Shown piece after piece: positions 1-64,000 of a stretch of DNA of 64,000 nt. Made by a program: the position numbers and the translations under genes. The stretch comes from Nocardioides sp. TRM66260-LWL (GTDB taxonomy: Bacteria > Actinomycetota > Actinomycetes > Propionibacteriales > Nocardioidaceae): the NCBI RefSeq assembly GCF_020075545.1, contig NZ_JAIQZK010000004.1, positions 248,001 to 312,000 on the forward strand, written 5' to 3'. Numbering within the stretch: position 1 is the first letter of the stretch; each line of letters starts with the position of its first letter. Under the pieces are notes generated by a model. The model made no database searches. It worked only from the letters and a program-made list of their open reading frames with translations, and had not been told where the DNA came from.

Positions 1-793
1 CGACGGCTGCGGCCATCAGGCCGACCATGAGCAGGTCGTTGTGGAGGCCCGCGACGCCGTTGGTCATCATCAGCGGCGAGGCCAGGGCGAGGGCCGAGGC
101 GAGGGCGGGGTCGACGCCGCTCCAGCGCGCCATCCGCGGCACGGCCCAGGCGAGCAGCACCAGGCCGAGCAGGGCCACCAGGCGGTGCGCGACGACGAGC
201 AGCCAGGGGTTGCCGGTGTACGACGCGGCGACGTCGCCGAAGATCAGCGGCAGCGGGCCGTACGGCGTCAGGGTGGTGATCCACATCGGGTCGACGGCCT
301 CGATGATGGGTCCGGAGAGCACCGCCGGGCCGTGCTCGTACGGCGAGACGCCGAGGTGGACCATCATCCCCTGGGCGGCGTAGGACCAGCCGTCGCGGGA
401 GAACATCGGCGGCGCGATCAGCAGCGGCAGGCTCCACAGCACCGTCGCGTGCCGGACCAGGCCGAGGGCGACGCCGCGCGCGTCGGCGGTGGCGTCGGCC
501 GCGCGGCCGACGCGGGCGACGTGCCGGCACAGCTGCAGCCATGCGGTGGTGAGCAGGCCGAGGCCGACGACGACGGCGGTGAGGCCGGTCAGGTGGCCGA
601 CGTCGGAGTCGCGCATCGCGACGAGGAGCGGCCAGCCCATCGGCACCGAGGACTGCGGCAGGGTGGCGACGACGAGACCGCCGAGCAGCACGAGCGTGCT
701 GCCCAGGACGCCGCGGCCCAGCATGCCGCGGCCGCTGCGCCGGACGGGGGCGCCGATGCGTCCGCCGGTGGCGGTGTCGGTGACGGTGCTCAT
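1..793 (-). CDS. mptB: Polyprenol-phosphomannose-dependent alpha-1,6-mannosyltransferase, MptB type (3' end outside window)
   Basis: The reading frame opens with ATG at 793 and stays open for 264 codons to the window edge, so the C-terminal part is missing. The product is a polytopic membrane protein. Hydrophobic segments lie near residues 28-47, 68-87 and 195-215, and a conserved loop reads FSRDGWSYAAQG, followed shortly by GVSPYEHGP. That loop is typical of the GT-C mannosyltransferases MptA/MptB, which use polyprenyl-phosphate mannose on the outer face of the membrane to build the alpha-1,6-mannan core of lipomannan-like glycolipids. The family call rests on this loop and the hydropathy. 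The exact acceptor in this organism is unknown. Confidence 0.8.
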   Translation of the reverse strand, partial: MSTVTDTATGGRIGAPVRRSGRGMLGRGVLGSTLVLLGGLVVATLPQSSVPMGWPLLVAMRDSDVGHLTGLTAVVVGLGLLTTAWLQLCRHVARVGRAADATADARGVALGLVRHATVLWSLPLLIAPPMFSRDGWSYAAQGMMVHLGVSPYEHGPAVLSGPIIEAVDPMWITTLTPYGPLPLIFGDVAASYTGNPWLLVVAHRLVALLGLVLLAWAVPRMARWSGVDPALASALALASPLMMTNGVAGLHNDLLMVGLMAAAV

Positions 794-879
794 GGGACTC
801 CTCGTGCCGGTGTCCCACGGGTGGAGGGCGGACGGCGGCAGGCTCGGGGCGGGGAGGGTGTGGTGCACCCGTGGCGATT

Positions 880-1815
880 CTAGGGGTCGACGAGCGCGTG
901 AGCAGGATCCGCGCGGGGGATGCGGCGTGCGAGGGTGCTCACGTCGGCGGCCCGCGGGGGCGCGTCGCTGCGGGCCAGGCCGAGCGCGCCGAGCAGCATC
1001 AGCGCCGACGCTCCCCCGATGCCGGCCGCCTGCGCCGCGGTCGTCGGGGCGTCCTGGGCGGCGAGGCGGGCGATCGCCAGGCTGGCCAGCGGCGTGACGA
1101 CGGTGAGCGTCGCGATCGTCCACGGCAGGTGGCCGGCGGCGAGCGCGCGCTGGCCCACGAGCGTGGAGGCGACGACGCTGACCAGCAGGGCGTAGGCCGG
1201 CCAGCCGAGCAGCAGCGCGGGCGGGGCGGCGGGGTCGTAGGCGTCGGCGACGACGTCGAGCAGCACCGCCGTGCTGGCGCAGCACAGGCCCGTGGCCAGG
1301 GCGAGCAGGAGCGGGCCGCGTCCGGGACGCGGGTCGCGGGCCAGCGCCGCGAGGCCGACACCGGCCAGGGCGACGGCGCCGAGCGCCACCGCGCCGAGCA
1401 GGAGCGGCAGCCGCGCGTCGGCCGCGGCCGACAGCGGCGGCCTGGGCCCGACGACGCCCACCAGGACGAACGCGCCCGCGCACAGCGCGAGCGCCGCGAC
1501 GATCGCCGGCACGGTCGGACGCCGGCGCAGCTGGCGCGCGGCGAGCAGGAGCGCCACGACGACCTGGAGGCTCACCACCGGCTGCACGACCTCGACCGAC
1601 GCGCGCCGCAGCGCCCAGGCCTGGAGCGCGAAGCCGCCGACGTTCAGCAGCCAGCCGGCCCACCAGCGCCGGGTCGCCAGCGCGGCCCGGACGCCGCCCG
1701 GCGCGGGCGTCCCGTCGGCGACGCGTCCGGCCGACTGCTGGAGGGCGGCGGAGCCGGCGAACAGCACCGCGGCCGCGCCGGCCCCGGCGACGGCCGCCAC
1801 CACCTCGCTGATCAC
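880..1815 (-). CDS. DMT/EamA-like multi-pass membrane transporter
   Basis: This 311-residue protein consists almost entirely of hydrophobic helices, about nine or ten, with short charged loops. That is the hallmark of drug/metabolite-transporter (EamA or NIPA-like) proteins. I chose GTG at 1815 because the product then begins with the first helix (ISEVVAAVAGAG). An in-frame ATG at 1965 would add 50 arginine- and proline-rich residues that look non-coding. A motif like LRRASVEVVQPV at the end of helix 3 resembles the helix-pair signature of this superfamily. The substrate cannot be inferred. The gene stands alone between mptB and a small hypothetical gene. Confidence 0.7.
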   Translation of the reverse strand: MISEVVAAVAGAGAAAVLFAGSAALQQSAGRVADGTPAPGGVRAALATRRWWAGWLLNVGGFALQAWALRRASVEVVQPVVSLQVVVALLLAARQLRRRPTVPAIVAALALCAGAFVLVGVVGPRPPLSAAADARLPLLLGAVALGAVALAGVGLAALARDPRPGRGPLLLALATGLCCASTAVLLDVVADAYDPAAPPALLLGWPAYALLVSVVASTLVGQRALAAGHLPWTIATLTVVTPLASLAIARLAAQDAPTTAAQAAGIGGASALMLLGALGLARSDAPPRAADVSTLARRIPRADPAHALVDP

Positions 1816-2026
1816 GGGCCCGGACCCTAGAGGGGCCGGGTGGGCGCCCGACGAACGCCGCGTGAACGCGGGGGTCCGACGCCGACCACCCCCCTGGGCG
1901 GATAGGACTCGCGGATCCGGGGAAGAGGAGAGGAGTCGACCGGCGGTCCGGGAGCGAGGGGGCACTCACGCAGAGCCCGGAGCAGCTCGCTGCCGGACCG
2001 CTGGTCGCGTCACGACCGCAGGTCGC

Positions 2027-2503
2027 TCAGGAGCGCCGCGCGGGCCGGGCAGTGTGCGCCGGGTCGCCGTGCGTGCGCCGGTCCTCCTTCATCTCGGCCT
2101 CGAACAGGTGCCGCCGTCCGCCGACGAGCCGGTCGCGGGCCTGCTGCTCGAGCTCGCGGAAGGTCGCGTGGTAGCCGTCGTCGTACTCCTCGACGATCTG
2201 GAACGTCCACCGACCCTCGAGCACGTTGCGACCGACCAGCTCGCGCTGGATCAGGTCGGCCAGGTCGGCGTGCCCGGCGTCGCGCAGCTGGTCGACCGCC
2301 TTGCCGACGGTGAGGTCGGTGGTGCCGCTCATCCGGTGGAAGGCGTAGAGGTGGCCGCGGGCGACCTCCGCGGCCTCCAGCGCCTCGCTGAGCGTGCCGA
2401 GGGCCTCGACCGTGGCGTCGTCCACGCCATCGGGGCGCACGTGCCGGTCGTCGGGGCGGTCGGTGTCGGGGTCGGCGGGGGTCTCGGCTCGGGGGTCGCT
2501 CAT
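2027..2503 (-). CDS. Small conserved-looking hypothetical protein (158 aa)
   Basis: I do not recognise a named family. The N-terminal 30 residues are acidic and disordered (rich in D, P and R). They are followed by a predicted helical segment with GHLYAFHRMSG, and a central block GRWTFQIVEEYDDGYHATF that looks like a real folded domain. The C-terminus is basic. Codon use is the normal strong G/C third-position pattern, and the gene follows the oxidoreductase gene after about 35 bases, so it may be the last gene of the 2027-5645 group. A cytoplasmic location is likely because no signal or membrane segment is visible. Confidence 0.6.
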   Translation of the reverse strand: MSDPRAETPADPDTDRPDDRHVRPDGVDDATVEALGTLSEALEAAEVARGHLYAFHRMSGTTDLTVGKAVDQLRDAGHADLADLIQRELVGRNVLEGRWTFQIVEEYDDGYHATFRELEQQARDRLVGGRRHLFEAEMKEDRRTHGDPAHTARPARRS

Positions 2504-2538
2504 GCGGCGACGCTAGGCGCGGCTCGCGGCCGGTGGGA

Positions 2539-3678
2539 TCACCCGGCCGGCGGCCGCACCCCGCCGTGGATGCCTCGCTCGACGACGAGCGGCTGCAGCA
2601 CCCGGTGGACGACCGGGGCGGAGATCCGCACCCCGCGTCCGCCGGGGGTGAAGACGGTGAGGCCGTCGTCCTGCACCCCGAGGACGGATCCCCAGCGGCG
2701 GGGGCGCGGACGGTAGGCGCGCAGGTCGGCGTCGGGGCGGCCGTCGAGCGCGGCGAGCAGGTTGCGGGCGAGCAGCAGGTCGGCCCGGTTGCGGGCCGAG
2801 CCCCGCTGGGGGTCGGTGGCGGCGACGTCGCCCACGGCCCACACCCCGGGGGCGCCGGGCACGCGCAGGAAGGGATCGACGCGGACGAACCCGTCGGCGT
2901 CGAGCAGGGCCGGCGGCAGCCAGCCGGTGTTCGGACGCGCCTGCCCGACGGCCCACACGACCGCCTCGACGTCGGCGTCGGGGCCGTCCTCGAACCGCAC
3001 GGGCCCGACCGTCGGCCCGACCGCCCGCGCGACCTCGTCGGGCAGGAGGGCGCGGCGGCCGCCGTGCACCGCGACGTCGCGGGCGCGCAGGACGGTGCGG
3101 AGCGTCGTCCAGACGCGGGGGTGGTGCTCGCGCAGCGCGGCGGCGTGGGGGTGGTGGAGCTCGATCCGGGTGCGCGGGAGGGCGGCGCCGAGGTTCGCGG
3201 CGGCCGCGACCGCGGAGGATCCGCCGCCGACGACCGCGATCGACGCGGCGTCCCGCAGCCGCGTGTGGTGCTCGGCGAGCTCGGCGGCGACGGCGTCGGC
3301 CGTGCGCACCTCCGGGCGCCGCCAGAACCCCGAGCGGACGCCGGTGGCGACGACCAGCGCGTCGAACGGCTCGCGCACGATCGAGCCGTCGAGCCGGCGG
3401 ACGAGCGCCGAGCGGGGGCCGGTGGCGGGGCTGAGGTCGACGCCCGTGATCGCGCCGTGCACGGCGCGCACGGCGTCCAGCCGACGCAGCCGCTCCAGCT
3501 CCCACCAGTAGCCGCGACGCCAGTCGTCCGGACGCGCGAGGCGCACGCCGAGCTCCTGGCCGCTGAGCAGGCCGGGGGCGGCGCCGACGCCGACGACCTC
3601 CACGTCGCGACGCCGGGCGAGATGGCCGGCGACCAGCACTCCGGTGTCGCCGAGACCGGCGACGAGCACGCGGGTCAC
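2539..3678 (-). CDS. FAD/NAD(P)-dependent oxidoreductase (pyridine nucleotide-disulfide oxidoreductase-like)
   Basis: The protein (379 aa) begins with TRVLVAGLGDTGVLVAGHLA, a Rossmann dinucleotide-binding motif with an altered glycine pattern. A second nucleotide-binding motif, VVGGGSSAVAAAANLG, lies near residue 145, and a C-terminal FAD signature GVWAVGDVAATD lies near residue 290. This is the arrangement of NDH-2/AIF-type flavoproteins. The GTG start at 3678 overlaps the stop of the upstream DUF1295 gene (GTGA), which indicates translational coupling. The frame stays open much further upstream, to 4371, but that stretch lies antisense-frame to the DUF1295 gene and is not credible coding. 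Electron acceptor and substrate are unknown. Confidence 0.8.
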   Translation of the reverse strand: MTRVLVAGLGDTGVLVAGHLARRRDVEVVGVGAAPGLLSGQELGVRLARPDDWRRGYWWELERLRRLDAVRAVHGAITGVDLSPATGPRSALVRRLDGSIVREPFDALVVATGVRSGFWRRPEVRTADAVAAELAEHHTRLRDAASIAVVGGGSSAVAAAANLGAALPRTRIELHHPHAAALREHHPRVWTTLRTVLRARDVAVHGGRRALLPDEVARAVGPTVGPVRFEDGPDADVEAVVWAVGQARPNTGWLPPALLDADGFVRVDPFLRVPGAPGVWAVGDVAATDPQRGSARNRADLLLARNLLAALDGRPDADLRAYRPRPRRWGSVLGVQDDGLTVFTPGGRGVRISAPVVHRVLQPLVVERGIHGGVRPPAG

Positions 3679-4631
3679 GTCACCGGGCTCCCGCCGGCCG
3701 ATCGGCCTCGCGGCCGGGCCCGCAGCCGGGGCAGCAGCATCGGCACCTCGTCGAGCACCTGCTGGTAGGCCGGACGCCGGGCCAGGCTGCGCTCCTCCAT
3801 CATCGGGATCGAGGCGCCGAGGAACATCGCGAGCATCGCGACCGCGCCGAGCGGCTGCCACCAGACGGTGGCGAGGTCGGGCGCGGCGGCGAGGCCGAAC
3901 AGCGCCACCGAGACCCACAGCAGCAGCTCTCCGAGGTAGTTGGGATGCCGCGAGCGTCCCCAGAGGCCCTGCCGCATCGGCGTGCCGGGCGGCGCGGTGG
4001 CGATGAACCGCAGCATCTGGGCGTCCGCGAGACCCTCGAGCAGCACCGCGCCGAGACCGACGACCAGCGCGACGGCGTCGAGCCAGCCGAGCGGACGCGC
4101 GTCGCCGCGGGTGAGGACGTAGAGCGGCACGCAGGCGAGGAACACCTGCAGCGTCGGGATCAGGTGGATCGCGAGCAGGTCGACGGCGACCGGGCCGCCG
4201 GGCACCGTGGCCGCGCGCTCGCGCAGGAGCGGGTAGCGCCAGTCCTCGTGGTGCAGGCCGGGGAAGAGGCGGGCCCAGTGCACCGTCAGCCGCACCGCCC
4301 AGGCGCCGACGACGACGCCGGCCAGCAGCAGGCGGGTGCGGTCGGCGCCGGGCTCGGAGGTGGCCCACCACCAGCCGAGCAGCAGGGGCGGCGCGACGCT
4401 CCAGTAGGCGTCGTACAGGCTCGAGCAGCGGTGCAGCCGCGAGGCGGCGAAGACCACGAGCGTCGCGACGACGTCAGCGAGCAGGGCGTCCAGCCAGCGC
4501 CGTCCGGTGGTGGGGCCGAGCGCGAGCCACCCCGCCGCGGCGAGCACCGCGACGGCGTAGACCACCGCGACCCGGACGAGCGACGCGCGTCGGCCCCGCT
4601 CGGGCGGAAACGAGAACGTGTTCCAGGTCAC
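3675..4631 (-). CDS. DUF1295 (steroid 5-alpha-reductase-like) membrane protein
   Basis: A 318-residue polytopic membrane protein. The C-terminal block contains LWGRSRHPNYLGELLLW, the signature of DUF1295/steroid-5-alpha-reductase-like enzymes and the related isoprenylcysteine methyltransferase fold. A further family-like block, EDWRYPLLRE, sits in the middle. Members are thought to reduce or methylate lipophilic substrates in the membrane with a nicotinamide or SAM cofactor; the reaction here is unknown. GTG at 4631 begins nine bases after the stop of the F420 oxidoreductase gene, and the 3' end overlaps the flavoprotein gene by four bases. The three genes therefore probably form one operon with a reductive role. 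Confidence 0.82.
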   Translation of the reverse strand: MTWNTFSFPPERGRRASLVRVAVVYAVAVLAAAGWLALGPTTGRRWLDALLADVVATLVVFAASRLHRCSSLYDAYWSVAPPLLLGWWWATSEPGADRTRLLLAGVVVGAWAVRLTVHWARLFPGLHHEDWRYPLLRERAATVPGGPVAVDLLAIHLIPTLQVFLACVPLYVLTRGDARPLGWLDAVALVVGLGAVLLEGLADAQMLRFIATAPPGTPMRQGLWGRSRHPNYLGELLLWVSVALFGLAAAPDLATVWWQPLGAVAMLAMFLGASIPMMEERSLARRPAYQQVLDEVPMLLPRLRARPRGRSAGGSPVT

Positions 4632-4640
4632 GCCCGGAGA

Positions 4641-5645
4641 CTAGTGCGAGGGCGCGGCCTCGCGCAGGCGCTCGAGCAGCGGACCGGCCGCCTCGTCGAG
4701 GAAGCGCTGCTGTCCCTCGTCGCCGACCTGGACGAGCGCGACGTCGGTGAAGCCGGCCTCCCAGAAGGCGCCCACCGCCTCGACGATCGCGTCGAGGTCG
4801 GGCCCGCACGGGATGGAGGCGGCGACGTCGTCCTCGGTGACGAACTGGCTCGCGCCCGCGAAGCCGGCCGTCGTCGGGAGGTCGGCGTTGACCGCCCAGC
4901 CGCCGGCGAACCAGCGGAACTGCTCATGGGCGCGCCGTCGGGCGGCGGCCTCGTCGGGGTCCCAGCAGATCGGCAGCTGGCCGATCGCCCGAGCCCCGCC
5001 CGTCGCGCCGCCGCTGATGGTCGGTGCGCCGGGCGTGGAGTTCCAGGTGTGCACGATGTCGGCGGACGGCTCGGTGGCGATGAGGTCGTCGGCCAGCGGC
5101 GCGAACCGCGCGATCGCCCGCTCGCCGGCCACGGCCAGGGCGAGCCGGACGGGCTCGTCGGGGAGGTCCCACACCCGCGCGGAGTCGACGGCGAAGTGGG
5201 CGCCGCGGTGGGTGACGAGGTCACCCGCGTGCAGCGCGCGGATGATCGTGATCGCCTCCTCGAGCATCTCGTGGCGCGTCTCGAGCGCGGGCCAGCCGCG
5301 TCCGACGGTGTGCTCGTTGAGGTTCTCGCCGCTGCCGAGACCCAGGGTGAACCGGCCCTCAGAGAGCAGCCCGAGGGTGGCGGCCTTCTGCGCCACGACG
5401 GCCGGGTGGTACCGCATCGTCGGGCAGGTGATGTAGGTCATCAGCTCGACGCGACTGGTCACCTGGCTGACGGCGCCCAGCACCGACCACGCGTACGGCG
5501 AGTGGCCCTGGCTGGTGAGCCACGGGGAGTAGTGGTCGCTGGAGACCTCGAAGTCGAACCCGACCTCCTCCGCGCGACGGGCGTAGGAGACGAGCTCGCG
5601 AGGACCGCTCTGCTCGGTCATGAGGGTGTAGCCGATGCGCGCCAC
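4641..5645 (-). CDS. F420-dependent LLM-class oxidoreductase (TIGR03557-like, G6PDH family)
   Basis: The 334-residue product matches the luciferase-like (bacterial luciferase/F420 G6PDH) TIM-barrel family. Visible family blocks are GFDFEVSSDHYSPW near residue 29, CPTMRYHPAVVAQKAATL, LGLGSGENLNEH near residue 105, and a C-terminal GFTDVALVQVGD. These are characteristic of the TIGR03557 subgroup, which uses deazaflavin F420 as hydride carrier. The GTG start at 5645 has a good AAGGAG ribosome site eight bases upstream. It is the first gene of the group running to about 2539. The substrate is unknown; sugar phosphates are only one possibility in this family. Confidence 0.85.
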   Translation of the reverse strand: MARIGYTLMTEQSGPRELVSYARRAEEVGFDFEVSSDHYSPWLTSQGHSPYAWSVLGAVSQVTSRVELMTYITCPTMRYHPAVVAQKAATLGLLSEGRFTLGLGSGENLNEHTVGRGWPALETRHEMLEEAITIIRALHAGDLVTHRGAHFAVDSARVWDLPDEPVRLALAVAGERAIARFAPLADDLIATEPSADIVHTWNSTPGAPTISGGATGGARAIGQLPICWDPDEAAARRRAHEQFRWFAGGWAVNADLPTTAGFAGASQFVTEDDVAASIPCGPDLDAIVEAVGAFWEAGFTDVALVQVGDEGQQRFLDEAAGPLLERLREAAPSH

Positions 5646-5685
5646 GAGGGCTCCTTCGCAGACGGGGTGATGCCGACGGGCCGGG

Positions 5686-5895
5686 TCAGGCCTTGTCGAG
5701 CGTGGACTCCTTGTGGGCCGCCTTCGCGCCGGTCTTCTCCGACTCGACGATCCAGTACGGCTCGTCGTCGCTGGCGTTGAACTGCTGCTTCTCGAACTGG
5801 AACGGCTTCGTGCGGCGCTCGACTGCGGTGCCGGTCGTGCGGCCCTGGGAGGTGCTCCAGTGGACGGTGTCGCCCTGGTGGATCGGCTGGCTCAT
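5686..5895 (-). CDS. DUF2945 (hypervirulence-associated TUDOR-like) small protein
   Basis: This 69-residue cytoplasmic protein reads as a single small beta-barrel domain. It begins GDTVHWSTSQGRTTGTAVER and continues with a short linker and YWIVESEKTGAKAAHKESTL. That pattern is the DUF2945/HVA1 family of small bacterial proteins with a TUDOR-like fold and no assigned biochemical role. I chose ATG at 5895; an upstream GTG at 5928 would add eleven residues of doubtful value. It sits between two oxidoreductase genes but is not obviously co-transcribed with them. Confidence 0.8.
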   Translation of the reverse strand: MSQPIHQGDTVHWSTSQGRTTGTAVERRTKPFQFEKQQFNASDDEPYWIVESEKTGAKAAHKESTLDKA

Positions 5896-5971
5896 GCCGT
5901 CCGCCTGCCCGCGCGTCGTCGTCCCCACGCGCCGCCCCTCCCCCTGGATGGGCCGCCGCCGGACGGGTCTC

Positions 5972-6850
5972 TCAGAACACGCCGCGGCCGCCCGTCACGC
6001 CGAGCACCGTGCCGGAGACGTAGGAGGCGTCGGACGGCGAGGCGAGGAAGACGAAGGCCGGCGCGACCTCGGCGGGCTGGCCGGCGCGACCGAGCGGGGT
6101 GTTCTCGCCGAACCGCGCCACCTTCTCCGCTGTCTGGGTGGCGGGCTGGAGCGGCGTCCAGATCGGCCCGGGCGCGACGCAGTTGACCCGGATGCCGTCG
6201 GCTCCCAGCAGGCCGGCGAGGCTGACGGTCAGGTTCGCGATGCCCGCCTTGGTGGCCGCGTAGTCGAGCAGCGTGCTCGACGGCTCGTACGCCTGGATCG
6301 AGCCGCAGTTGACCACGCAGCCGGGGCGCTCGCGCAGGTGCGGCAGCGCGGCGCGGGTCAGCCGCAGCAGCGCGCCCAGGTTGGTGTCGAGGGTGCGGGC
6401 GATGCGCTCGTCGTCGATGTCCTCCAGCCCCTCGGCCCGCGCCCACTGATAGCCGGCGTTGTTGACGAGCACGTCGAGCCTCCCGAGCCCGGACTCCGCG
6501 ACGACCCGGGCGACGAGGTCCTCCGCCGCGCCCGGGGCACGGAGGTCGACCTCGATCGCCAGCGCGCGGCGTCCGGCGTCCTCGACCCACCGGACGGTCT
6601 CGGCCGCGTCGTCCGCCTCCTCCGGCAGGTGGGTGAGCGCGACGTCGGCCCCCTCACGGGCGTAGGCGATCGCGACCGCCCGGCCGATGCCGGAGTCGCC
6701 GCCGGTGATCAGCGCCGCCCGACCGGCGAGGCGCCCCGTGCCCCGATAGCTTGTCTCGCCGTGGTCGGGGCGCGGCTGCATCGCGTCGGTGAGCCCGGGG
6801 TGGTCCTGCTGCTGGGGCGGGAAGGGGGTCTCGAGTCGGTCGTGGGTCAT
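5972..6850 (-). CDS. SDR-family oxidoreductase (YghA-like)
   Basis: A 292-residue short-chain dehydrogenase. A 45-residue N-terminal extension carrying ETPFPPQQQDHPGL is typical of the YghA/YhdF-like stress-related SDRs. Then come the cofactor motif ALITGGDSGIGRA, the structural NNAG motif (LVNNAGYQW), and the catalytic YxxxK (DYAATKAG) with an upstream Ser (NCGSIQAY). The C-terminus FVFLASPSDASYVSGTVLGVTGG is family-typical. ATG at 6850 starts the conserved extension; the longer frame to 6982 enters the repeat-rich intergenic region. It probably reduces a carbonyl or oxidises an alcohol with NAD(P)H, with unknown substrate. Confidence 0.88.
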   Translation of the reverse strand: MTHDRLETPFPPQQQDHPGLTDAMQPRPDHGETSYRGTGRLAGRAALITGGDSGIGRAVAIAYAREGADVALTHLPEEADDAAETVRWVEDAGRRALAIEVDLRAPGAAEDLVARVVAESGLGRLDVLVNNAGYQWARAEGLEDIDDERIARTLDTNLGALLRLTRAALPHLRERPGCVVNCGSIQAYEPSSTLLDYAATKAGIANLTVSLAGLLGADGIRVNCVAPGPIWTPLQPATQTAEKVARFGENTPLGRAGQPAEVAPAFVFLASPSDASYVSGTVLGVTGGRGVF

Positions 6851-7195
6851 GCGGACCGGTGCCCGGCGGGATCCCCGGACATGCGGGGACGGTGGCTCTC
6901 GGTGGCCGAGGCGCCGCGTGGTCGAGCGCAGATCGGTGGTCGAGCGCGGCTTCGGTGGTCGAGCTTGTCGAGACCCCCGCACCCGAGCGCTGACGTTGGC
7001 TCGGGCCGACCAGCCGCGGTCAGCTCACCGCTTGTCGGTGGTCGCTGCCTAGGGACAGGCACTCGGTGGTCGCTCGCCGTCTCGGTACAGCGGGTGTTCC
7101 CCGTTTGCCGTCGCCGACTTCACCGTTCGTCTCTCTCAGTTGTCTTTGGTTGCTGCTTTGAAAACCTTGTCTGGTCTGGGGATATCCGCCTCTCT
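6851..7195. other. Repeat-bearing intergenic region upstream of the first DUF222-HNH cassette
   Basis: No gene is visible in this stretch. It holds a cluster of GGTGGTCGAGC-type repeats (separate entry) followed by about 200 bases that reappear, diverged by point changes, before the second cassette at 28778-28971. Shared blocks include CTCACCGCTTGTCGGTGGTC, GTCTCGGTACAGCG and TTCGTCTCTCTCAGTTGTCT. The shared upstream DNA shows that the duplicated unit is longer than the coding region alone. Confidence 0.7.
6918..6980. repeat. GGTGGTCGAGC-type dispersed repeat cluster, copy 1
   Basis: Three successive copies of a G(G)TGGTCGAGC unit occur here. The last extends to the full form GGTGGTCGAGCTTGTCGAGACC at 6954-6975, followed by CCCCGCACCCGAGC. 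The full unit is an imperfect inverted repeat. The same arrangement recurs at 28697-28770. I recall this as a common dispersed intergenic repeat in Nocardioides-like genomes; the function is not established. Confidence 0.75.
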
Positions 7196-7224
7196 TCGAA
7201 CGCGTGTTCGCATAGAATCGGGCT
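7196..7224 (+). promoter_or_regulatory. LexA/SOS box plus -10 element for a leaderless transcript
   Basis: Positions 7196-7211 read TCGAACGCGTGTTCGC, one base away from the actinobacterial LexA consensus TCGAAC-N4-GTTCGA. A -10 hexamer TAGAAT follows at 7213-7218, and the ATG of the DUF222-HNH gene begins six bases later. Transcription would therefore start at or next to the start codon and give a leaderless mRNA. The identical layout occurs at 28972-29000. LexA bound here would sit directly over the promoter, so the gene should be induced by DNA damage. Confidence 0.75.
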
Positions 7225-8532
7225 ATGCCCTCTCGGACCCCACGGCTGCTGCGTGACAGCGACGCCCTGCGCGCCGCGATGGCTGCGCGGGCGGCTGAGG
7301 AGCAGTCGGCCCGGGAGGTCTTCATCGCGGCCGCGGACTGGGCGATCGCCCATGTGGCCGGCAGTGCTGACGTGGCGGGGTATGTGATCGACACCGGGAT
7401 GATGCTTCCCCTCGCGGGTCCGGGTGCTCCGGAGGTGCAGGAGCATGCGGTCACGGAGTTCATCACCGCGCTCGGGATGACGCAGCAGGCGGGATCCTTC
7501 TATGTGGGGCATGCCCTGGAGGCGTGTGTGCGGCTGCCGCGGGTGTGGGCACGGCTGCTGCGCGGTGAGCTGGCGGTGTGGCAGGTGCGCCGGATCACCG
7601 AGGACACCATCTCGCTGTCGGCCGAGGCTGCGGCGTCGGTGGACGCGCGGATCGCGGCGTACGCCCACCAGGTGTCGCGGACCCAGATCTCGAACATCTG
7701 CCGAGTCGCGCAGGAGCACACCGACCCCGAGGACGCGGTCCTGCGGAAGGCCCAGGAGGCGGAGCACCGCCGGTTCGACGTGTGGCTCGGCCAGACCGGC
7801 TTCGACGGCACCGTCGACGTGTCCGCGATCCTCGACCAGCCCGACGCCGCCGACCTCGACCGCGCGATAGCAGCCCTCGCGGAGCAGCTGAAGAAGGCCG
7901 GCTCCGAGGACACACTGAGCGTCCGGCGCGCCAAGGCAGCCGGGATGCTCGCCCGTGGGGAGCAGGCCCTCCCGCTCGAGCCCAGCGGCGGCGGCGGTGC
8001 GGCTGCCACACCGTCTCGGTCGCGGCACCTGACGTTGTACGTGCACCTCTCCGTCGACGCCGTCACCGGAGCCCTCGGCGACGTCGCTCGCAGTGAGGCG
8101 TCCCGCTCACCGCTCGGGATCGAGGTGATCAAGGCGTGGTGCCAGACCGCAGGGACCAGCGTCACCGTCCGCCCGATCCTCGACCTCGCAGCCGAGCGGT
8201 ACTCCGACGCCTACGAGGTCCCCGACCTGATCCGCGAGCAGATCATCCTCCGCGACCACACCTGCGTCTTCCCGTACTGCCGCAGACCCGCCCGGTCCTG
8301 CGACGCCGACCACATCGACCCCTACGAGGCCGGCGGACCCACCGCGTCATCCAATCTGGCGCCGCTGTGCAGGAAGCACCACCGCCACAAGACCCACGAC
8401 GGCTGGAGATACCGACCGTCAGGACCCGACCAACCCGGCGTCTACCTCTGGCGCTCGCCGAACGGCGTTCGATTCCGACGCGACCGCCACGGCACCACCC
8501 TCCTCGACCCACCCCAGCCCGACGGCGGCTGA
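7225..8532 (+). CDS. DUF222 / 13E12-family HNH endonuclease, copy 1
   Basis: The 435-residue protein has an N-terminal helical DUF222 (13E12 repeat) region, roughly residues 10-320. A C-terminal HNH nuclease domain holds CVFPYCRRPARSCDADHIDP, then GPTASSNLAPLCRKHHRHKTHDGW. The paired CxxxxC and C-x2-H elements form the zinc site, and DADH supplies the catalytic histidine. A Gly-rich insertion (GGGGAAA) near residue 255 is absent from the second copy. The start is fixed by the leaderless promoter. Such proteins are abundant in actinomycetes; some mycobacterial members belong to the LexA regulon, but their DNA target is unknown. The copy at 29001-30296 is close to identical over long runs. Confidence 0.92.
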   Translation: MPSRTPRLLRDSDALRAAMAARAAEEQSAREVFIAAADWAIAHVAGSADVAGYVIDTGMMLPLAGPGAPEVQEHAVTEFITALGMTQQAGSFYVGHALEACVRLPRVWARLLRGELAVWQVRRITEDTISLSAEAAASVDARIAAYAHQVSRTQISNICRVAQEHTDPEDAVLRKAQEAEHRRFDVWLGQTGFDGTVDVSAILDQPDAADLDRAIAALAEQLKKAGSEDTLSVRRAKAAGMLARGEQALPLEPSGGGGAAATPSRSRHLTLYVHLSVDAVTGALGDVARSEASRSPLGIEVIKAWCQTAGTSVTVRPILDLAAERYSDAYEVPDLIREQIILRDHTCVFPYCRRPARSCDADHIDPYEAGGPTASSNLAPLCRKHHRHKTHDGWRYRPSGPDQPGVYLWRSPNGVRFRRDRHGTTLLDPPQPDGG

Positions 8533-8557
8533 GCCCCACCGCTACGCGCCACCTCGC

Positions 8558-8584
8558 AGCCCGACACCACTTGGTGATCGGGCT
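8558..8584 (+). terminator. Hairpin terminator after DUF222-HNH copy 1
   Basis: An inverted repeat (AGCCCGAcACCA, then TGGTgaTCGGGCT) lies 25 bases after the stop codon, with no U-tract. The second DUF222-HNH gene is followed by the same hairpin with a changed loop (30339-30363). The terminator is thus part of the duplicated cassette. Confidence 0.65.
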
Positions 8585-8639
8585 GCTGGCGCACCCGGCG
8601 GACAGCCGGGCGAGGGGACGGCGACGGACGAGCTGCCGA

Positions 8640-10649
8640 TCAGCGCAGGACGGCGACCGAGTCGAGGAGGATCGAGCGGGATCCGGTGGGCTCGATGCGC
8701 AGCCGGCCGGTGACCGTGCGCCCCAGGGCCACCCGCACCTGCCGGTAGCCGTCGCTGGACGACGCGACGCAGCGGCTGCCCGGGAGCGTGCGGCCATCGA
8801 GCGCGACCCGGAAGCAGAACGGCGTGCTGCCGCGGGCGGTGAGCAGCACCTGGGAGCCGGTGACCGTGCCGGTGCGGAGGACGGCCGTGGTGCCGAGCAC
8901 CGTCAGCGTGTCGCCGACGCGTCCGCCGGTCGTGCGCCGGGACGAGCCGGTGACCGCGACCTCCCGGTCGTCGAAGGGCACCGTCGTGCATCGGGCCGCG
9001 CTCGTGGGCGAGAGGTTGCCGACCTCGTCCCGGGCCCGCACGCGGAAGCACGCCTCGCTGCCGGGCTCGAGCCGCTGGCTGACGCGGGTGGCCGTGGTGC
9101 GCTGCCACGCCGCGGGCGACTCCCAGGCGGCGGGCTCGCGAGCACCGGCCGGGGTGATGCGCCGCGTCACGTCGAAGCCGCCGATGCGGTGGACGTCGGT
9201 GGCCGCGTAGCGGACGTCGAGGAAGAGCGGTCCGCGGCGCGGCAGCACCCGCGGGAGCGGGTCGCTCCAGCGGACGACCGGCGCCGTGCCGTCGAGCTCG
9301 GTGCACGAGCCCTGCCACGTGCTCACGTGGCCGGCCCAGTCGAGCGCGCGCACCCGCAGGCACGCCCGCGAGCGGTCGTCGCCCGACAGGGACACCGAGG
9401 CGGAGCCGGTGAACGCCTCAGGACCGGAGGAGGCCGACCAGACCACGGCGGCCCCCGGAGCCGGGGTGGCGGTCTGCCACTCGTAGGCCAGGGCACCGGA
9501 GTACGGGACGTCGGAGCCGGTCCACTCCCAGGTGGCCACGCCGCTCGCGCGACGCGACACGGGCGCGGGCCGGCGGTCGAGGGCGACGGTCGGCGCGGTC
9601 ACGTCCTCCGTGGTGGTGACCGGCGCCGAGACCGGCACCGTGGCGACGACGACCTGCCGCGCGGACGTCGTCAGCACCGCCCGCGGCCCGCCGGCGAGGT
9701 CGGGTCCTGCGTCCGGGCCGGTCGCGAGCAACGACCAGGTGCGATGGGCGACGCCGAGGTCATGGACGCGGAGGAGGCCGGACGAGGCGCTCAGCCTCAC
9801 GCCCACGGCGCCGAGCTCGCCGATCGCCGGCACGAGACGCGGTGCGACCGAGCGCGTCGTGTCGACGAGCACCGAATCTCCGCCCGCGCAGCCGACGAGC
9901 ACCTGGCCGTCCGCCGCCTGAAGCACCCCGGACGCCCTCGCGCAGACGGCGGGCAGCGCCCGCTGCACGGTGGCGCCGGTGGCGAGGTCGACGCCGCGCA
10001 GCACCGCGCCGGCCCCTGTGGTCCACGACGTCGTGCCGTCGATGATCGGCGCCGGCTGGTTGCTGTGCTCGACGAGCGGACGGCCCGGGAGCAGGGAGCC
10101 GTCGTCGGTGCGGCGCGCCCGCCAGACGCCGTCGGCGTCGAGGGACGAGACGACCCGACCGCCCCAGCCGAGCTCGATGCCCGCGGAGCGGCAGGCGGGG
10201 ATCTCGAGGGCGGTGCCCGCGCGCAGCAGGCGGTAGGAGGAGCACATGACGTCGGGCCGCGGCGACGGTGCGGAGCCGGCGTAGTACCCGATCACGCCCG
10301 CGGCGACCTGCGCGGGCGGGTCGAGCGCGTCGCCGAGCGCCGGCGTCCCCGAGGGGTCCGTGACGACCGTCCAGTCGCCGGAGCCGTCGGACGGGGCGCG
10401 CAGCACCCGGGTGGTGGCGGGCGGAGGGGCACCCTCCGAGGTGCGCACCGAGGCGACCACGTCGGGCCCGTCGAGGTCAACGGTCATGACGTCCCAGCCG
10501 TCCGGCACCGGCGGCAGCGTCACGGTGGTGGGCTCGGCGCCGGGCGCGGCCTCGTCGGCGGCAAGCGAGGGCGACGGGATCGCGACCGCGCCGGCGGCGA
10601 CGAGCGCGAGCCCGGGGACGGCGACGAGGGCACGGCGCAGCACGGACAT
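8640..10649 (-). CDS. Large secreted protein, ten-cysteine family, paralog A
   Basis: A 669-residue exported protein. The signal peptide covers residues 1-31 and ends ALVAAGAVAIPSPSLAA. The mature part has two sections. The N-terminal half is beta-rich and propeller-like, with two Cys pairs (from VMCSSYRLL, and from CARASGVLQ). The C-terminal half contains two modules shaped like fibronectin repeats, CLRVRALDWAGHVSTW and CFRVRARDEVGNLS, then a last Cys-bracketed domain ending LLDSVAVLR. There is no sorting signal or terminal helix, so it is probably released. The start has GGGAGG seven bases upstream. Function is unknown; paralogs lie at 18188 and 21888, and all three keep the same ten mature-region cysteines. 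Confidence 0.8.
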   Translation of the reverse strand: MSVLRRALVAVPGLALVAAGAVAIPSPSLAADEAAPGAEPTTVTLPPVPDGWDVMTVDLDGPDVVASVRTSEGAPPPATTRVLRAPSDGSGDWTVVTDPSGTPALGDALDPPAQVAAGVIGYYAGSAPSPRPDVMCSSYRLLRAGTALEIPACRSAGIELGWGGRVVSSLDADGVWRARRTDDGSLLPGRPLVEHSNQPAPIIDGTTSWTTGAGAVLRGVDLATGATVQRALPAVCARASGVLQAADGQVLVGCAGGDSVLVDTTRSVAPRLVPAIGELGAVGVRLSASSGLLRVHDLGVAHRTWSLLATGPDAGPDLAGGPRAVLTTSARQVVVATVPVSAPVTTTEDVTAPTVALDRRPAPVSRRASGVATWEWTGSDVPYSGALAYEWQTATPAPGAAVVWSASSGPEAFTGSASVSLSGDDRSRACLRVRALDWAGHVSTWQGSCTELDGTAPVVRWSDPLPRVLPRRGPLFLDVRYAATDVHRIGGFDVTRRITPAGAREPAAWESPAAWQRTTATRVSQRLEPGSEACFRVRARDEVGNLSPTSAARCTTVPFDDREVAVTGSSRRTTGGRVGDTLTVLGTTAVLRTGTVTGSQVLLTARGSTPFCFRVALDGRTLPGSRCVASSSDGYRQVRVALGRTVTGRLRIEPTGSRSILLDSVAVLR

Positions 10650-10739
10650 GGGACCTCCCGAGAGACGGGCTCCGCGAGCCCGGGTGCGCGACGGGGGCGT
10701 CGCGGCAGCAGCATGCTAGGTCGCCCGGCGCGCTCGCGC

Positions 10740-11729
10740 TTAGGCGTAGGCGTCGAGCAGGGCGTCCCAGTCGTCGAGGAACCGCTGGAGCCCGAAGGCC
10801 TCGAGGGCGTGGGCCCGGGCGGCGCGGCCGTGGTCGGCGGCGAGGCCAGGATCGCGGAGGTAGCGCCGCACGGCGCCGTGCAGGACGGTCGGGTCGACGG
10901 CGAGCACGCCGCAGCCGGGCGGCACCGCGGCGACGGCCTCGGTGGTCGCGAGGGCCACGACCGGCATGCCCAGCAGCATTGCCTCGGCGAGCGGGAGCCC
11001 GAGGGACGTCCGGCGGGCGAGGTCGACGAAGACGCGCCGGCGCGCGAGCTCGACGAGCAGGCGGTCGTGCGGGAGGTCGTCGCGCAGGCCCAGACGGCCG
11101 GACGCCGCGGCGGGCGCGAGGGCGGCGCCGAGCGGACCGTCCGGGTCCAGGAGGGCGGAGACACCCGGGCCGAGCACGTCGACCGGCGCGGCACGGACGA
11201 GTCCGGGGAGCAGGTCGGCGCCGACCACGCGTCCTCGCCCCATCGGCTCGTCGGCGACGACCGCGGCCCGCTCGAGACCGCCGGTCCAGCGGTGCCCCGG
11301 ATCGGGCACGCCGTACGGGACGACGTGGGTGGGCGCCTGCCCGGCGTCCCACCGGAGCCGGTGGGCGGCGGTGACGTGGACGATCGGGATGGCGGCCTGG
11401 TCGCCCAACGGGTGCCGCGTGGTGGCGGCGGGACCCGTCGGGGCGTCGTGCTCGAGGTACAGAGCGGGGACGTCGCGGCCGGGACGCCGGCCGAGCCACT
11501 CCTCGGCCAGCCCGAGCTCGTGGGGGCGCTGCAGGATCACCACGTCGACCGGCTCCTCGCGCAGCTGCTCGACGGGCACCTCCCGCGCTCGCCCGGGACG
11601 GGCAGATGCGGCCACTCCCCCGCGGTCGGCCGCACCGCCGTCGGGCAGCACGGGCACCAGGACGTCGTGGGCGCCCTGGAGGAACGCCGAGGTCCAGGGA
11701 TCGTGGACCCGCCAGAGGAGCACCCGCAT
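10740..11729 (-). CDS. GT4-like glycosyltransferase
   Basis: The 329-residue protein starts MRVLLWRVHDPWTSAF, a typical first strand of GT-B glycosyltransferases. It includes VVILQRPHELGLAEEWL, PALYLEHDAPTG, HVTAAHRLRW, and the C-terminal nucleotide-sugar block RTSLGLPLAEAMLLGMPVVA. In that block the usual E-x7-E donor motif is present as LPLAEAMLLG. I start at ATG 11729, which gives a clean first beta strand; a GTG 42 bases upstream adds arginine-rich residues. No membrane segment is seen. Acceptor and sugar are unknown. Confidence 0.75.
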   Translation of the reverse strand: MRVLLWRVHDPWTSAFLQGAHDVLVPVLPDGGAADRGGVAASARPGRAREVPVEQLREEPVDVVILQRPHELGLAEEWLGRRPGRDVPALYLEHDAPTGPAATTRHPLGDQAAIPIVHVTAAHRLRWDAGQAPTHVVPYGVPDPGHRWTGGLERAAVVADEPMGRGRVVGADLLPGLVRAAPVDVLGPGVSALLDPDGPLGAALAPAAASGRLGLRDDLPHDRLLVELARRRVFVDLARRTSLGLPLAEAMLLGMPVVALATTEAVAAVPPGCGVLAVDPTVLHGAVRRYLRDPGLAADHGRAARAHALEAFGLQRFLDDWDALLDAYA

Positions 11730-11785
11730 GCCGCCGGGTGTCCCGCGGAGGCGCCGGTCATGCGGCACCACCCGGAGCGAGGGCC

Positions 11786-12646
11786 TCAGGCCGCGACCTG
11801 CTCGCGCAGCCGCGCGAGGATGCCCGAGAGCAGCCGGCTGACCTGCATCTGGGTGACGCCGATGCGAGCGCCGATCTCGGCCTGGGTCAGGTCGTCGACG
11901 AACCGCAGCGCGAGGATGCGGCGCTCGCGCTCGTCGAGGCCGGCGAGCAGCTGCTCCACCAGCACCCGGTCCTCAGTGGGCTCGACGCCGTGCTCGTCGG
12001 GGATGAGGTCGCCGAGGGACGTCGGGGAGTCGCCGCGAGCGGGCTGGTCCAGCGAGGTGGGCCGCTGGCAGCCCGCGGCCTGCACGCACTCGTCGTACTC
12101 CCGGTGGCCGATGCCGAGCCGCGCCATCTCGTCCGCACGGCTCGGCTCGTGCCCGAGCTCCTGGGTGAGCTCGTCGAGGCAGGCGGCCAGCTCGTAGCGC
12201 AGCCGCTGCACGCGCCGGGGCGGCCGCACCGCCCAGCCCAGATCGCGGAAGTAGCGCTGCAGCTCGCCGCGGATGGTGGGCACGGCGAAGGTGAGGAGGT
12301 CGTCGCTGCGCTCGGGATCGAAGCGACGCACGGCCTTGAGCAGCGCCTCGTAGGCGGTCTGCTCGAGGTCCTCCTGCGGGACGCCGCGGTCGCGGAAGCG
12401 CGCCGCGACCGCCTCGGCCACGCCGCGGTTGACCACGACGACCTCGTTGAGCAGGTCGTCCCGGCGGGCGCCGGGCGGCGCCGTGCGCGCGCGCTCGAGC
12501 AGGTCGCTGGTGGCGATCTGCCGTCGGCGGCGCTCCTCTCGGTGTGGTCCGGTCGGCGGGGCGCCGGCCGGACCGGTCGGGCCGGCCGGGCCGGCACGTC
12601 GGCCGGCGGGGGCGGTGAGGCGGGGGGATCGAGCGAGGGTGGTCAT
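11786..12646 (-). CDS. SigB/SigF-like RNA polymerase sigma factor
   Basis: This 286-residue group 3 sigma-70 factor has a Pro/Gly-rich N-terminal tail of about 45 residues. Region 2 includes EDLEQTAYEALLKAVRRFDP and DLLTFAVPTIRGELQRYFRD. Region 3 follows (LTQELGHEPSRADEMARLGI). Region 4 has the helix-turn-helix LTQAEIGARIGVTQMQVSRL near residue 258. This is the architecture of SigB/SigF stress sigma factors. No anti-sigma factor gene is adjacent. The divergent neighbour is a GAF-ANTAR regulator, another stress or signal-responsive protein, and the 271-base gap between them holds both promoter regions. Confidence 0.9.
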   Translation of the reverse strand: MTTLARSPRLTAPAGRRAGPAGPTGPAGAPPTGPHREERRRRQIATSDLLERARTAPPGARRDDLLNEVVVVNRGVAEAVAARFRDRGVPQEDLEQTAYEALLKAVRRFDPERSDDLLTFAVPTIRGELQRYFRDLGWAVRPPRRVQRLRYELAACLDELTQELGHEPSRADEMARLGIGHREYDECVQAAGCQRPTSLDQPARGDSPTSLGDLIPDEHGVEPTEDRVLVEQLLAGLDERERRILALRFVDDLTQAEIGARIGVTQMQVSRLLSGILARLREQVAA

Positions 12647-12917
12647 CGGGGTTCACGTCCGTCGAGTCGGAGTGGACCTCGCCGTCGTCTCCAGCAAGGG
12701 GTTCCCGCACTCGACGCTAGGGGCAGCGGGAGCCGGGGTCCTCGCCTAGGGGGAGGAGCGCATGGACGGTGCGCCGACGGGACACCGGCCCACGCCCGGC
12801 CCGGGCGTCGTCTCGACGGGGGACGACGGCCGGGCCGGGTCCCCCTCTCGGGCGAGGTCGCCGCGTGCTGCCGCCCCGCGCCGTCTCCTAGGGTGTCCGG
12901 AGACAGGAGCGACAACG

Positions 12918-13622
12918 ATGTCTGATGATCATGCGCAGCGCATCGACGCGCTGTTCCGTCCGGCCCTGACCCCGGTCTCCGAGGTGCGGGAGCTGGAGGT
13001 CGTGCTGCAGCACCTCGTCGACGGCGCCCAGGCCCTCCTGCCCGACAGCCGCGGCGCGGCCGTCGTGGCCACCGTGGCCGACGACGAGCTCTTCCGGGTC
13101 GCCACCGACGACGCCCTGACCGCCCTGGTCGACGCCGAGCTCCGACTCGGGGACGGCCCCGCGCTGATCGCGATGGCCTCCCGCGAGGAGGTCTGCGTCG
13201 ACGCCGACGAGCTGGCCCGACGATGGCCGCGGCTGGCCGCCCTCGCCGGCGGCGACGCCGGGAACGCGTGGCTCGCCGTGCCCCTGTGCGTCGAGCGCCG
13301 CTGCCTCGGCGTCTTCGTGCACGTGAGCACCGCGTCCGCGGTCGACGACGAGGCCCGCGCCATGGTGCGCACGCTGGCCGGCGCCGCGCTGCTCTCGGTG
13401 GAGCGGGCGGCGCACGAGCACCACACGCGGCTGGCGCTGGAGTCGCACTCGCTCATCGGGCGCGCTCTCGGCATCCTCATGGAGCGCTTCGACCTGACGG
13501 CGGACGCGGCCTTCGCCTACCTGCAGCGGCTCTCGAGCAGCGAGGAGCGCAAGATGCGCGACGTCGCCGCCGACCTCGTGGCCGAGCGCGGACGACACCG
13601 GACGGGGGTCGACGATGCCTGA
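12918..13622 (+). CDS. GAF and ANTAR domain regulator
   Basis: The protein (234 aa) has an N-terminal GAF sensor domain at about residues 10-150. A C-terminal ANTAR RNA-binding domain covers about residues 160-225 and contains LIGRALGILMERFDLTADAA. ANTAR proteins bind paired hexaloop RNA hairpins and prevent transcription termination of target mRNAs. I chose ATG at 12918 because ACAGGAG lies ten bases upstream; the frame extends to 12762, but those residues are low-complexity. The 3' end overlaps the PAS protein gene by eight bases, so the two are translationally coupled. Confidence 0.9.
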   Translation: MSDDHAQRIDALFRPALTPVSEVRELEVVLQHLVDGAQALLPDSRGAAVVATVADDELFRVATDDALTALVDAELRLGDGPALIAMASREEVCVDADELARRWPRLAALAGGDAGNAWLAVPLCVERRCLGVFVHVSTASAVDDEARAMVRTLAGAALLSVERAAHEHHTRLALESHSLIGRALGILMERFDLTADAAFAYLQRLSSSEERKMRDVAADLVAERGRHRTGVDDA

Positions 13623-14337
13623 GGCCGAGGTGCGCCCCGCGGCCGAGACCGCCCTGCTCGCCGCAGTGCTCGCCGGCGCGCCCGACGCCGTCATCGGGAT
13701 CGACGCCACCGGCACCATCACCGCCTGGAACGACGCGAGCACCACGCTCCTCGGCTGGAGCGCCGAGGAGGCGATCGGCGCGCCGCTCGCCGACCTGGTG
13801 GTGCCGCCCGAGATGCGCGAGGCGCACCTCGCCGGCCTCGCCCGAGTGCGCGACGGCGGCCCGTCGCGGCTCGCGGGCCGCACCGTCCCGCTGCTGGCGC
13901 AGCGCCGCGACGGCGAGCGGCTGCCGGTCGAGCTGACGATCACGGCGCTGGAGACCCCGGGGGGCCGGCGCTTCCACGCGTTCCTGCGCGACGCGTCACC
14001 CCGGCTGCACCGCGACGTCCGCCTGCGGGAGCTGGAGGCCCGGTTCGCGCGCTACGCGGAGCTCCTGCCGGGCGTGGCCCTCGAGCTGCGCGGGGCGGGC
14101 GGCGAGTACCGGTGCACCTTCGTCTCCGACGGCTGGACGACGGCGCTCGAGGCCGACCCCACCGGCGAGGCCGACCCGATGCCGGCCCTCGCGGCCCTCG
14201 GGGTGCCCGCCCACCTGGCCGCCGGCGAGTCCGACCTGCGCCTCGTCGACGTCCCCCTCGCCGGCGGACGGAGGCTGCGCGCCCAGCCCCGCCGCCGCGA
14301 CGGCGAGGTGCTCTGGGAGGCGCTCGTCCTGCTCTGA
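13615..14337 (+). CDS. PAS domain protein
   Basis: A 240-residue cytoplasmic protein with one clear PAS domain at about residues 13-125: GAPDAVIGIDATGTITAWND, then LGWSAEEAIGAPLADLVVP and ERLPVELTITAL. It is followed by about 110 residues with no recognised output domain. ATG at 13615 lies inside the last codons of the GAF-ANTAR gene. It probably senses a ligand or redox state and works with the upstream protein, but it has no visible histidine kinase, GGDEF or HTH part. Confidence 0.82.
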   Translation: MPEAEVRPAAETALLAAVLAGAPDAVIGIDATGTITAWNDASTTLLGWSAEEAIGAPLADLVVPPEMREAHLAGLARVRDGGPSRLAGRTVPLLAQRRDGERLPVELTITALETPGGRRFHAFLRDASPRLHRDVRLRELEARFARYAELLPGVALELRGAGGEYRCTFVSDGWTTALEADPTGEADPMPALAALGVPAHLAAGESDLRLVDVPLAGGRRLRAQPRRRDGEVLWEALVLL

Positions 14338-14455
14338 CGCACGCCTCGGAGCAGGCGTCCTCGTCGAGGCGGGGGTGGGCGTGGTGCAGCGGGTCTTCGC
14401 GAGCCGGGCGGGCGCAGTGGGGCATGGCGCTCGGTGCGCCGGGACACCGGACAGC

Positions 14456-15535
14456 ATGCCCCCGTCGTCCACCCTCGCCCCTGCCGCCGCCCCGCGGCCA
14501 CCCCGGCTGCCCTCCCCGCGCGGACCGCTCGGGGAGGCCGTCGTCACCGCCCTGGACGCCGACCCGGAGGGGCTGTCCGGGTCCCCCGAAGCGCTCGGGC
14601 GCGCGACCCGCGAGGACCGGCTGCTGACCCTCTGGACGCTCCAGGAGCTCCACCGCGGCGGCTTCGCCGGGGTGGAGGACGACGCGGAGGACGCGCCGGG
14701 CGTCGTCGCGCTGCGACGCCGGCTGGAGCAGGAGCTCGAGGCCCGGCTGCGTGGACGCTGGCTCTCCCGCGCTGAGCCGACGGAGTCGGCGCAGTCGGCG
14801 CAGTCGGCGCAGTCGGCGGAGCCGCTCGGGCCCGCCGGACCGCCCCCGGGAGCGGAGCCCGGCACCTGGGCCGCGGAGGCGATCGACGGGCTCGTCGCCG
14901 CCGACGACGGGCCGTCCCTGGCCCGGTTCGTCCAGCGGCGGGCCACCCGTGCGCAGGCGCTGGAGCTGCTACGGCTGCGCTCGCTCTACCACCTGCAGGA
15001 GTCTGACCCGGTCGCGTGGCTCGTGCCGCGCCTGCCGGTGGTCGCGAAGGCCGCCCTGGTGGAGCTGCAGTACGACGAGTACGGCGCCGGCGACCCCGCT
15101 CGGCTCCACCACCACCTCTTCGCCCGGGGCCTCGAGGCCTGCGGCGTCGACGCCGCCTACGCGGCCCACGTCGACGAGGCGCCGGTCGAGATCCTCGAGC
15201 AGGTCACCACCGTGACGATGCTGGGCGCTCGACGCCGTCTGCGCGGCGCGGCCCTGGGCCACCTGGCGGCCTTCGAGGCCACCTCCTGCGTGCCGTCGCG
15301 CCGGATGGCGCAGGGCCTGCGACGACTCGGCCTCCCCGAGGAGATCGGCGACTACTACCGCGAGCACGTGCTCGCCGACGCCGTGCACGAGCAGCTGGCG
15401 TCGCGGGTGATCTGCGGGGCGCTGCTCGAGGCCGAGCCGCAGCTGGCCGACGACGTGCTGTTCGGCGCCTGGACCTGCCTCGACCTGGAGGCCCGGTTCG
15501 CCGGGCGCCTGCTCGACCGCTGGGCCGCGTCGTGA
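14456..15535 (+). CDS. Iron-containing redox enzyme family protein (heme-oxygenase-like fold)
   Basis: The protein (359 aa) has a variable Pro/Ala-rich N-terminus and a repeat-encoded ESAQSAQSAQSA linker. A C-terminal helical domain (about residues 190-355) matches the iron-containing redox/TenA-heme-oxygenase-like superfamily. Likely metal-ligand elements are the glutamate and histidine of VELQYDEYGAG...HHHLF, YYREHVLADAVHEQ and GALLEAEPQLADD. These proteins carry a diiron or mononuclear iron site and oxidise small substrates. It is the first gene of a five-gene overlapping operon running to 18153. Confidence 0.78.
   Translation: MPPSSTLAPAAAPRPPRLPSPRGPLGEAVVTALDADPEGLSGSPEALGRATREDRLLTLWTLQELHRGGFAGVEDDAEDAPGVVALRRRLEQELEARLRGRWLSRAEPTESAQSAQSAQSAEPLGPAGPPPGAEPGTWAAEAIDGLVAADDGPSLARFVQRRATRAQALELLRLRSLYHLQESDPVAWLVPRLPVVAKAALVELQYDEYGAGDPARLHHHLFARGLEACGVDAAYAAHVDEAPVEILEQVTTVTMLGARRRLRGAALGHLAAFEATSCVPSRRMAQGLRRLGLPEEIGDYYREHVLADAVHEQLASRVICGALLEAEPQLADDVLFGAWTCLDLEARFAGRLLDRWAAS
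14783..14818 (+). repeat. Four tandem 9-bp units inside the redox enzyme gene
   Basis: Four in-frame 9-bp units (one GAGTCGGCG and three CAGTCGGCG) encode ESA followed by three QSA triplets, in the linker between the variable N-terminus and the catalytic domain. Unit number may vary between strains by slippage without breaking the frame. Confidence 0.85.
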
Positions 15536-15768
15536 GCGCGGAGCCGCCGCCGGAGCCGTCCGCTCCCCACGTGGTGCCGTGCCCCGGCGGCCCGCTGCTG
15601 CTGCGCGGCGTCTCGTCGGTGCGCGACGCCGACGGCGTCGAGCACCCGGCCCGGCGGCCCGTGGTGGCGCTGTGCCGGTGCCGCCGGACGTCCGAGGCGC
15701 CCTGGTGCGACGGCACCCACCGGCTGCTGGCACATGCTCAGGCGCCGACGGGGCACCGGGCACCGTGA
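15532..15768 (+). CDS. CDGSH-type iron-sulfur protein
   Basis: This 78-residue protein contains the CDGSH [2Fe-2S] motif as LCRCRRTSEAPWCDGTH. Three cysteines and one histidine would bind the cluster in the usual 3Cys:1His manner. The GTG start overlaps the TGA of the redox enzyme gene (GTGA), and the 3' end overlaps the next gene in the same way. It is likely a small electron-transfer or cluster-transfer partner for the iron-containing redox enzyme encoded just upstream. Confidence 0.88.
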   Translation: MSAEPPPEPSAPHVVPCPGGPLLLRGVSSVRDADGVEHPARRPVVALCRCRRTSEAPWCDGTHRLLAHAQAPTGHRAP

Positions 15769-16271
15769 CCCACCACGACCCGTCCGGCCCTCAGCCCGCC
15801 GATCAGCCCGCTCGACCGCCCGCTCGACCGCCCGGCCACCCGTCCCGCACCGAGCGGAGCACCGCCGCGAGCCCCGACGCCGTGTGGCGGATCCTCGCCG
15901 ACGGCTGGCTCTACCCGCTCTTCGTCGTCGGCGCCTCCCGCATGCGCGAGGTCGACGCCGCCTGGCCCGAGGTCGGCGCCCGCCTGCACCACTCCGTCGG
16001 CGCCTGGCCCGTGCTCGTCGACGACACCACCGAGGTGCTCGAGGTGCGGCCTCGCGAGTCGCTGCGGCTGCGCGCCCGGGCCTGGCCCGGCGGCGAGGCC
16101 GAGGTGACGATCCGGCTGGTGCCCGAGGGCGCCGGCACCCGGCTGGTGATCGAGGAGGACGCCGTGCGCGGCCCCGGCCTGCTCGTGCCGCGGCCGGTGC
16201 GCCACCTGCAGCTGCGCTGGCGCAACGTCGAGACCCTGCGTCGCCTGGCGCTGCTGGCGGAGCGGCGGTGA
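15765..16271 (+). CDS. SRPBCC-family (START/polyketide cyclase-like) protein
   Basis: A 168-residue protein. After a Pro/Arg-rich N-terminal 30 residues it has an SRPBCC-type fold: ERSTAASPDAVWRILADGW, then VGARLHHSVGAWPVLVDDTTEVLEV and GTRLVIEEDAV. The family binds hydrophobic ligands in a helix-grip cavity. GTG at 15765 overlaps the CDGSH gene stop, and the gene end overlaps the methyltransferase start (GTGA both times). The ligand is unknown. Confidence 0.8.
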   Translation: MTHHDPSGPQPADQPARPPARPPGHPSRTERSTAASPDAVWRILADGWLYPLFVVGASRMREVDAAWPEVGARLHHSVGAWPVLVDDTTEVLEVRPRESLRLRARAWPGGEAEVTIRLVPEGAGTRLVIEEDAVRGPGLLVPRPVRHLQLRWRNVETLRRLALLAERR

Positions 16272-16969
16272 CGGCTCCGCCGGCGCGGACCCGGACGATC
16301 GGCGGCCTGCCGATCGGCTACGACGAGCGGGTCCTCGAGCCGCGGCCCTGGACGGCGGCTCAGGCGCGCTGGGCCGCGGAGCTGGCCGCCGACCAGCCGC
16401 CCGGCCGCCTGCTGGAGCTGTGCTGCGGCGCGGGCCACATCGGCCTGCTCGCCGCGCACCTCACCGGTCGCGCGCTGCTGGCCGTCGACCTCTCCCCCGC
16501 CGCCAGCGCCTGGACGCGGCGCAACGCCGACGCGCTCGGCGTCGGGGACCGGGTCGAGGTGCGTCAGGGCCGGCTCGAGGACGGGTGGGAGCCGGACGAC
16601 GAGCGCTTCCCGGTGGTGCTGGCCGACCCGCCCTGGGTGCCCTCGGCCGAGGTCGGACGGTTCCCTGACGACCCGGTGCTCGCGATCGACGGCGGCGTCG
16701 AGGGCCTCGACGTCGCACGGCTCTGCCTGCGGGTCGCGGCGGCCCGGCTGCGGCCCGCCGGCGTGGTCGTCCTGCAGCTGGGCACGCCCGCGCAGGTGCA
16801 CGCCCTGGTCGCCACGGCCGGCTCGCTCGGCCTCGCACTGCTCGGCACCCGGCAGGAGGAGCGCGGCGTGCTCGCGGTCTGGGCGGCGCATGGGCCGGGG
16901 CGTCCAGGACACCGGCCCGCGGGGGCGCACGCCCCCGACCGTCCCGCGATCGAGGAGGCACCACGATGA
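16268..16969 (+). CDS. Class I SAM-dependent methyltransferase (PrmC/HemK-like)
   Basis: The protein is 233 aa. The SAM-binding motif I is RLLELCCGAGHIGLLAA near residue 43, followed by AVDLSPAASAWTRRNAD (motif II). The post-III motif LADPPWVPSAE is a variant of the NPPY signature found in N-methyltransferases acting on planar amides or amines. The fold resembles PrmC, but the usual N-terminal substrate domain is absent, so the target is uncertain. The start is coupled to the SRPBCC gene, and its TGA overlaps the alcohol dehydrogenase ATG. Confidence 0.85.
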   Translation: MTAPPARTRTIGGLPIGYDERVLEPRPWTAAQARWAAELAADQPPGRLLELCCGAGHIGLLAAHLTGRALLAVDLSPAASAWTRRNADALGVGDRVEVRQGRLEDGWEPDDERFPVVLADPPWVPSAEVGRFPDDPVLAIDGGVEGLDVARLCLRVAAARLRPAGVVVLQLGTPAQVHALVATAGSLGLALLGTRQEERGVLAVWAAHGPGRPGHRPAGAHAPDRPAIEEAPR

Positions 16970-18153
16970 AGGCCGTCACCTGGCAGGGCCGCACCGACAT
17001 GCAGGTCGTGGAGGTCCCCGACCCCACGATCGAGCAGCCGACCGACGCGGTCGTCCGGATCACGTCCACCGGTCTCTGCGGCTCCGACCTGCACCTCTAC
17101 GACCCCCTGACGCCGTTCATGAGCGCCGGCGACGTCGTCGGACACGAGCCGATGGGCGTCGTCGTCGAGGTCGGCCCCGAGGTGCGCGACCTGCAGGTCG
17201 GCGATCGGGTCGTCGTGCCGTTCAACGTCAGCTGCGGCACCTGCTGGACGTGCACCCGCGGCCTGCACAGCCAGTGCGAGACCACGCAGAACCGCGAGCA
17301 GGGCACCGGCGCGAGCCTCTTCGGGTACAGCCGGCTCTACGGGCAGGTGCCCGGCGGCCAGGCCGAGTACCTGCGGGTGCCGTTCGCCGACACCCTGCCG
17401 ATCCGGGTGCCCGACGGACCGCCGGACGACCGGTTCCTCTACCTCTCCGATGTGCTGCCGACCGCCTGGCAGGGCGTCGAGTACGCCGACGTGCCGGACG
17501 GCGGCAGCCTGCTGGTGATGGGCGCCGGGCCGATCGGCGACATGGCGGCCCGGATCGCGCTGATGCGCGGGCTCCGGGTGGTCGTCGTCGACCGCGTGCC
17601 CGAGCGGCTCGCCCGGGTCGCCGCCCGCGGCGCGCAGACGATCGACCTCGCGTCCGCGGGCTCGGACGGCGTCGCCGAGCAGGTGCGCGACCTCACCGAC
17701 GGCCGCGGCACCGACGCCGTGCTCGACGCCGTCGGCATGGAGGCCCACGGCTCGCCGCTGGCCGAGACCGCGCAGAAGGCGTTGCGGCTGCTCCCGAGGC
17801 GGCTGCAGGGCGCGGTGATGACCGAGGCCGGCGTCGACCGGCTCGACGCGCTGCTCACCGGCATCGAGTCGGTGCGCCGCGGCGGCACCGTCTCGATCTC
17901 GGGCGTGTACGGAGGCGCCGCCGACCCGCTGCCGATGATGCAGATGTTCGACAAGCAGCTGACCCTGCGCATGGGCCAGGCCAACGTGCGCCGCTGGAGC
18001 GACGACATCCTGCAGCTGCTCGTCGAGGACGAGGACCACCTCGGCGTCGAGGAGTTCGCCACCCACCGGCTCCCGCTGGACGCCGCGCCCGAGGCCTACG
18101 CGCGGTTCCAGGCGAAGGAGGACGGCATGGTCAAGGTCGTGTTCCAGCCCTGA
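16966..18153 (+). CDS. Zinc-dependent alcohol dehydrogenase (formaldehyde dehydrogenase-like MDR)
   Basis: A 395-residue medium-chain dehydrogenase. The catalytic zinc ligands are Cys in TSTGLCGSDLHLYD and His-Glu in VVGHEPMG. The structural zinc site is four cysteines in CGTCWTCTRGLHSQC. The Rossmann motif is VMGAGPIGDMAA near residue 184. The inserted loop after the structural site and the length near 395 residues resemble glutathione-independent formaldehyde dehydrogenase-like enzymes. The ATG overlaps the methyltransferase stop (ATGA), so this is the last gene of the coupled operon starting at 14456. Confidence 0.9.
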   Translation: MKAVTWQGRTDMQVVEVPDPTIEQPTDAVVRITSTGLCGSDLHLYDPLTPFMSAGDVVGHEPMGVVVEVGPEVRDLQVGDRVVVPFNVSCGTCWTCTRGLHSQCETTQNREQGTGASLFGYSRLYGQVPGGQAEYLRVPFADTLPIRVPDGPPDDRFLYLSDVLPTAWQGVEYADVPDGGSLLVMGAGPIGDMAARIALMRGLRVVVVDRVPERLARVAARGAQTIDLASAGSDGVAEQVRDLTDGRGTDAVLDAVGMEAHGSPLAETAQKALRLLPRRLQGAVMTEAGVDRLDALLTGIESVRRGGTVSISGVYGGAADPLPMMQMFDKQLTLRMGQANVRRWSDDILQLLVEDEDHLGVEEFATHRLPLDAAPEAYARFQAKEDGMVKVVFQP

Positions 18154-18187
18154 GGCCCCGGGCGCGAGTCCGGTTGCGGCGAGGGGC

Positions 18188-20197
18188 TCAGCGCAGGGGG
18201 ACGACCGCATCCACCAGGGCGGGGTCGACCCCGTGCTGGCGGATGACGATCGTCGCCGTCATCGTGCGCGGCAGCCGGACCGTGAACCACACCGGCTCCC
18301 TCGAGGGCACGCCGTCACGCTCGCAGGCCGCGCTCAGGCGGGTGCGGCCGGCGATCGTGATCGACACGCACGCGCCGGCCGCGATGACGCCGATCTCCCG
18401 CGCGGTGATCCGCCGGGTCATCGAGCCGGAGCCGCGGAGCATCGTCAGCGTGCGACCGATGCCGGTGCCGCCGACGGCCCGGGCATCGCCGTGCCGGACG
18501 AAGGCGCGGTCGTCGTACGGCACCGCCGTGCAGCGCTCGCGGGCTCCGCGATCCCTCCGCGAGACGTTGCCGGCCCGGTCGCGCGCCCGCAGCCGGAAGC
18601 AGACGTTGGTGCCTGGGGGCAGCCTCCGACTCACGGACGTCGCGCGTGTGCGTCGCCACGCCGCCGGCGTCCGGTAGGCCCCCCACGGTCGGCCCGGCAA
18701 GGCGATCCGGCGGGAGACGTCGTAGGACGCCACCCCGAGGGCGTCCTCCGCGCCGTACCGCATGACGACGGGGCGGAAGGGGCTCTGCCGCCACGGCGTG
18801 GAGGACGACCGCCACGAGGTCAGTGGCCGGTAGCCGTCGGCGGTCAGGCAGGTCTGCGACCACGCGCTGACGTTGCCCGCCCAGTCATGGGTGCGCACGC
18901 GGAGGCACGTCCGCTGGTCGCGCTCCGAGGGCATCACCGTCAACCTCGCACGCGTCATGGCCGTGTCGTCGAGGTACGTCGTGAACAGGTCGGGCAGGTA
19001 GGTCGGCCGCGACGATTGCGCGACCTCGTACGCCACCCGATCGCCCACGCCGCCCGGGTCCGAGGCGGTCCAGACGACCGGCCACGAGCGCTGGGCCGAC
19101 GGGGTGCGCACCAGCCGCGGGACCCGGCTGAGGACGGGGGCGGTCGGAGGCGTCACGTCCTCGTCGACCTCGACCGGGGGCGAGGTCGGCAGCGTCGTCA
19201 CGCTCAGGGCGCCGTCCGGGTTGACGATCGCCAGCCGGGGCGATCCGTCGGCGTCGAGGGCGCTCAGGCGGTCGTCGCCGTCGACCAGCCCTCGCGAGCT
19301 CCGCGCGAAGGTCCACGTGCGGTGCGCGGTGCCGAGATCGTCGACGCGCACCTCGTCCTGCCCCGCGGTCGCGGAGAGGGAGAGGGTCGCGGAGAGGCCG
19401 ATGACGTCGTCCGGGATCTGCCGGGGCGAGACCGCGCGGGTGGTGTCGAGCAGAGCGGCCACGTCGAGGCAGCGCACGGCCACCAGTCCGCCACCCGCGG
19501 CGAGCACCCCGTCCGGCAGCCCGCAGCCTCCGGGAAGGGCCCGACCGACGACGTCGCCGGTGCGGAGGTCGAGCGCCCGGAGCGTGGTGCTGCCCGGCTC
19601 GACGTCCCAGACGGTCGTGCCGTCGACCTCGGGCGTGTGACTCGCTCGGACCGAGTCGGAGCCCGGCCAGGCCGAGCCGTCGACGACCTGCTCGACCCGC
19701 CAGAGAACGTCCGCCCCGCGCGTCGAGACCGCCTGACCGCCGCCCCCGAGCCGCGGGTCGCCGCAGCTCTCGAGACGGCGATCGACCGGTGCGCCCGCCA
19801 CCGAGCCGATCAGGCGGTAGCCCGCGCAGTGGAGGCCTGGCCGCGCCCTCAGCAGCAGGACGTCCCCCGCGACCGCGACCAGGGGCTGGTCGATCGGCTG
19901 GCCGGTCGACGGGTCCTGCACCGCCGACCAGGATCCGGTCCCGTCCGCAGCGGTCGTCAGGACGCGGCTGGTCCGCGCACCGTCCGACGCCGTGGTGCCG
20001 ACCCCGGCGAACACCACGTCGCCCGCGAGCGCGACCCTGCCGACCGTGGCACCTGCCGGCAGCGCGGGCAGGGGCACCGTGACCGGCGCGGGCTCGGGGC
20101 CGTCGGCCAGTGCCGCCGGGGCCGACGTGCCGACCACCGCGAGGAGGGGCAGGAGCAGCGCGGCGGCGACGAGGCCCGGCCGAGTGGGTGCGTGCAT
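18188..20197 (-). CDS. Large secreted protein, ten-cysteine family, paralog B
   Basis: A 669-residue exported protein with a signal peptide (PGLVAAALLLPLLAVVGTSA, cut after ALA). It has the same order of elements as paralogs A and C: a propeller-like N-terminal half with Cys pairs at HCAGYRLIG and CGLPDGVL, two CxRxRxxDxAGNVS modules (CLRVRTHDWAGNVSAW and CFRLRARDRAGNVS), and a final Cys pair around ACVSITIAGR, ending LVDAVVPLR. ATG at 20197 has GGAGGA eight bases upstream. It lies convergent with the alcohol dehydrogenase gene. No enzymatic motif is recognised; an adhesive or ligand-binding role is only a guess. Confidence 0.8.
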   Translation of the reverse strand: MHAPTRPGLVAAALLLPLLAVVGTSAPAALADGPEPAPVTVPLPALPAGATVGRVALAGDVVFAGVGTTASDGARTSRVLTTAADGTGSWSAVQDPSTGQPIDQPLVAVAGDVLLLRARPGLHCAGYRLIGSVAGAPVDRRLESCGDPRLGGGGQAVSTRGADVLWRVEQVVDGSAWPGSDSVRASHTPEVDGTTVWDVEPGSTTLRALDLRTGDVVGRALPGGCGLPDGVLAAGGGLVAVRCLDVAALLDTTRAVSPRQIPDDVIGLSATLSLSATAGQDEVRVDDLGTAHRTWTFARSSRGLVDGDDRLSALDADGSPRLAIVNPDGALSVTTLPTSPPVEVDEDVTPPTAPVLSRVPRLVRTPSAQRSWPVVWTASDPGGVGDRVAYEVAQSSRPTYLPDLFTTYLDDTAMTRARLTVMPSERDQRTCLRVRTHDWAGNVSAWSQTCLTADGYRPLTSWRSSSTPWRQSPFRPVVMRYGAEDALGVASYDVSRRIALPGRPWGAYRTPAAWRRTRATSVSRRLPPGTNVCFRLRARDRAGNVSRRDRGARERCTAVPYDDRAFVRHGDARAVGGTGIGRTLTMLRGSGSMTRRITAREIGVIAAGACVSITIAGRTRLSAACERDGVPSREPVWFTVRLPRTMTATIVIRQHGVDPALVDAVVPLR

Positions 20198-20320
20198 GGG
20201 GTCCTCCGCGAGCTGGTGCGTGCCCGGACGCCGCACGGTCGGCACCCTAGCCGTCGTCGGCGGCGGTCAACGCAGGATCAGGACGAGTGCGCAGGCTGGG
20301 CGGGCCCCGATGCACCGGGC

Positions 20321-20635
20321 TCAGCCGGGCGTGGAGCCCTCATCGTCGATGCTGAACGACCGCAGCCAGGCCGCCGCGGCGCGCGCCCGCTCGCCGAGGG
20401 CGTCGAGAGCGGCGGCGTCGAGGTCGTGCTGCTCCGGATCGAGCACGACGCCCCGCTCCACGACGCCGCGCTCGGCGACCTCGAGCTCGAAGCCGAAGAA
20501 CGGCTCCAGCACCGGCCCCTGGTGGTAGCGCGCCGGAGCGCCGTCGACCTCGAACTCCCACGGGTGCCCGGGCTGGAGCACGCAGGCGGAGGGGCAGGGC
20601 GGGAGCGGCGCTGGTTCAGTCCACCTCGACGTCAT
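20321..20635 (-). CDS. Small hypothetical protein (104 aa)
   Basis: I do not recognise this protein. It is acidic and cytoplasmic-looking, with a central block GHPWEFEVDGAPARYHQGPV and an alpha-helical C-terminus (LDALGERARAAAAWLRSF). Coding-like codon bias and the plausible ATG at 20635 support it. Its 5' region faces the LacI-type gene on the other strand, so the two may share a divergent promoter region. Confidence 0.55.
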   Translation of the reverse strand: MTSRWTEPAPLPPCPSACVLQPGHPWEFEVDGAPARYHQGPVLEPFFGFELEVAERGVVERGVVLDPEQHDLDAAALDALGERARAAAAWLRSFSIDDEGSTPG

Positions 20636-20748
20636 CGCAGACGCTCCCAGGATCCGTGGGCCATACTCCACTGACCCGGGTGACTCGGCGCCCCACTCGA
20701 CGCCTGCGCAGCCTCGAGCCGAGTGCGCTCTCGGGTGGAGAGGACGAC

Positions 20749-21660
20749 GTGCCCGATGACGCCAGCAGCCAGGACCACCCCGACCAGACCGCCGGATCCT
20801 CCGGATCTCCGGCGCAGTCCCGTCTGAGCCGCGACCCCGACCGGAGCCTCCCCGCCGGTCGTCCCGCGACGCTCAAGGACGTCGCGGCCCTGGCCGGCGT
20901 CAGCATCAAGACCGCCTCGCGCGTGGTCAACGGCGAGCGGGTGAACCCGGCCATGGAGGAGCGCGTGCGCTCCGCGGTGGGCATCCTCGCCTACCGCGCC
21001 AACCCGCTGGCCCGTCAGCTCAAGCGCGGGGGCGTCGCACCCCGGCTCGTGGTGCTGTGCGTGCCGACCCTGGCGACGCCCGGCCTCGCCGACCTGCACG
21101 CCGGCCTGGCCGAGGGGCTGGGCTGTGCGGACCAGTGCGGGCCCGCCGTGCCGGACGACGGCTGCGTGCTCGTCGCGCCCCAGGGAAGCATCGAGCGACT
21201 GGTGCGGGAGGCGGGCGTGGCGCTCGCCGGGGTGGTCGACCTCGCGACCGGCGCCGACACGGCGGCGACCGAGGGCCACCTCCCGTACGTGCGCCTGGTC
21301 GTCGACGACGACGTGGCCGAGGTGCGGGCCCGGGCGCACGAGCAGGGCATCGACGAGGTGATCGTCGCCGACGCCGCCGGGCTCGCCGACCTCGGCGCGC
21401 TGCTGGACGCGCGTGCCGCCGACGCCGCCCCCGTGGCCGTGCTGGTGCAGGGCCCGGCGCCCGCGCTGCCGCCCCAGGAGCCGCGAGTCGGGCTGTGGGT
21501 CTGCCACGACGAGCTGCCCCGCTCCGGCTGGCACACCCTGCGCCCCGACGCCGTGGACGCCGGGCGTCGGGCGGGACTGCGGCTGCGTGAGGCGGCGCAG
21601 CGGATGGAGGGCGTGCACGAGGAGCCGGTGCGGCTGCTCTGGGCGGCGCCCTCCGCCTGA
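20749..21660 (+). CDS. LacI-type DNA-binding transcriptional regulator
   Basis: The N-terminal LacI helix-turn-helix is plain: ATLKDVAALAGVSIKTASRV followed by VNGERVNPAMEERV, the hinge region and NPLARQLKRGG. The remaining 200 residues form a reduced sugar-binding-like domain without the usual LacI effector motifs, so the ligand is unclear. GTG at 20749 has GGAGAGG nearby; an in-frame GTG at 20656 is possible and would add 31 disordered residues. A perfect 18-bp palindrome with central CG lies 60 bases after the stop and is the type of site this family binds. Confidence 0.82.
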   Translation: MPDDASSQDHPDQTAGSSGSPAQSRLSRDPDRSLPAGRPATLKDVAALAGVSIKTASRVVNGERVNPAMEERVRSAVGILAYRANPLARQLKRGGVAPRLVVLCVPTLATPGLADLHAGLAEGLGCADQCGPAVPDDGCVLVAPQGSIERLVREAGVALAGVVDLATGADTAATEGHLPYVRLVVDDDVAEVRARAHEQGIDEVIVADAAGLADLGALLDARAADAAPVAVLVQGPAPALPPQEPRVGLWVCHDELPRSGWHTLRPDAVDAGRRAGLRLREAAQRMEGVHEEPVRLLWAAPSA

Positions 21661-21720
21661 CGACGGTCCGAGGGTCCGGGGATCGGGCGCCCGGTGCTGT
21701 CCCACACTGACCTCCTGATC

Positions 21721-21738
21721 TGAGACAACGTTGTCTCA
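21721..21738. promoter_or_regulatory. Perfect 18-bp palindrome, LacI-type operator candidate
   Basis: The sequence TGAGACAACGTTGTCTCA is a perfect palindrome with the central CG pair favoured by LacI-family proteins. It has no loop and no T-tract, so it does not look like a terminator. It sits between the 3' ends of the LacI-type gene and paralog C, where no obvious promoter needs control, so its role is open. Confidence 0.55.
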
Positions 21739-21887
21739 CGCTAGTCGACGTCGCCCTGACGGACGTCGCGGCCCGGCGGGTGGACGTCCGTTGCCAGGGC
21801 GAAGCCCACGGGCGACCCCGACGCAGCCGGGCGCGTGCCACTGCCGTCCCGTGCCCCCACCGGGCCCGCCGCATGCGCGGCCGGGGG

Positions 21888-23945
21888 TCAGCGCTCGACC
21901 GCGACGCCGTCGAGCAGCAGCTGACCCGGGCCGTTCCCGATCGGCCTGATGATCACGTCGCCCGTGACCGCGCGGTTCAGATGCACCCGCACCTGCGTGC
22001 CGGACAGATCGCCGTCGTCGCCGTAGGAGCAGTGCGCCGCGACCCGCCGTCCGCCGACCTCCACCCGGAAACACGTGTAGGGCGTGGTGCGCATGAGCAC
22101 GATGAGCCTGCGGGCCGTGATCCTGCCGAGATGGATCCTCGACCTCCGGTCGATCGTGGTGCTCGTGCTCCCGATCGGGTCGATGGCCTTCCCCGTGGTC
22201 CGGACGCGGTGATGCGGGCCGTCGATGCGCAGCGTGGTCTCGTCGTAGGGCACCGCGCCACACCTCGGACGGTTCGGATCCCAGCCGCCGACGTTGCCGG
22301 CGCGGTCCCGAGCGCGGACCCGCAGGCAGACCTGGCTGCCGGGGGTCAGTCGGATCGCGTGCTCGCCGCCGCGGACCCCGCGCCAGCGCGCGGGCACGCG
22401 CCAGGGCGAGAGCACCCTGCCCGGCAGGGCGATCCGACGGCCGATGTCGTAGGAGGTGATGCCCTGCCCCGATCCGGAGGGCCTCACGACGAAGCCGAGG
22501 CGGAGCGGGCCGCGTCGCTTCACCAGTCCGATCCCCATCTCGGGCGCGGAGAACTCCGCCAGGGGCGCGCCGGCGTCGACGACGACGCAGGAGACGGCCC
22601 ACGGCCCGAGGTTGCCGGCCCAGTCGCGGGCGCGGACGCGCAGGCACCGTCGCTCCGGCCCTCGCAAGGTCAGCTCGAACGTGTGGCGTCGTGTGCTCGA
22701 GTACGGCGAGCTCCACTGCATCGGCTCGCCGACGTAGCCGAGTCCGTACGAGGAGATCGACTCGAGCGCGCCTGCGGTCTGGTCGTCGCTCACGGCCCAC
22801 GACCACCGGAGCGTGGGATCCCGCCGAGCGCCCGCGATGAGCGGACGAGGCGTCCGGGTGAACCGCACCGTGGGCGCGGTGACGTCGGTGGTCGTCTCGA
22901 TCGGGGCCGAGGTGGAGAAGGTCCAGACCGACGCCGTGGAGGGGGACGTCGCGACGATGACCGCCGGCCGATCGGCGACGTCCGCGGCGACCGTCGGGGG
23001 GCGATCGACGTCCTCCCAGAGGTACCGACCGCCGTACCAGCCGGTGATGACCCAGCTGCGGGCCGCCGACCCGAGATCGTGCACGGTCACCGACGGGGAC
23101 GACAGAGCGTCCGGCCAGGCGATCCCGACCCTGCCCACGTCGTCCAGCTGCGGCTCGACGCGCGCCGGCAGCCCGCGACGCGTGTCGACGGCTGCGGCGG
23201 TGCCGGCGCAGCGGAGGTGCACGACGCCGTCGACGACCTCCCGGAGCGTCGCGTTGAAGCGGCATGCCAGCGGCAACGGCCACGACCGGCCCTCGCCCGT
23301 GCGGACGTCGAGGGACCTCAGCTCGCTCTGCTGGCCGTGAAACCACCAGACGAGGTCGCCGTCGACCGAGAAGTCCCGCTGGGAGTCCTGGTCGTAGTCC
23401 AGCTCCTCGACCAGCGAGCCGTCCGAGATGCGTCGGAGCTCCCACGGCTCGTAGCCGATCCCGCTGTGCGGATCGCCGAAGCCGGTGGCGACGACGAACG
23501 CCCCCTCGCGGCCGACCGTGGGACGGCCGCAGGAGCGGAACCGTCCCGATCGCGCCTCCCCGAGGATGACGTAGTCGTCACACAGGTACGAGTCGCCTGA
23601 TCCGACGACCGCCACGCCGCGCCCCACCTCCACGGCGCCACCGCGAACGGGCTGCGCGGTCGCCGGATCCAGCAGGTCCTGCCACGGGCCGCTGCCGTCG
23701 GAGGGCGCGACGAGGACGCGGCCGCTGGAGGTGTTCGACCCCGTGTCGGCGACCACGGCGTACGCGGTGTCGCCGTCCAGCCGGACGCTGCGGATGGTGG
23801 TGCCGTCGGGCACCGCCGGCAGCCGCACCTCGGTGGCGGCGAAGGGGTCGTCGGCACCGGACGCCGGGGGCGCGGCCGCCGGGCCGAGGAGCGTGGACAC
23901 GACGGTGACGCAGAGCGCGGCGACGCGGGCACGGGGAGCGGGCAT
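21888..23945 (-). CDS. Large secreted protein, ten-cysteine family, paralog C
   Basis: A 685-residue exported protein with a signal peptide (RVAALCVTVVSTLLGPAAA). The layout matches paralogs A and B: propeller-like half with Cys pairs at LCDDYVILG and ACRFNATL, then CLRVRARDWAGNLGPW and CLRVRARDRAGNVGGW modules, then TCFRVEVGGR and an end reading LLLDGVAVER. Ten mature cysteines occupy the same places as in the paralogs. ATG at 23945 is preceded by GGAGGTCGCC. Sequence identity outside the cysteines and modules is modest, which suggests an old duplication followed by divergence of the binding surface. Confidence 0.8.
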   Translation of the reverse strand: MPAPRARVAALCVTVVSTLLGPAAAPPASGADDPFAATEVRLPAVPDGTTIRSVRLDGDTAYAVVADTGSNTSSGRVLVAPSDGSGPWQDLLDPATAQPVRGGAVEVGRGVAVVGSGDSYLCDDYVILGEARSGRFRSCGRPTVGREGAFVVATGFGDPHSGIGYEPWELRRISDGSLVEELDYDQDSQRDFSVDGDLVWWFHGQQSELRSLDVRTGEGRSWPLPLACRFNATLREVVDGVVHLRCAGTAAAVDTRRGLPARVEPQLDDVGRVGIAWPDALSSPSVTVHDLGSAARSWVITGWYGGRYLWEDVDRPPTVAADVADRPAVIVATSPSTASVWTFSTSAPIETTTDVTAPTVRFTRTPRPLIAGARRDPTLRWSWAVSDDQTAGALESISSYGLGYVGEPMQWSSPYSSTRRHTFELTLRGPERRCLRVRARDWAGNLGPWAVSCVVVDAGAPLAEFSAPEMGIGLVKRRGPLRLGFVVRPSGSGQGITSYDIGRRIALPGRVLSPWRVPARWRGVRGGEHAIRLTPGSQVCLRVRARDRAGNVGGWDPNRPRCGAVPYDETTLRIDGPHHRVRTTGKAIDPIGSTSTTIDRRSRIHLGRITARRLIVLMRTTPYTCFRVEVGGRRVAAHCSYGDDGDLSGTQVRVHLNRAVTGDVIIRPIGNGPGQLLLDGVAVER

Positions 23946-24039
23946 GGCGACCTCCGAGTCGGTCGGACGCCGGTGGGGTCGCACGTCCGACGCGTCACGC
24001 TAGCGGTCCCGAGCCGCTCGCCGCGCGGTTACGCGGACC

Positions 24040-25095
<1,056 letters not shown>

Positions 25096-25566
25096 TCAGT
25101 CGGCGGCGAGCTGCTCGAGCAGCGCGGTGGTGCGCAGCGGCTGGTGCTCGCGCAGGGAGATGACCGTGGCCGTGCGCAGGACGTCCGGCACCGCGAGCAG
25201 CTCGCCGGTGACGCGGTGCAGGTCGGCGGTGTCGCGCGCCACGACCTTGACGAGCAGGTCGGCCTCGCCGCTGATGGCGTGCACCTCCAGCACCTCCGGG
25301 ATGCCGGCGAGCGCGGCGACGGCGTGGTCGCCCCGGGTCTGGCTCAGCTCGATCGAGACGAACGCGAGCAGGCCCCAGCCCATCGCCGCGGGGTCGATGC
25401 GACGACCGAACCGGCCGACGACCCCGCGCTCCTCGAGCCGCCGCAGCCGTGCCTGGACGGTGTTGCGCGCGACCCCGAGCGTGCGGGCGAGCGCCAGCAC
25501 GGATGCATCGGGCGCCGCGTCCAGTGCGAGCAGCAACCGGGCGTCGAGGCGATCCGGATCGAGCAC
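25096..25566 (-). CDS. Lrp/AsnC-family transcriptional regulator
   Basis: The protein (156 aa) has an N-terminal helix-turn-helix (VLALARTLGVARNTVQARL) and a C-terminal RAM ligand-binding domain (VLEVHAISGEADLLVKVVA). GTG at 25566 has AGGAG eight bases upstream, which is better placed than for the GTG at 25575. It is divergent from the PLP decarboxylase gene with 91 bases between the starts, so it probably controls that gene, and possibly itself, in response to an amino acid. Confidence 0.88.
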   Translation of the reverse strand: MLDPDRLDARLLLALDAAPDASVLALARTLGVARNTVQARLRRLEERGVVGRFGRRIDPAAMGWGLLAFVSIELSQTRGDHAVAALAGIPEVLEVHAISGEADLLVKVVARDTADLHRVTGELLAVPDVLRTATVISLREHQPLRTTALLEQLAAD

Positions 25567-25657
25567 TCTGATCACTCCTGATGGCTATCTGCGGCAGGAT
25601 CGTCAGTCTTCCGACCCTCGGTTGCGCAGATCATCCACCACCAGCACCCTCGTCGCC

Positions 25658-27121
25658 ATGACCACGTCGACCCCTGCACAGCCGATCGCCCCCGACGCCG
25701 ACGCGGTGCGCGCCACCCGCGCCCAGCTGCTGAGCACCCTCACCGACGCCATCGGCGAGGCCTGGACGTCCTTCGACCGGCCGCGCCCGGCCGAGCCGGA
25801 GGTCGACGCGGCGCTGCTGGAGCGGCTGCGGGCGACGCTGCCCGAGCAGGCCGGCGACCGCGCCCAGGCCCTGGCCGACGCGGTGCACATCCTCGAGGCG
25901 AGCGTCTCGCCGTCGCGTCCGCTGTACCTCGCCTACGTCGGCTCGAGCGGCGTCGAGGTCGGCGTCGTCGCGGCCGCGCTCGCCGCCACCTACGACGCGA
26001 ACCTCGCGACGGCGGCCGGCGCCGCCGACCTGCTCGACCGCCAGGCGGTGGAGTGGATCGCCGACTTCGTCGGCTTCCCGCTCGGCGAGGGCCACTTCAC
26101 CAGCGGCGGCCAGACGTCGAACCTCACCGCGATCCTGGTGGCTCGCGAGCAGGCGCTGCCGGGCACGCGGGAGCACGGCCTGGCCGGGCGCGAGGCCGCG
26201 GTCTACTGCTCGGCGGAGGCCCACCACTCGGTGGTGCGCGCGGTCGAGGCCGCCGGGCTCGGGCGCCGCTCCGTGCGTCGCATCGCGATCGACGAGCAGC
26301 GCCGCATGCGTCCCGACGCGCTCGACGACGCGCTCGCGCAGGACCTCGCCGCGGGCGTCGTCCCGGTGGCGGTCGTGGCGACCGCCGGCACCACGCTGAC
26401 CGGCGCGGTCGACCCGCTGGACGCGATCGCGGACGTCTGCGCGCGGCACGGCGTCTGGCTGCACGTCGACGGCGCCTACGGCCTCCCGGCGGCCGCGACG
26501 GCGCTCGCCGCCCCGCACTTCCGGGGGCTGGAGCGCGCCGACTCGGTGACGATCGACGCCCACAAGTGGCTGGGCATGCCGAAGAGCTGCAGCGTCGTGC
26601 TGATGCGCACGCGCGGGGCGCTGCGCCGGGCGTTCGCGCACGAGGAGACCTACATGCTCCACGAGGGCGACGCCGGCAACCCGGTCGACTCCACGCTGGA
26701 GTACTCCCGGCCGTTCCGCTCGCTGAAGCTCTGGCTGACGATGCGGGTGCACGGCGCCGCCGAGTACCGCGAGGCCCTGACCCGCACCCTCGAGCACGCC
26801 GCACGGTTCACCGACGCCGTCCGTGCGCACCCCGAGCTGGAGCTGCTGCACGAGCCGATGCTCTCGACCGTCTGCTTCCGGCACGTGCCCGCCGACGGCG
26901 CGGCCTGGGACGACGCGGCCTTGGACGCCCACAACCAGCGGCTCGCCCGCGCGGTGCAGCGCGACGGGCGGGTCTTCCTGGCCCCGGCGCAGATCGACGG
27001 GGCGACGTGCCTGCGCGTCTGCTTCGTCAACTTCCGCACGACCGCCGAGGACGTCGCCACCGCGCTCGACGTCGTCACGACGCTCGGCGCGGCGCTCGCC
27101 TCGGAGCGCGCCGGGGCCTGA
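25658..27121 (+). CDS. PLP-dependent group II decarboxylase / aminotransferase-like enzyme
   Basis: A 487-residue fold-type I PLP enzyme of the aromatic-L-amino-acid/glutamate decarboxylase group. The Schiff-base lysine lies in TIDAHKWLGMPKSC near residue 307. The PLP-aspartate is in LHVDGAYGLPA, and the cofactor histidine region is YCSAEAHHSVVRA. TSGGQTSNLTAILVARE is the phosphate-binding block. Such enzymes decarboxylate aromatic or acidic amino acids. Divergence from an Lrp-type gene fits amino-acid catabolism. The exact substrate is unresolved. Confidence 0.87.
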   Translation: MTTSTPAQPIAPDADAVRATRAQLLSTLTDAIGEAWTSFDRPRPAEPEVDAALLERLRATLPEQAGDRAQALADAVHILEASVSPSRPLYLAYVGSSGVEVGVVAAALAATYDANLATAAGAADLLDRQAVEWIADFVGFPLGEGHFTSGGQTSNLTAILVAREQALPGTREHGLAGREAAVYCSAEAHHSVVRAVEAAGLGRRSVRRIAIDEQRRMRPDALDDALAQDLAAGVVPVAVVATAGTTLTGAVDPLDAIADVCARHGVWLHVDGAYGLPAAATALAAPHFRGLERADSVTIDAHKWLGMPKSCSVVLMRTRGALRRAFAHEETYMLHEGDAGNPVDSTLEYSRPFRSLKLWLTMRVHGAAEYREALTRTLEHAARFTDAVRAHPELELLHEPMLSTVCFRHVPADGAAWDDAALDAHNQRLARAVQRDGRVFLAPAQIDGATCLRVCFVNFRTTAEDVATALDVVTTLGAALASERAGA

Positions 27122-27286
27122 GCGGCGCCTCACCCGCTGAGACGCTGAACCAACAGGTCGGCCGGCACACCGAGGCGTGGTTCGCGCAGCAGGCGGCCGA
27201 CGGGATCGAGACCGCCGGGCCCGCCGACGCCGGTGCCGAGACCGCCGATGCCGAGCCCGAGGCGCGTCAGCCCGTCTGATGCGACC

Positions 27287-28123
27287 TCAGCCCTGGGCGA
27301 GCTCCGCGACCTCCTGCCAGGCGCGCCAGGTGTCGAGCCGCGAGGCGTAGTCGGCCTCCGCGATGCCGAGCGGACCGCTGCCGAAGAAGCAGCGCAGGGG
27401 CGGCTCGTCGGCGTCGACGAGCCGCAGGACGGCGGCGGCGCTGGCCTGGGGGTCGCCGGGGGTGGCGTTGCGCTTGCCACGCTCCTCCAGCACCCGCTCG
27501 TGGTACGCGGCGTAGTCGAGCAGCGGCTCGGACCGCGACGCCGACGAGCCCGCCCAGTCGGTGGAGAAGCCGCCGGGCTCGATGAGCGTCACCTTCACGC
27601 CGAAGTCGGCGACCTCCTGCGCGAGCGACTGGCTCAGGCCCTCCAGCGCCCACTTCGACGCGTGGTAGATGCCGACGAGCGGGAAGGCCGAGATGCCGCC
27701 GATCGACGAGACCTGCAGGATGTGCCCGCTCCCCTGGGCCCGCAGGATCGGCAGCGCGGCCTGGGTGACCCAGAGCGCGCCGAAGAAGTTGGTCTCGAGC
27801 TGGGCGCGCGCCTCGTCCTCGGTGAGCTCCTCGACGAGGCCGAAGTGGCCGTAACCCGCGTTGTTGACCACGACGTCGAGCCGGCCGAAGCGCTCGTGCG
27901 CCTGACGCACGGCCGCGACGTCGGCCTCCCTGTCGGTGACGTCGAGCCGGATCGGCAGCAGCCGCTCGCCGAAGCGCTCCACGAGGTCGTCGAGGGTGCT
28001 GACGTCCCGAGCGGTGGCGGCCACGGAGTCGCCGCGCTCGAGGGCGGCGATCGTCCACTCGCGGCCGAAGCCGCGGGACGCGCCGGTGATGAACCAGGTC
28101 TTGGCGTTCGTGTCTGCGCTCAT
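27287..28123 (-). CDS. SDR-family oxidoreductase
   Basis: A 278-residue classical short-chain dehydrogenase with TGASRGFGREWT (cofactor loop), DVVVNNAGYGHFG, catalytic Ser in QVSSIGGISAF, and YHASK. The C-terminal region after residue 190 (GFSTDWAGSSA) is typical of the SDR5-like ketoreductases annotated as oxidoreductases of unknown substrate. The 165-base gap between this gene and the convergent decarboxylase holds a GC-rich stretch without a credible gene. Confidence 0.9.
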   Translation of the reverse strand: MSADTNAKTWFITGASRGFGREWTIAALERGDSVAATARDVSTLDDLVERFGERLLPIRLDVTDREADVAAVRQAHERFGRLDVVVNNAGYGHFGLVEELTEDEARAQLETNFFGALWVTQAALPILRAQGSGHILQVSSIGGISAFPLVGIYHASKWALEGLSQSLAQEVADFGVKVTLIEPGGFSTDWAGSSASRSEPLLDYAAYHERVLEERGKRNATPGDPQASAAAVLRLVDADEPPLRCFFGSGPLGIAEADYASRLDTWRAWQEVAELAQG

Positions 28124-28188
28124 GTCACCGGTCTAGCGCGCGGCACCGACGTTCCGGCCACCTGTGCGGGTGCCCCTACGCTCCGGCC

Positions 28189-28677
28189 ATGAGCGAGCAG
28201 CGACCCGAGCACCCCGGCGTCGCCCGCTTCCGCGCCGAGCACGCGCGCCGCGGCGGCACCGGACGCATCGTGGTGCTGCCCGACGGCGTGCACACGGCCG
28301 CGCTCGCGGCGGCGGCGCTCGGCTGTGAGGTGGGCGCGATCGCCAACAGCCTGCTCTTCCTCGCCGGGGACGACCCCGTGCTGCTGCTGACGTCCGGCGC
28401 CCACCGCGTCGACCTGCGCGCCACCGCCGCCCGCCTCGGCGTCGAGCGGCTGCGCCGCGCGGACCCCGACGCCGTCCGCGTCCACACCGGCCAGGTGATC
28501 GGCGGCGTGTCCCCGCTCGGCCATCCCGCGCCGGTGCCGACCTGGATCGACCCCGCGCTCGCCGCGCACCCCGAGATCTGGGCCGCCGCCGGCCACCCCG
28601 CGGCGGTGTTCTCGACGACCTTCGACGAGCTCCGCTCCCTCACCGGCGCCACCCTCGTCGACGTCGGTCCGGCCTGA
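28189..28677 (+). CDS. YbaK/EbsC (prolyl-tRNA deacylase-like) protein
   Basis: The 162-residue protein matches the YbaK/ProX editing-domain family: GCEVGAIANSLLFLA, then LLLTSGAHRVDL, GQVIGGVSPLGHP and TWIDPAL. The Lys usually found near the catalytic site of true deacylases is replaced by the Ala-Asn pair in AIANS, as in several actinobacterial members, so trans-editing activity against mischarged tRNA is likely but unproven. Located directly before the second repeat cluster. Confidence 0.85.
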   Translation: MSEQRPEHPGVARFRAEHARRGGTGRIVVLPDGVHTAALAAAALGCEVGAIANSLLFLAGDDPVLLLTSGAHRVDLRATAARLGVERLRRADPDAVRVHTGQVIGGVSPLGHPAPVPTWIDPALAAHPEIWAAAGHPAAVFSTTFDELRSLTGATLVDVGPA

Positions 28678-28971
28678 CGCGGGCAGCGGTGGCGGCGGTG
28701 GTCGAGCGCGGCTCCGGTGGTCGAGCTTGTCGAGACCCCCGCACCGTCGGTGGTCGAGCTCGTCGAGCCCCCGCACCCGAGCACCTGGCTCGCGGTCGGC
28801 TCACCGCTTGTCGGTGGTCGCCATGGCGGTCATGGCACTCGGTGGTCGCCCGCCGTCTCGGTACAGCGAGTGTTCCCCGTTCGCCGTCGCCGGCTGCGTC
28901 GTTCGTCTCTCTCAGTTGTCTATGGCTGAGGTTTCCAAACCCTCGTCTGATCTGGGGATATCCACTTCTCT
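28678..28971. other. Repeat-bearing intergenic region upstream of the second DUF222-HNH cassette
   Basis: No gene is seen here. The stretch contains the second GGTGGTCGAGC repeat cluster and then DNA matching 7020-7195, including CTCACCGCTTGTCGGTGGTC and TTCGTCTCTCTCAGTTGTCT. It leads into the second SOS box. Confidence 0.7.
28697..28770. repeat. GGTGGTCGAGC-type dispersed repeat cluster, copy 2
   Basis: Three units: a short GGTGGTCGAGCGCGG, the full form GGTGGTCGAGCTTGTCGAGACC (28716-28737), and a variant GGTGGTCGAGCTCGTCGAGCCC (28749-28770). The arrangement parallels 6918-6980. Confidence 0.75.
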
Positions 28972-29000
28972 TCGAACGCGTGTTCGCATAGAATCAGTGC
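28972..29000 (+). promoter_or_regulatory. LexA/SOS box plus -10 element, copy 2
   Basis: Positions 28972-28987 read TCGAACGCGTGTTCGC, identical to the box at 7196-7211. TAGAAT follows at 28989-28994, and the ATG begins six bases later. Only the six spacer bases before the ATG differ from copy 1, which suggests that the operator and -10 are under selection. Confidence 0.78.
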
Positions 29001-30296
29001 ATGCCCTCTCGGACTCCTCGGCTGCTGCGTGACAGCGACGCGCTGCGTGCGGCGATGGCTGCGCGGGCGGCTGCCGAGCAGGCTGAGCGGGACGTGTTCG
29101 TCGCCGCCGCGGACTGGGCGATCGCGCACGTGGCCGGCAGTGGCGATGTGGCCGGGTATGTGATCGACACCGGGATGATGCTGCCGCTCGCCGGCCCCGG
29201 TGCACCGGAGGTGCGGGAGCATGCGGTCACCGAGTTCATCACCGCGCTCGGGATGACCCAGCAGGCCGGGTCCTTCTACGTGGGCCACGCGCTCGAGGCG
29301 TGCGTCCGACTGCCCCGAGTGTGGTCTCGTCTGGTGAAGGGCGAGCTGGCGGTGTGGCAGGTCCGGCGGATCGCCGAGGACACGATCCCCCTCTCCGCCG
29401 AGGCTGCGGCGTTGGTCGACGCCCGGATCGCGGCCTACGCCCACCAGGTCTCGCGCACCCAGATCAGCAACATCTGCCGGGTCGCCCAGGAGCACGCCGA
29501 TCCCGGTGACGCGGTCCTGCGTCAGGCGCGTGAGGCCGAGCACCGTCGGTTCGACGTCTGGCTCGGCCAGACGGGCTTCGACGGGACCGTCGACGTCTCC
29601 GCGATCCTCGACCAGCCCGACGCCGCCGACCTCGAGCGGGCGATCGCCGGCCTCGCGGAGCAGCTGAAGAAGGCGGGCTCGGAAGACAGCCTGAGCGTCC
29701 GGCGGGCGAAGGCCGCCGGGATGCTCGCCCGCGGCGAGCAGGCCCTGCCGCTCGACACCGCTCCGGTCGAGACGACCACGAAGACGCGCTCACGGCACCT
29801 CACGCTCTACGTCCACCTCTCGGTCAACGCGGTCACCGGCGCCCTCGGCGACGTCGCCCGGAGCGAGGCGTCCCGGTCACCGCTGGGCATCGACGTGATC
29901 AAGGCGTGGTGCCAGACCGCCGGGACGAGCGTCACCGTGCGTCCGGTGCTGGATCTCGCCGCGGAGCGGTACTCCGACGCCTACGAGGTCCCCGACCTCA
30001 TCCGCGAGCAGATCGTCCTCCGCGACCACACCTGCGTCTTCCCGTACTGCCGCAGACCGGCACGGTCCTGCGACGCCGACCACATCGACCCCTACGAGGC
30101 GGGCGGACCGACGAGCTCCTCGAATCTCGCGCCGCTGTGCCGCAAGCACCACCGCCACAAGACCCACGACGGCTGGCGCTACCAGCCAGCCGGACCCGAC
30201 CAACCCGGCTCCTACCTCTGGCGAAGCCCCAACGGCGTCCGATTCCGACGCGACCGACACGGCACCACCCTCCTCGACCCACCCGAGACGACCTGA
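29001..30296 (+). CDS. DUF222 / 13E12-family HNH endonuclease, copy 2
   Basis: The 431-residue protein is near-identical to the copy at 7225, starting with the same 24 residues. The HNH part is unchanged: CVFPYCRRPARSCDADHIDP, then NLAPLCRKHHRHKTHDG. Differences cluster in the linker around residue 255 (here DTAPVETTTKTRS) and in scattered synonymous sites. It lies in the same orientation as copy 1, about 21.8 kb away, with its own SOS promoter and hairpin. Both copies appear intact, and no transposase or terminal inverted repeats accompany them. Confidence 0.92.
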   Translation: MPSRTPRLLRDSDALRAAMAARAAAEQAERDVFVAAADWAIAHVAGSGDVAGYVIDTGMMLPLAGPGAPEVREHAVTEFITALGMTQQAGSFYVGHALEACVRLPRVWSRLVKGELAVWQVRRIAEDTIPLSAEAAALVDARIAAYAHQVSRTQISNICRVAQEHADPGDAVLRQAREAEHRRFDVWLGQTGFDGTVDVSAILDQPDAADLERAIAGLAEQLKKAGSEDSLSVRRAKAAGMLARGEQALPLDTAPVETTTKTRSRHLTLYVHLSVNAVTGALGDVARSEASRSPLGIDVIKAWCQTAGTSVTVRPVLDLAAERYSDAYEVPDLIREQIVLRDHTCVFPYCRRPARSCDADHIDPYEAGGPTSSSNLAPLCRKHHRHKTHDGWRYQPAGPDQPGSYLWRSPNGVRFRRDRHGTTLLDPPETT

Positions 30297-30338
30297 CGTC
30301 TGGGCCTGCTCGAGCACCGACAGCACCTCACCCCCATA

Positions 30339-30363
30339 GCCCGACACCACCCGGTGATCGGGC
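30339..30363 (+). terminator. Hairpin terminator after DUF222-HNH copy 2
   Basis: An inverted repeat GCCCGAcACC, then GGTgaTCGGGC, follows the stop by about 40 bases. It is a variant of 8558-8584. On the opposite strand it could also serve the converging AraC-GyrI gene. Confidence 0.6.
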
Positions 30364-30379
30364 CACGGGCGCGCCGACC

Positions 30380-31258
30380 TCAGGCGGGCTCCACCGGGAG
30401 CCACAGCTCGCAGACGGCGGTGCCGGCGTCGGTGTCGAAGGCCTGCATCGCGACGATCTCGGGGCCAGGGCGCAGCCGCCACGGCTGCGAGGGGAACCAG
30501 GCGGTGGCGGTGGCCGCCCAGATCCGCTGGAGCTCGGCGGGGTACGGACCGTCGACGCGGAAGACCGCCCAGGAGCCGGGGTCGACCTCGATGGCGTCGA
30601 GCGCGTCGTCGCCGGGCGGGGACGCGACGGCGACGCCGTGCAGGTAGGTGAGCTCGGAGCCCTCGGCGCGATCGGGGTCGAGGTCGTCGCTCACCGACAG
30701 CACACCCCGCGGCTCGACGTCGTTCAGCGCGAGCAGTCGCTGCGTCTCCTCGGCCGGGATCGCGGCGACGTGCGCGGCGATCTGCTCGTTGACGCCCTCG
30801 TGCACGAGCGGCACGCGGGCGGCGTGGCCGACGAGCAGGAATCCGGGCAGGTCGGCGAGGCGGGTGTCCATGGGGGTGCTCCCTTCGACGGTGAGGTGGA
30901 AGCGCAGGCGCGGCTGGACGCGCAGGGGGCCGCCGTCCCGACGGACGTCCGCGGGCCCGGCGCCGTGGACGGCGCGGAACGCGCGTCCGAAGGCCTCCGC
31001 CGAGCCGTAGCCGTGGGCGACCGCGATCGTCAGGAGATCGTCGTCCGATCGCACGAGCGCGGCTGCGGCCGCGGCCATCCGACGCCGCCGGACGTACTCG
31101 GAGAGCGGCATGCCGGCGAGCGAGGAGAACATCCGACGCAGGTGGTGCTCGGTGGTCGCCAGATCGCGGGCCAGACCGGCGACGTCGAGCGACGTGCCCG
31201 GGTCGTCGTCCAGCCGGTCCTCGATCGCGTCGACGACCCGGTTCAGCTCGGAGATCAC
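30380..31258 (-). CDS. AraC-type regulator with GyrI-like effector domain
   Basis: The protein is 292 aa. An N-terminal AraC helix-turn-helix pair (LDVAGLARDLATTEHHLRRM, then LLTIAVAHGYGSAEAFGRAF) is followed by a GyrI-like ligand-binding domain from about residue 130 (RLADLPGFLLVGHAARVPL to the end). This is the Rob/SoxS-like arrangement of multidrug-binding regulators. GTG at 31258 has GGAGG seven bases upstream, which sets the start. Its target genes are not evident. Confidence 0.88.
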   Translation of the reverse strand: MISELNRVVDAIEDRLDDDPGTSLDVAGLARDLATTEHHLRRMFSSLAGMPLSEYVRRRRMAAAAAALVRSDDDLLTIAVAHGYGSAEAFGRAFRAVHGAGPADVRRDGGPLRVQPRLRFHLTVEGSTPMDTRLADLPGFLLVGHAARVPLVHEGVNEQIAAHVAAIPAEETQRLLALNDVEPRGVLSVSDDLDPDRAEGSELTYLHGVAVASPPGDDALDAIEVDPGSWAVFRVDGPYPAELQRIWAATATAWFPSQPWRLRPGPEIVAMQAFDTDAGTAVCELWLPVEPA

Positions 31259-31316
31259 GGCCCCTCCTTCCACCCACCACACTGCCGGGGCGGGGGGCGA
31301 TGGGCCCGATCATCGC

Positions 31317-31335
31317 GGGCCGATCCGATCGGCCC
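31317..31335. terminator. Perfect 19-bp inverted repeat after the crotonase gene
   Basis: GGGCCGATC-C-GATCGGCCC lies two bases after the crotonase stop codon and about 60 bases before the AraC-GyrI start. It could be the terminator of the crotonase operon or an operator of the regulator. The nearly absent loop slightly favours a protein-binding site. Confidence 0.45.
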
Positions 31336-31337
31336 CC

Positions 31338-32345
31338 TCACCCCCGACGCGCGGCGCCTCCGGCGTCGTCGAACGGGACGTCGTCGCGCTCGCGGACGGC
31401 GGTGCGGAAGCCGGCCTCGGCGGCCCGCTGCTGGAACGCGTGGCCCTCGCGGGTGTGCCGGGCGATGCCGTCGAAGACGGTGCTGATCATCCGGCTGTTC
31501 TGCACGCCCTGCGCGAGCAGCGCGGAGTTCAGCGCGAGCTTCACCATCATCAGCTGGTTGATCGGCATCGCGGCGATCCGCTGGACGAGGGCCTCGGTGC
31601 GCTCGTCGAGCTCCTCGGGCTCGGGCGCCTCGACCGCCAGGCCCCACTCGGCGGCCTGCCGCCCGGTGATCCGGTCGCCGGTGAGCAGCAGCCGCTTGGC
31701 CCGCTGGTCCCCGAGCCGGTGCGCCCACAGCCCGGCGCTCGGGACGCCCCAGACCCGGGTGGGCGGATAGCCGATGACGGCGTCCGCGGCCATGACGATC
31801 TGGTCGCAGTGCAGCGCGATGTCGGTGCCGCCGGCGATGCAGAAGCCGTGGATCTTGGCCACCGTCGGCTTGTCGGCGTGCAGCAGGCTCGCGAACCCGC
31901 GGGTGAAGCGGCTCATCATCGCGTAGTCGACCATCGGGTCCCAGGTGGCCGCGGGGTCGTGGTTGCGCATCTGCACCGCGGGGTCGAGCACCGTCCCGGT
32001 CCGGTCGACGGCGCCGGCCATCGCGCCATCCATGAGGTTCTCGGCCGACGCCGCGAGGTCGTACCCACCGCAGAAGCCCTTGCCCCGACCGCTCAGCACG
32101 ATGACGTGCACCCGCGGGTCCAGATCGGCCCGCTCGACGGCGTCGGCGAGCTCGAGGGGGGTGTCGGGGGTGATCGAGTTGCCCTGCTCGGGCCGGTCGA
32201 AGGTCAGCCGCGCCACCCTCCCGTCGACCTCGTAGGTGAGCGTCCGGTACTCCGGGGCCGGGCCGGGCCGCCGGGTGACGAGCGGCTCGTCGCCCTCGGT
32301 CAGGCCCTCGCGCCATCCGGCGGGACGGCCGCCCGGGCTGCTCAC
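31338..32345 (-). CDS. Enoyl-CoA hydratase/isomerase (crotonase family)
   Basis: A 335-residue crotonase-fold protein. The oxyanion-hole blocks are IVLSGRGKGFCGGYDLAAS and KIHGFCIAGGTDIALHCDQI. An insertion of about 35 residues between them (LMDGAMAGAVDRTGTVLDPA) makes it longer than the usual 260 residues. GTG at 32345 overlaps the stop of the acyl-CoA dehydrogenase (GTGA). The pair likely performs successive dehydrogenation and hydration steps on an acyl-CoA. The frame continues upstream without a stop, but only as an off-frame overlap with the dehydrogenase gene. Confidence 0.87.
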   Translation of the reverse strand: MSSPGGRPAGWREGLTEGDEPLVTRRPGPAPEYRTLTYEVDGRVARLTFDRPEQGNSITPDTPLELADAVERADLDPRVHVIVLSGRGKGFCGGYDLAASAENLMDGAMAGAVDRTGTVLDPAVQMRNHDPAATWDPMVDYAMMSRFTRGFASLLHADKPTVAKIHGFCIAGGTDIALHCDQIVMAADAVIGYPPTRVWGVPSAGLWAHRLGDQRAKRLLLTGDRITGRQAAEWGLAVEAPEPEELDERTEALVQRIAAMPINQLMMVKLALNSALLAQGVQNSRMISTVFDGIARHTREGHAFQQRAAEAGFRTAVRERDDVPFDDAGGAARRG

Positions 32346-33964
32346 GGCGCGACCCGGTCGACGACGCCCGCCAGGTCCAGGCCGGGCGGCAGCGTGCCGA
32401 GGACGGTGCCGTGGTCCCCGCCGAGCCGGGAGGCGCAGAAGGCGTCGGCCACGGCGGACGGCGCGTGCTGCAGCAGCTGGGCCCCCTGGAAGACCAGCGC
32501 CATCTGCTCGACGATCCGCCGCGCGCGCAGCTCGAGGTCGTCGAAGGAGGTTAGCTCCTTGGTGAGCCGCTCGAGCGCGGCGTCGTAGCGGGCGTCGGCG
32601 CCGGTGGCACGCTCGGCCTCCGCGACGAACGCGTCGAGGGTGTGCGGCTCGCGGCCGAGCGCCCGCAGCGCGTCGAGCGCGGCGACGTTGCCGGAGCCCT
32701 CCCAGATGGAGAGCAGCGGCATCTCGCGGTAGACGCGGGCCAGGTCGTGGTCCTCGATGTAGCCGTTGCCGCCGAGGCACTCCAGCGCCTCGCCGACCAT
32801 GAGGGGCGCGCGCTTGCACACGAAGTACTTGGTGACCGCCAGCGCGATCCGGCGCAGCGCCGCCTCGCCCTCGTCGCCGCGCACCGCGGCGTCGTTGGCC
32901 GCGGCGAGCCGCAGCATCGCGGTGGTCGCGGCCTCCGACTCGATCGCGAGGTCGGCCAGCACGTTGGTCATCGCCGGCTGGTCGACGAGCAGCCGGCCGA
33001 AGGCCGAGCGGTGACGCGCGTGGTGCACCGCAGCCCGCAGCGAGGTGCGCATGCCCGCGGCCGAGCCGATGACGCAGTCGAGCCGGGTCATGTTGACCAT
33101 CTCGACGATGGTCCGCACGCCGCATCCCTCCTCGCCGACCCGCCAGCCGACGGCGGCGTCGTACTCGATCTCGGACGAGGCGTTGGAGCGGTTGCCGAGT
33201 TTGTCCTTCAGCCGCATGAACCGCATGGCGTTGCGCTCCCCGCCCGGCAGCACCCGCGGCACCAGGAAGCAGGTGACGCCGGCCGGCGTCTGCGCGAGGG
33301 TGAGGAAGAGGTCGCTCATCGGGGCGCTGGTGAACCACTTGTGGCCGCGCAGCACGTAGGTGCCGTCGGCCTGCACGGTGGCGGTGGTGGTGTTGGCCCG
33401 GACGTCCGAGCCGCCCTGCTTCTCGGTCATCGACATGCCGGCGATCAGGCCGCGCTTGGTCGCGGGGTCGCGCAGGCCGGGGTCGTAGGAGCGGTTGGTG
33501 AGCAGCGGCTCGAAGGTGGCGGCCAGCTCGGGGTTCGCCCGCAGCGCCGGCACGACCGCGTAGGTCATCGAGATCGGGCAGCCGTGGCCGGCGTCGACGT
33601 TCCAGACGTAGAACCGCGCGGCCCGGGCCAGGTGCGCGCCCGGACGCGGGTCGGCCCACGGGGCGCCGTGCAGCCCGTGCTCGACGGCGGTGCGCATGAG
33701 CTGGTGGTAGGCCGGGACGTACTCCACCTCGTCGACGCGGTGGCCGTAGCGGTCGTGGGTGTGCAGTCGCGGCGGGACGCGCTCGGCCAGGCGTCCCCAC
33801 TCGATCGCCTCCTCGGTGCCCGCCAGCCGGCCGAGCTCGTCGACCTCGGGCAGCGCCCACGCGGCGCCCCACCGGGCCAGGCCCTCGCGGAGCGCGGCGT
33901 CGTCCGCGGTGCTGTGACCCACCAGCGGCGGGGCCTGGTTGGTGACCTCGTGCGTGCTCGTCAT
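32342..33964 (-). CDS. AidB-like acyl-CoA dehydrogenase family protein
   Basis: A 540-residue flavoprotein with the long AidB-like layout. An N-terminal extension (LHTHDRYGHRVDEVEYVPAY) precedes the FAD/substrate block GMSMTEKQGGSDVRANTT, and the C-terminal block is YREMPLLSIWEGSGN. AidB-type proteins may be true acyl-CoA dehydrogenases or alkylation-response proteins. Coupling to a crotonase and divergence from a PaaX regulator favour catabolism here. The 5' end faces the PaaX-type gene across a 113-base gap with a large palindrome. Confidence 0.87.
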   Translation of the reverse strand: MTSTHEVTNQAPPLVGHSTADDAALREGLARWGAAWALPEVDELGRLAGTEEAIEWGRLAERVPPRLHTHDRYGHRVDEVEYVPAYHQLMRTAVEHGLHGAPWADPRPGAHLARAARFYVWNVDAGHGCPISMTYAVVPALRANPELAATFEPLLTNRSYDPGLRDPATKRGLIAGMSMTEKQGGSDVRANTTTATVQADGTYVLRGHKWFTSAPMSDLFLTLAQTPAGVTCFLVPRVLPGGERNAMRFMRLKDKLGNRSNASSEIEYDAAVGWRVGEEGCGVRTIVEMVNMTRLDCVIGSAAGMRTSLRAAVHHARHRSAFGRLLVDQPAMTNVLADLAIESEAATTAMLRLAAANDAAVRGDEGEAALRRIALAVTKYFVCKRAPLMVGEALECLGGNGYIEDHDLARVYREMPLLSIWEGSGNVAALDALRALGREPHTLDAFVAEAERATGADARYDAALERLTKELTSFDDLELRARRIVEQMALVFQGAQLLQHAPSAVADAFCASRLGGDHGTVLGTLPPGLDLAGVVDRVAP

Positions 33965-34014
33965 GGCGTTCCTCTCCTGCGGGCCGACGCGGGGGCGTGC
34001 CGTCGGTCACACTG

Positions 34015-34050
34015 TTGCACTACGAGCGTCGCGCGACAAGGCTTATGCAA
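34015..34050. promoter_or_regulatory. 36-bp interrupted palindrome, candidate PaaX-type operator
   Basis: The symmetric core GTCGCGCGAC (34028-34037) is flanked at equal distance by TTGCA (34015-34019) and TGCAA (34046-34050). The site lies between the divergent acyl-CoA dehydrogenase and PaaX-type genes, where an autoregulator would bind. Confidence 0.55.
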
Positions 34051-34077
34051 TGGTCGCTCCTGTGCCAGGTTGAGGCC

Positions 34078-34818
34078 GTGGCCGATCCGCACGCTCCGAC
34101 CGCCGGGACGCGACCGCTCTCCGTGCGCTCGGGCGTCGTCAGCGTGCTGCTGGGCTGCCACCCGGAGTCGTTGTCGTCACGACGGATCGTCGCGATCGGC
34201 CGCCACCTGGGCATGGGCGAGTCCGCCGTCCGGGCGGCCCTGACGCGGGGCGTCGCCGCCGGCGACCTCGAGCGGACGCCGGACGGCTACCGCATCGGCC
34301 CGCGCCAGCTGGAGCGGCACCGGCAGCAGAGCGAGGCCGTCGCCCCCGGGCCGGCCGCCTGGGACGGCACCTGGGAGACCGCCGTCGTCGTCGCGGCCGC
34401 ACGCCCGCCCGCCGAGCGCACCGCCCTGCGCGCCCTGCTGCTGGGCCACCGGCTCGCCGAGCTGCGCGAGGGCGTGTGGCTGCGACCCGCCAACCTCGGG
34501 CGCCCCGCCGGCTACCGAACGCACCCCGACGTCCACCCGTGCACGTCCACGCACGACCACCCGGCCGAGCTGGCCCGACGGCTCTGGGACCTCGACGCCT
34601 GGGCGTCCACCGCACGCCGCCTCGTCGACGACCTCGCCTCCGGACGCGACGCCGCGCCCGCCGAGCGGCTCGCGGCGGCGGCGCTGCTCGTCCGCCACCT
34701 GCGCACCGACCCGATCCTGCCGCCCGCGCTGCTGCCGGACGAGTGGCCGGGCGCGCTCGTCCGGGCGGCGTACGCGGGCTACCAGGCCGAGCTGCGCGAG
34801 CTCGCCGCCGGGCTCTAA
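34078..34818 (+). CDS. PaaX-family transcriptional regulator
   Basis: A 246-residue PaaX-type regulator. It opens with a winged-helix part (SGVVSVLLGCHPESLSSRRI, then GESAVRAALTRGVAAGDLER) and continues with the PaaX middle and C-terminal domains (WDGTWETAVVVAAARPPAER, LAELREGVWLRPANL, DPILPPALLPDEWPG). In the known family the effector is phenylacetyl-CoA or another aryl/acyl-CoA. I chose GTG at 34078 so that the start follows the palindrome; ATG at 34045 would start inside it. It probably represses the divergent acyl-CoA operon. Confidence 0.85.
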   Translation: MADPHAPTAGTRPLSVRSGVVSVLLGCHPESLSSRRIVAIGRHLGMGESAVRAALTRGVAAGDLERTPDGYRIGPRQLERHRQQSEAVAPGPAAWDGTWETAVVVAAARPPAERTALRALLLGHRLAELREGVWLRPANLGRPAGYRTHPDVHPCTSTHDHPAELARRLWDLDAWASTARRLVDDLASGRDAAPAERLAAAALLVRHLRTDPILPPALLPDEWPGALVRAAYAGYQAELRELAAGL

Positions 34819-34875
34819 GCCACTCCCCCGAGCGCCCGGGACCGTCGCTGATCGATCGATCGGTGAGTCGTTGTC

Positions 34876-34939
34876 CCCGACTTGTCGGGACGAAGGTCCC
34901 GCCGCGCCCGGGACGGCTCAGGCGCGACCCGGTCGGGTC
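34876..34939 (+). promoter_or_regulatory. Hairpin-rich leader upstream of the chemoreceptor gene
   Basis: The 185-base gap before the chemoreceptor holds several short inverted repeats. CCCGAC/GTCGGG (34876-34889) overlaps GGGAC/GTCCC (34887-34900), so only one can form at a time. GACCCG/CGGGTC follows at 34926-34939. No classical riboswitch was recognised. Confidence 0.35.
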
Positions 34940-35003
34940 CGAAGTCCCGTCCATCGGGCGCTTGAAGCAGTCGGGCGCCGTGCACAGTTAGGACTCGCCC
35001 GCC

Positions 35004-37271
35004 ATGACCGAGATCCTCGACCTCACGTCGGACGTCTCGCCCACCCACTCCCGGCCGCAGCTGCCGCACCTGCTGCCCTCGATCCTCGAGGAGCTGCCGA
35101 CGCGCGTCATGATCGCCGACCGCGACCTCGTCATCACCTACCTCAACCCGGCCTCGCTGCAGGCCCTGACGGCACTGGCCGACTGGCTCCCGGTGGCACC
35201 GGATCGGGTCGTCGGCTCCAGCCTGGACGTCTTCCACACCGATCCCGGCCACCAGCGCCGACTGCTCGCCGACCCCGCCCGGCACCTGCCGCGCCAGACG
35301 CTGATCACCCTCGGCCCCGAGACCCTCGACCTGCGGATCGCCGCGCTCCACGACGAGGACGGCGCCTACGTCGGCGCGATGGCCACGTGGGACGTCGTCA
35401 CCGAGAAGATCCGCCTCGAGGCCGAGGTCGCGCGGATGACCTCGATGATGGAGCAGGCGCCGACCAACATGATGTTCGCCGACCGCGACTTCACCATCAC
35501 CTACATGAACCCGCGCTCGCTGGAGACCCTGCGCGGTCTCGAGCAGCACCTCCCGGTGCCGGCCGACCGCGTCGTCGGCTCGAGCCTCGACGTCTTCCAC
35601 AGCAGCCCGGCCTACCAGCGCGGCCTGCTCGGCGACCCCGCGCGGCACCTGCCGCGACGCGCGCACATCCAGGTGGGTCCCGAGACCCTCGACCTCAACG
35701 TGTCGGCCATCGTCGACGCCCAGGGCGGGTACATCGGCGCGATGGCGACCTGGGAGGTCATCACCGAGCGGCTGCGGCTGGAGTCCGACCGGACGGCGGC
35801 GGAGGAGGACGCCGCCGCGGCCAACCGCGTCGAGGCCGGCGTCTCGGCGGCGCTGACCGAGCAGGAGGCGATCATGGTCGCCATCGAGCGGGTGCGGCAG
35901 GAGTTCGGCTGGGCCTACGGCTCGTTCTGGCGGGTCGACCCCGACGAGCAGGTGCTGCGGTTCGTCGCCGAGTCCGGCGACGTCGGCGAGGAGTTCCACC
36001 GGGTCACGCTGGCGGCGACCTTCGCCGAGGGCGTCGGGCTCTCGGGACGCGCCTGGGCCGCCCGCGACGTCTTCTTCACCCCCGACCTCGGCGAGATGAC
36101 CGACTGCGTGCGGGCCCCCGTCGCCCAGCAGGTCGGCGTCCGCTCGGGGGTCTGCTTCCCGATCATGACCGGCAACCGCGTCGTCGGGACGATGGACTTC
36201 TTCAGCATGGACGTCATCGAGCTCTCCGAGCGCCGGGTGACGGTCCTGCGCACCGTCGCCCGCCTGGTGAGCAACGCCCTGGAGCGCATCGCCCAGCAGA
36301 CCGCCGACCGGGAGGCGGCGGCCGACCTCACGGCCAAGGTCGCCCAGATCCTCGACGTCGTGCGGGTCGCCGCCACCGGAGACCTCACCCAGGTCGTCGG
36401 CTTCACCAGCGACGACGAGGCCGGCCAGGTCGCCGCCGCCCTCAACGCCCTGCTCGCGCGCCAGCGCGCGTCGATGGCCGAGATCGGCGGCACCGCGCAG
36501 CGGCTGTCGGTGGCCGCCGACGAGCTCACGGCGCTCTCCCAGACGATGGACCACGGCGCGAGCGCGACCTCGGAGCGCGCCACCAGCGCCAGCACCTCGT
36601 CCGAGGAGGTCAGCGCCGCGATCCAGACCGTCGCCGCGGCGGCGGAGGAGATGACCGCGTCGATCCGCGAGATCGCCCAGAACGCCACCGAGGCCGCCAG
36701 CGTCGCGACCGGCGCGGTCGAGATCGCCGGCTCCGCGCAGCGCACCGTCGCCAGCCTCGGGGAGTCCTCGGCGGAGATCGGGCAGGTGATCAAGGTGATC
36801 ACCTCGATCGCCCAGCAGACCAACCTGCTGGCGCTGAACGCCACCATCGAGGCCGCCCGGGCCGGCGACGCCGGCAAGGGCTTCGCGGTGGTCGCCGGCG
36901 AGGTGAAGGAGCTCGCGAAGGAGACGGCCAAGGCCACCGAGGACATCAGTCGCCGCATCGAGGCCATCCAGGGCGACACCGAGGGCGCGGTGACCGCGAT
37001 CGCCGAGATCGCGGCGGTGATCCGGCGGATCAACGACATCCAGACGACCATCGCCTCCGCGGTGGAGGAGCAGACGGCCACCACCAACGAGATCGCCCGC
37101 AACGTCACCGAGGCCGCCAACGGAGCGGCGGGCATCGCGGAGGACGTCACCCAGGTGTCGTCGTCGGCCGACGACACGCGTCAGGGAGCGCGCAACTCCC
37201 TGGGCTCGGCCACGCAGCTCTCCCAGATGGCCGGCGATCTCCAGGGGCTGGTGGGCCAGTTCAGCTTCTGA
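35004..37271 (+). CDS. Soluble methyl-accepting chemotaxis protein (PAS-PAS-GAF-HAMP-MCP)
   Basis: A 755-residue protein without membrane segments. Two tandem PAS domains (about 25-135 and 145-260) are strongly alike, each with an [11 protein letters not shown] block and GPETLDL. A GAF domain follows at about 285-425 ([38 protein letters not shown]), then a short HAMP-like section and the MCP signalling domain. The hairpin tip of that domain is [20 protein letters not shown], and conserved blocks such as [15 protein letters not shown] are also present. It is a cytoplasmic receptor that would form CheA-CheW arrays, so the organism is likely motile. No other che gene is in the window. Confidence 0.93.
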
Positions 37272-37326
37272 GCCCCAGCTGCGTCACCCGCGTCACCGGC
37301 ACCGCTCCAGGCGGCGGGTCGTGCGT

Positions 37327-37971
37327 CTACGAGCGGACGCCCGACCCGTCGCCGGCGGCGCTCGGGGCGGCGTCGGCCCGCTTGCGCCGCACCCGCCACA
37401 CGACGAGCGCGACGACCGCCAGCACGGCGATGACGACCGCCGAGCCCTCGCCGATGCGCGAGGCGACCTTCTCGTAGGACGCGCCGGCGAAGTAGCCGAC
37501 GAGGCAGAACGTGACGCCCCACGCGAGGCCGCCGAGGGCATTCCAGGCCAGGAAGGTGCGGTAGCGCATCCGGCTCAGGCCGGCCAGCCCCGGCATGACG
37601 GCGCGGAAGAAGGCGGTCCAGCGGGCGAGGAACACCGCCGGTCCGCCGCGTCGGCGCAGGGTGTCCTGGGCGGTCTCGATGCGATCGCGATGGCGGCGGA
37701 TCGGGCCGAGCTCGAGGATGCGCGGGCCGTACCGCTTGCCGACCTCGAACCCGACGGTGTCGCCGACGACCGCGCTGACCACGACGACGATCACCAGCGC
37801 GACGATGTCGAGGTGGGCCTGGCTGGCCAGGAAGCCGCCGAGCAGCACCGCGGTCTCGCCGGGCAGCACGAAGCCGATGAAGACGGCCGCCTCGCCGAAG
37901 ACCAGCAGCGCGATGATCGCGTAGGCCAGGCCGGGCGGCACCTGACGGATGGCGTCCAGGACCGCGTGCAC
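37327..37971 (-). CDS. DedA-family membrane protein
   Basis: The protein (214 aa) has the DedA/SNARE-associated (VTT) pattern: PPGLAYAIIALLVFGEAAVF, then GFVLPGETAVLLGGFLAS, DTVGFEVGKRYGPRILE and FLARWTAFFRAVMPGLAGL. Four to five transmembrane helices are visible, and the C-terminus is basic. Members are implicated in polyprenyl-phosphate or phospholipid flipping and in proton-motive-force stability. GTG at 37971 gives the standard length; the longer frame to 38112 adds a basic low-complexity region. Confidence 0.87.
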   Translation of the reverse strand: MHAVLDAIRQVPPGLAYAIIALLVFGEAAVFIGFVLPGETAVLLGGFLASQAHLDIVALVIVVVVSAVVGDTVGFEVGKRYGPRILELGPIRRHRDRIETAQDTLRRRGGPAVFLARWTAFFRAVMPGLAGLSRMRYRTFLAWNALGGLAWGVTFCLVGYFAGASYEKVASRIGEGSAVVIAVLAVVALVVWRVRRKRADAAPSAAGDGSGVRS

Positions 37972-38088
37972 GGGCGGACCGTACCCGCGCCGACCTGTCC
38001 GACACCTGACGATCGCCCCCGCACGGGTGGGCGCGCTCGCCCGGACGGCGCCGTGGCGTCGCTCACGTCGCCTGAAACAGGAAGCAGA

Positions 38089-38128
38089 TTGCCGGTAACT
38101 TCTTGCAGGCAAATCGCTTCATGCCTGC
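38089..38128 (+). promoter_or_regulatory. Overlapping inverted repeats upstream of fabI
   Basis: TTGCC (38089-38093) pairs with GGCAA (38108-38112), and GCAGGCA (38105-38111) pairs with TGCCTGC (38122-38128). Both use the same central bases, so they could be alternative structures or overlapping repressor sites. They lie 75 to 115 bases before the fabI start. Confidence 0.4.
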
Positions 38129-38203
38129 GCGGCGTCGTCCGGCCGCGCGTCCGACGCGGCCCCCACGGCCGCGACCCGTCCGACGTGTCATCAAGGAGCC
38201 CCG

Positions 38204-39064
38204 ATGGACCCCCACGCCTCGAGCGCCACCAGCCCCGCCAGCCCCGCCCGGGGAGCGACCGCTCCCCTGCTCGCCGACCGGGTCGTCCTGGTGACCGGCG
38301 TCGTCACCCAGGAGTCGATCGCCTACGGCGTCGCCCGCCGCGCCACCGAGCTCGGCGCCGAGGTCGTCCTCACCGGCCTCGAGCGCGACCTCGACAAGGC
38401 GCGGGACGCCGCGGCGTCGCTCGGCATCGACACCGTCATCTCCTACGACGCCACGCAGCCGGAGGCCGGGGACGCGGTCGTCGAGGAGATCCGCGAGCGG
38501 CACGGACGCCTCGACGCCGCCCTGCACGCCATCGCGTTCGCGCCCCGCATCGCACTGTCGGGCTCGATGCTCGGCGTCGACCCCGTCGGCCTGGAGAAGG
38601 CCTTCCGCACCAGCACCGTCAGCTACGCCGAGACCGCGCGGATCCTGCAGCGGCTCGCCCCGGCGTCCGGCGGCAGCCTGGTGGGCCTCGACTTCGACGC
38701 GGTGGGCGCGTGGTCGGTCTACAACTGGATGGGCGTGTGCAAGGCCGGGCTCGAGGCGCTCAACCGCTACCTCGCCCGCGACCTCGGCGCGGTCGGCATC
38801 CGCTCCAACCTCGTGGCCGCAGGCCCGATCCACACCCGCGCCGCCGGCGGCATCCCCGGCTTCGACGAGCTGCTGGACGCCTGGGCCGAGCGCTCCCCGC
38901 TGCCGTGGGACCCGCGCGACACCGAGCAGGTGGCCGACTCCGTGTGCTTCCTCTTCTCCGACCTGGCGCGGGCCGTCACCGGCGAGATCCTGCACGTCGA
39001 CGGCGGCTACCACGCCATGGCCGCGCCGCTGCGCCGCGTCGAGCAGAGCGCGCCCGAGGCCTGA
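38204..39064 (+). CDS. fabI: Enoyl-[acyl-carrier-protein] reductase (FabI/InhA type)
   Basis: A 286-residue SDR-superfamily enoyl reductase. After an Ala/Ser/Pro-rich leader it shows the FabI cofactor loop VLVTGVVTQESIAYGVARRA. The catalytic Tyr-x6-Lys is in YNWMGVCKAGLEALNRYLAR, with RSNLVAAGPIHTRAAGGI following. It catalyses the last reduction of each fatty-acid elongation cycle using NADH and is the InhA counterpart. ATG at 38204 has AAGGAG seven bases upstream. A strong terminator follows. Inverted repeats in the upstream region may serve a regulator. Confidence 0.9.
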   Translation: MDPHASSATSPASPARGATAPLLADRVVLVTGVVTQESIAYGVARRATELGAEVVLTGLERDLDKARDAAASLGIDTVISYDATQPEAGDAVVEEIRERHGRLDAALHAIAFAPRIALSGSMLGVDPVGLEKAFRTSTVSYAETARILQRLAPASGGSLVGLDFDAVGAWSVYNWMGVCKAGLEALNRYLARDLGAVGIRSNLVAAGPIHTRAAGGIPGFDELLDAWAERSPLPWDPRDTEQVADSVCFLFSDLARAVTGEILHVDGGYHAMAAPLRRVEQSAPEA

Positions 39065-39087
39065 TCGGCGGATCGTCCCCGCAGGCA

Positions 39088-39119
39088 CGAAGGGCCCCGC
39101 CGCTCGGCGGGGCCCTTCG
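39088..39119 (+). terminator. Strong hairpin terminator after fabI
   Basis: A perfect 15-bp stem (CGAAGGGCCCCGCCG) with a two-base loop starts about 23 bases after the fabI stop. It is followed at once by the direct repeat at 39122-39155. A similar hairpin precedes the matching repeat at 45071. Confidence 0.88.
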
Positions 39120-39121
39120 AC

Positions 39122-39155
39122 GTCTGACGACACCGTGGCAGCTGCATCCGGTGCC
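39122..39155. repeat. 34-bp direct repeat, copy A (left of RHS gene)
   Basis: The 34 bases starting GTCTGACGACACCGTGGCAG match 45071-45104 with a single mismatch and the same orientation. Both copies follow a strong hairpin that starts CGAAG. The repeat itself has weak inner symmetry (GACACCG with CGGTGCC). Confidence 0.85.
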
Positions 39156-39192
39156 CGGACCTACGCGACGTGCGCCGTTTGCGGCTCCGGAA

Positions 39193-42100
39193 TCACGGGC
39201 GGAGTGGGAACTGGCCCGGGTCGACGACAGGTGGGTAGGAAGCGTCTCCCGAGCCCGAGCTGCCCGAACCGATGCCCTGACCCAGGTCCAGGCCCGTGGT
39301 CGAGCCGCCCCCCTCGCATGTGCTGCAGAAGTACTCGCGGTCCGTGCCGGTCGGATCCGAGTACGTCGCCGGGCTGTTGCCGGCGTACGAATACGGATTC
39401 GTCTGCGCTGGGTCGTAGGGAACCAGCAATGGGTCGACGCTGATGAATCGTCCGATCGCTGCGTCGTAGTAGCGAGCGCCGACCTGGGTGAGGCCGTTGG
39501 CGTCTGTCGGCTTGTCGAGGAATCCGTGGTCACCGGACCACGCCGACTCCGTGCCGGCGCCCTTGCGCGCTCGGCCGAACGGGTCGAACCTGCGCTTCGT
39601 GTAGTTGCCGCTCCAGGGGTCGATCTGCACCGTGCCCGTGTCGTGGTGGTCGGCGGCGAGCATGCTGATCTCGCTTCCGGCGCGGGTGGCGACCACCTTG
39701 CCGTCGAAGGTGTACCAACGCTGTCCGACCGTGGTCTTCGTTCCAGCCGAGTCGGTGGTGCGGCGGATCTCGGTGGAGTCGAGGTAGAGCGTCGTGGTGC
39801 TTCCGTCGTGGCGGACGAGTCGGTTGCCGTCTGCGTCGTAGAGGTTGGTGATGGTGTTGGTGCCCTCGACTGCTCTGGTGAGGTTCCCTTCGCTGTCCCA
39901 GGTCAGGGTCTGGCTGCCGCGGGTCGTCATGTTGCCGGTCTCGTCGTATTCGTACTTGGTGGTCTTGGGGGTCCCGGTGCCGACGGCGGTGCTGATCGAG
40001 GTGACAGCGTGGGGTCCGCCGATCGCTGCGCTGCCGCCGGGTGTGGCGGCGTTCGGCCCGGAGGTCGGATAGCCGTAGGTGACCAACGTGTCGTCGGAGC
40101 CGGACTTGACGTGCTTGACCTCGGTGCGCCGGTTGCCGATGCGGTCGTAGGTGTAGGTCGACCAGTAGGCGCCGGGCGTCGTGCTCATCAGTGCCCGGGA
40201 CGGAGTGCCGCATGAGCCCGAGGCGATCGTCCAGGCCTCGGTCATCTCGCCCAGCGGGTCGTGGTCGAAGCACTGGATGTCCTTCGTGCCCGCCGTGTCA
40301 GCCACGCGGACGACGTTGCCCGCGTCCTCGTATCCGTAGCTGATGTCGCTGATCGTCCCGGTCGCCTGGTTGGAGACCAGGTTGCGCTCCAGGCGCCGGG
40401 TGCCCTCGTCGTAGAACCAGGTCTGGTAGGTGAACCGCCCGCTCGCGGTTCCCGACGTCGTCTGGAGGAGCTCGCCGTAGGGGGAGTAGGTCGAGTCGAT
40501 CACGATGCTGGCGGCGCCACCGAGTCTCGCGGGTCGCCCGAGTCGGTCGTAGTAGTAGCGGATGGTCTCGTCGGTCATGCCGGCCACCGACACGGGCGTC
40601 TTCGTGAGGAGCGCACCGACCGAGTCGTACGACATGGTCGTGGAGTAGGAGCCTCCGAGACCAGCGGTGATGCCGGTCGACGGCACGGTGCTCGTGGTGC
40701 CGGTCGGGAGACCGAGCGCGTTGTAGCCATCGATCCGCGACACGAACCTGGTCGTGTCGTCACCGGGCGTCGCCCAGCGGGTCGACGAGGTCAGTCGCCC
40801 AGGCGAGACCGTGTCGTACTCCCAGGCGGCGCGGATCCGGGACCGATCCGCACTGGCGCCGTCGTAGAGCCCGACCTTGCGGCCGAGCTCGTCGTAGGCG
40901 GTGAACAGGCTCCGCCCCCGAGCGTCGACCGTCGTGGTCGGTCGGTCGGCGTCGTCGTAGGAGACCCGCGAGGAGCCGCGGTCGGGGTCGCTCATCGCGA
41001 TCCGGTTGCCGCGCAGGTCGTAGGTCCATCGCCACACGTCGCCCCCGGCGTCGGTCATCCTCGTCAGGCGGCCGGCGAGGTCGTAGGCGTACCGGGTGCG
41101 GCGGACGGCGCTGGTCGCGGTCGTGCGCCCGAGATGACGGTCCACCCGGATCGTGTGGCCCCGGACGTCGTACACCTCCGTCGTGGGGGTGCCGCCGGCC
41201 GGCGGTTCGACCCTCGTGCGGTCGGCGTCGTAGATGGTCCTCGTCCGCCAGCCGGCCGAGGGGCTCTCCTTCGGCTGGTAGACGTCGACGCGGAGCCGAC
41301 CGGCGCCGTCGTAGACGAAGCGGTGGTTGTCGCGCACCTGGGCCAGCACCGGCGCGAAGTAGGTGCCGCTCGGCCTGCTGCCGACCACGGCGTACGGGCC
41401 GGCCTCGCGGACCTTCTGCCCCTTGGAGTCGTAGGCGATCGTCGTGACGACGCGATCGGTGTCGGCGTCGGCCGCCGGCTGCTGGGTCTCGACCTCGCGC
41501 AGCATCGCGTCGTAGATGCTGAACGACGAGACGTAGGTGTCGTCGGCCAGCCGGGTCCGGGTCTCGACCGAGGAGTAGGTGGTCGGCGAGAGGCGGTAGA
41601 CGTAGGAGACGTCCGGCCCGACCTCGCCCTTCGCGCGGCCCGGGCGCCACACGTCGGTCAAGCGGCCCAGCGCGTCGTAGTCGGCGGACGTGACGCCGCC
41701 GTCGACGGCGACCACGCGGACGGGCAGACCCCGGCCGACGCCGAAGGTCGTCGTCGTCGACTGGCCCTTGGCGTTCGTGCTCGTCTGCTCGGTGACGGGG
41801 CCGAGGTCGGTGCCCTCACCGCTCGGCGTGAACGACACCGTCGACCGGTGGCCCAGGCCGTCGGTGGAGGCGACGACCCGGCCGCGGGCGTCGTACTCGG
41901 TGGTCGCGGTGGTCCTCCACGTCGCGTTCGGCACGGTGCCGCTCAGCCGCTGCTCGACGGTCCGATCGCCCCGGGTGGGCGCGACGCCGAGTCCGAGACC
42001 GTCGTACTGGTAGCGGGTGTCGCTCAGGATCGCGGAGCTCGACTCCGCAAGCACCGCCGACGGGCAAGGTCCCGTCGACTCCTGCTGACGCCTCACAGGC

Positions 42101-44901
42101 GTGAGTAGCCACAGGTCGACATCTCGGGCGTATTCAGTGCGTGTGCAACTGGTGTCACCAGTGATGGCGTCATCGCCATTGTTCTGCTCTGTCAGTTGCA
42201 TGCCGTAGCCGTCGAACATCCGACGGATCGTCGACCGGACGTAGGCGCTCACCGCCAGCCTCTGCCTGCGGGTGGCCGTCGCTGCCGATCGGACGAGGAA
42301 GGCGCGCTGCCCGTCGGCGTCGGTCGCCGTGACGAGCGCCTTCGGGGTGTCGACCTCCGCGCTGATCACCCGGCCGCGCGGGCCGTCGCGGAGGACGTGC
42401 TCGCGCTGGAACCCGCGATAGGCGGGGAGGTCCCGCAGGGTGGCGCCCGACCCGGGCGAGACCGACTCGCGGCGCCGCCGGCCGCCGGGCAGCCGATCGC
42501 CGTCGAGACCGCGGAAGAAGGTGTGCTGCTCGACGCGCGGGACGGTGCTCTGCTCGGACGGGTTGCCGGTGCGGACCTCGACGGTCCGGAAGCCACGCCA
42601 CTCCCCGTAGGTGCGGTCACGCGCCGCGACCAGCCGGCCGTCGGAATGCCATCCGGCGCCACCGCGGTAGGCGTAGGTGGTCGTGATCGGGACGACGGTG
42701 CCGTTGGCATCCGATCGCGTCACCGAGGCGACGACGCGCCGGTAGTACCAGCTCAGGTCGGGCCGAGCGCCCGGGGTCCTGGAGGAGAGCACCGGGAAGC
42801 AGAGGCGCCGGTTGGCCGAGGGACGCGGCAGGCGCGTCGGCCGGCAGTCGGGAACCCGGTAGCGCACGGCGACGTCCTCGCCGGTCTCGGTCGTGATCCG
42901 CGCGATCCTCTGCTTCCGCACCGGCTCCTCGCCGTCGACGGGCACGCGGTTGACGAAGGACGTGGGGAGGAACCGGACCTCGGGGCTGTCGATCGTCCCC
43001 CCGTCGAGTCCGCGCCGGCTGATGGCGTCGAGCCACAGGCTGCGCCCGGCGGCCTGCTCCGGCGACGGGAAGCTGCTGGAGAAGGTGAAGGCGTCGACGC
43101 TGTCGTAGCCGTCCGCCCGGCGCACCTGGGTCGTCACCGACTCGAGGCGTCGGCGCGTGAAGAAGGTCGGCGCGGTGCGGTCGCCGCACGACGTGGTCGA
43201 GGTGCAGATCTGGTCGGAGGGCACGTCGGGCCAGTGCGAGGCCGTCGTCGCGTCGAGCTCGTCGGCACGGCACTCGACCCGGCCGCCGCGGATGCAGCGC
43301 TCGCCGGTCGCGAAGACGACGCGTGCGGCCGCCGGCACCGCGTCCTCGGTTCCCGCCACCTGGCCGTAGTCGATGTGGTCGAGGTGACCGCCGCGCACGT
43401 ACGAGGGCTGCTCGCGGTCGCCGTCCAGGCCGTACCGGTTCGTCTCCTGGTCGTAGAAGTAGGAGATCGAGTTGCCGTGCAGGTCCACGACGTAGTCGAG
43501 GTTCCAGCGCCAAGCCTGGGAGCACCACGAGTCCGCGAACGTGGCGCCGTGGCACGGCTCACCGGGGTCGTCGCCGAAGACCGGCACGGTCCACGCGGAC
43601 CTCGTCTCGGCGCTGTCGTCGCCGAAGCGACGGTTGCGGCCGAAGTAGTACCGGGTGCCGTCCTGATCGGTGACCAGCCAGTACTCGCCGTCGTCGTCGC
43701 CGTTGTCGAGGCCCGAGGCGGTCAGGTGCCGGATCCGCCAGCCCTGATCGTCCTGGAGGCGGTACTCGTCCGTGGAGCCGACACGCACGAGCGCACCGGT
43801 GTGGCCGCGGAAGGAGAGCGTGGCGTCCCCCCGCCCCCAGCACAGGTCGCCGGTCCGTCGCCCGGCCGGCTGACGGTCGGCGCAGGACGTGTAGCCGCGC
43901 TCGATGAAGCCGGGGCTGAGGTCGTGGCCCTCGCCGAGCCACGAGGTCTGGCCGTTCGAGGTCAGGACCCGCCCGTCGACCGACTGGGAGGAGTACTGCA
44001 CCGACAGGTCCGGCGTCAGGCCGCCCGCCACCGGCACCACCGGCAGCGGGTAGGACCAGGTGAAGTCGCCGGCTTGGAGCCCCTGCGACCACGCCGAGGA
44101 CGCCGGAAGCGGGGTCGCCCGGAAGTCGCCGGCGTCGCCCGCGGGCCCGGCGGTCGCCGCGACCAGGACGCGCTGCTGGCCGGACGCCATCGGGACGCTC
44201 GCCGTCAGCCGCTCGCCCGACCGTCGAGTCGCCAGCGGCACGGCCGGGCCGCAGTCCTCCCCCGGTGTGACGCCGAGCCGGCACGCCGGGACCAGCTCCA
44301 GCCGCAGTCGCGAGCCCCAGCCGCCACCGAAGGCGTCCTCGAACGAGGAGTAGTCGATCGTGATCGGCATCGTGATCGGCACCCGCTGCGCGGGCGCCGC
44401 CGCCCGCGCACGCTGCGGACTCGGCGTCCGCTCGATCGCGAAGACCGGACCGGCGATCGCGGCCCGCCGCACCGTGCTCTGCGGGAGCGCCCGGACCCGG
44501 ACGGTCGTCGCGGACATCCGGCCTGCCCCGGAGGCGGCGACGCGACCGAACGTCAGCGGCAGGCCCGGGACCGCCACGCTCCGGCCCGCGCGATCGGGCA
44601 GCCGGACCGTGCGGGCCGCGCCGGCGCCCGGCAGGTCGGCCGCCGTCCGGTAGCGGCTGGACGTCCGCTCGAGGGGCCTGGGGCGTCCCGGCCGCGCGTC
44701 GGTGCCGTCGACCGACACGGCTCTCTGGACGTCAGGCGCGTGGCCGACGCCGACAGCGTGGGGCGACCCGGTGGTCGACCCGGTGGTCGATCCGTGGGCC
44801 GAGCGGGCGACGGGGCTCGGATCGGCCCACGCCGATCCGCTGCCGACGGCAAGCGCGAACGCCATCGCCGTGGCAGCCATACGTCCAGTTCGGGCGATCA
44901 T
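39193..44901 (-). CDS. RHS/YD-repeat secreted protein, polymorphic-toxin type without a recognisable toxin tip
   Basis: A 1902-residue exported protein. The signal peptide ends AVGSGSAWADP. The N-terminal 500 residues include LTPDLSVQYSSQSVDGRV, typical of SpvB/TcdB-like RHS shells. YD repeats (YDLAGRLTRMTDAGGD, YDLRGNRIAMSD, YEYDETGNMTTRG) run from about residue 950 to 1800. The RHS core GARYYDAAIGRFISVDPLL ends with the autoproteolysis-type motif PATYSDPTG. Only 50 residues follow, Gly/Ser-rich with a CSTC motif, where a toxin domain of 100 or more residues would be expected. The gene is bracketed by direct repeats. No immunity gene is visible downstream. Confidence 0.88.
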   Translation of the reverse strand: MIARTGRMAATAMAFALAVGSGSAWADPSPVARSAHGSTTGSTTGSPHAVGVGHAPDVQRAVSVDGTDARPGRPRPLERTSSRYRTAADLPGAGAARTVRLPDRAGRSVAVPGLPLTFGRVAASGAGRMSATTVRVRALPQSTVRRAAIAGPVFAIERTPSPQRARAAAPAQRVPITMPITIDYSSFEDAFGGGWGSRLRLELVPACRLGVTPGEDCGPAVPLATRRSGERLTASVPMASGQQRVLVAATAGPAGDAGDFRATPLPASSAWSQGLQAGDFTWSYPLPVVPVAGGLTPDLSVQYSSQSVDGRVLTSNGQTSWLGEGHDLSPGFIERGYTSCADRQPAGRRTGDLCWGRGDATLSFRGHTGALVRVGSTDEYRLQDDQGWRIRHLTASGLDNGDDDGEYWLVTDQDGTRYYFGRNRRFGDDSAETRSAWTVPVFGDDPGEPCHGATFADSWCSQAWRWNLDYVVDLHGNSISYFYDQETNRYGLDGDREQPSYVRGGHLDHIDYGQVAGTEDAVPAAARVVFATGERCIRGGRVECRADELDATTASHWPDVPSDQICTSTTSCGDRTAPTFFTRRRLESVTTQVRRADGYDSVDAFTFSSSFPSPEQAAGRSLWLDAISRRGLDGGTIDSPEVRFLPTSFVNRVPVDGEEPVRKQRIARITTETGEDVAVRYRVPDCRPTRLPRPSANRRLCFPVLSSRTPGARPDLSWYYRRVVASVTRSDANGTVVPITTTYAYRGGAGWHSDGRLVAARDRTYGEWRGFRTVEVRTGNPSEQSTVPRVEQHTFFRGLDGDRLPGGRRRRESVSPGSGATLRDLPAYRGFQREHVLRDGPRGRVISAEVDTPKALVTATDADGQRAFLVRSAATATRRQRLAVSAYVRSTIRRMFDGYGMQLTEQNNGDDAITGDTSCTRTEYARDVDLWLLTPVRRQQESTGPCPSAVLAESSSAILSDTRYQYDGLGLGVAPTRGDRTVEQRLSGTVPNATWRTTATTEYDARGRVVASTDGLGHRSTVSFTPSGEGTDLGPVTEQTSTNAKGQSTTTTFGVGRGLPVRVVAVDGGVTSADYDALGRLTDVWRPGRAKGEVGPDVSYVYRLSPTTYSSVETRTRLADDTYVSSFSIYDAMLREVETQQPAADADTDRVVTTIAYDSKGQKVREAGPYAVVGSRPSGTYFAPVLAQVRDNHRFVYDGAGRLRVDVYQPKESPSAGWRTRTIYDADRTRVEPPAGGTPTTEVYDVRGHTIRVDRHLGRTTATSAVRRTRYAYDLAGRLTRMTDAGGDVWRWTYDLRGNRIAMSDPDRGSSRVSYDDADRPTTTVDARGRSLFTAYDELGRKVGLYDGASADRSRIRAAWEYDTVSPGRLTSSTRWATPGDDTTRFVSRIDGYNALGLPTGTTSTVPSTGITAGLGGSYSTTMSYDSVGALLTKTPVSVAGMTDETIRYYYDRLGRPARLGGAASIVIDSTYSPYGELLQTTSGTASGRFTYQTWFYDEGTRRLERNLVSNQATGTISDISYGYEDAGNVVRVADTAGTKDIQCFDHDPLGEMTEAWTIASGSCGTPSRALMSTTPGAYWSTYTYDRIGNRRTEVKHVKSGSDDTLVTYGYPTSGPNAATPGGSAAIGGPHAVTSISTAVGTGTPKTTKYEYDETGNMTTRGSQTLTWDSEGNLTRAVEGTNTITNLYDADGNRLVRHDGSTTTLYLDSTEIRRTTDSAGTKTTVGQRWYTFDGKVVATRAGSEISMLAADHHDTGTVQIDPWSGNYTKRRFDPFGRARKGAGTESAWSGDHGFLDKPTDANGLTQVGARYYDAAIGRFISVDPLLVPYDPAQTNPYSYAGNSPATYSDPTGTDREYFCSTCEGGGSTTGLDLGQGIGSGSSGSGDASYPPVVDPGQFPLRP

Positions 44902-45037
44902 GGTGGTCCTGTTCCGAGAGGGGGTCGGACGAGCACGCTAGCCACGATCGAGCCCGCCGGTGACGTTCTCGGCAGATCCGACCTGATGGTTCCCGCCCCG
45001 ACCCGACGCGGACGGGGCCGGCTCGGCCGGAGAGACG
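44902..45037. other. Upstream region of the RHS gene
   Basis: No gene is seen between the RHS start and the hairpin at 45041. A GGAACAGG-like stretch on the minus strand near 44910-44920 may serve as ribosome site. No clear promoter hexamers were recognised. Confidence 0.4.
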
Positions 45038-45040
45038 CGA

Positions 45041-45065
45041 AGAGCCCCGCACGGGGCGGGGCTCT
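45041..45065 (+). terminator. Terminator-like hairpin without an upstream gene on either strand
   Basis: AGAGCCCCGC-acggg-GCGGGGCTCT forms a 10-bp stem. No plus-strand gene leads into it (the RHS gene runs the other way), and on the minus strand the nearest gene ends at 45538. It resembles the fabI terminator in sequence (CGAAG then GCCCCGC) and in its distance to the direct repeat, which suggests that it is part of a duplicated module. Confidence 0.7.
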
Positions 45066-45070
45066 CGGCG

Positions 45071-45104
45071 GTCTGACGACACCGTGGCAGGTGCATCCGG
45101 TGCC
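45071..45104. repeat. 34-bp direct repeat, copy B (right of RHS gene)
   Basis: Matches 39122-39155 at 33 of 34 positions (C to G in the middle). The two copies enclose about 5.9 kb that contain only the RHS gene. Confidence 0.85.
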
Positions 45105-45537
45105 GTGATGGCGAAGCCGCGACGCACAGGTCGCTCCACGCCTGACAACACAGATCGCGCACAGGGGATCTGTGCGCGGGGTCGTGCGGACCGACATTCG
45201 GCACTACTGGAACCCGACAATGGTGAGGCCATGTGGCGATCGAAGCACAGGAGCGGGACACCCCTGAGCGAGACCTCCACCCGCGACAGCGCGAACAGTC
45301 GCGTCGAGCCTGAGCCCGGACGGCCGCTGTCCGGCGGATGCTCTCCACCATCTCGCGATGACTGCCGGCCGCATCGACGTCGCCGTCGTGGGCGTCCTCG
45401 ACCGGCAGCGCACCCCTTGCACGAACGTCTGCGTGCAGGCGAACAGCGCCTCGATCTCGGCAGCCCGGTCCTCGACGGACGCCGCAACTGCGACGCGCGC
45501 CCCGCGGGGCAGACCTCTGTCGCTGCTTGTCACCCAG
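45105..45537. other. Gene-poor stretch between the RHS module and the TetR gene
   Basis: No convincing gene. A minus-strand open frame at 45204-45572 overlaps the end of the TetR gene and contains the segment EDRAAEIEALFACTQTFVQG, but it resembles no family I know and has mixed codon quality. It may be a gene remnant. A 9-bp perfect hairpin (CGCGCACAG with CTGTGCGCG, 45156-45178) could terminate minus-strand transcripts coming from the TetR gene. Confidence 0.45.
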
Positions 45538-46119
45538 TCAGGCCCAGAAGGACCGCAGCATCGCGGCGGCATCTTCGAAGGTCGCGCGGAGGTCGGCGTC
45601 CGGGTCTCGGAGCCACTGGGCGTAGCCGGCGACGACGACGGCGTTGACCGAGAAGGCAGCCAGCTCGGGCAGGGGGTAGTCAGGCGGCAGATCCAGGAGG
45701 TGGCCGACGTGCTGGGCGATCAAGTGCCGCCACTCGGCGTAACGCTGTGCCGAGTGACTCTGCAGCGAGGGCTCGCGGAGGATCAGTCGCATGCGGAGTC
45801 TGTGACGCTCACGATCAGAGGCGAACTCGGCGTCGAAGCGGATGATCGCCTCGATCACCGATCGCTGCGGGTCACCGCTGGCGCCGACCTCCTCGAGGAT
45901 TCGGACGAAGTCGCCGCTCGCCCGGTCGAGCGCTCCCCACGCGATGTCGTGCTTCGAGGCGAAGTAGCGAAAGAGCGTGCGCCGGCCGATGTTCGCGTGC
46001 TGAGCGATCATCGCCATCGTGGTCTCCTCGTAGCCGAGGCGGGAGAACAGGTCGAAGGCGACGTCCTCGAGCTCGGCATGACTGGTCACGCCCAGACGAG
46101 CACCGCGGGTTCCGCTCAC
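45538..46119 (-). CDS. TetR-family regulator resembling MftR (mycofactocin regulator)
   Basis: The protein is 193 aa. The N-terminal block LGVTSHAELEDVAFDLFSRL, the HTH region ANIGRRTLFRYFASKHDIAW and the following RASGDFV segment closely resemble MftR and related TetR proteins with an acyl-CoA-like ligand domain. The C-terminal domain has RLRMRLILREPSLQSHSAQR. GTG at 46119 is seven bases from a TTAGAT -10-like element, so the transcript may be leaderless. No mycofactocin biosynthesis gene lies in the window, so it may be a paralog controlling acyl-CoA metabolism. Confidence 0.83.
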   Translation of the reverse strand: MSGTRGARLGVTSHAELEDVAFDLFSRLGYEETTMAMIAQHANIGRRTLFRYFASKHDIAWGALDRASGDFVRILEEVGASGDPQRSVIEAIIRFDAEFASDRERHRLRMRLILREPSLQSHSAQRYAEWRHLIAQHVGHLLDLPPDYPLPELAAFSVNAVVVAGYAQWLRDPDADLRATFEDAAAMLRSFWA

Positions 46120-46121
46120 GA

Positions 46122-46147
46122 CTTAAATCTAACATCGATCGGTTTAG
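46122..46147. promoter_or_regulatory. Promoter/operator region between divergent TetR genes
   Basis: On the minus strand TTAGATTTAAG (46132-46122) contains a -10-like TAGATT for the MftR-like gene. CTAA and TTAG half-sites bracket CATCGATCGGT at 46129-46147. The area is strikingly AT-rich for this genome. A related TAGATTA element occurs at 46947-46975 and near 51569. Confidence 0.45.
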
Positions 46148-46246
46148 GCCCGGCGAGATCTCGCGCCTGACGACTCGGACCGACCGGCGCGGGCTTAGTA
46201 GGGTCACCGTGGGCCCGCCCCGGCGCCCGTCGAAACGAGGATCACG

Positions 46247-46909
46247 ATGGCCCGACCCAGCAAGCCCCTCATCAGCCGCGAGGCGACGATCGCCGCCGCG
46301 CTCAAGATCATCGACGAGGACGGCCTGGATGCCCTGAGCCTCCCTCGCCTGGCCCGCGAGCTGAACGTGCGAGCCCCCTCGCTCTATCACCACTTCACCG
46401 ACAAGTCGGAGATCCTCGCCGACGTCTCTCGAGCGATCGTCGCGGGCACCACCCTGCCTCGAAAGAAGAAAGACGGCGACTGGGCCGAGTGGTTCACCCA
46501 GTTGACGCTCAACTTCCGATCGGCGGTCCTGAAGCACCGGAACGCCGCACCGATCCTGCTCCAGTTCATGCCGCGCGAGATGATGACCGACCTGTACGAG
46601 GAGGCCGCCACCGTCCTGGCCGAGTGCGAGGTGCCGGCTCACCTCCACGTCCAGATCCTCGACGGCCTCGAGAAGCTCGCCATCGGCGCGACGATCGCCG
46701 AGGCGATGAAGCCACCGAACCGCAACCGCGTGGGCTATGAGCACGTCGACGCCGAGGCGCATCCGACCCTCACGGCCGCCGTAAGGGCCAACCAGCTCAA
46801 TCCCCGCCAGATCTTCGAGCACACAGTGCGTTGCTACCTGCTCGGCATGGCGCACTTCGGGAGCCTCGATCACCCGAACACCAGCAGCATCCCGACGCCG
46901 ATCACATGA
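46247..46909 (+). CDS. TetR-family transcriptional regulator
   Basis: A 220-residue regulator with a clear TetR helix-turn-helix (GLDALSLPRLARELNVRAPS followed by LYHHFTDKSEIL). The C-terminal ligand domain contains HRNAAPILLQFMPREMMTDL and HLHVQILDGLEKLAIGAT. It is directly upstream of an acyl-CoA dehydrogenase gene with a 29-bp inverted repeat between them, so it probably represses that gene. The coding sequence is less GC-extreme than its neighbours. Confidence 0.85.
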   Translation: MARPSKPLISREATIAAALKIIDEDGLDALSLPRLARELNVRAPSLYHHFTDKSEILADVSRAIVAGTTLPRKKKDGDWAEWFTQLTLNFRSAVLKHRNAAPILLQFMPREMMTDLYEEAATVLAECEVPAHLHVQILDGLEKLAIGATIAEAMKPPNRNRVGYEHVDAEAHPTLTAAVRANQLNPRQIFEHTVRCYLLGMAHFGSLDHPNTSSIPTPIT

Positions 46910-46946
46910 GCAGGCCCGACGCGGCCCTGGCGGCGCGGAGCCGACT

Positions 46947-46975
46947 CCATTAACCTATCGACAATAGATTAATGG
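46947..46975. promoter_or_regulatory. 29-bp inverted repeat operator before the acyl-CoA dehydrogenase gene
   Basis: CCATTAACCTAT (46947-46958) and ATAGATTAATGG (46964-46975) are inverted copies with one mismatch around a 5-base centre CGACA. The site ends eleven bases before the preferred start codon and covers a TAGATT -10-like element, as expected for a TetR repressor site. Confidence 0.75.
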
Positions 46976-46985
46976 AAGGATGGCC

Positions 46986-48122
46986 ATGGAGAGCGATCTC
47001 TTCGAGGAAGACCATGAGGCGTACCGCGGCGTCGTCCGCGCGTTCGTCGAGCGACACGTCGTCCCGCACCAGGACCGATGGGCCGAGGATCGCCTGATCG
47101 ACCGCGCAACCTGGCGCGCGGCCGGCGAGCAGGGTCTGCTCGGCCTCGGCGTGCCGGAGGAGCACGGCGGAGCCGGCGTGACCGACTACCGCTTCCGCAC
47201 CGTGCTGCAGTACGAGCTCGCACGGGTCGGCGCCTCAGCGCTGCAGTCCGGCTTCTCGACGAACGACGACATCGTCCTCTGCTACCTGCTCCGCCACGCG
47301 GCCCCTGAGCAGGCGAAGCGTTGGCTGCCCGGATTCGTGACCGGCGAGACCATCGGCGCGATCGCGATGACGGAGCCCGGCGCCGGGAGCGATCTGCGCG
47401 GCGTTCGCACAGCGGCCGTGCGCGAGCCGGGAGGCTGGCGACTGAACGGCTCGAAGACCTTCATCACCAGCGGCATCCTGGCCGACCTGGTGATCGTCTT
47501 CGCGACGACGGCGGACGGCTTCGGGCTCTTCGTCGTCGAGGACGGCGCGCCCGGATTCATCCGCGGGCGCAAGCTCGACAAGGTCGGCCTGCACGCGCAG
47601 GACACAGCCGAGCTCTTCTTCGACGGCGTGTGGGTGCCCGACGACCAGGTGCTCGGCGTGGTCGGACATGGCCTGGCCTACCTCAAGGAGAGCCTGCCGC
47701 TGGAGCGGCTCGGCATCGCGATCGCGGCCCAGGCCTCCGCGGAGGCCGTGCTCAGCTGGACGATCGACTACATCAAGGAGCGCACGGCCTTCGGGCGGCG
47801 CATCGCCGACCTCCAGGTGCCAGCGCACACGGTCGCACGCCTGCGGACCGCCGTCGAGGTGAGTCGGGCCTATGTCGACCGGTGCGTGCTGGAGCTCAAC
47901 GCGGGTCGCCTCACCGCCGTCGACGCGGCCAAGGCCAAGGCCTGGGCGACGCAGCTGCAGCACGACGTGATCGACGCAGGCGTCCAGCTGCACGGCGGCT
48001 ACGGCTACATGACCGAGTACCCGGTCGCCCGAGCGTTCCTCGACGCGCGAGTGCAGCGCATCTACGGCGGGACCAACGAGATCATGATGGAGATCGTGCA
48101 GAAGGACCTGCTGCGCGCCTGA
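46986..48122 (+). CDS. Acyl-CoA dehydrogenase
   Basis: A 378-residue acyl-CoA dehydrogenase of normal length. The FAD/substrate block is IGAIAMTEPGAGSDLRGV. WRLNGSKTFITSGILADLVI, TAFGRRIADLQVPAHTVARL and the C-terminal signature RIYGGTNEIMMEIVQKDLL are all present. I prefer ATG at 46986, which has GGAAGG seven bases upstream; ATG at 46980 would leave no spacing. It introduces the alpha-beta double bond in an acyl-CoA; the chain type is unknown. An operator-like palindrome precedes it and a strong bidirectional hairpin follows. Confidence 0.92.
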   Translation: MESDLFEEDHEAYRGVVRAFVERHVVPHQDRWAEDRLIDRATWRAAGEQGLLGLGVPEEHGGAGVTDYRFRTVLQYELARVGASALQSGFSTNDDIVLCYLLRHAAPEQAKRWLPGFVTGETIGAIAMTEPGAGSDLRGVRTAAVREPGGWRLNGSKTFITSGILADLVIVFATTADGFGLFVVEDGAPGFIRGRKLDKVGLHAQDTAELFFDGVWVPDDQVLGVVGHGLAYLKESLPLERLGIAIAAQASAEAVLSWTIDYIKERTAFGRRIADLQVPAHTVARLRTAVEVSRAYVDRCVLELNAGRLTAVDAAKAKAWATQLQHDVIDAGVQLHGGYGYMTEYPVARAFLDARVQRIYGGTNEIMMEIVQKDLLRA

Positions 48123-48136
48123 GACGCCGTGCGAAC

Positions 48137-48173
48137 GCGTGGGGGGCGCCGCGATCCGCGGTGCCCCCCACGC
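48137..48173. terminator. Bidirectional terminator between convergent genes
   Basis: A 17-bp stem with one mismatch (GCGTGGGGGGCGCCGCG against CGCGGTGCCCCCCACGC) and a 3-base loop lies between the acyl-CoA dehydrogenase and aldehyde dehydrogenase genes. It can serve both. Confidence 0.88.
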
Positions 48174-48196
48174 CTCGAAGGCCGGTCCTGCGGTCT

Positions 48197-49630
48197 TCAG
48201 CGCAAGTAGACCGACCGCGTCACGAGGTAGGGATCGAGGCCCTCAGGCCCGAGCTCGCGACCGAGGCCGGACGCCTTGACGCCGCCGAACGGCGCGTTGA
48301 TGTGGAGCTCGTAGTGGTTGACACCGACCGTCCCCGTGTCGATGCGTCCGGCGAGACGCAGTCCGCGCTCCTCGTCCTGTGACCACACCACGCCGCCGAG
48401 ACCGAACTCGGAGTCGTTGGCGATGGAGATCGCGTCGTCCTCGTCCTCGTACGGCAGGACGGCCAGCACAGGACCGAACACCTCCTCCTGCGCGATGCGC
48501 GCGTCGCGCTGCACGTCCACCACGACCGTGGGGCGCACGAACCAGCCGGCGCCGACGTGGCGCTCCCCGCCGACGGTGACCCGACCCTCGGTGGCGGCGA
48601 GCTCGGCGTAGGACTCGACGCGACGCTGCTGGTCCTCCGACACCAGCGGCCCGATCTCCGTCGCGGGATCGAGGGGATCGCCCACGCTCAGCGCCGCGAC
48701 CGTCTCGCTGACGGCCTCGACCACCTCGGCGTAGCGCGAGCGAGGCGCCAGGATGCGCGTCGCAGCGTGACAGGTCTGGCCGTTGTTGGGCAGCGAGATC
48801 TCCGCCAAGCGGGCTGCGACCAGGTCGAGGTCTGCGTCCTCGGCGATCAGCGAGACCGACTTCCCGCCCAGCTCAAGCGTGGCCGGTCGGAGCAGTCGCC
48901 CGGCCATCTCGCCGATCGCCCGGCCCGCGCCCGTGGACCCCGTGAACGCGACCTTGTCGACTCCGGGGTGGGCGACCAGCCTCGCACCCTCCTCGCGGCC
49001 ACCCGGCACGACGTTGACCACGCCCGCGGGCAGTCCGGCGGCGATGGCCGCGTCGGCGAAGGCGAAGGCGTCCAGACCGGTCTCCGGGGGCGGCTTGAGC
49101 ACCACGGTGCATCCGGCCGCGAGGGCCGGCGCGAGCTTCATCACCGCCAGCGCCTGCGGATAGTTCCACGGGGTGATGGCGGCGACGACACCGACGGGTC
49201 GGCGCTGGACGAGCGTGCGGCCGCCGGTGGGACTGGGCCGCAGGTCGACCTCCTCCTCCGCGGCTGCCAGATCGCCGTAGTAGCCGGCGATGGCCGACGG
49301 CGCGAGGCCGTTCACGATGCGCGACAGCCTGATCGGCATGCCGTTCTCGCGGCTGACGAGAGCAGAGGTCTCCTTGCCTGCTGCGCGCAGCGCGGCGGCG
49401 AAGGCGCGGACCATCGCGGCTCGCTCCGCGCGGGACAGCGCCGACCACGGCCCCTCGATCGCGCGTCGCGCTGCCCGGACGGCCTCGTCCACGTCCTCGG
49501 GTCCGGCCAGGCCCAGGAGGCCGAAGGCCAGGCCCGTCGAGGCCTCGCGCACAGCCGTCCGTCGACCGCTCCGCGGTGCCACCCATCGACCGTCGACGAA
49601 GAGGTCCGGGCGATCGGTCAGGTCACTCAT
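48197..49630 (-). CDS. Aldehyde dehydrogenase family protein
   Basis: A 477-residue NAD(P)-dependent aldehyde dehydrogenase. VAAITPWNYPQALAVMKLAP and VAFTGSTGAGRAIGEMAGRL are the cofactor blocks. The general base Glu is in ATLELGGKSVSLIAED, and the catalytic Cys is in PNNGQTCHAATRIL. EEVFGPVLAVLPYEDEDDAI is also present. It is the last gene of the minus-strand operon NTF2-DUF35-lipid-transfer protein-ALDH, 25 bases after the preceding gene. It would oxidise an aldehyde released in that pathway, which fits a retro-aldol cleavage step. Confidence 0.92.
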   Translation of the reverse strand: MSDLTDRPDLFVDGRWVAPRSGRRTAVREASTGLAFGLLGLAGPEDVDEAVRAARRAIEGPWSALSRAERAAMVRAFAAALRAAGKETSALVSRENGMPIRLSRIVNGLAPSAIAGYYGDLAAAEEEVDLRPSPTGGRTLVQRRPVGVVAAITPWNYPQALAVMKLAPALAAGCTVVLKPPPETGLDAFAFADAAIAAGLPAGVVNVVPGGREEGARLVAHPGVDKVAFTGSTGAGRAIGEMAGRLLRPATLELGGKSVSLIAEDADLDLVAARLAEISLPNNGQTCHAATRILAPRSRYAEVVEAVSETVAALSVGDPLDPATEIGPLVSEDQQRRVESYAELAATEGRVTVGGERHVGAGWFVRPTVVVDVQRDARIAQEEVFGPVLAVLPYEDEDDAISIANDSEFGLGGVVWSQDEERGLRLAGRIDTGTVGVNHYELHINAPFGGVKASGLGRELGPEGLDPYLVTRSVYLR

Positions 49631-49655
49631 CGAACTGCCTCTCTGCTGTGCGGGC

Positions 49656-50843
49656 TCACAGGGCCCGCTCGGATCCGAAGAGCACGGAGCTCACCAGCGG
49701 AGCCATGGGGCCGCCGATCGAGAGCGACGTGTCGACGCCCCCGGCCCGCACCTGGTTGAGGGCGGTCCCCCGCACCTGACGGACGGCCTCGACGGCGAGG
49801 TTCATGCCGTTGACGAAGCAGTCCGCGATGTTGCCGCCCGCGGTGTTGACCGGCATCGAGCCGCTGCCGACGGTGAGGTTCTCGACCGTCAGCACCGAGC
49901 CGGCCTCCGGACCCGGCGGGCACAGGCCGTGGTCGATGAGCGAGGCGACGGCAGGGCCGCTGAAGTTCTCGTAGACCTGGACGACCTCGACCTCCGAGGG
50001 CGCCATGGTCGCCTGCTGCCAGAGCCGCTGCGCCACGCCTCGGCCAGCGCCGAGACCGGCGAACCCCGCGGTCGCGTAGGCCTCGTCGTTCTCGGAGAGG
50101 GCCGAGTAGCCACCGGGTGCGCCCTGCGCACCAGCGAGGACGACGGCAGGCGGCTGCCTCAGGTCGCGGGCACGCTCGGTCGCGGTGAGGATCAGGACCG
50201 CCGCGCCGTCGTTCTCCCGTGAGCAGTCGAAAAGGTGGAACGGCTCGACGATCAACGGCGACTCGTCGTATGCCTCCGCGGTCAGCGGTCGCCCGTAGCC
50301 GGCTGCCCTCGGGACGTTCTGCGCATGCGCGTAGGACGCGAGGACCAGGCTGCGCAGAGCCGAACGGGGCACGCCGTCGCTCTCCAGCATCCGCTGGGTT
50401 CGAAGTGCGCAGACCTGCGCCGGCGTCGCCACGCCATGGGCGAGGTAGTGATGGTCGAAGTAGTACTTCGCGTAGCCCAGGCGCCCGGTGTCGGCCTGGG
50501 TCATCCCCCGCACCACGGCGACGCACTCGGCCTGTCCCGTGGCGATCGCGGCTGCAGCCGCGACCACGGCGGCCGAGGATCCACCGCCGCCACCGCCCCA
50601 CACCATCGACGACCAGCGAAGCTCGTCGATGCCCAGCTCCGCGCCGAGGACCGGACCGGAGTGGTCGCCACCGGCGTAGGAGGTGAAGCCATCGAGCTCG
50701 CGAGGCGAGATGCCCGCGTCGGCGCAGGCCTCGAGGATCGCCTCGAGGACGAGCGCGCGCTCTCCCGAGGGCGAGCCTCCCCGTGGGTGCAGGACCTCCC
50801 CGACGCCGACGACCGTGGCGGCCCCGCGCAGGCCACCGCTCAC
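49656..50843 (-). CDS. Thiolase-fold lipid-transfer protein (Ltp/SCP-x type, possible retro-aldolase)
   Basis: The 395-residue protein has the thiolase fold of actinobacterial lipid-transfer proteins: RGAATVVGVGEVLHPRG, then GGGGGGSSAAVVAAAAAIAT, VEVVQVYENFSG and MPVNTAGGNIADCFVNG. The position where thiolases carry the nucleophilic Cys reads GGGSSAAV, so it is not a classic thiolase. Ltp2-type proteins act with a DUF35 partner to cleave beta-hydroxyacyl-CoA side chains. The coupled upstream gene here encodes exactly such a DUF35 protein. GTG at 50843 overlaps its stop (GTGA). Confidence 0.82.
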   Translation of the reverse strand: MSGGLRGAATVVGVGEVLHPRGGSPSGERALVLEAILEACADAGISPRELDGFTSYAGGDHSGPVLGAELGIDELRWSSMVWGGGGGGSSAAVVAAAAAIATGQAECVAVVRGMTQADTGRLGYAKYYFDHHYLAHGVATPAQVCALRTQRMLESDGVPRSALRSLVLASYAHAQNVPRAAGYGRPLTAEAYDESPLIVEPFHLFDCSRENDGAAVLILTATERARDLRQPPAVVLAGAQGAPGGYSALSENDEAYATAGFAGLGAGRGVAQRLWQQATMAPSEVEVVQVYENFSGPAVASLIDHGLCPPGPEAGSVLTVENLTVGSGSMPVNTAGGNIADCFVNGMNLAVEAVRQVRGTALNQVRAGGVDTSLSIGGPMAPLVSSVLFGSERAL

Positions 50844-51250
50844 GATGAGAGCCTCCAGCGAAGCAGCGACTGCGACGCCGCGGCCGGGGTGATCACATAG
50901 CCCTCCACCCGGTCTCCGATCCGGACGGAGGCATCTGCGGACAGCATCCCGAGCAGTCGGATGGGAGCGTCGTCGAGCGCGACCAGGACCGTCACGTAGG
51001 GGGCCCGCACGTCGAGCTCCGACATGACGTCCCGGTGGGTGCGGATCCAGGAGTAGACCGAGCCGCGTGGCGCCACCTCCTGCCAGAGGACCTCGTCGGA
51101 CCAGCAGGAGGCGCAGCGGACGCGGCCCGGCGTACGCCACACGTCGCAGGCGGCGCAACGCGGAAGCGCGATCACGCCTCGGGCGAGCCCGTCCCAGTAC
51201 GGCGCGTCGACGTCGTCGGCCGCTGGACCCAGGGGGTAGGTCGCGGTCAT
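50840..51250 (-). CDS. Zn-ribbon/OB-fold DUF35 protein (acyl-CoA-associated)
   Basis: A 136-residue DUF35 protein. A rubredoxin-like zinc ribbon with four cysteines (CAACDVWRTPGRVRCASC) is followed by an OB-fold domain (GSVYSWIRTH, then APYVTVLVALDDAPIRLLGM). DUF35 proteins bind and support thiolase-fold enzymes such as Ltp2 or HMG-CoA synthase-like proteins. It overlaps the NTF2-like gene by ATGA and the thiolase-fold gene by GTGA, which implies a stoichiometric complex. Confidence 0.9.
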   Translation of the reverse strand: MTATYPLGPAADDVDAPYWDGLARGVIALPRCAACDVWRTPGRVRCASCWSDEVLWQEVAPRGSVYSWIRTHRDVMSELDVRAPYVTVLVALDDAPIRLLGMLSADASVRIGDRVEGYVITPAAASQSLLRWRLSS

Positions 51251-51555
51251 CCCGGCGGCTCGATGTTCGCGAGTCGATCAGCGAGCCAACGTCCCTCGTG
51301 GCGCCATCCCGAACGAAGGCCGATGGAGCCGCTCTCGGTGACGTAGACGCACTCGCCGACCGCACGCTCGCCCTCGAGACGCATGTCGAGGATCCGCGCC
51401 GAGCCGACCGGCCCGCGCGGCACCTGCACGCCGGTGAAGATGCCGGGGAGCCCGGCTGGATCCATGTCGGCCAGCACGGACGCCGTGTCCCCTCGGACCA
51501 CGAGGTCGACGTGGCGCCGATAGACGGCCTCGAACTCGGCGAGACGATCGGTCAC
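51247..51555 (-). CDS. NTF2-like (SnoaL/ketosteroid-isomerase-like) small protein
   Basis: A 102-residue protein with an NTF2-like cone fold pattern (EFEAVYRRHVDLVVRGDTAS, then LEGERAVGECVYVTESG and SGWRHEGRWLADRLA). Such small proteins may be hydratases, isomerases or ligand-binding subunits. GTG at 51555 has AGGAG six bases upstream. It is the first gene of the four-gene operon, and a CTAATGTCATTAG palindrome lies 13 bases before it. Confidence 0.72.
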   Translation of the reverse strand: MTDRLAEFEAVYRRHVDLVVRGDTASVLADMDPAGLPGIFTGVQVPRGPVGSARILDMRLEGERAVGECVYVTESGSIGLRSGWRHEGRWLADRLANIEPPG

Positions 51556-51568
51556 AGCCGCTCCTTTC

Positions 51569-51581
51569 CTAATGTCATTAG
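51569..51581. promoter_or_regulatory. CTAATGTCATTAG palindrome upstream of the NTF2-DUF35-Ltp-ALDH operon
   Basis: A perfect 13-bp palindrome (CTAATG-T-CATTAG) in an AT-rich patch. On the minus strand GATAAT directly precedes it as a likely -10. The plus strand reads TTAGATTA right after it, like the operator at 46947-46975. Probably a repressor site. Confidence 0.6.
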
Positions 51582-51621
51582 ATTATCAGAGGCGCACGGC
51601 CCTCAGGGGCCACCACTCGCG

Positions 51622-53082
51622 TCAGACGAGCTCGAAGCGGGAGCCACCGGAGACCATGACGCTGGCCCCTTCGGCAGCGGTGACCGTCAGGTGGTCGATC
51701 ACGGCACGGGAGTCGCTCGCGGCCAGCACTCGGGCACCATCGCCGGTGCGGATCGACGCCATGGCGCGGTCAGGCTCCCCCTCGCGGTCGTAGCGCACCG
51801 TCCATGCCTCGAGAGTTCCGACGCCCTCGTGATCCAGTCGGATGGGAATGGGTCGGACGTCCGGCTCCAGGCGGTGCCGCGCGAAGGGCCCGGTCGGCCG
51901 CGGGCCGTAGACCCCCACGGCATGCTTGGTCAGGTATCCGCTGTTGGCCGTCACGAGCCCCGGGAGGCCGGTCTCGCGAACCGCGTCGAGCATCGAGGCG
52001 ATGGCGTGAGTCGAGTAGTTGTTCCAGGGACCTCCCGCGAAGGTCAGCCCCCCGGTGACCGTGAGCGATCGCGCCGGATCGTCGTCCGCGAGCCCGACCT
52101 CCTGGGCGGCCACCTGCACGGCCGACGGGAAGCAGGAGTAGAGATCCACCGGGCCCAGGTCCTCGACCCTCAAGCCGGCGTGGATCAGGGCCGCCGCGGC
52201 CGCCGCGCGGATCGCGCGCGAGCGGTGGAGGTCGGGTCGCGCGGCGATGGCTGCGGCGTCGGCCGCCTCCGCCCCCGAGGCGAGGAAGACCCACCGATCG
52301 CGGGGGACTCCCCACCGCTCGGCGGCTGCAGCGGAGCAGACGATGACCGCGGCGGACTGCTCGACGGAGTTGTTCGAGTTCATCAGCTTCGGATACGGCG
52401 AGGAGATCATCCGGTTGGACGCCGAGGGTGTCGCGATCTGCTCGGCCGAGTGGGCCCGCGGCGTCCACGCATGCGGGTTCTTCTCCGCGACCTCGCTGAA
52501 GCGTGCCCAGAGCCGGGAGATGCGATCCAGGTGCGCCTCGGGCGTTCGGCCGGCCGCGATCCGCAGCGCGCTTTCGAACAGCGGATAGACGTGGGCCGGT
52601 CGGTCGAGTCCTGCGGCCACCTCGCTCGGGTGCCGCATCGGCACGTCCGGGTGCCATGCGGTCGGCTCAAGGGCCTCGTCCTGCACCGTCCACTCCGGAC
52701 GGCGACCCTCCCGCTTGAGCCTCATGCGGGTCCGCCACGCCTCGGCTCCTCCGACGACCACGACGTCGCAGCGTCCGGCCGCGATGTCCTCCGCAGCCTC
52801 GTTGACCAGGGCTTGCGGGTACGAGCCGCCGTTGCCCGTGTAGACGGTGTGCCGGACGGCCGCGCCGAGCCGCTCGCCGACCAGCAGCCCGGGATCGCGG
52901 TAGCGCCAGCTCAGCATCCCGACGATCCGCACCGAGTCGATCGCGCGCGTCAGCGAGGGCGCCTCGGCGTCGGACGCGGCGGCACGCACCGCCTCGACGA
53001 TGAGATCGACGGGCTCCACCGGGTCTTCACGTCGGTTCAGCTGGCCGCCACCCACCAGCACCGGGGTGCGGGGGTCGATCAT
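51622..53082 (-). CDS. Acetyl-CoA acetyltransferase-like thiolase-superfamily protein
   Basis: The 486-residue protein starts IDPRTPVLVGGGQLNRRE, continues with GNGGSYPQALVNEAAEDIAA and YPKLMNSNNSVEQSAAVIVC, and ends with a C-terminal extra domain (TLEAWTVRYDREGEPDRAMA). The place of the thiolase nucleophile reads NGGSYPQ rather than a cysteine, so the standard thiolysis mechanism is doubtful. ATG at 53082 overlaps the reductase stop (ATGA). It is the last gene of the mce-linked operon and probably acts on the imported substrate as its CoA ester. Confidence 0.83.
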   Translation of the reverse strand: MIDPRTPVLVGGGQLNRREDPVEPVDLIVEAVRAAASDAEAPSLTRAIDSVRIVGMLSWRYRDPGLLVGERLGAAVRHTVYTGNGGSYPQALVNEAAEDIAAGRCDVVVVGGAEAWRTRMRLKREGRRPEWTVQDEALEPTAWHPDVPMRHPSEVAAGLDRPAHVYPLFESALRIAAGRTPEAHLDRISRLWARFSEVAEKNPHAWTPRAHSAEQIATPSASNRMISSPYPKLMNSNNSVEQSAAVIVCSAAAAERWGVPRDRWVFLASGAEAADAAAIAARPDLHRSRAIRAAAAAALIHAGLRVEDLGPVDLYSCFPSAVQVAAQEVGLADDDPARSLTVTGGLTFAGGPWNNYSTHAIASMLDAVRETGLPGLVTANSGYLTKHAVGVYGPRPTGPFARHRLEPDVRPIPIRLDHEGVGTLEAWTVRYDREGEPDRAMASIRTGDGARVLAASDSRAVIDHLTVTAAEGASVMVSGGSRFELV

Positions 53083-54731
53083 CGCGCCGCTCCCGCGAGG
53101 ACGTCGCGCTGCGCCGTCTCCGCGACGAGCTTGACCCTCGGACGCCGCTGAGCCCGGCCCTCGGCTCGCTCGTGCTCGTCGAGGACCCGCCAGTCGTCGA
53201 CGCCGTGAGCCTGGGGCACGCAGGTCAGCAGGTCGGTGCCGTCCGACACCGACAGGAGCCCGGCGGCGTGATCGGCCAGCACCGAGCGAACCGTCTCCTG
53301 CGCGCACCGCTTGTTCGTGCCGATGACGCCGTTGGCTCCGCGCTTGGCCCAGCCCGTGACGTAGACGCCGTCGAGCACGTGACCCTCCGCCCCGACGACA
53401 CGCCCCTCGCGGTGGGCGACGGGCGACCCGTCGCTGGGTGCGGGAAGACCCGGGACGTGGTGCCGGCGGTATCCGACGGCTCTGACAACCAGCCCGCACG
53501 CGAGGGTCTCGCTGCGATCGGTCGCCAGGAGGTGGTCGCGGTCGTCGGCGACGCCCATCCGGGTCTCCGCGATCGTCACCCCCTCGACCCGGTCGGTCCC
53601 CTCGATGCGTCGCGGTGCACCGTGGAAGCGCAGCCGCAGGACACGCTCGGCTCCGGACCTCCCCATCGCCTCGCGGAGCAGCTCCAACCGCAGGTTCATG
53701 ATCGGATCGGGGTGCGTCTCCGGCATCGCGATGCCGCCGGGGAGGTCGACGGCGAGCCCGAGGTCCTCGGACTCGAGCAGCGCGACGAGCTCCGGCGTCG
53801 TGAACGCCGCCTGGACCGGTCCGCGGCGTCCGACGACGACGACCTCGCGCACCCGGCTGCGACGGAGGGAGTCGAGCGCGTGGTCTGCGATGTCGGTGCG
53901 TGCGAGCACCTCGGGCGGCGAGAGGAGCACGCGCGCCACGTCCAGCGCGACGTTGCCGTTGCCGATCACGACGGCTCGCTCGTGCTCCAGCGGAACTCGC
54001 AGCGACGCGGCGTCCGGGTGGCCGTTGTACCAGGCCACGAGCTCCGTCGCAGCGATGCTGCCGGCGAGGTCCTCCCCGGGGATACCGAGGGCCCGGTCGG
54101 CGGCGGCACCGGTCGCGTAGATGACCGCGTGGTAGCGGGCGAGCAGATCGGCTGGATCGAGGTCTCGTCCAACCTCGATGCCCAGCAGCGCTCGAACGGT
54201 CGGGCGTCGCAGGACCTTCGCCAGCGCCTCGCCCGCCGACTTGGTGTCCTGGTGGTCGGGCGCGACGCCGAAGCGCACGAGTCCGCCGGGGGTGAGGAGT
54301 CGTTCCACGATGTCGATCCGGACGTCGAGCCCTCGCTGACCGAGCAGCTCCTCGGCGGCGTAGGCAGCCGAGGGTCCTGATCCCACGATCGCCACCCGCA
54401 GCGGCGCGACGCCCCCTGACTCCGCCGGTGGCGCGAGGCGATCCCGAGACTCGGGGGGCTTCACCGGCGGCGGAGGCGCCGCCAGGAACCAGCGTCGATT
54501 CATCTCCTCGAAGCGCGCTTGATGCGGCTCCAGGTCGTAGTCCGCCGAGATCGCCCCGACCGGACACACGTCGACGCAGGCGCCGCAGTCGATGCAGCCG
54601 TCCGGATCGATGTAGAGCATCTCGGCTGTCGCGTAGTCGGGCTCGTCGGGCGTCGGGTGGATGCAGCTGGTCGGGCAGACGGGCACGCACGCGGCGTCGT
54701 TGCAGCAGGCCCGCGTGATCACGTGGGTCAT
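53079..54731 (-). CDS. Ferredoxin-fused ferredoxin-NADP reductase (FprB type)
   Basis: A 550-residue fusion. Residues 1-80 form a 7Fe ferredoxin with CCNDAACVPVCPTSCIHP and CIDCGACVDVCPVGAI. Residues 105-520 form an adrenodoxin-reductase-like flavoprotein with FAD motif VAIVGSGPSAAYAAEELL, NADP motif VVIGNGNVALDVARVLL and GWAKRGANGVIGTNK. This matches FprB of mycobacteria. It would feed electrons from NADPH to cytochrome P450 or Rieske-type oxygenases. It overlaps the parvulin gene stop (ATGA), so its supply is tied to the transport operon. Confidence 0.92.
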   Translation of the reverse strand: MTHVITRACCNDAACVPVCPTSCIHPTPDEPDYATAEMLYIDPDGCIDCGACVDVCPVGAISADYDLEPHQARFEEMNRRWFLAAPPPPVKPPESRDRLAPPAESGGVAPLRVAIVGSGPSAAYAAEELLGQRGLDVRIDIVERLLTPGGLVRFGVAPDHQDTKSAGEALAKVLRRPTVRALLGIEVGRDLDPADLLARYHAVIYATGAAADRALGIPGEDLAGSIAATELVAWYNGHPDAASLRVPLEHERAVVIGNGNVALDVARVLLSPPEVLARTDIADHALDSLRRSRVREVVVVGRRGPVQAAFTTPELVALLESEDLGLAVDLPGGIAMPETHPDPIMNLRLELLREAMGRSGAERVLRLRFHGAPRRIEGTDRVEGVTIAETRMGVADDRDHLLATDRSETLACGLVVRAVGYRRHHVPGLPAPSDGSPVAHREGRVVGAEGHVLDGVYVTGWAKRGANGVIGTNKRCAQETVRSVLADHAAGLLSVSDGTDLLTCVPQAHGVDDWRVLDEHERAEGRAQRRPRVKLVAETAQRDVLAGAAR

Positions 54732-55804
54732 GGAGTGTCCTTCTCGGCGACGTCACTTGGGAGCGCGTCTGGGTCGGCGGGGCGGTAGGCGGGCGCATAG
54801 ACGACGTCGGCGGCGTCCAGCTGCTCACGCATGTAGGTGCGCCAGACCTCCAGGGAGGCCTCGGTGGTCAGCGATTCCAGGAGCGTCCGCTCGACCTCGG
54901 CGAAGGCGAGCGTCCGCCCGGCCTCCACGGCGTCGACGCGTCCGACGTTCCATCCGCTGGAGGTCTGCACCGGCCCGAAGACGGCTCCTCGTCGGGCGCC
55001 GAAGGCGGCCTCCGCGTAGGGGGTCTCGAGCTGCTCCTCGGTGACGGCTCCGAGGCGTCCACCCGCATCCTTGGTCTCGGCGTCGAGCGACACCGCTCTG
55101 GCGATCTGGGCGAAGCCGCGGCCGCTGCGCAGCAGGGCGATGACCTTCGTCGCCTGGGCGCGGGTCGAGACGACGATGTTCGACAGGACGCGACGCTCGG
55201 GCGAGCGCATGGCGCTGCGACGTGTGTCGTACTCCTGGCGTGCCTGGGCGGAGGTCGCTGCCGGCACCGCCTTGGTGACCTCCTCGTAGAGCCGCTGATT
55301 GAGCAGCGTGCGCCTGATCTCGTCGAGCACGTCGGCCTCGCTGAGACCGGCGGCGGCCAGGTACGTGGCGAAGGCTCGGCGATCGCCACCGAGCTGACTC
55401 GACACCAGGGAGGAGAGCTGGGACTGGGCCTTCGTCTCCGGGACGGTGATGCCGCGGGCCGCGGCAGCGCGCTCGATCACCAGGCTCACGGCCATCGACT
55501 TGGCCGCGTCCCTTCGGAAGGTGTCGAGCTGGGCGGGATCGCTGGGCTCCTTGACGCCGTACAGCGCGCTCAGGATCGACAGCCGGCGGTCCAGAGCGGT
55601 GATCGTCACGGCCGAGCCGCCGACCTCCAGAGCCACGTCGTCCGGAAGGGCCGCGCGGTGCCAGGGAAGCGACACGGTCGACCACGACGCCGTGGACACC
55701 AGCACCGCACCGCTGAGGGCGACGGCGAGTGCGACGGCGACGGCGAGCCAGGCCGAGCGACCACGCGGCGCGATCGTGACTCCAGGCAGGTGGACGCTCT
55801 TCAC
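54728..55804 (-). CDS. Membrane-anchored parvulin-type peptidyl-prolyl isomerase (SurA/PpiC-like)
   Basis: A 358-residue protein with an uncleaved or signal-like helix at residues 18-40 (AWLAVAVALAVALSGAVLV). A SurA-N-like helical domain follows at about 60-200, then a rotamase domain at about 205-310 (RRVLSNIVVSTRAQATKVIA, DAGGRLGAVTEEQLETPYAE, GPVQTSSGWNVGRVDAV). It would fold or chaperone exported proteins outside the membrane. GTG at 55804 overlaps the stop of the RND transporter (GTGA), suggesting service to the MCE or RND proteins. Confidence 0.84.
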   Translation of the reverse strand: MKSVHLPGVTIAPRGRSAWLAVAVALAVALSGAVLVSTASWSTVSLPWHRAALPDDVALEVGGSAVTITALDRRLSILSALYGVKEPSDPAQLDTFRRDAAKSMAVSLVIERAAAARGITVPETKAQSQLSSLVSSQLGGDRRAFATYLAAAGLSEADVLDEIRRTLLNQRLYEEVTKAVPAATSAQARQEYDTRRSAMRSPERRVLSNIVVSTRAQATKVIALLRSGRGFAQIARAVSLDAETKDAGGRLGAVTEEQLETPYAEAAFGARRGAVFGPVQTSSGWNVGRVDAVEAGRTLAFAEVERTLLESLTTEASLEVWRTYMREQLDAADVVYAPAYRPADPDALPSDVAEKDTP

Positions 55805-58128
55805 ACGGTCTCCTTGACGCGTGTCGCCGGACGTTCGGTCGGCGGCATCTCGGATCGGACGAGCGCGACACGTCGGTCGCGGCGGAGGTGAGGACGCGCG
55901 AGGAGGACGACGAGGTGGGCAGCCGCCAGCGAGGCGACCACGCCGAAGGCGAGCACCAGTCCGAAGTCGCGCAGCACGGCCAGCGTCGAGAGCCCGAGAC
56001 AGAGATAGCCGACCACCGCGGCACCGGCAGCCGTCAGGACGCTGCGGTGCAGCCAGGGCCGCTCGCGCTCAGCGGCGTCGAGCATGAGGGTGAACTCGCA
56101 CGACGTCACCGCGATCAACGCGCCGACGGCGAGCATCAGCGGGCTGAGCTCGACGCCCGCGACGCCCAGGCCGAGATAGACCCAGCCCGATGCGAGGATC
56201 GAGGCCGACAGCGCCTGCGCCGCCAGTCGGCCATCGCGGAGCCCCAGGGCGATGAGACCGCCCGTCATGACGAGTGCCAGCAGACCGATCAGCCAGCGGC
56301 TCGCCGAGACCGCGGCCAGCCCGCTCGCCGCCACCACGGGCAGTCCCACGACCTCGACGTCGTAGCCCGCCGGGGGCGGCGGAAGATCGCGCCTCAGCGA
56401 GCGCACCAGGGCGTCCTGGTCGCGGAGGTCGTCGAGGCGTACCCCGAAGGTGGAGGTCGCGGCCGATCCGTCGCCGGCCAGCACGGCATCGAGCAGGTAG
56501 GGCGGGACGAGACTCGCGCCCGCATCGACCTGCTCGGACGACGGTTCGGGCCCGAGGAAGCGCAGCAGCTGGGCCATGGTCAGCAGGGGACGCATCCGGT
56601 CACCGTGCTCGACGGCGATGCGCTCCTCGGCGTCGCGTGCCCAGGCCAGACTGGCCGGAGTGAGCGCGTGCGGGGCGTCCGGACCGCTCGGGCGGATCAC
56701 GAGGCTCACCTCGCCGCTGAACCCGAGCTCGCGCTCCGCGCGGTCCGCGTCTGCCAGCGCGGGGAGTCCGCGGCCCAACGCCTGGGGGTCGGCTTGCACG
56801 GAGATCCGACCCAGCGCGACGAAGCCGGCGACCGAGGCGGCGAGCGCCAGGACCAGCAGCCCCCCGACGGCCCGCCGACCGGGAGACCAGCGCGGCGTTG
56901 GCGCTCGGTCCGCGTCGGATCGGGCCGGTTCGATGGCGGGCAGCCGCCGTCCGAGTGCGAGCGCCCAGGCTGCGGTGACGACGACGCCGGCCGACAGCGC
57001 CAGGCCGAACTCGCGGACGAACGGGAGGCTCGAGATCCCGAGACTGGCGAAGCAGGCCACGGCGGCGCCCGCCGCGACCAGCACCCGCCGTCGTTCGCCC
57101 GGCTGGCTGAGGTAGAGCGGGAAGTCGGATCCGATGCCGAGGACGATCGGCAGGAAGGCCACGGCACCGAGGGACAGGGAGCGGTCGGCCAGCCCGAAGG
57201 CCGCGACGACCGTCGCGGTCCCGAGCACGGCGGTGAGCAGGGGCCGGAGGCGGTCTCGCCGGCGGCGGGACCACGGCACGAGGAGGAAGACGGATCCCAC
57301 GGCCGCGAGCGCGATCACTCCGACGCGTGGCGCATCCCGGGTGGCCTCGCGCGACATCGCGGCCGTCACGGCCGGCGCGCCGGAGACGAGGGGATCGCTC
57401 GTCTGCAGACCCTCGGTGCGAGCGTCCTGCACGGTGCTCCGGATGCGTTCGATCAGGTCCGCCGTCTGAGCCTGGTCCAGCCCGACCCGCGGTCGAACGA
57501 GGATCGTGGCGGCCTTGGCGTCGGGCAGGAGGAAGCGCCACTCGGGGCGCGGCTCGCCTGCTCGGTCGAACATGACGCTGCGGACGAAGCGCTGGTTGCG
57601 GACCACCGGCAACCCCATGGGCATCGCCTCGGTCAGCAGCGCGCCGTACCGACGATCGAAGGCGGTCAGCGCTCGGTCGACTGCCTGGGCCGCGTCGGCT
57701 CCGCTTAGACCACGCTGCCGGGCCTCTGCCCGGGCGGTGTTCTCGATGGCGTCCCGACGCCCGCTGATCTGGGCGAGGAGGTTGCGCATCGTGCTGGCGG
57801 TCTGGTTCAGCACGGTGCCCGGGCCGTAGACGACAGCCACGTCGTCCAGCCGGGCGATGGCACCCTCGAGGGCGACCAGCCGGGGAAGCTGGTCGGAGGA
57901 GGCGATCAGACCGTCCGGAGCGCTCCCGTGCAGCACCACCACGACGGGATCTGCTCCGAATCGTTCGTCGCGCTGCTGCAGCTGGTCGTACCCGCGATCG
58001 CCGGTCGGCACGAAGGAGCCCACCCCGGTGTCGATGGTAGCCCGCGACAGGCCGAGTCCGATCAGCGCGAGGACGCCGGCAAGGACCAGCAGCCGAGGGA
58101 TCGAGGAGCGGAGACGGCGAGGCGTCAC
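55801..58128 (-). CDS. RND/MMPL-family transporter
   Basis: A 775-residue RND-superfamily protein with two related halves. Each half has one helix, a large extracytoplasmic loop and five clustered helices. Family blocks include VGSFVPTGDRGYDQLQQRDE and LGIGSDFPLYLSQPGERRRV in the first half and LAVGALIAVTSCEFTLMLDA in the second, with related glycine-rich sections. It looks like the HAE3/MMPL type of lipid or hopanoid exporter. GTG at 58128 overlaps the last MCE gene by GTGA. In this operon it may hand lipids to or from the MCE tunnel. Confidence 0.87.
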   Translation of the reverse strand: MTPRRLRSSIPRLLVLAGVLALIGLGLSRATIDTGVGSFVPTGDRGYDQLQQRDERFGADPVVVVLHGSAPDGLIASSDQLPRLVALEGAIARLDDVAVVYGPGTVLNQTASTMRNLLAQISGRRDAIENTARAEARQRGLSGADAAQAVDRALTAFDRRYGALLTEAMPMGLPVVRNQRFVRSVMFDRAGEPRPEWRFLLPDAKAATILVRPRVGLDQAQTADLIERIRSTVQDARTEGLQTSDPLVSGAPAVTAAMSREATRDAPRVGVIALAAVGSVFLLVPWSRRRRDRLRPLLTAVLGTATVVAAFGLADRSLSLGAVAFLPIVLGIGSDFPLYLSQPGERRRVLVAAGAAVACFASLGISSLPFVREFGLALSAGVVVTAAWALALGRRLPAIEPARSDADRAPTPRWSPGRRAVGGLLVLALAASVAGFVALGRISVQADPQALGRGLPALADADRAERELGFSGEVSLVIRPSGPDAPHALTPASLAWARDAEERIAVEHGDRMRPLLTMAQLLRFLGPEPSSEQVDAGASLVPPYLLDAVLAGDGSAATSTFGVRLDDLRDQDALVRSLRRDLPPPPAGYDVEVVGLPVVAASGLAAVSASRWLIGLLALVMTGGLIALGLRDGRLAAQALSASILASGWVYLGLGVAGVELSPLMLAVGALIAVTSCEFTLMLDAAERERPWLHRSVLTAAGAAVVGYLCLGLSTLAVLRDFGLVLAFGVVASLAAAHLVVLLARPHLRRDRRVALVRSEMPPTERPATRVKETV

Positions 58129-59429
58129 CGGTCCATCTCCACGCGGGGGTACGTGCCGCGGTACGGCTTCGGGGATGCGGCGCCACCGGGCGAGGGGTAC
58201 GGGTTCACCCAGTGGAGCGCCGACAGGCCGGTCAGCTTGAGCGGGTTGTTGCGCAGGCTGTACTCGTTGAAGATCGGCGCCAGTCGGACCGGCTGGACCC
58301 CGTTCTCGATCGGCGCGTCGAAGGAGGCCCCGAAGTTCCCGAAGAACGAGCCGAGATCGAGCATCCACGGTCGCATGTAGGCGACCATCGGACTGACGTT
58401 GCGCAGCAGGTAGTCGGCTTGGGGCGCGACCGCCGTGAGGTTCGACGAGAGAGCCGGAACCTGGTCGAGGGTCGCGGGAGCTCGTCCGAGGGAGGCGTCC
58501 ATGGCGGGCAGGAGTCCCCGCAGGCTCGAGGTCACCGATGGCAGTCGCGTCGACGCGGCGCGGAGGTCCGGCGCGGCCGCGTCGAGGTCGCGGGCGACGG
58601 GGTCGAGGTCGGCGCCCAGCCCGTCGAGCGTCCCGGTCGCGGTGCCGGCCGCGTCGAGAAGCGCGGGCAGCCGCTGGACGGTCCGGGCGAGATCGTCCTG
58701 CTGGGAGGAGGTCGCCCGCGTGAGGGTGTCGGCGTTCCGGACGAGCTGGCCGATCTGGTCACGACCCGTGTTGAGCGCACCCAGGATCGTGTTGGCCTCG
58801 CGCACGAGGGCCTGCAGATCGGTGGACTGTGCCTGCAGCGCGTCGACGGCCGTGTAGCCGCCCCGACCGAGATCGCCGAGCCCGGTGAGGAGCTGATCGA
58901 CGGAGCCCTTCGTGCCGGTCGTCATCCGTCCCATCCTCGTCAGGAAGCCGCTGAGCGCGCGCCGAGTGGTGGGATCGAAGGTGGAGATCACCTCGTCGAT
59001 GTCGACGGCCGGGACGACGGACCGACCGGTGAGCGTCGAGCCCGCCGGGAGCTCGGGCCCGTCGCCGTCCGTCACCTCGACGAACGACTGGCCGATGACG
59101 GACTTCACGCCGATGCGCACCTTCGCGCCCCGATGCAGCGGCGCGAAGTCGGGGTCGAGCGCGATCGTCACCTCGGCCTGCCGGTCGACGACCCGCTGGC
59201 TGACGACCGAGCCGACCTTGACCCCTGCGATCCGTACCTCTCCATCGGGCTGGACGTTCTTGAGGTCTGCGGTGCGGAAGCTGACCTCGTATCCGCGATC
59301 CTGACCGGGCAGGTGTCCACCGGCACGGGTGAAGAGGTACACGAAGCCGAGCGCGCACGCGAGGACGATCGTCAGGACGACGGCGACCGGCTTGCGGCGG
59401 TCGATGCGGCTTCCGGTGTCGGCGACCAT
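58125..59429 (-). CDS. MCE-family protein (MlaD domain), fifth in visible order
   Basis: The protein (434 aa) has an N-terminal transmembrane helix (VAVVLTIVLACALGFVYLFT). An MCE/MlaD domain follows at about residues 45-125 (DLKNVQPDGEVRIAGVKVGS, GAKVRIGVKSVIGQSFVEVT), then a long helical region with hydrophobic repeats and a folded tail (FFGNFGASFDAPIENGVQP). MCE proteins form ring-and-needle tunnels that carry lipids across the envelope. ATG at 59429 shares one base with the previous stop (TGATG). The frame extends to 59588, but only as an overlap. Confidence 0.88.
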   Translation of the reverse strand: MVADTGSRIDRRKPVAVVLTIVLACALGFVYLFTRAGGHLPGQDRGYEVSFRTADLKNVQPDGEVRIAGVKVGSVVSQRVVDRQAEVTIALDPDFAPLHRGAKVRIGVKSVIGQSFVEVTDGDGPELPAGSTLTGRSVVPAVDIDEVISTFDPTTRRALSGFLTRMGRMTTGTKGSVDQLLTGLGDLGRGGYTAVDALQAQSTDLQALVREANTILGALNTGRDQIGQLVRNADTLTRATSSQQDDLARTVQRLPALLDAAGTATGTLDGLGADLDPVARDLDAAAPDLRAASTRLPSVTSSLRGLLPAMDASLGRAPATLDQVPALSSNLTAVAPQADYLLRNVSPMVAYMRPWMLDLGSFFGNFGASFDAPIENGVQPVRLAPIFNEYSLRNNPLKLTGLSALHWVNPYPSPGGAASPKPYRGTYPRVEMDR

Positions 59430-60676
59430 CAGCGGGTTCCCTTCGACGTGATGCCCTCGCCCTGCAGACCGCCGCTGGGGTTGGTGAGGTCGAGGTTGAC
59501 GTTGGCCCGGCCCATGCCGCCGTTGGCGTCGAAGAGGCTGAAGGCCGAGGAGGTCTGGTACACGAAGGCCGCCAGGTCCTCCATCCACGGCACGATCCGG
59601 CGCGTTGCCTGGGGAAGGAGCGCGGCCTGGGGCCTGAGGCTCCGCACGGACGCACGGGCGTCTCCGACGAAGGGCTCGAGATCCGCAGTCACCGGGCCGG
59701 CGCGGTCGACGACCGGAGCGGCGCCGGAGACGAACTGGCGGATGGCCGTCACGGTTCCCGTCAGATCGCCCAGGGCCTTCGGCAGCGTGCCGCTGGCCCG
59801 GCTGAGGTCGTCCAGGGTCGGATCCAGCTCGCCAGTGAGCTCGTCGACGCTGGCCATCGACCCGCGTAGCCGAGTCGTGAACCCGGGCAGCGACCGGATC
59901 GTCCGGGCGACCTGGGTGTCGCGGGAGGCGAGTGCGTCCAGAGCCTCCTGACTCGAGGCCACGAGGTCGACGAGCCGCTCGTCGTCGTCACCGGCCGCGC
60001 GGGCGATCTGGGAGAAGGAGGTGACCAGACGCGCGAGATTCTGCCGGCGGGTTCGTAGCTCGGCCAGCACCGGCTGGAAGCTGCGCATGGCTGCCGCGGT
60101 GTCGGTGAGGCCGGTCCCCAACGCCTGCGGGTTGCGGGCGGTGGCGACGTCGAGCTCGTTGAGCAGGCTCGTGAGCCCGAACCGGGCTCGCGCGTCGAGC
60201 TTGTCCAGGATCTCGTTCGGCTGCACGATCCTGGAGGTCTGGGCCAGCGGGATGGTCCCGCCGGCCGGCAGGGGACGCGCGGGCGGACCACCGGGATCGA
60301 GGGTCACGTACATGACGTTCAGCGGCGACTTCGTGCGCAGGAGGACCCGGGCGTTCTCGTAGACGGTCTGCTGCGGGTCGATGCTGAGGTCGACCATCGC
60401 CGTCCCGTGATCGGTCGGAGCGGCTCCGGTGATCCGTCCGACCTGGACGCCGGCGATGCGCACCTCCTGGAGCGACTGCGGCCGCACGGCAGGAGCCTTG
60501 TCGAACTCGGCGCGGAAGGTGAACGTCTTCGTCCACGGAGCCTGGAACGCCTGGTGCGAGAGGATGTAGGCGCCGCACGCGGTCGCGAGCGCGAGGCACA
60601 CGATCATCGCAGTGACGTCCCGACCCAGCCCCGGCGTGTTCCGCATCCGCTCGACGGCGGTCGTGAGCCGGCTCAT
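59429..60676 (-). CDS. MCE-family protein (MlaD domain), fourth in visible order
   Basis: The protein (415 aa) has an N-terminal helix VTAMIVCLALATACGAYILS. An MCE domain covers about residues 50-130 (EFDKAPAVRPQSLQEVRIAG, ENARVLLRTKSPLNVMYVTL), and a long coiled-coil-like section follows. ATACG resembles a weak lipobox, but the -3 residue is Ala, so a lipoprotein form is not supported. The start overlaps the previous gene by ATGA. Confidence 0.88.
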   Translation of the reverse strand: MSRLTTAVERMRNTPGLGRDVTAMIVCLALATACGAYILSHQAFQAPWTKTFTFRAEFDKAPAVRPQSLQEVRIAGVQVGRITGAAPTDHGTAMVDLSIDPQQTVYENARVLLRTKSPLNVMYVTLDPGGPPARPLPAGGTIPLAQTSRIVQPNEILDKLDARARFGLTSLLNELDVATARNPQALGTGLTDTAAAMRSFQPVLAELRTRRQNLARLVTSFSQIARAAGDDDERLVDLVASSQEALDALASRDTQVARTIRSLPGFTTRLRGSMASVDELTGELDPTLDDLSRASGTLPKALGDLTGTVTAIRQFVSGAAPVVDRAGPVTADLEPFVGDARASVRSLRPQAALLPQATRRIVPWMEDLAAFVYQTSSAFSLFDANGGMGRANVNLDLTNPSGGLQGEGITSKGTR

Positions 60677-62016
60677 CGCTGGAACTCCTGGCGTGCCGCC
60701 GGGAGGAGCTTCGCCAGCGCCTCGTCCAGGGCCAGGGGCTGGATCGTCGACAGACCCACGCCGGCCTGGAAGTTGAGCAGGCTGCCCTGGGCGTCCTGCG
60801 TCATCGACGCGCGGTCGAGGTTGACGATCATGTAGGCGATCTCCTCGTACATCTTGTTGTCGGCCTGGATGCCGCCGCCGCTGTTCGGGTACGGACCGTT
60901 CTTCTTGCCGCGCCAGGTGTGCGCCAGGTAGTCGAGGATCGGGCCGTCGACGCGCTTGATCACCGGACCGCGCACCGCGTCGACCACGGCCGTGGCGTCG
61001 CTCGCGGTGGGGACGAGCTGAGCGATGATGCGCTGCGCTCGGGCGACGATCGGCGGGAGCTGGGCGACCGTCGGTCGTGCCTCCCGCAGCGTCGGCTGGA
61101 GCACCTCGACGAGCGGTCCGAGCCGTTCGACCGCGGGCGTGATCGCACGGGTCGTGCGCCCCAGCCGCTGCAACGTGCGATCCAGCTTCGTGACGCCGCG
61201 GTCAGTGGCGTCCAGGGTGCTGGGCATCTGGGCGATGGTGGCCGCGAGGTCGTCGCTGCTGGAGGACAGCGCCGCCGAGGTGCGGTCGAGGTCGTCGATC
61301 ATCGCGCCGACGCGGGTCCGGCGCTGGTCCAGCACCTCGGCCGTCGACTGGAGGTAGGTGACCAGCGACGCGAGGTCCTGGGTCGGACGCGTTCCCTGGA
61401 GACCCCGGAGGAGGCTGCCCGCGTCAGGCAGCACCCCGGGGGCGATGCCGGAGAGGCGCCGCAGGCCCTGCGAGCCACCCTGCTCCAGGACGCGGTTCGT
61501 GTTGCGGACCAGGCCGCGGGTGGCGGTCCGCGTGTCGGCGGGGAGGGCGTCGAGGATCTGGTCGAGCTCGACGGGGGTGGCGGTGTCGTCGACCGGGATG
61601 ACGCCCTCGGCGAAGGGGCCCGAGCCGCCCGGCGTGAGCTCGACGCCGTACTGACCGCCGAGGATCGTGAGGGGTGCGACTCGCGCCGACGGATGGTCGC
61701 CGAGGCGGTCGCGTGCGCTGTCGTCGATGCGCATGGTCACCAAGGCGGTGCCCGCGTCCGTGCGGTCGACGCCGGTGACGACGCCGACCTGGAGGCCGGC
61801 CATCTTCACCTTGCTGATGTAGGGCTGCAGGTTGTAGTTCTGCGCGAACTCGGCGCGGATCACCTCTCGGCCCGAGAGTCGGGCCTTGATCTGGCTCTTG
61901 AAGGCCAGTCCTGTGATCACCACGGCGATCACGACCAGCAGGGCCAGGCCACGTCGGGCCCGCCGGGTGGTCGGGACCAGGGAGGAGGCGCGCGAGAGCG
62001 CGGTCGAGGCGGTCAT
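60673..62016 (-). CDS. MCE-family protein (MlaD domain), third in visible order
   Basis: The protein (447 aa) has a transmembrane helix (ARRGLALLVVIAVVITGLAF). An MCE domain lies at about residues 48-130 (NYNLQPYISKVKMAGLQVGV, VAPLTILGGQYGVELTPGGS), followed by a long helical region and a tail containing WRGKKNGPYPNSGGGIQ. The end of the product overlaps the next MCE gene (ATGA). No lipobox is seen. Confidence 0.88.
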   Translation of the reverse strand: MTASTALSRASSLVPTTRRARRGLALLVVIAVVITGLAFKSQIKARLSGREVIRAEFAQNYNLQPYISKVKMAGLQVGVVTGVDRTDAGTALVTMRIDDSARDRLGDHPSARVAPLTILGGQYGVELTPGGSGPFAEGVIPVDDTATPVELDQILDALPADTRTATRGLVRNTNRVLEQGGSQGLRRLSGIAPGVLPDAGSLLRGLQGTRPTQDLASLVTYLQSTAEVLDQRRTRVGAMIDDLDRTSAALSSSSDDLAATIAQMPSTLDATDRGVTKLDRTLQRLGRTTRAITPAVERLGPLVEVLQPTLREARPTVAQLPPIVARAQRIIAQLVPTASDATAVVDAVRGPVIKRVDGPILDYLAHTWRGKKNGPYPNSGGGIQADNKMYEEIAYMIVNLDRASMTQDAQGSLLNFQAGVGLSTIQPLALDEALAKLLPAARQEFQR

Positions 62017-62026
62017 CGTCGAGACC

Positions 62027-63277
62027 TCACTGGTAGCTGCGGCCGAAGGCGCGGCCCGGGCCGGGATAGGGATCGACGTCGGCGAGGGGGTCCTTCACGC
62101 TCGCGTTGTAGACCCCCGGGAACGCGAGCATCGCGCTGAAGTAGTGCTTAGTCGGCGAGAAGTGGCCGCTGAGCATGTTGTTGTTCGCGAGCAGATGCCC
62201 GGCGTCCGGCCACCAGGGAGCCATGCCGGCGAGGAACGGGTCGATCTGGTCGAGCGCTCGGGCGAGACGCCGGGTCAGGACCGGCCGGAGTGCCTCGGCA
62301 GCAGGGACGAGCGTCTCGACGGCGGGCCCGGCTGCGCTGGTGAAACGCTGCACCGTGAGGGCGACCGGCGGCGACTCACGGAAGAAGCCGCGGAGGTCGG
62401 GTGTCGCTCGGACCACGTCGTCGACCGCCGGCGAGAGACGCCGCATGGCCGAGGCAGTACGGGCGAGGGGACGGTCCACGGCGCGCAGCCCTTCACGAGC
62501 GGTGCGGAGCGTCGAAGGCAGGCGCTCGATCGTCTGGGACAGCGGTCGCGTGTCGTCGACGTTCACCGCCTCGAGCGTGGTGCTGGTCTGATCCATGAGG
62601 GAGGCCAGCTGGTTCTCGGAGCCAGCGAACTGGCTGGTGAGCTCGTCGCTGGTCGCCAGCAGCCGGTCGAGCTCCGTGCGGGGTGCTGCCAGGGCCCCGA
62701 CGACGTCGTCCGCACCGGCAAGCAGCCGTGGCGCCCTGCCGAGGACGGTGTGCAGGTCGTCACCGTGCCCCGCGAAGCCCCCGCCGAGCTGGGTCAGGGA
62801 CGTCGAGAGACCACGGCGCGCCGGCCGTGTGAAGGCCTGGAGGACGTCGTTGAGATCGGCGGCGTCCCTGGTGCGCGAGGTGGGGATCGGCGCGTCTCCG
62901 AGGGGGCCGGCCGCGGCGGTCCCGGGATCGAAGTCGACGTACTTCTTCCCGAGGGCCGACTCGTTCCCGATCCGAGCCTGAGCGTTCCGGTAGACGGGCA
63001 CGTCGCCGTCGAGCCTCATCGTCACCAGGGCGGCGCCGGCGTCGTAGGAGATGTCGGTGACCATGCCGATCCGCACGCCGTTCTCGGTGACCTTCTGCTG
63101 CGGCTTCATCGTGCCGACGTCCTCGAAGCGCGCCTGGACGGTGGTGTACCCCTTGCCGGGGAGCGGGCCGCCGCCCTGGACCGTGATCCCGATCCACGCG
63201 ATGAGCAGGGCGACGACGAGGGTCACGGCACCGATGCCGAGTCGCCGGACGTCGTTCCGGTGGAGCGGTCTGGTCAT
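62027..63277 (-). CDS. MCE-family protein (MlaD domain), second in visible order
   Basis: The protein (416 aa) has a helix at residues 13-33 (LGIGAVTLVVALLIAWIGIT). An MCE domain lies at about 40-120 (VGTMKPQQKVTENGVRIGMV, GNESALGKKYVDFDPGTAAA), then a helical needle-like region and a tail rich in aromatic residues (APWWPDAGHLLANNNMLSGH). ATG at 63277 overlaps the preceding gene (ATGA). The longer frame to 63754 is an overlap only. Confidence 0.88.
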   Translation of the reverse strand: MTRPLHRNDVRRLGIGAVTLVVALLIAWIGITVQGGGPLPGKGYTTVQARFEDVGTMKPQQKVTENGVRIGMVTDISYDAGAALVTMRLDGDVPVYRNAQARIGNESALGKKYVDFDPGTAAAGPLGDAPIPTSRTRDAADLNDVLQAFTRPARRGLSTSLTQLGGGFAGHGDDLHTVLGRAPRLLAGADDVVGALAAPRTELDRLLATSDELTSQFAGSENQLASLMDQTSTTLEAVNVDDTRPLSQTIERLPSTLRTAREGLRAVDRPLARTASAMRRLSPAVDDVVRATPDLRGFFRESPPVALTVQRFTSAAGPAVETLVPAAEALRPVLTRRLARALDQIDPFLAGMAPWWPDAGHLLANNNMLSGHFSPTKHYFSAMLAFPGVYNASVKDPLADVDPYPGPGRAFGRSYQ

Positions 63278-64000
63278 CGAGTTCCTCCGGTCGAGCCGAG
63301 CAGCTGGTTCAGGAGCGACTGCTCCTGGTCGGCCGTGAGGCCGGTCGCACTGGTCCTGTCGTCCTGCTGCGCGACACGGGATCGGCGTTCTGTGGCGGAC
63401 CGGCGCTGGCCGAGGAGCCCGCCGAGGAGACCCTGCGAGCCCTTGCTCGGGCTGACACCGGGCGATGCCGACCCCTTGCCGCCGCTCGAGGCGCCGCCCG
63501 AGCCGCCGCCGAGCAGACCGCCGAGCAGACCCGACACCGAGCCGGTGACCCCCGGCAGCACTCCACCGAGGTCGATCTGCGGCACCGAGGGCAGCACCTG
63601 GTCGGGGGTGCTGTTCCCGTCGCCGGGCGAGGCCTTGACGATCGACGGCAGGACGTCGGCTCCGAGGAGCGAGTTCAGAGACTCCGGCGTCACGTGGAAG
63701 ACGCCCCGGAAGTAGTGGCTGATGCCGTCGCGCCCGTTCGTGCTGAGCGACCACTTGCGCACGAAGGCCATGAGGTCGCCGAGGTGGCGGTCGAGCACCT
63801 GCTCGGTGGCCGGGTCGAGATTGCGGCTCGAGCGGCGCAGCTGGGGACCGTGCTCGCGCAGCGTTCGCGTAATCGGCGCGGCCTCCCGCAGCAGCTGGTC
63901 GGCTGCCTTGAACAGTCGGTCGAAGGAGGCGAAGGCCGGGGTGGCCTGCACCGTGAAGTCGGAGATCTCCCGCGAGATCTGGTCGAGATCCTGCGTGACC
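63274..64000 (-). CDS. MCE-family protein, C-terminal part (5' end outside window)
   Basis: The frame is open from the stop at 63274 to the window edge, about 241 residues. It shows the helical part of an MCE protein (VTQDLDQISREISDFTV, then AADQLLREAAPITRTLREHG) and a folded piece (LMAFVRKWSLSTNGRDGISH, FRGVFHVTPESLNSLL). A Gly/Ser-rich low-complexity tail (SGLLGGLLGGGSGGASSGGK) follows. The MCE domain itself lies beyond the window. Further mce genes and the YrbE permeases probably lie upstream. Confidence 0.8.
   Translation of the reverse strand, partial: VTQDLDQISREISDFTVQATPAFASFDRLFKAADQLLREAAPITRTLREHGPQLRRSSRNLDPATEQVLDRHLGDLMAFVRKWSLSTNGRDGISHYFRGVFHVTPESLNSLLGADVLPSIVKASPGDGNSTPDQVLPSVPQIDLGGVLPGVTGSVSGLLGGLLGGGSGGASSGGKGSASPGVSPSKGSQGLLGGLLGQRRSATERRSRVAQQDDRTSATGLTADQEQSLLNQLLGSTGGTR

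Follow-up and report, generated by a model that had tools for sequence, protein, structure and literature searches.

The window analysed here, a stretch of 64,000 nucleotides from Nocardioides sp. TRM66260-LWL, holds a minus-strand run of nine frames, read from position 64000 to 51622. With the start codons that we have chosen, its eight junctions consist of seven overlaps (six of 4 bases, one of 1 base) and one 10-base gap, between MceC and MceD, which confirmed the nine nearly continuously overlapping genes of the first-pass annotation. The features are listed below; those beyond the window are given in coordinates of contig C11, which equal the window position plus 248000.

C11:315746-316615, YrbEA (PF02405), with a 161-base gap beyond
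C11:314895-315749, YrbEB (PF02405; the two permeases score 141 and 156 bits)
C11:314064-314867, ATPase, MceG-type (PF00005, 95 bits)
C11:312815-314062, MceA, upstream of MceB
63274..64000, minus strand, 3' part of MceB (MlaD, 60 bits); the gene extends to C11:312818, window position 64818
62027..63277, minus strand, MceC (TIGR00996, 135 bits, cut-off 140.5)
60673..62016, minus strand, MceD, MlaD family
59429..60676, minus strand, MceE, MlaD family
58125..59429, minus strand, MceF, MlaD family
55801..58128, minus strand, RND/MMPL-family transporter, 775 aa (MMPL; TM4 Asp335, TM10 Glu678)
54728..55804, minus strand, PpiC, rotamase with SurA-like N-terminus; N209 and N286 replace active-site His
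53079..54731, minus strand, FprB, locus-specific cargo, ferredoxin plus pyridine-nucleotide reductase
51622..53082, minus strand, TLP1-type thiolase-fold protein, locus-specific cargo, with type-1 additional C-terminal domain and YSCF motif
51247..51555, minus strand, 102-aa protein with no family match, in 4 of 5 FprB-type loci
50840..51250, minus strand, ChsH2-type zinc ribbon/OB-fold (DUF35) protein (PF01796, PF12172)
49656..50843, minus strand, Ltp, thiolase fold of lipid-transfer type (best solved relative 6ok1; YENF motif)
48197..49630, minus strand, aldehyde dehydrogenase, with which the probable transcription unit ends
46980..48122, plus strand, acyl-CoA dehydrogenase, convergent neighbour, which also adjoins the aldehyde dehydrogenase gene in loci L024 and L034
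46247..46909, plus strand, TetR-family regulator, preceding the acyl-CoA dehydrogenase gene

We infer that the nine frames form the 3' portion of a long unit transcribed as a single transcript, which probably continues downstream to 48197; TLP1 is followed after 66 bases by the 102-aa frame, and the subsequent gaps, to the DUF35, Ltp and aldehyde dehydrogenase genes, are -4, -4 and +25 bases. A pattern scan for sigma-70 promoters and terminators between 46000 and 64000 gave no promoter-like and one terminator-like hit, both within the range of shuffled sequences, and it was uninformative because the DNA has 74% G+C. The YrbE genes, for which the first-pass annotation had advised looking further upstream, are present on C11, and as the ATPase, MceA and the remainder of MceB lie there too, the locus carries a full YrbE-YrbE-ATPase-MceA-F set. 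It thus has the six MlaD/MCE domains (six matches at C11:307064-313963 in a profile search, each above cut-off), the two YrbE/MlaE permeases and the linked ABC ATPase of an MCE ABC importer.

Mycobacterial-type mce operons, as excerpted from Casali and Riley 2007 (PMC1810536), likewise comprise two YrbE, six Mce and an Mkl-type ATPase, and mkl adjoining mce operons in Nocardioides and Amycolatopsis had already been noted there. In those operons Mas proteins follow downstream, whereas here RND and PpiC stand directly after MceF, and the position of the ATPase gene between YrbEB and MceA is also different; in the search listing of that paper there is no occurrence of 'RND', 'MMPL', 'PpiC' or 'parvulin'. 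The same gene set has its counterpart in the mycobacterial Mce1 complex, where, in the excerpted text of PMC9882608, an Mce needle stands on YrbEAB-MceG and is bound by the accessory membrane protein LucB. However, LucB, like LucA, is a small membrane protein, and LucA and MceG are reportedly encoded elsewhere, while our operon itself encodes the 775-aa RND protein and a membrane-anchored PpiC. Among the titles and abstract starts listed from the open-licence literature there was no paper on an MCE-RND-PpiC operon.

YrbEA-YrbEB-ATPase-MceA-F-RND-PpiC is a conserved eleven-gene module. Its conservation was counted in an RND-anchored scan, with the RND alignment alone as query, in which the best 80 of 124 loci were confirmed; L062 and L087 were dropped since their RND core is identical to that of L061 and L086, leaving 78 non-redundant loci. 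Mce genes overlooked by the gene caller in L037, L055 and L076 were recovered by tblastn, and the profile of a small membrane protein was seeded and iterated on the very loci counted. Among these best loci PpiC adjoins RND in 77 of 78, and six Mce genes stand upstream of RND in 75 of 78, two of the others being truncated at contig ends and one being a real exception. The RND and PpiC frames touch or overlap in 61 of 77 loci, those of MceF and RND in 30 of 73. The loci belong to Nocardioidaceae, Pseudonocardiaceae, Protofrankia, Streptomyces and unclassified Actinomycetota. The same module is present in L118, a genome of a different class, and is followed there by an aldehyde dehydrogenase, a P450, a weakly SCP2-like frame, an alcohol dehydrogenase and a ligase; a second genome outside the class (L119) has MceA-F-RND without PpiC, and in L084 the RND gene adjoins a divergent mce operon, again without PpiC. 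The order found in 75 of 78 loci means that the arrangement is not due to chance. A mosaic of unrelated genes without functional link, which the local occurrence of the FprB-TLP1 part in five loci would fit, is hardly credible for the locus as a whole, and for MCE-RND-PpiC it is ruled out by the conserved order, which recurs outside the class.

Of the combination called unusual in the first-pass annotation, the MCE-RND-PpiC part is indeed uncommon, and it is conserved: among 102 mce clusters with six Mce genes, from 37 genomes of the genus, 10 are of the RND type. Of the other clusters in the genus, 41 were examined over 20 kb each, and none has a frame labelled RND or PpiC. The occurrence is patchy, with 5 of 58 near-relative genomes and 3 of 296 genomes of a phylum sample (own genome counted in both), and 7 of 298 genomes in the order of G095, where three candidates per genome were scored. 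Mycolate bacteria are not represented among the best 80 of 124 loci, in a scan which relied on two peptide patterns and by which their absence is not established. Plasmid carriage was rejected, as tblastn of the RND protein against 72,556 plasmid records gave no match at 1e-10.

Trees of YrbEB and MceA were built with RND-type rows from 34 of the 78 loci, the window, L118 and L119; L039, with its long branch, was left out of the second tree pair. In both trees a fully supported branch sets the RND-type rows apart, a result obtained with midpoint rooting, with a long-branch warning and with conventional rows from one genus, none of them from mycobacterial mce operons. Genera are interleaved within the tree. 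Judged from this grouping of YrbEB and MceA sequences, the RND-type set is a distinct type of actinobacterial MCE system.

PpiC has an N-terminal hydrophobic helix, a SurA/PrsA-like domain and a parvulin domain, so that it combines the SurA-like N domain and parvulin fold of the PrsA/SurA type, and its best solved relatives are PEB4, SurA and PrsA. Its predicted model (pLDDT 91.2) aligned with PrsA over 197 residues (Z 19.1, rmsd 9.6). In contrast to these foldases, which share its domains, PpiC is tied to one operon type and in most members has Asn in place of the active-site His aligned with that of PEB4 (Asn209 in 76/79, Asn286 in 73/79). Since both His are replaced, PpiC is probably not an active isomerase, a correction to the parvulin of the first-pass annotation. 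The sets A3 and A4, used for folding, contain 60 and 51 proteins of the loci, each with that of the window.

The RND protein carries the MMPL Pfam domain (48.7 bits, cut-off 20.5), and shares this domain and the RND fold with MmpL, HpnN, HAE3, Patched and NPC1; another RND-family protein, BstA, binds sterols with its periplasmic domain (PMC10942540, in part). However, it stays far under the NCBIfam cut-offs for MmpL (TIGR00833, 18.2 of 874.7 bits) and HAE3 (TIGR00921, 77.6 of 351.9 bits). In the predicted model (pLDDT 92.3) we counted twelve long membrane-type helices. A fold search gave AdeB (Z 36.9, rmsd 5.8, 562 aligned) and Patched1 (Z 36.8, rmsd 6.2, 627 aligned) as equals, closely followed by AcrB (Z 35.8, rmsd 4.7, 498 aligned) and NCR1 (Z 35.2, rmsd 5.8, 623 aligned), therefore drug pumps and sterol transporters are not told apart by the fold. 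Proton-coupled RND pumps are marked by acidic relay residues in TM4 and TM10. The TM10 Glu is kept in 78 of 80 RND members, while the TM4 Asp, which aligns with an Asp of MmpL5, is present in 40 members, including that of the window; because it is absent in the other 40, standard proton-driven pumping appears doubtful for half of the family. Efflux is commonly co-expressed with catabolism, and the RND protein might be an independent efflux pump for a toxic substrate or toxic intermediates (alcohols, aldehydes, acids), co-expressed but without role in import, with PpiC assisting its assembly or acting as a general chaperone; the solved relatives found by profile, MmpL4, HpnN and MmpL5, the last a named exporter, are in line with this. 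We regard it as rather unlikely, because the MCE-RND-PpiC linkage persists where the neighbouring catabolic genes differ, and the separate grouping of YrbEB and MceA when RND is present would not be predicted by co-regulation alone.

Behind PpiC the conservation ends. The MCE-RND-PpiC-FprB linkage, for which a survey had been proposed, is conserved up to PpiC, but FprB followed by TLP1 occurs in five loci (the window, L024, L033, L034, L036), and FprB was accordingly rejected as a member of the conserved unit; together with TLP1 and the genes that follow, it is local cargo. In the flanks, seven more 'FprB' labels turned out to mark a single family of short ferredoxins, with a representative of 106 aa. 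FprB itself is an FdxA-like ferredoxin (residues 1-83, 60 bits, under the cut-off of 125) fused to an FprA-like NADPH-ferredoxin reductase (residues 110-537, 304 bits). The "thiolase-like enzyme" of the first-pass annotation has the thiolase fold, but TLP1 may be a retro-aldolase rather than a thiolase, since its motif YSCF, present in 5/5 loci, resembles the published Sal/SLP aldolase motif YDCY/YDCF with its Tyr and Cys (excerpt of PMC12329534), a comparison made at the level of the motif. Ltp matched best the steroid aldolase Ltp2 (6ok1, 186 bits), and the stand-alone DUF35 gene overlaps its gene, the DUF35 protein being its likely partner; judged by sequence and gene adjacency, the pairing of thiolase fold and DUF35 is common to this locus and the Ltp2-ChsH2(DUF35) steroid side-chain aldolase (6ok1; PMC12329534, in part). 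Unlike Ltp2, which has YDHF and the catalytic acid Tyr344, Ltp has YENF and Phe at these positions in 4/4 loci, therefore we term it Ltp2-like only.

Upstream of the operon there are genes of a P450 with adjoining ferredoxin, a Rieske oxygenase, a ferredoxin reductase, an NDMA-type alcohol dehydrogenase, an SCP2-domain protein and an acyl-CoA ligase, with mycofactocin genes further off. The import linked to oxygenase-dependent catabolism that was first proposed thus has oxygenase genes at hand, and it is a plausible reading. FprB need not serve the P450, since this has its adjoining ferredoxin gene and a reductase gene kilobases away. With catabolic labels derived from the window locus's own proteins, an acyl-CoA ligase was found within 4 kb downstream in 18/71 RND-type versus 0/41 conventional loci, and an alcohol dehydrogenase in 10/71 versus 0/41. 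Seven other labels showed no excess in the 4-kb flanks of RND-type loci (71 vs 41), ferredoxin was commoner in conventional flanks (10/41 vs 0/71, 4 kb), and the nine labels pooled over 4-kb flanks did not differ (36/71 vs 16/41, P 0.25). The role of a classical steroid importer is disfavoured: the sole KshA_C match of the genome shares contig C2 with a conventional mce cluster, therefore classical steroid uptake is probably not the job of this operon. According to a 2016 survey, as excerpted, no steroid uptake system had been identified in actinobacteria outside mycolic-acid bacteria (PMC4810484), and a 2020 paper tied steroid-induced transport in N. simplex to an mce operon (PMC7593942, in part), whose tags KR76_12195-12230 make eight genes by tag count, a conventional size.

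On the basis of these results we propose, with moderate confidence, that the eleven-gene unit is a type of MCE lipid transporter with the RND and SurA/PrsA-like proteins as fixed subunits or dedicated partners, standing ahead of locus-specific cargo; complex formation, transport direction, chaperone role, pathway and substrate class are what we infer beyond the gene order, its conservation, the separate grouping of YrbEB and MceA, the motifs and the predicted folds. MceA-F would assemble into a hetero-hexameric hydrophobic tunnel resting on YrbEA, YrbEB and the ATPase, through which a hydrophobic substrate would be imported at the expense of ATP. The RND protein beside the tunnel could move lipid between the membrane, the periplasmic space and the tunnel, helping to load it or clearing leakage, and the membrane-anchored PpiC would act on the extracytoplasmic domains of Mce and RND as a scaffold or chaperone, not as an isomerase. 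Each locus has its own cargo behind the transporter, here FprB, two thiolase-fold proteins (one with DUF35) and the aldehyde dehydrogenase. The imported compound would feed P450/mycofactocin/aldolase-type catabolism, in which an alkyl or alicyclic lipid would be hydroxylated, converted to the acid and the CoA ester, and shortened by beta-oxidation or retro-aldol cleavage.

MCE systems in other bacteria act on envelope lipids, and the present one could traffic endogenous envelope lipids in either direction, with catabolic neighbours that merely recycle them. The RND transporter HpnN moves hopanoids (PMC10942540, in part). Nevertheless this is improbable: the flanking genes look dissimilatory, and the patchy distribution with interleaved genera looks like that of an accessory, transferred trait. 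The proposed transporter with dedicated partners can be carried further, though tentatively, to a two-motor lipid importer, in which an inward-directed RND protein would pass hydrophobic substrates to or from the ATP-driven MCE tunnel, while the parvulin, without catalytic activity, would be an integral subunit for assembly; the conventional size of the N. simplex operon (excerpt of PMC7593942) counts against its steroid version.

MCE systems have an important part in the lipid import of actinobacteria. The co-inheritance of an RND and a chaperone-like protein with MCE genes provides a genetic handle, in soil bacteria, on how substrates enter or leave the MCE tunnel, and RND-type loci are markers for places where undescribed lipid-degrading pathways may be found. 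If the two-motor system were true, bulky lipids would have a dedicated uptake system in actinobacteria that do not belong to the mycolic-acid bacteria.

The window (C11:248001-312000, in a genome of 3.9 Mb) carries nine minus-strand frames between 64000 and 51622; neighbouring frames overlap at seven of their junctions and are 10 bases apart at the remaining one, and the unit extends past both ends of this run. Upstream, beyond the window edge, come the rest of MceB and then MceA, an ABC ATPase, YrbEB and YrbEA; below 51622 there are a 102-aa frame, a DUF35 protein, an Ltp-type protein (Ltp) and an aldehyde dehydrogenase (ALDH). A 161-base gap separates YrbEA from the same-strand genes farther upstream, which encode an alcohol dehydrogenase (ADH), an SCP2-domain protein, a P450, a ferredoxin and an aldehyde dehydrogenase and, continuing upstream, a weakly GNAT-like protein, a Rieske oxygenase, a 151-aa frame, a ferredoxin reductase, an enoyl-CoA hydratase and an acyl-CoA ligase. 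Further features on this contig are the following:

Window 39193-44901, minus strand: RHS-repeat protein of 1902 aa, also with a weak SpvB match below cut-off
Window 45538-46089, minus strand: TetR regulator whose C-terminal domain is of the MftR type, close to where the operon's cargo genes end
L113:8603-15089 (beyond the window, at roughly 333.6-340.1 kb of C11): mycofactocin genes together with genes for an MftR-like regulator and a mycofactocin-coupled SDR

In three genomes of the genus (G014, G033 and G034) the core of the RND protein is identical to that in named Nocardioides records, which makes a Nocardioides the likeliest host. In the window's genome 24 MlaD matches form four groups of six, and one RND gene of the RND-type MCE kind is present. 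Over 37 genomes of the genus 612 MlaD matches correspond to 102 clusters (sum over per-genome counts), the count being a multiple of six in all 37 and zero in two; the highest count, 66 or eleven clusters, was seen in genome G033. Ten RND genes of this kind are spread over five of the 37 genomes and all ten, in the window and nine other loci, are placed after MceF and before PpiC, the SurA/PrsA-like parvulin-domain protein. Forty-one conventional mce clusters were examined (three from the genome itself, 20 from genomes that lack this RND and 18 from genomes that also carry it), and in the 20-kb stretches around them phmmer at E 1e-5 labelled no frame as RND or PpiC.

The RND alignment was also scanned against 84,980 species genomes, giving 207 pattern matches, 124 of them confirmed, and the best 80 of these 124 were kept. 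Gene calling in the best 80 placed PpiC after the RND in 79 and MceF immediately before it in 75, with six Mce proteins seen in 74. After two near-copies had been removed and three poorly called loci rechecked by tblastn, the corrected set drawn from these best 80 comprised 78 loci, with PpiC in 77 and six Mce in 75. Two of the 78 (L067 and L071) are interrupted by contig ends, and L084 is the one real exception to the module order. An additional frame stands between MceF and the RND in L046 and L063, which in the latter (L063:9275-9811, Amycolatopsis saalfeldensis) is a sigma-70 family factor gene.

The RND-type module is rare. With the genome itself counted, it occurs in 5 of the 58 genomes of the near-relative set and in 3/296 genomes of the phylum sample; in the order of genome G095 it was found in 7/298 (for the last two samples scoring was limited to three candidates per genome, at E 1e-30). 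Two of the phylum-sample matches come from outside the class. In one of them (L118) the module is complete, and behind it come ALDH, P450, a weakly SCP2-like frame (22 bits), ADH and a ligase. The other (L119) has the order ATPase-YrbEA-YrbEB-MceA-F-RND without PpiC; the frame after its RND is a weak DUF4386 match below cut-off, and the next frames are of no family (L119:10318-14249). Wherever the stretch covers that place, RND-type operons have the ATPase gene between YrbEB and MceA, except in L119, where it lies upstream of YrbEA, and in L091, where no ATPase was labelled. The ATPase is directly upstream of YrbEA in 18 of the 41 conventional clusters and is labelled elsewhere in two (L135, L156), with none in view in the remainder.

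The predicted RND model (pLDDT 92.3) matched AdeB (Z 36.9, rmsd 5.8, 562 aligned) and Patched1 (Z 36.8, rmsd 6.2, 627 aligned) in a tie, with AcrB (Z 35.8, rmsd 4.7, 498 aligned) and NCR1 (Z 35.2, rmsd 5.8, 623 aligned) near behind. Membership in the MmpL or HAE3 subfamily was rejected by the NCBIfam definitions. Of 80 aligned members 40 have Asp and 33 have Tyr at the TM4 position, and the TM10 Glu is present in 78; in profile alignment the TM4 Asp falls on an Asp of MmpL5. In proton-coupled RND pumps acidic residues of TM4 and TM10 form the proton relay.

For the PpiC model (pLDDT 91.2) the nearest solved structure was PrsA (6vj4; Z 19.1, rmsd 9.6, 197 aligned), and its parvulin domain fitted 6xd8 (Z 18.9, rmsd 1.2, 94 aligned). 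The family has Asn at the His positions of the PEB4 parvulin domain (76/79 and 73/79), and judged by its residues the PpiC is probably not an active parvulin. At 51 of the 76 sites tested, made up of 75 loci and the window, the 1.5 kb following PpiC contain a frame for a small membrane-type protein of about 72 aa with a GxWGR motif (e.g. L066:13821-14039); the window lacks it, and the one member tested matched no Pfam family.

FprB and TLP1, a thiolase-fold protein, follow PpiC in the window and in four other loci (L024, L033, L034, L036), and the 102-aa frame, DUF35 and Ltp come next in four of these five, not in L033. Ltp is closest to Ltp2 (6ok1, 186 bits), which PMC12329534 assigns to Thermomonospora curvata. 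A full Ltp2 was rejected, the motif being YENF instead of YDHF with Phe at the Tyr344 position in 4/4 loci; the roles of these residues are taken from that article. TLP1 has YSCF in 5/5 loci, a motif similar to YDCY and YDCF, which the article describes for Sal and SLP. On these comparisons both Ltp and TLP1 may be retro-aldolases rather than thiolases.

Catabolic labels within 4 kb downstream were compared between 71 RND-type and 41 conventional loci. Acyl-CoA ligase (18/71 versus 0/41) and ADH (10/71 versus 0/41) were found beside the RND-type loci only, whereas ferredoxin was confined to the conventional ones (0/71 versus 10/41); the counts were 4/71 versus 4/41 for ALDH and 5/71 versus 1/41 for P450, and all labels pooled did not distinguish the two types (36/71 versus 16/41, P 0.25). 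When the flanks of the 78 RND loci are taken at full length, an SCP2-like family occurs in 10 loci and an ADH family in 12. The Pfam SCP2 model was matched by 10/11 SCP2-like proteins (that of the genome itself, those of nine of the ten flank loci and that of L118), and the NDMA-type model at 1e-60 by 6/14 ADH (the genome's own, twelve flank loci and L118).

The alcohol dehydrogenase upstream of the operon scores as NDMA-dependent (533 bits against a cut-off of 440). Some 18 kb or more past YrbEA lie MftC, MftD, MftE and MftF, beside an MftR-like regulator that scores 209.5 bits (cut-off 224.9). Among solved structures the P450 is closest to an entry named CYP125MRCA (224 bits), with CYP101D1 near (206 bits), and scores this close do not single out a family. 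The genome's sole KshA match lies on contig C2, which also carries a conventional mce cluster, thus the substrate of the RND-type operon is probably some other hydrophobic compound. A terpenoid or steroid-like compound is a tentative guess, rated less likely than not. Near KshA (L115, L116) there are also two P450-like frames and frames weakly labelled as DUF35-, Ltp- and acyl-CoA-dehydrogenase-like.

In the YrbEB tree of 37 RND-type and 23 conventional rows the two types split with support 100/100, and in a larger set of 36 RND-type and 41 conventional rows SH-aLRT was 100 in both the YrbEB and the MceA tree; the conventional rows, all non-mycobacterial, come from one genus only, and the trees have a midpoint root only, with a long-branch warning for L039, L013, L119, L012 and others. 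The Nocardioides RND-type rows are placed among Pseudonocardiaceae and other-class rows, away from the conventional Nocardioides mce. By the sequence criteria tested the RND-type system is an MCE importer, and because its RND and PpiC are fixed in place it is a variant of that importer. From the position of the Nocardioides rows in the trees, joint inheritance of the RND and the RND-type MCE, with transfer from genus to genus, is probable.
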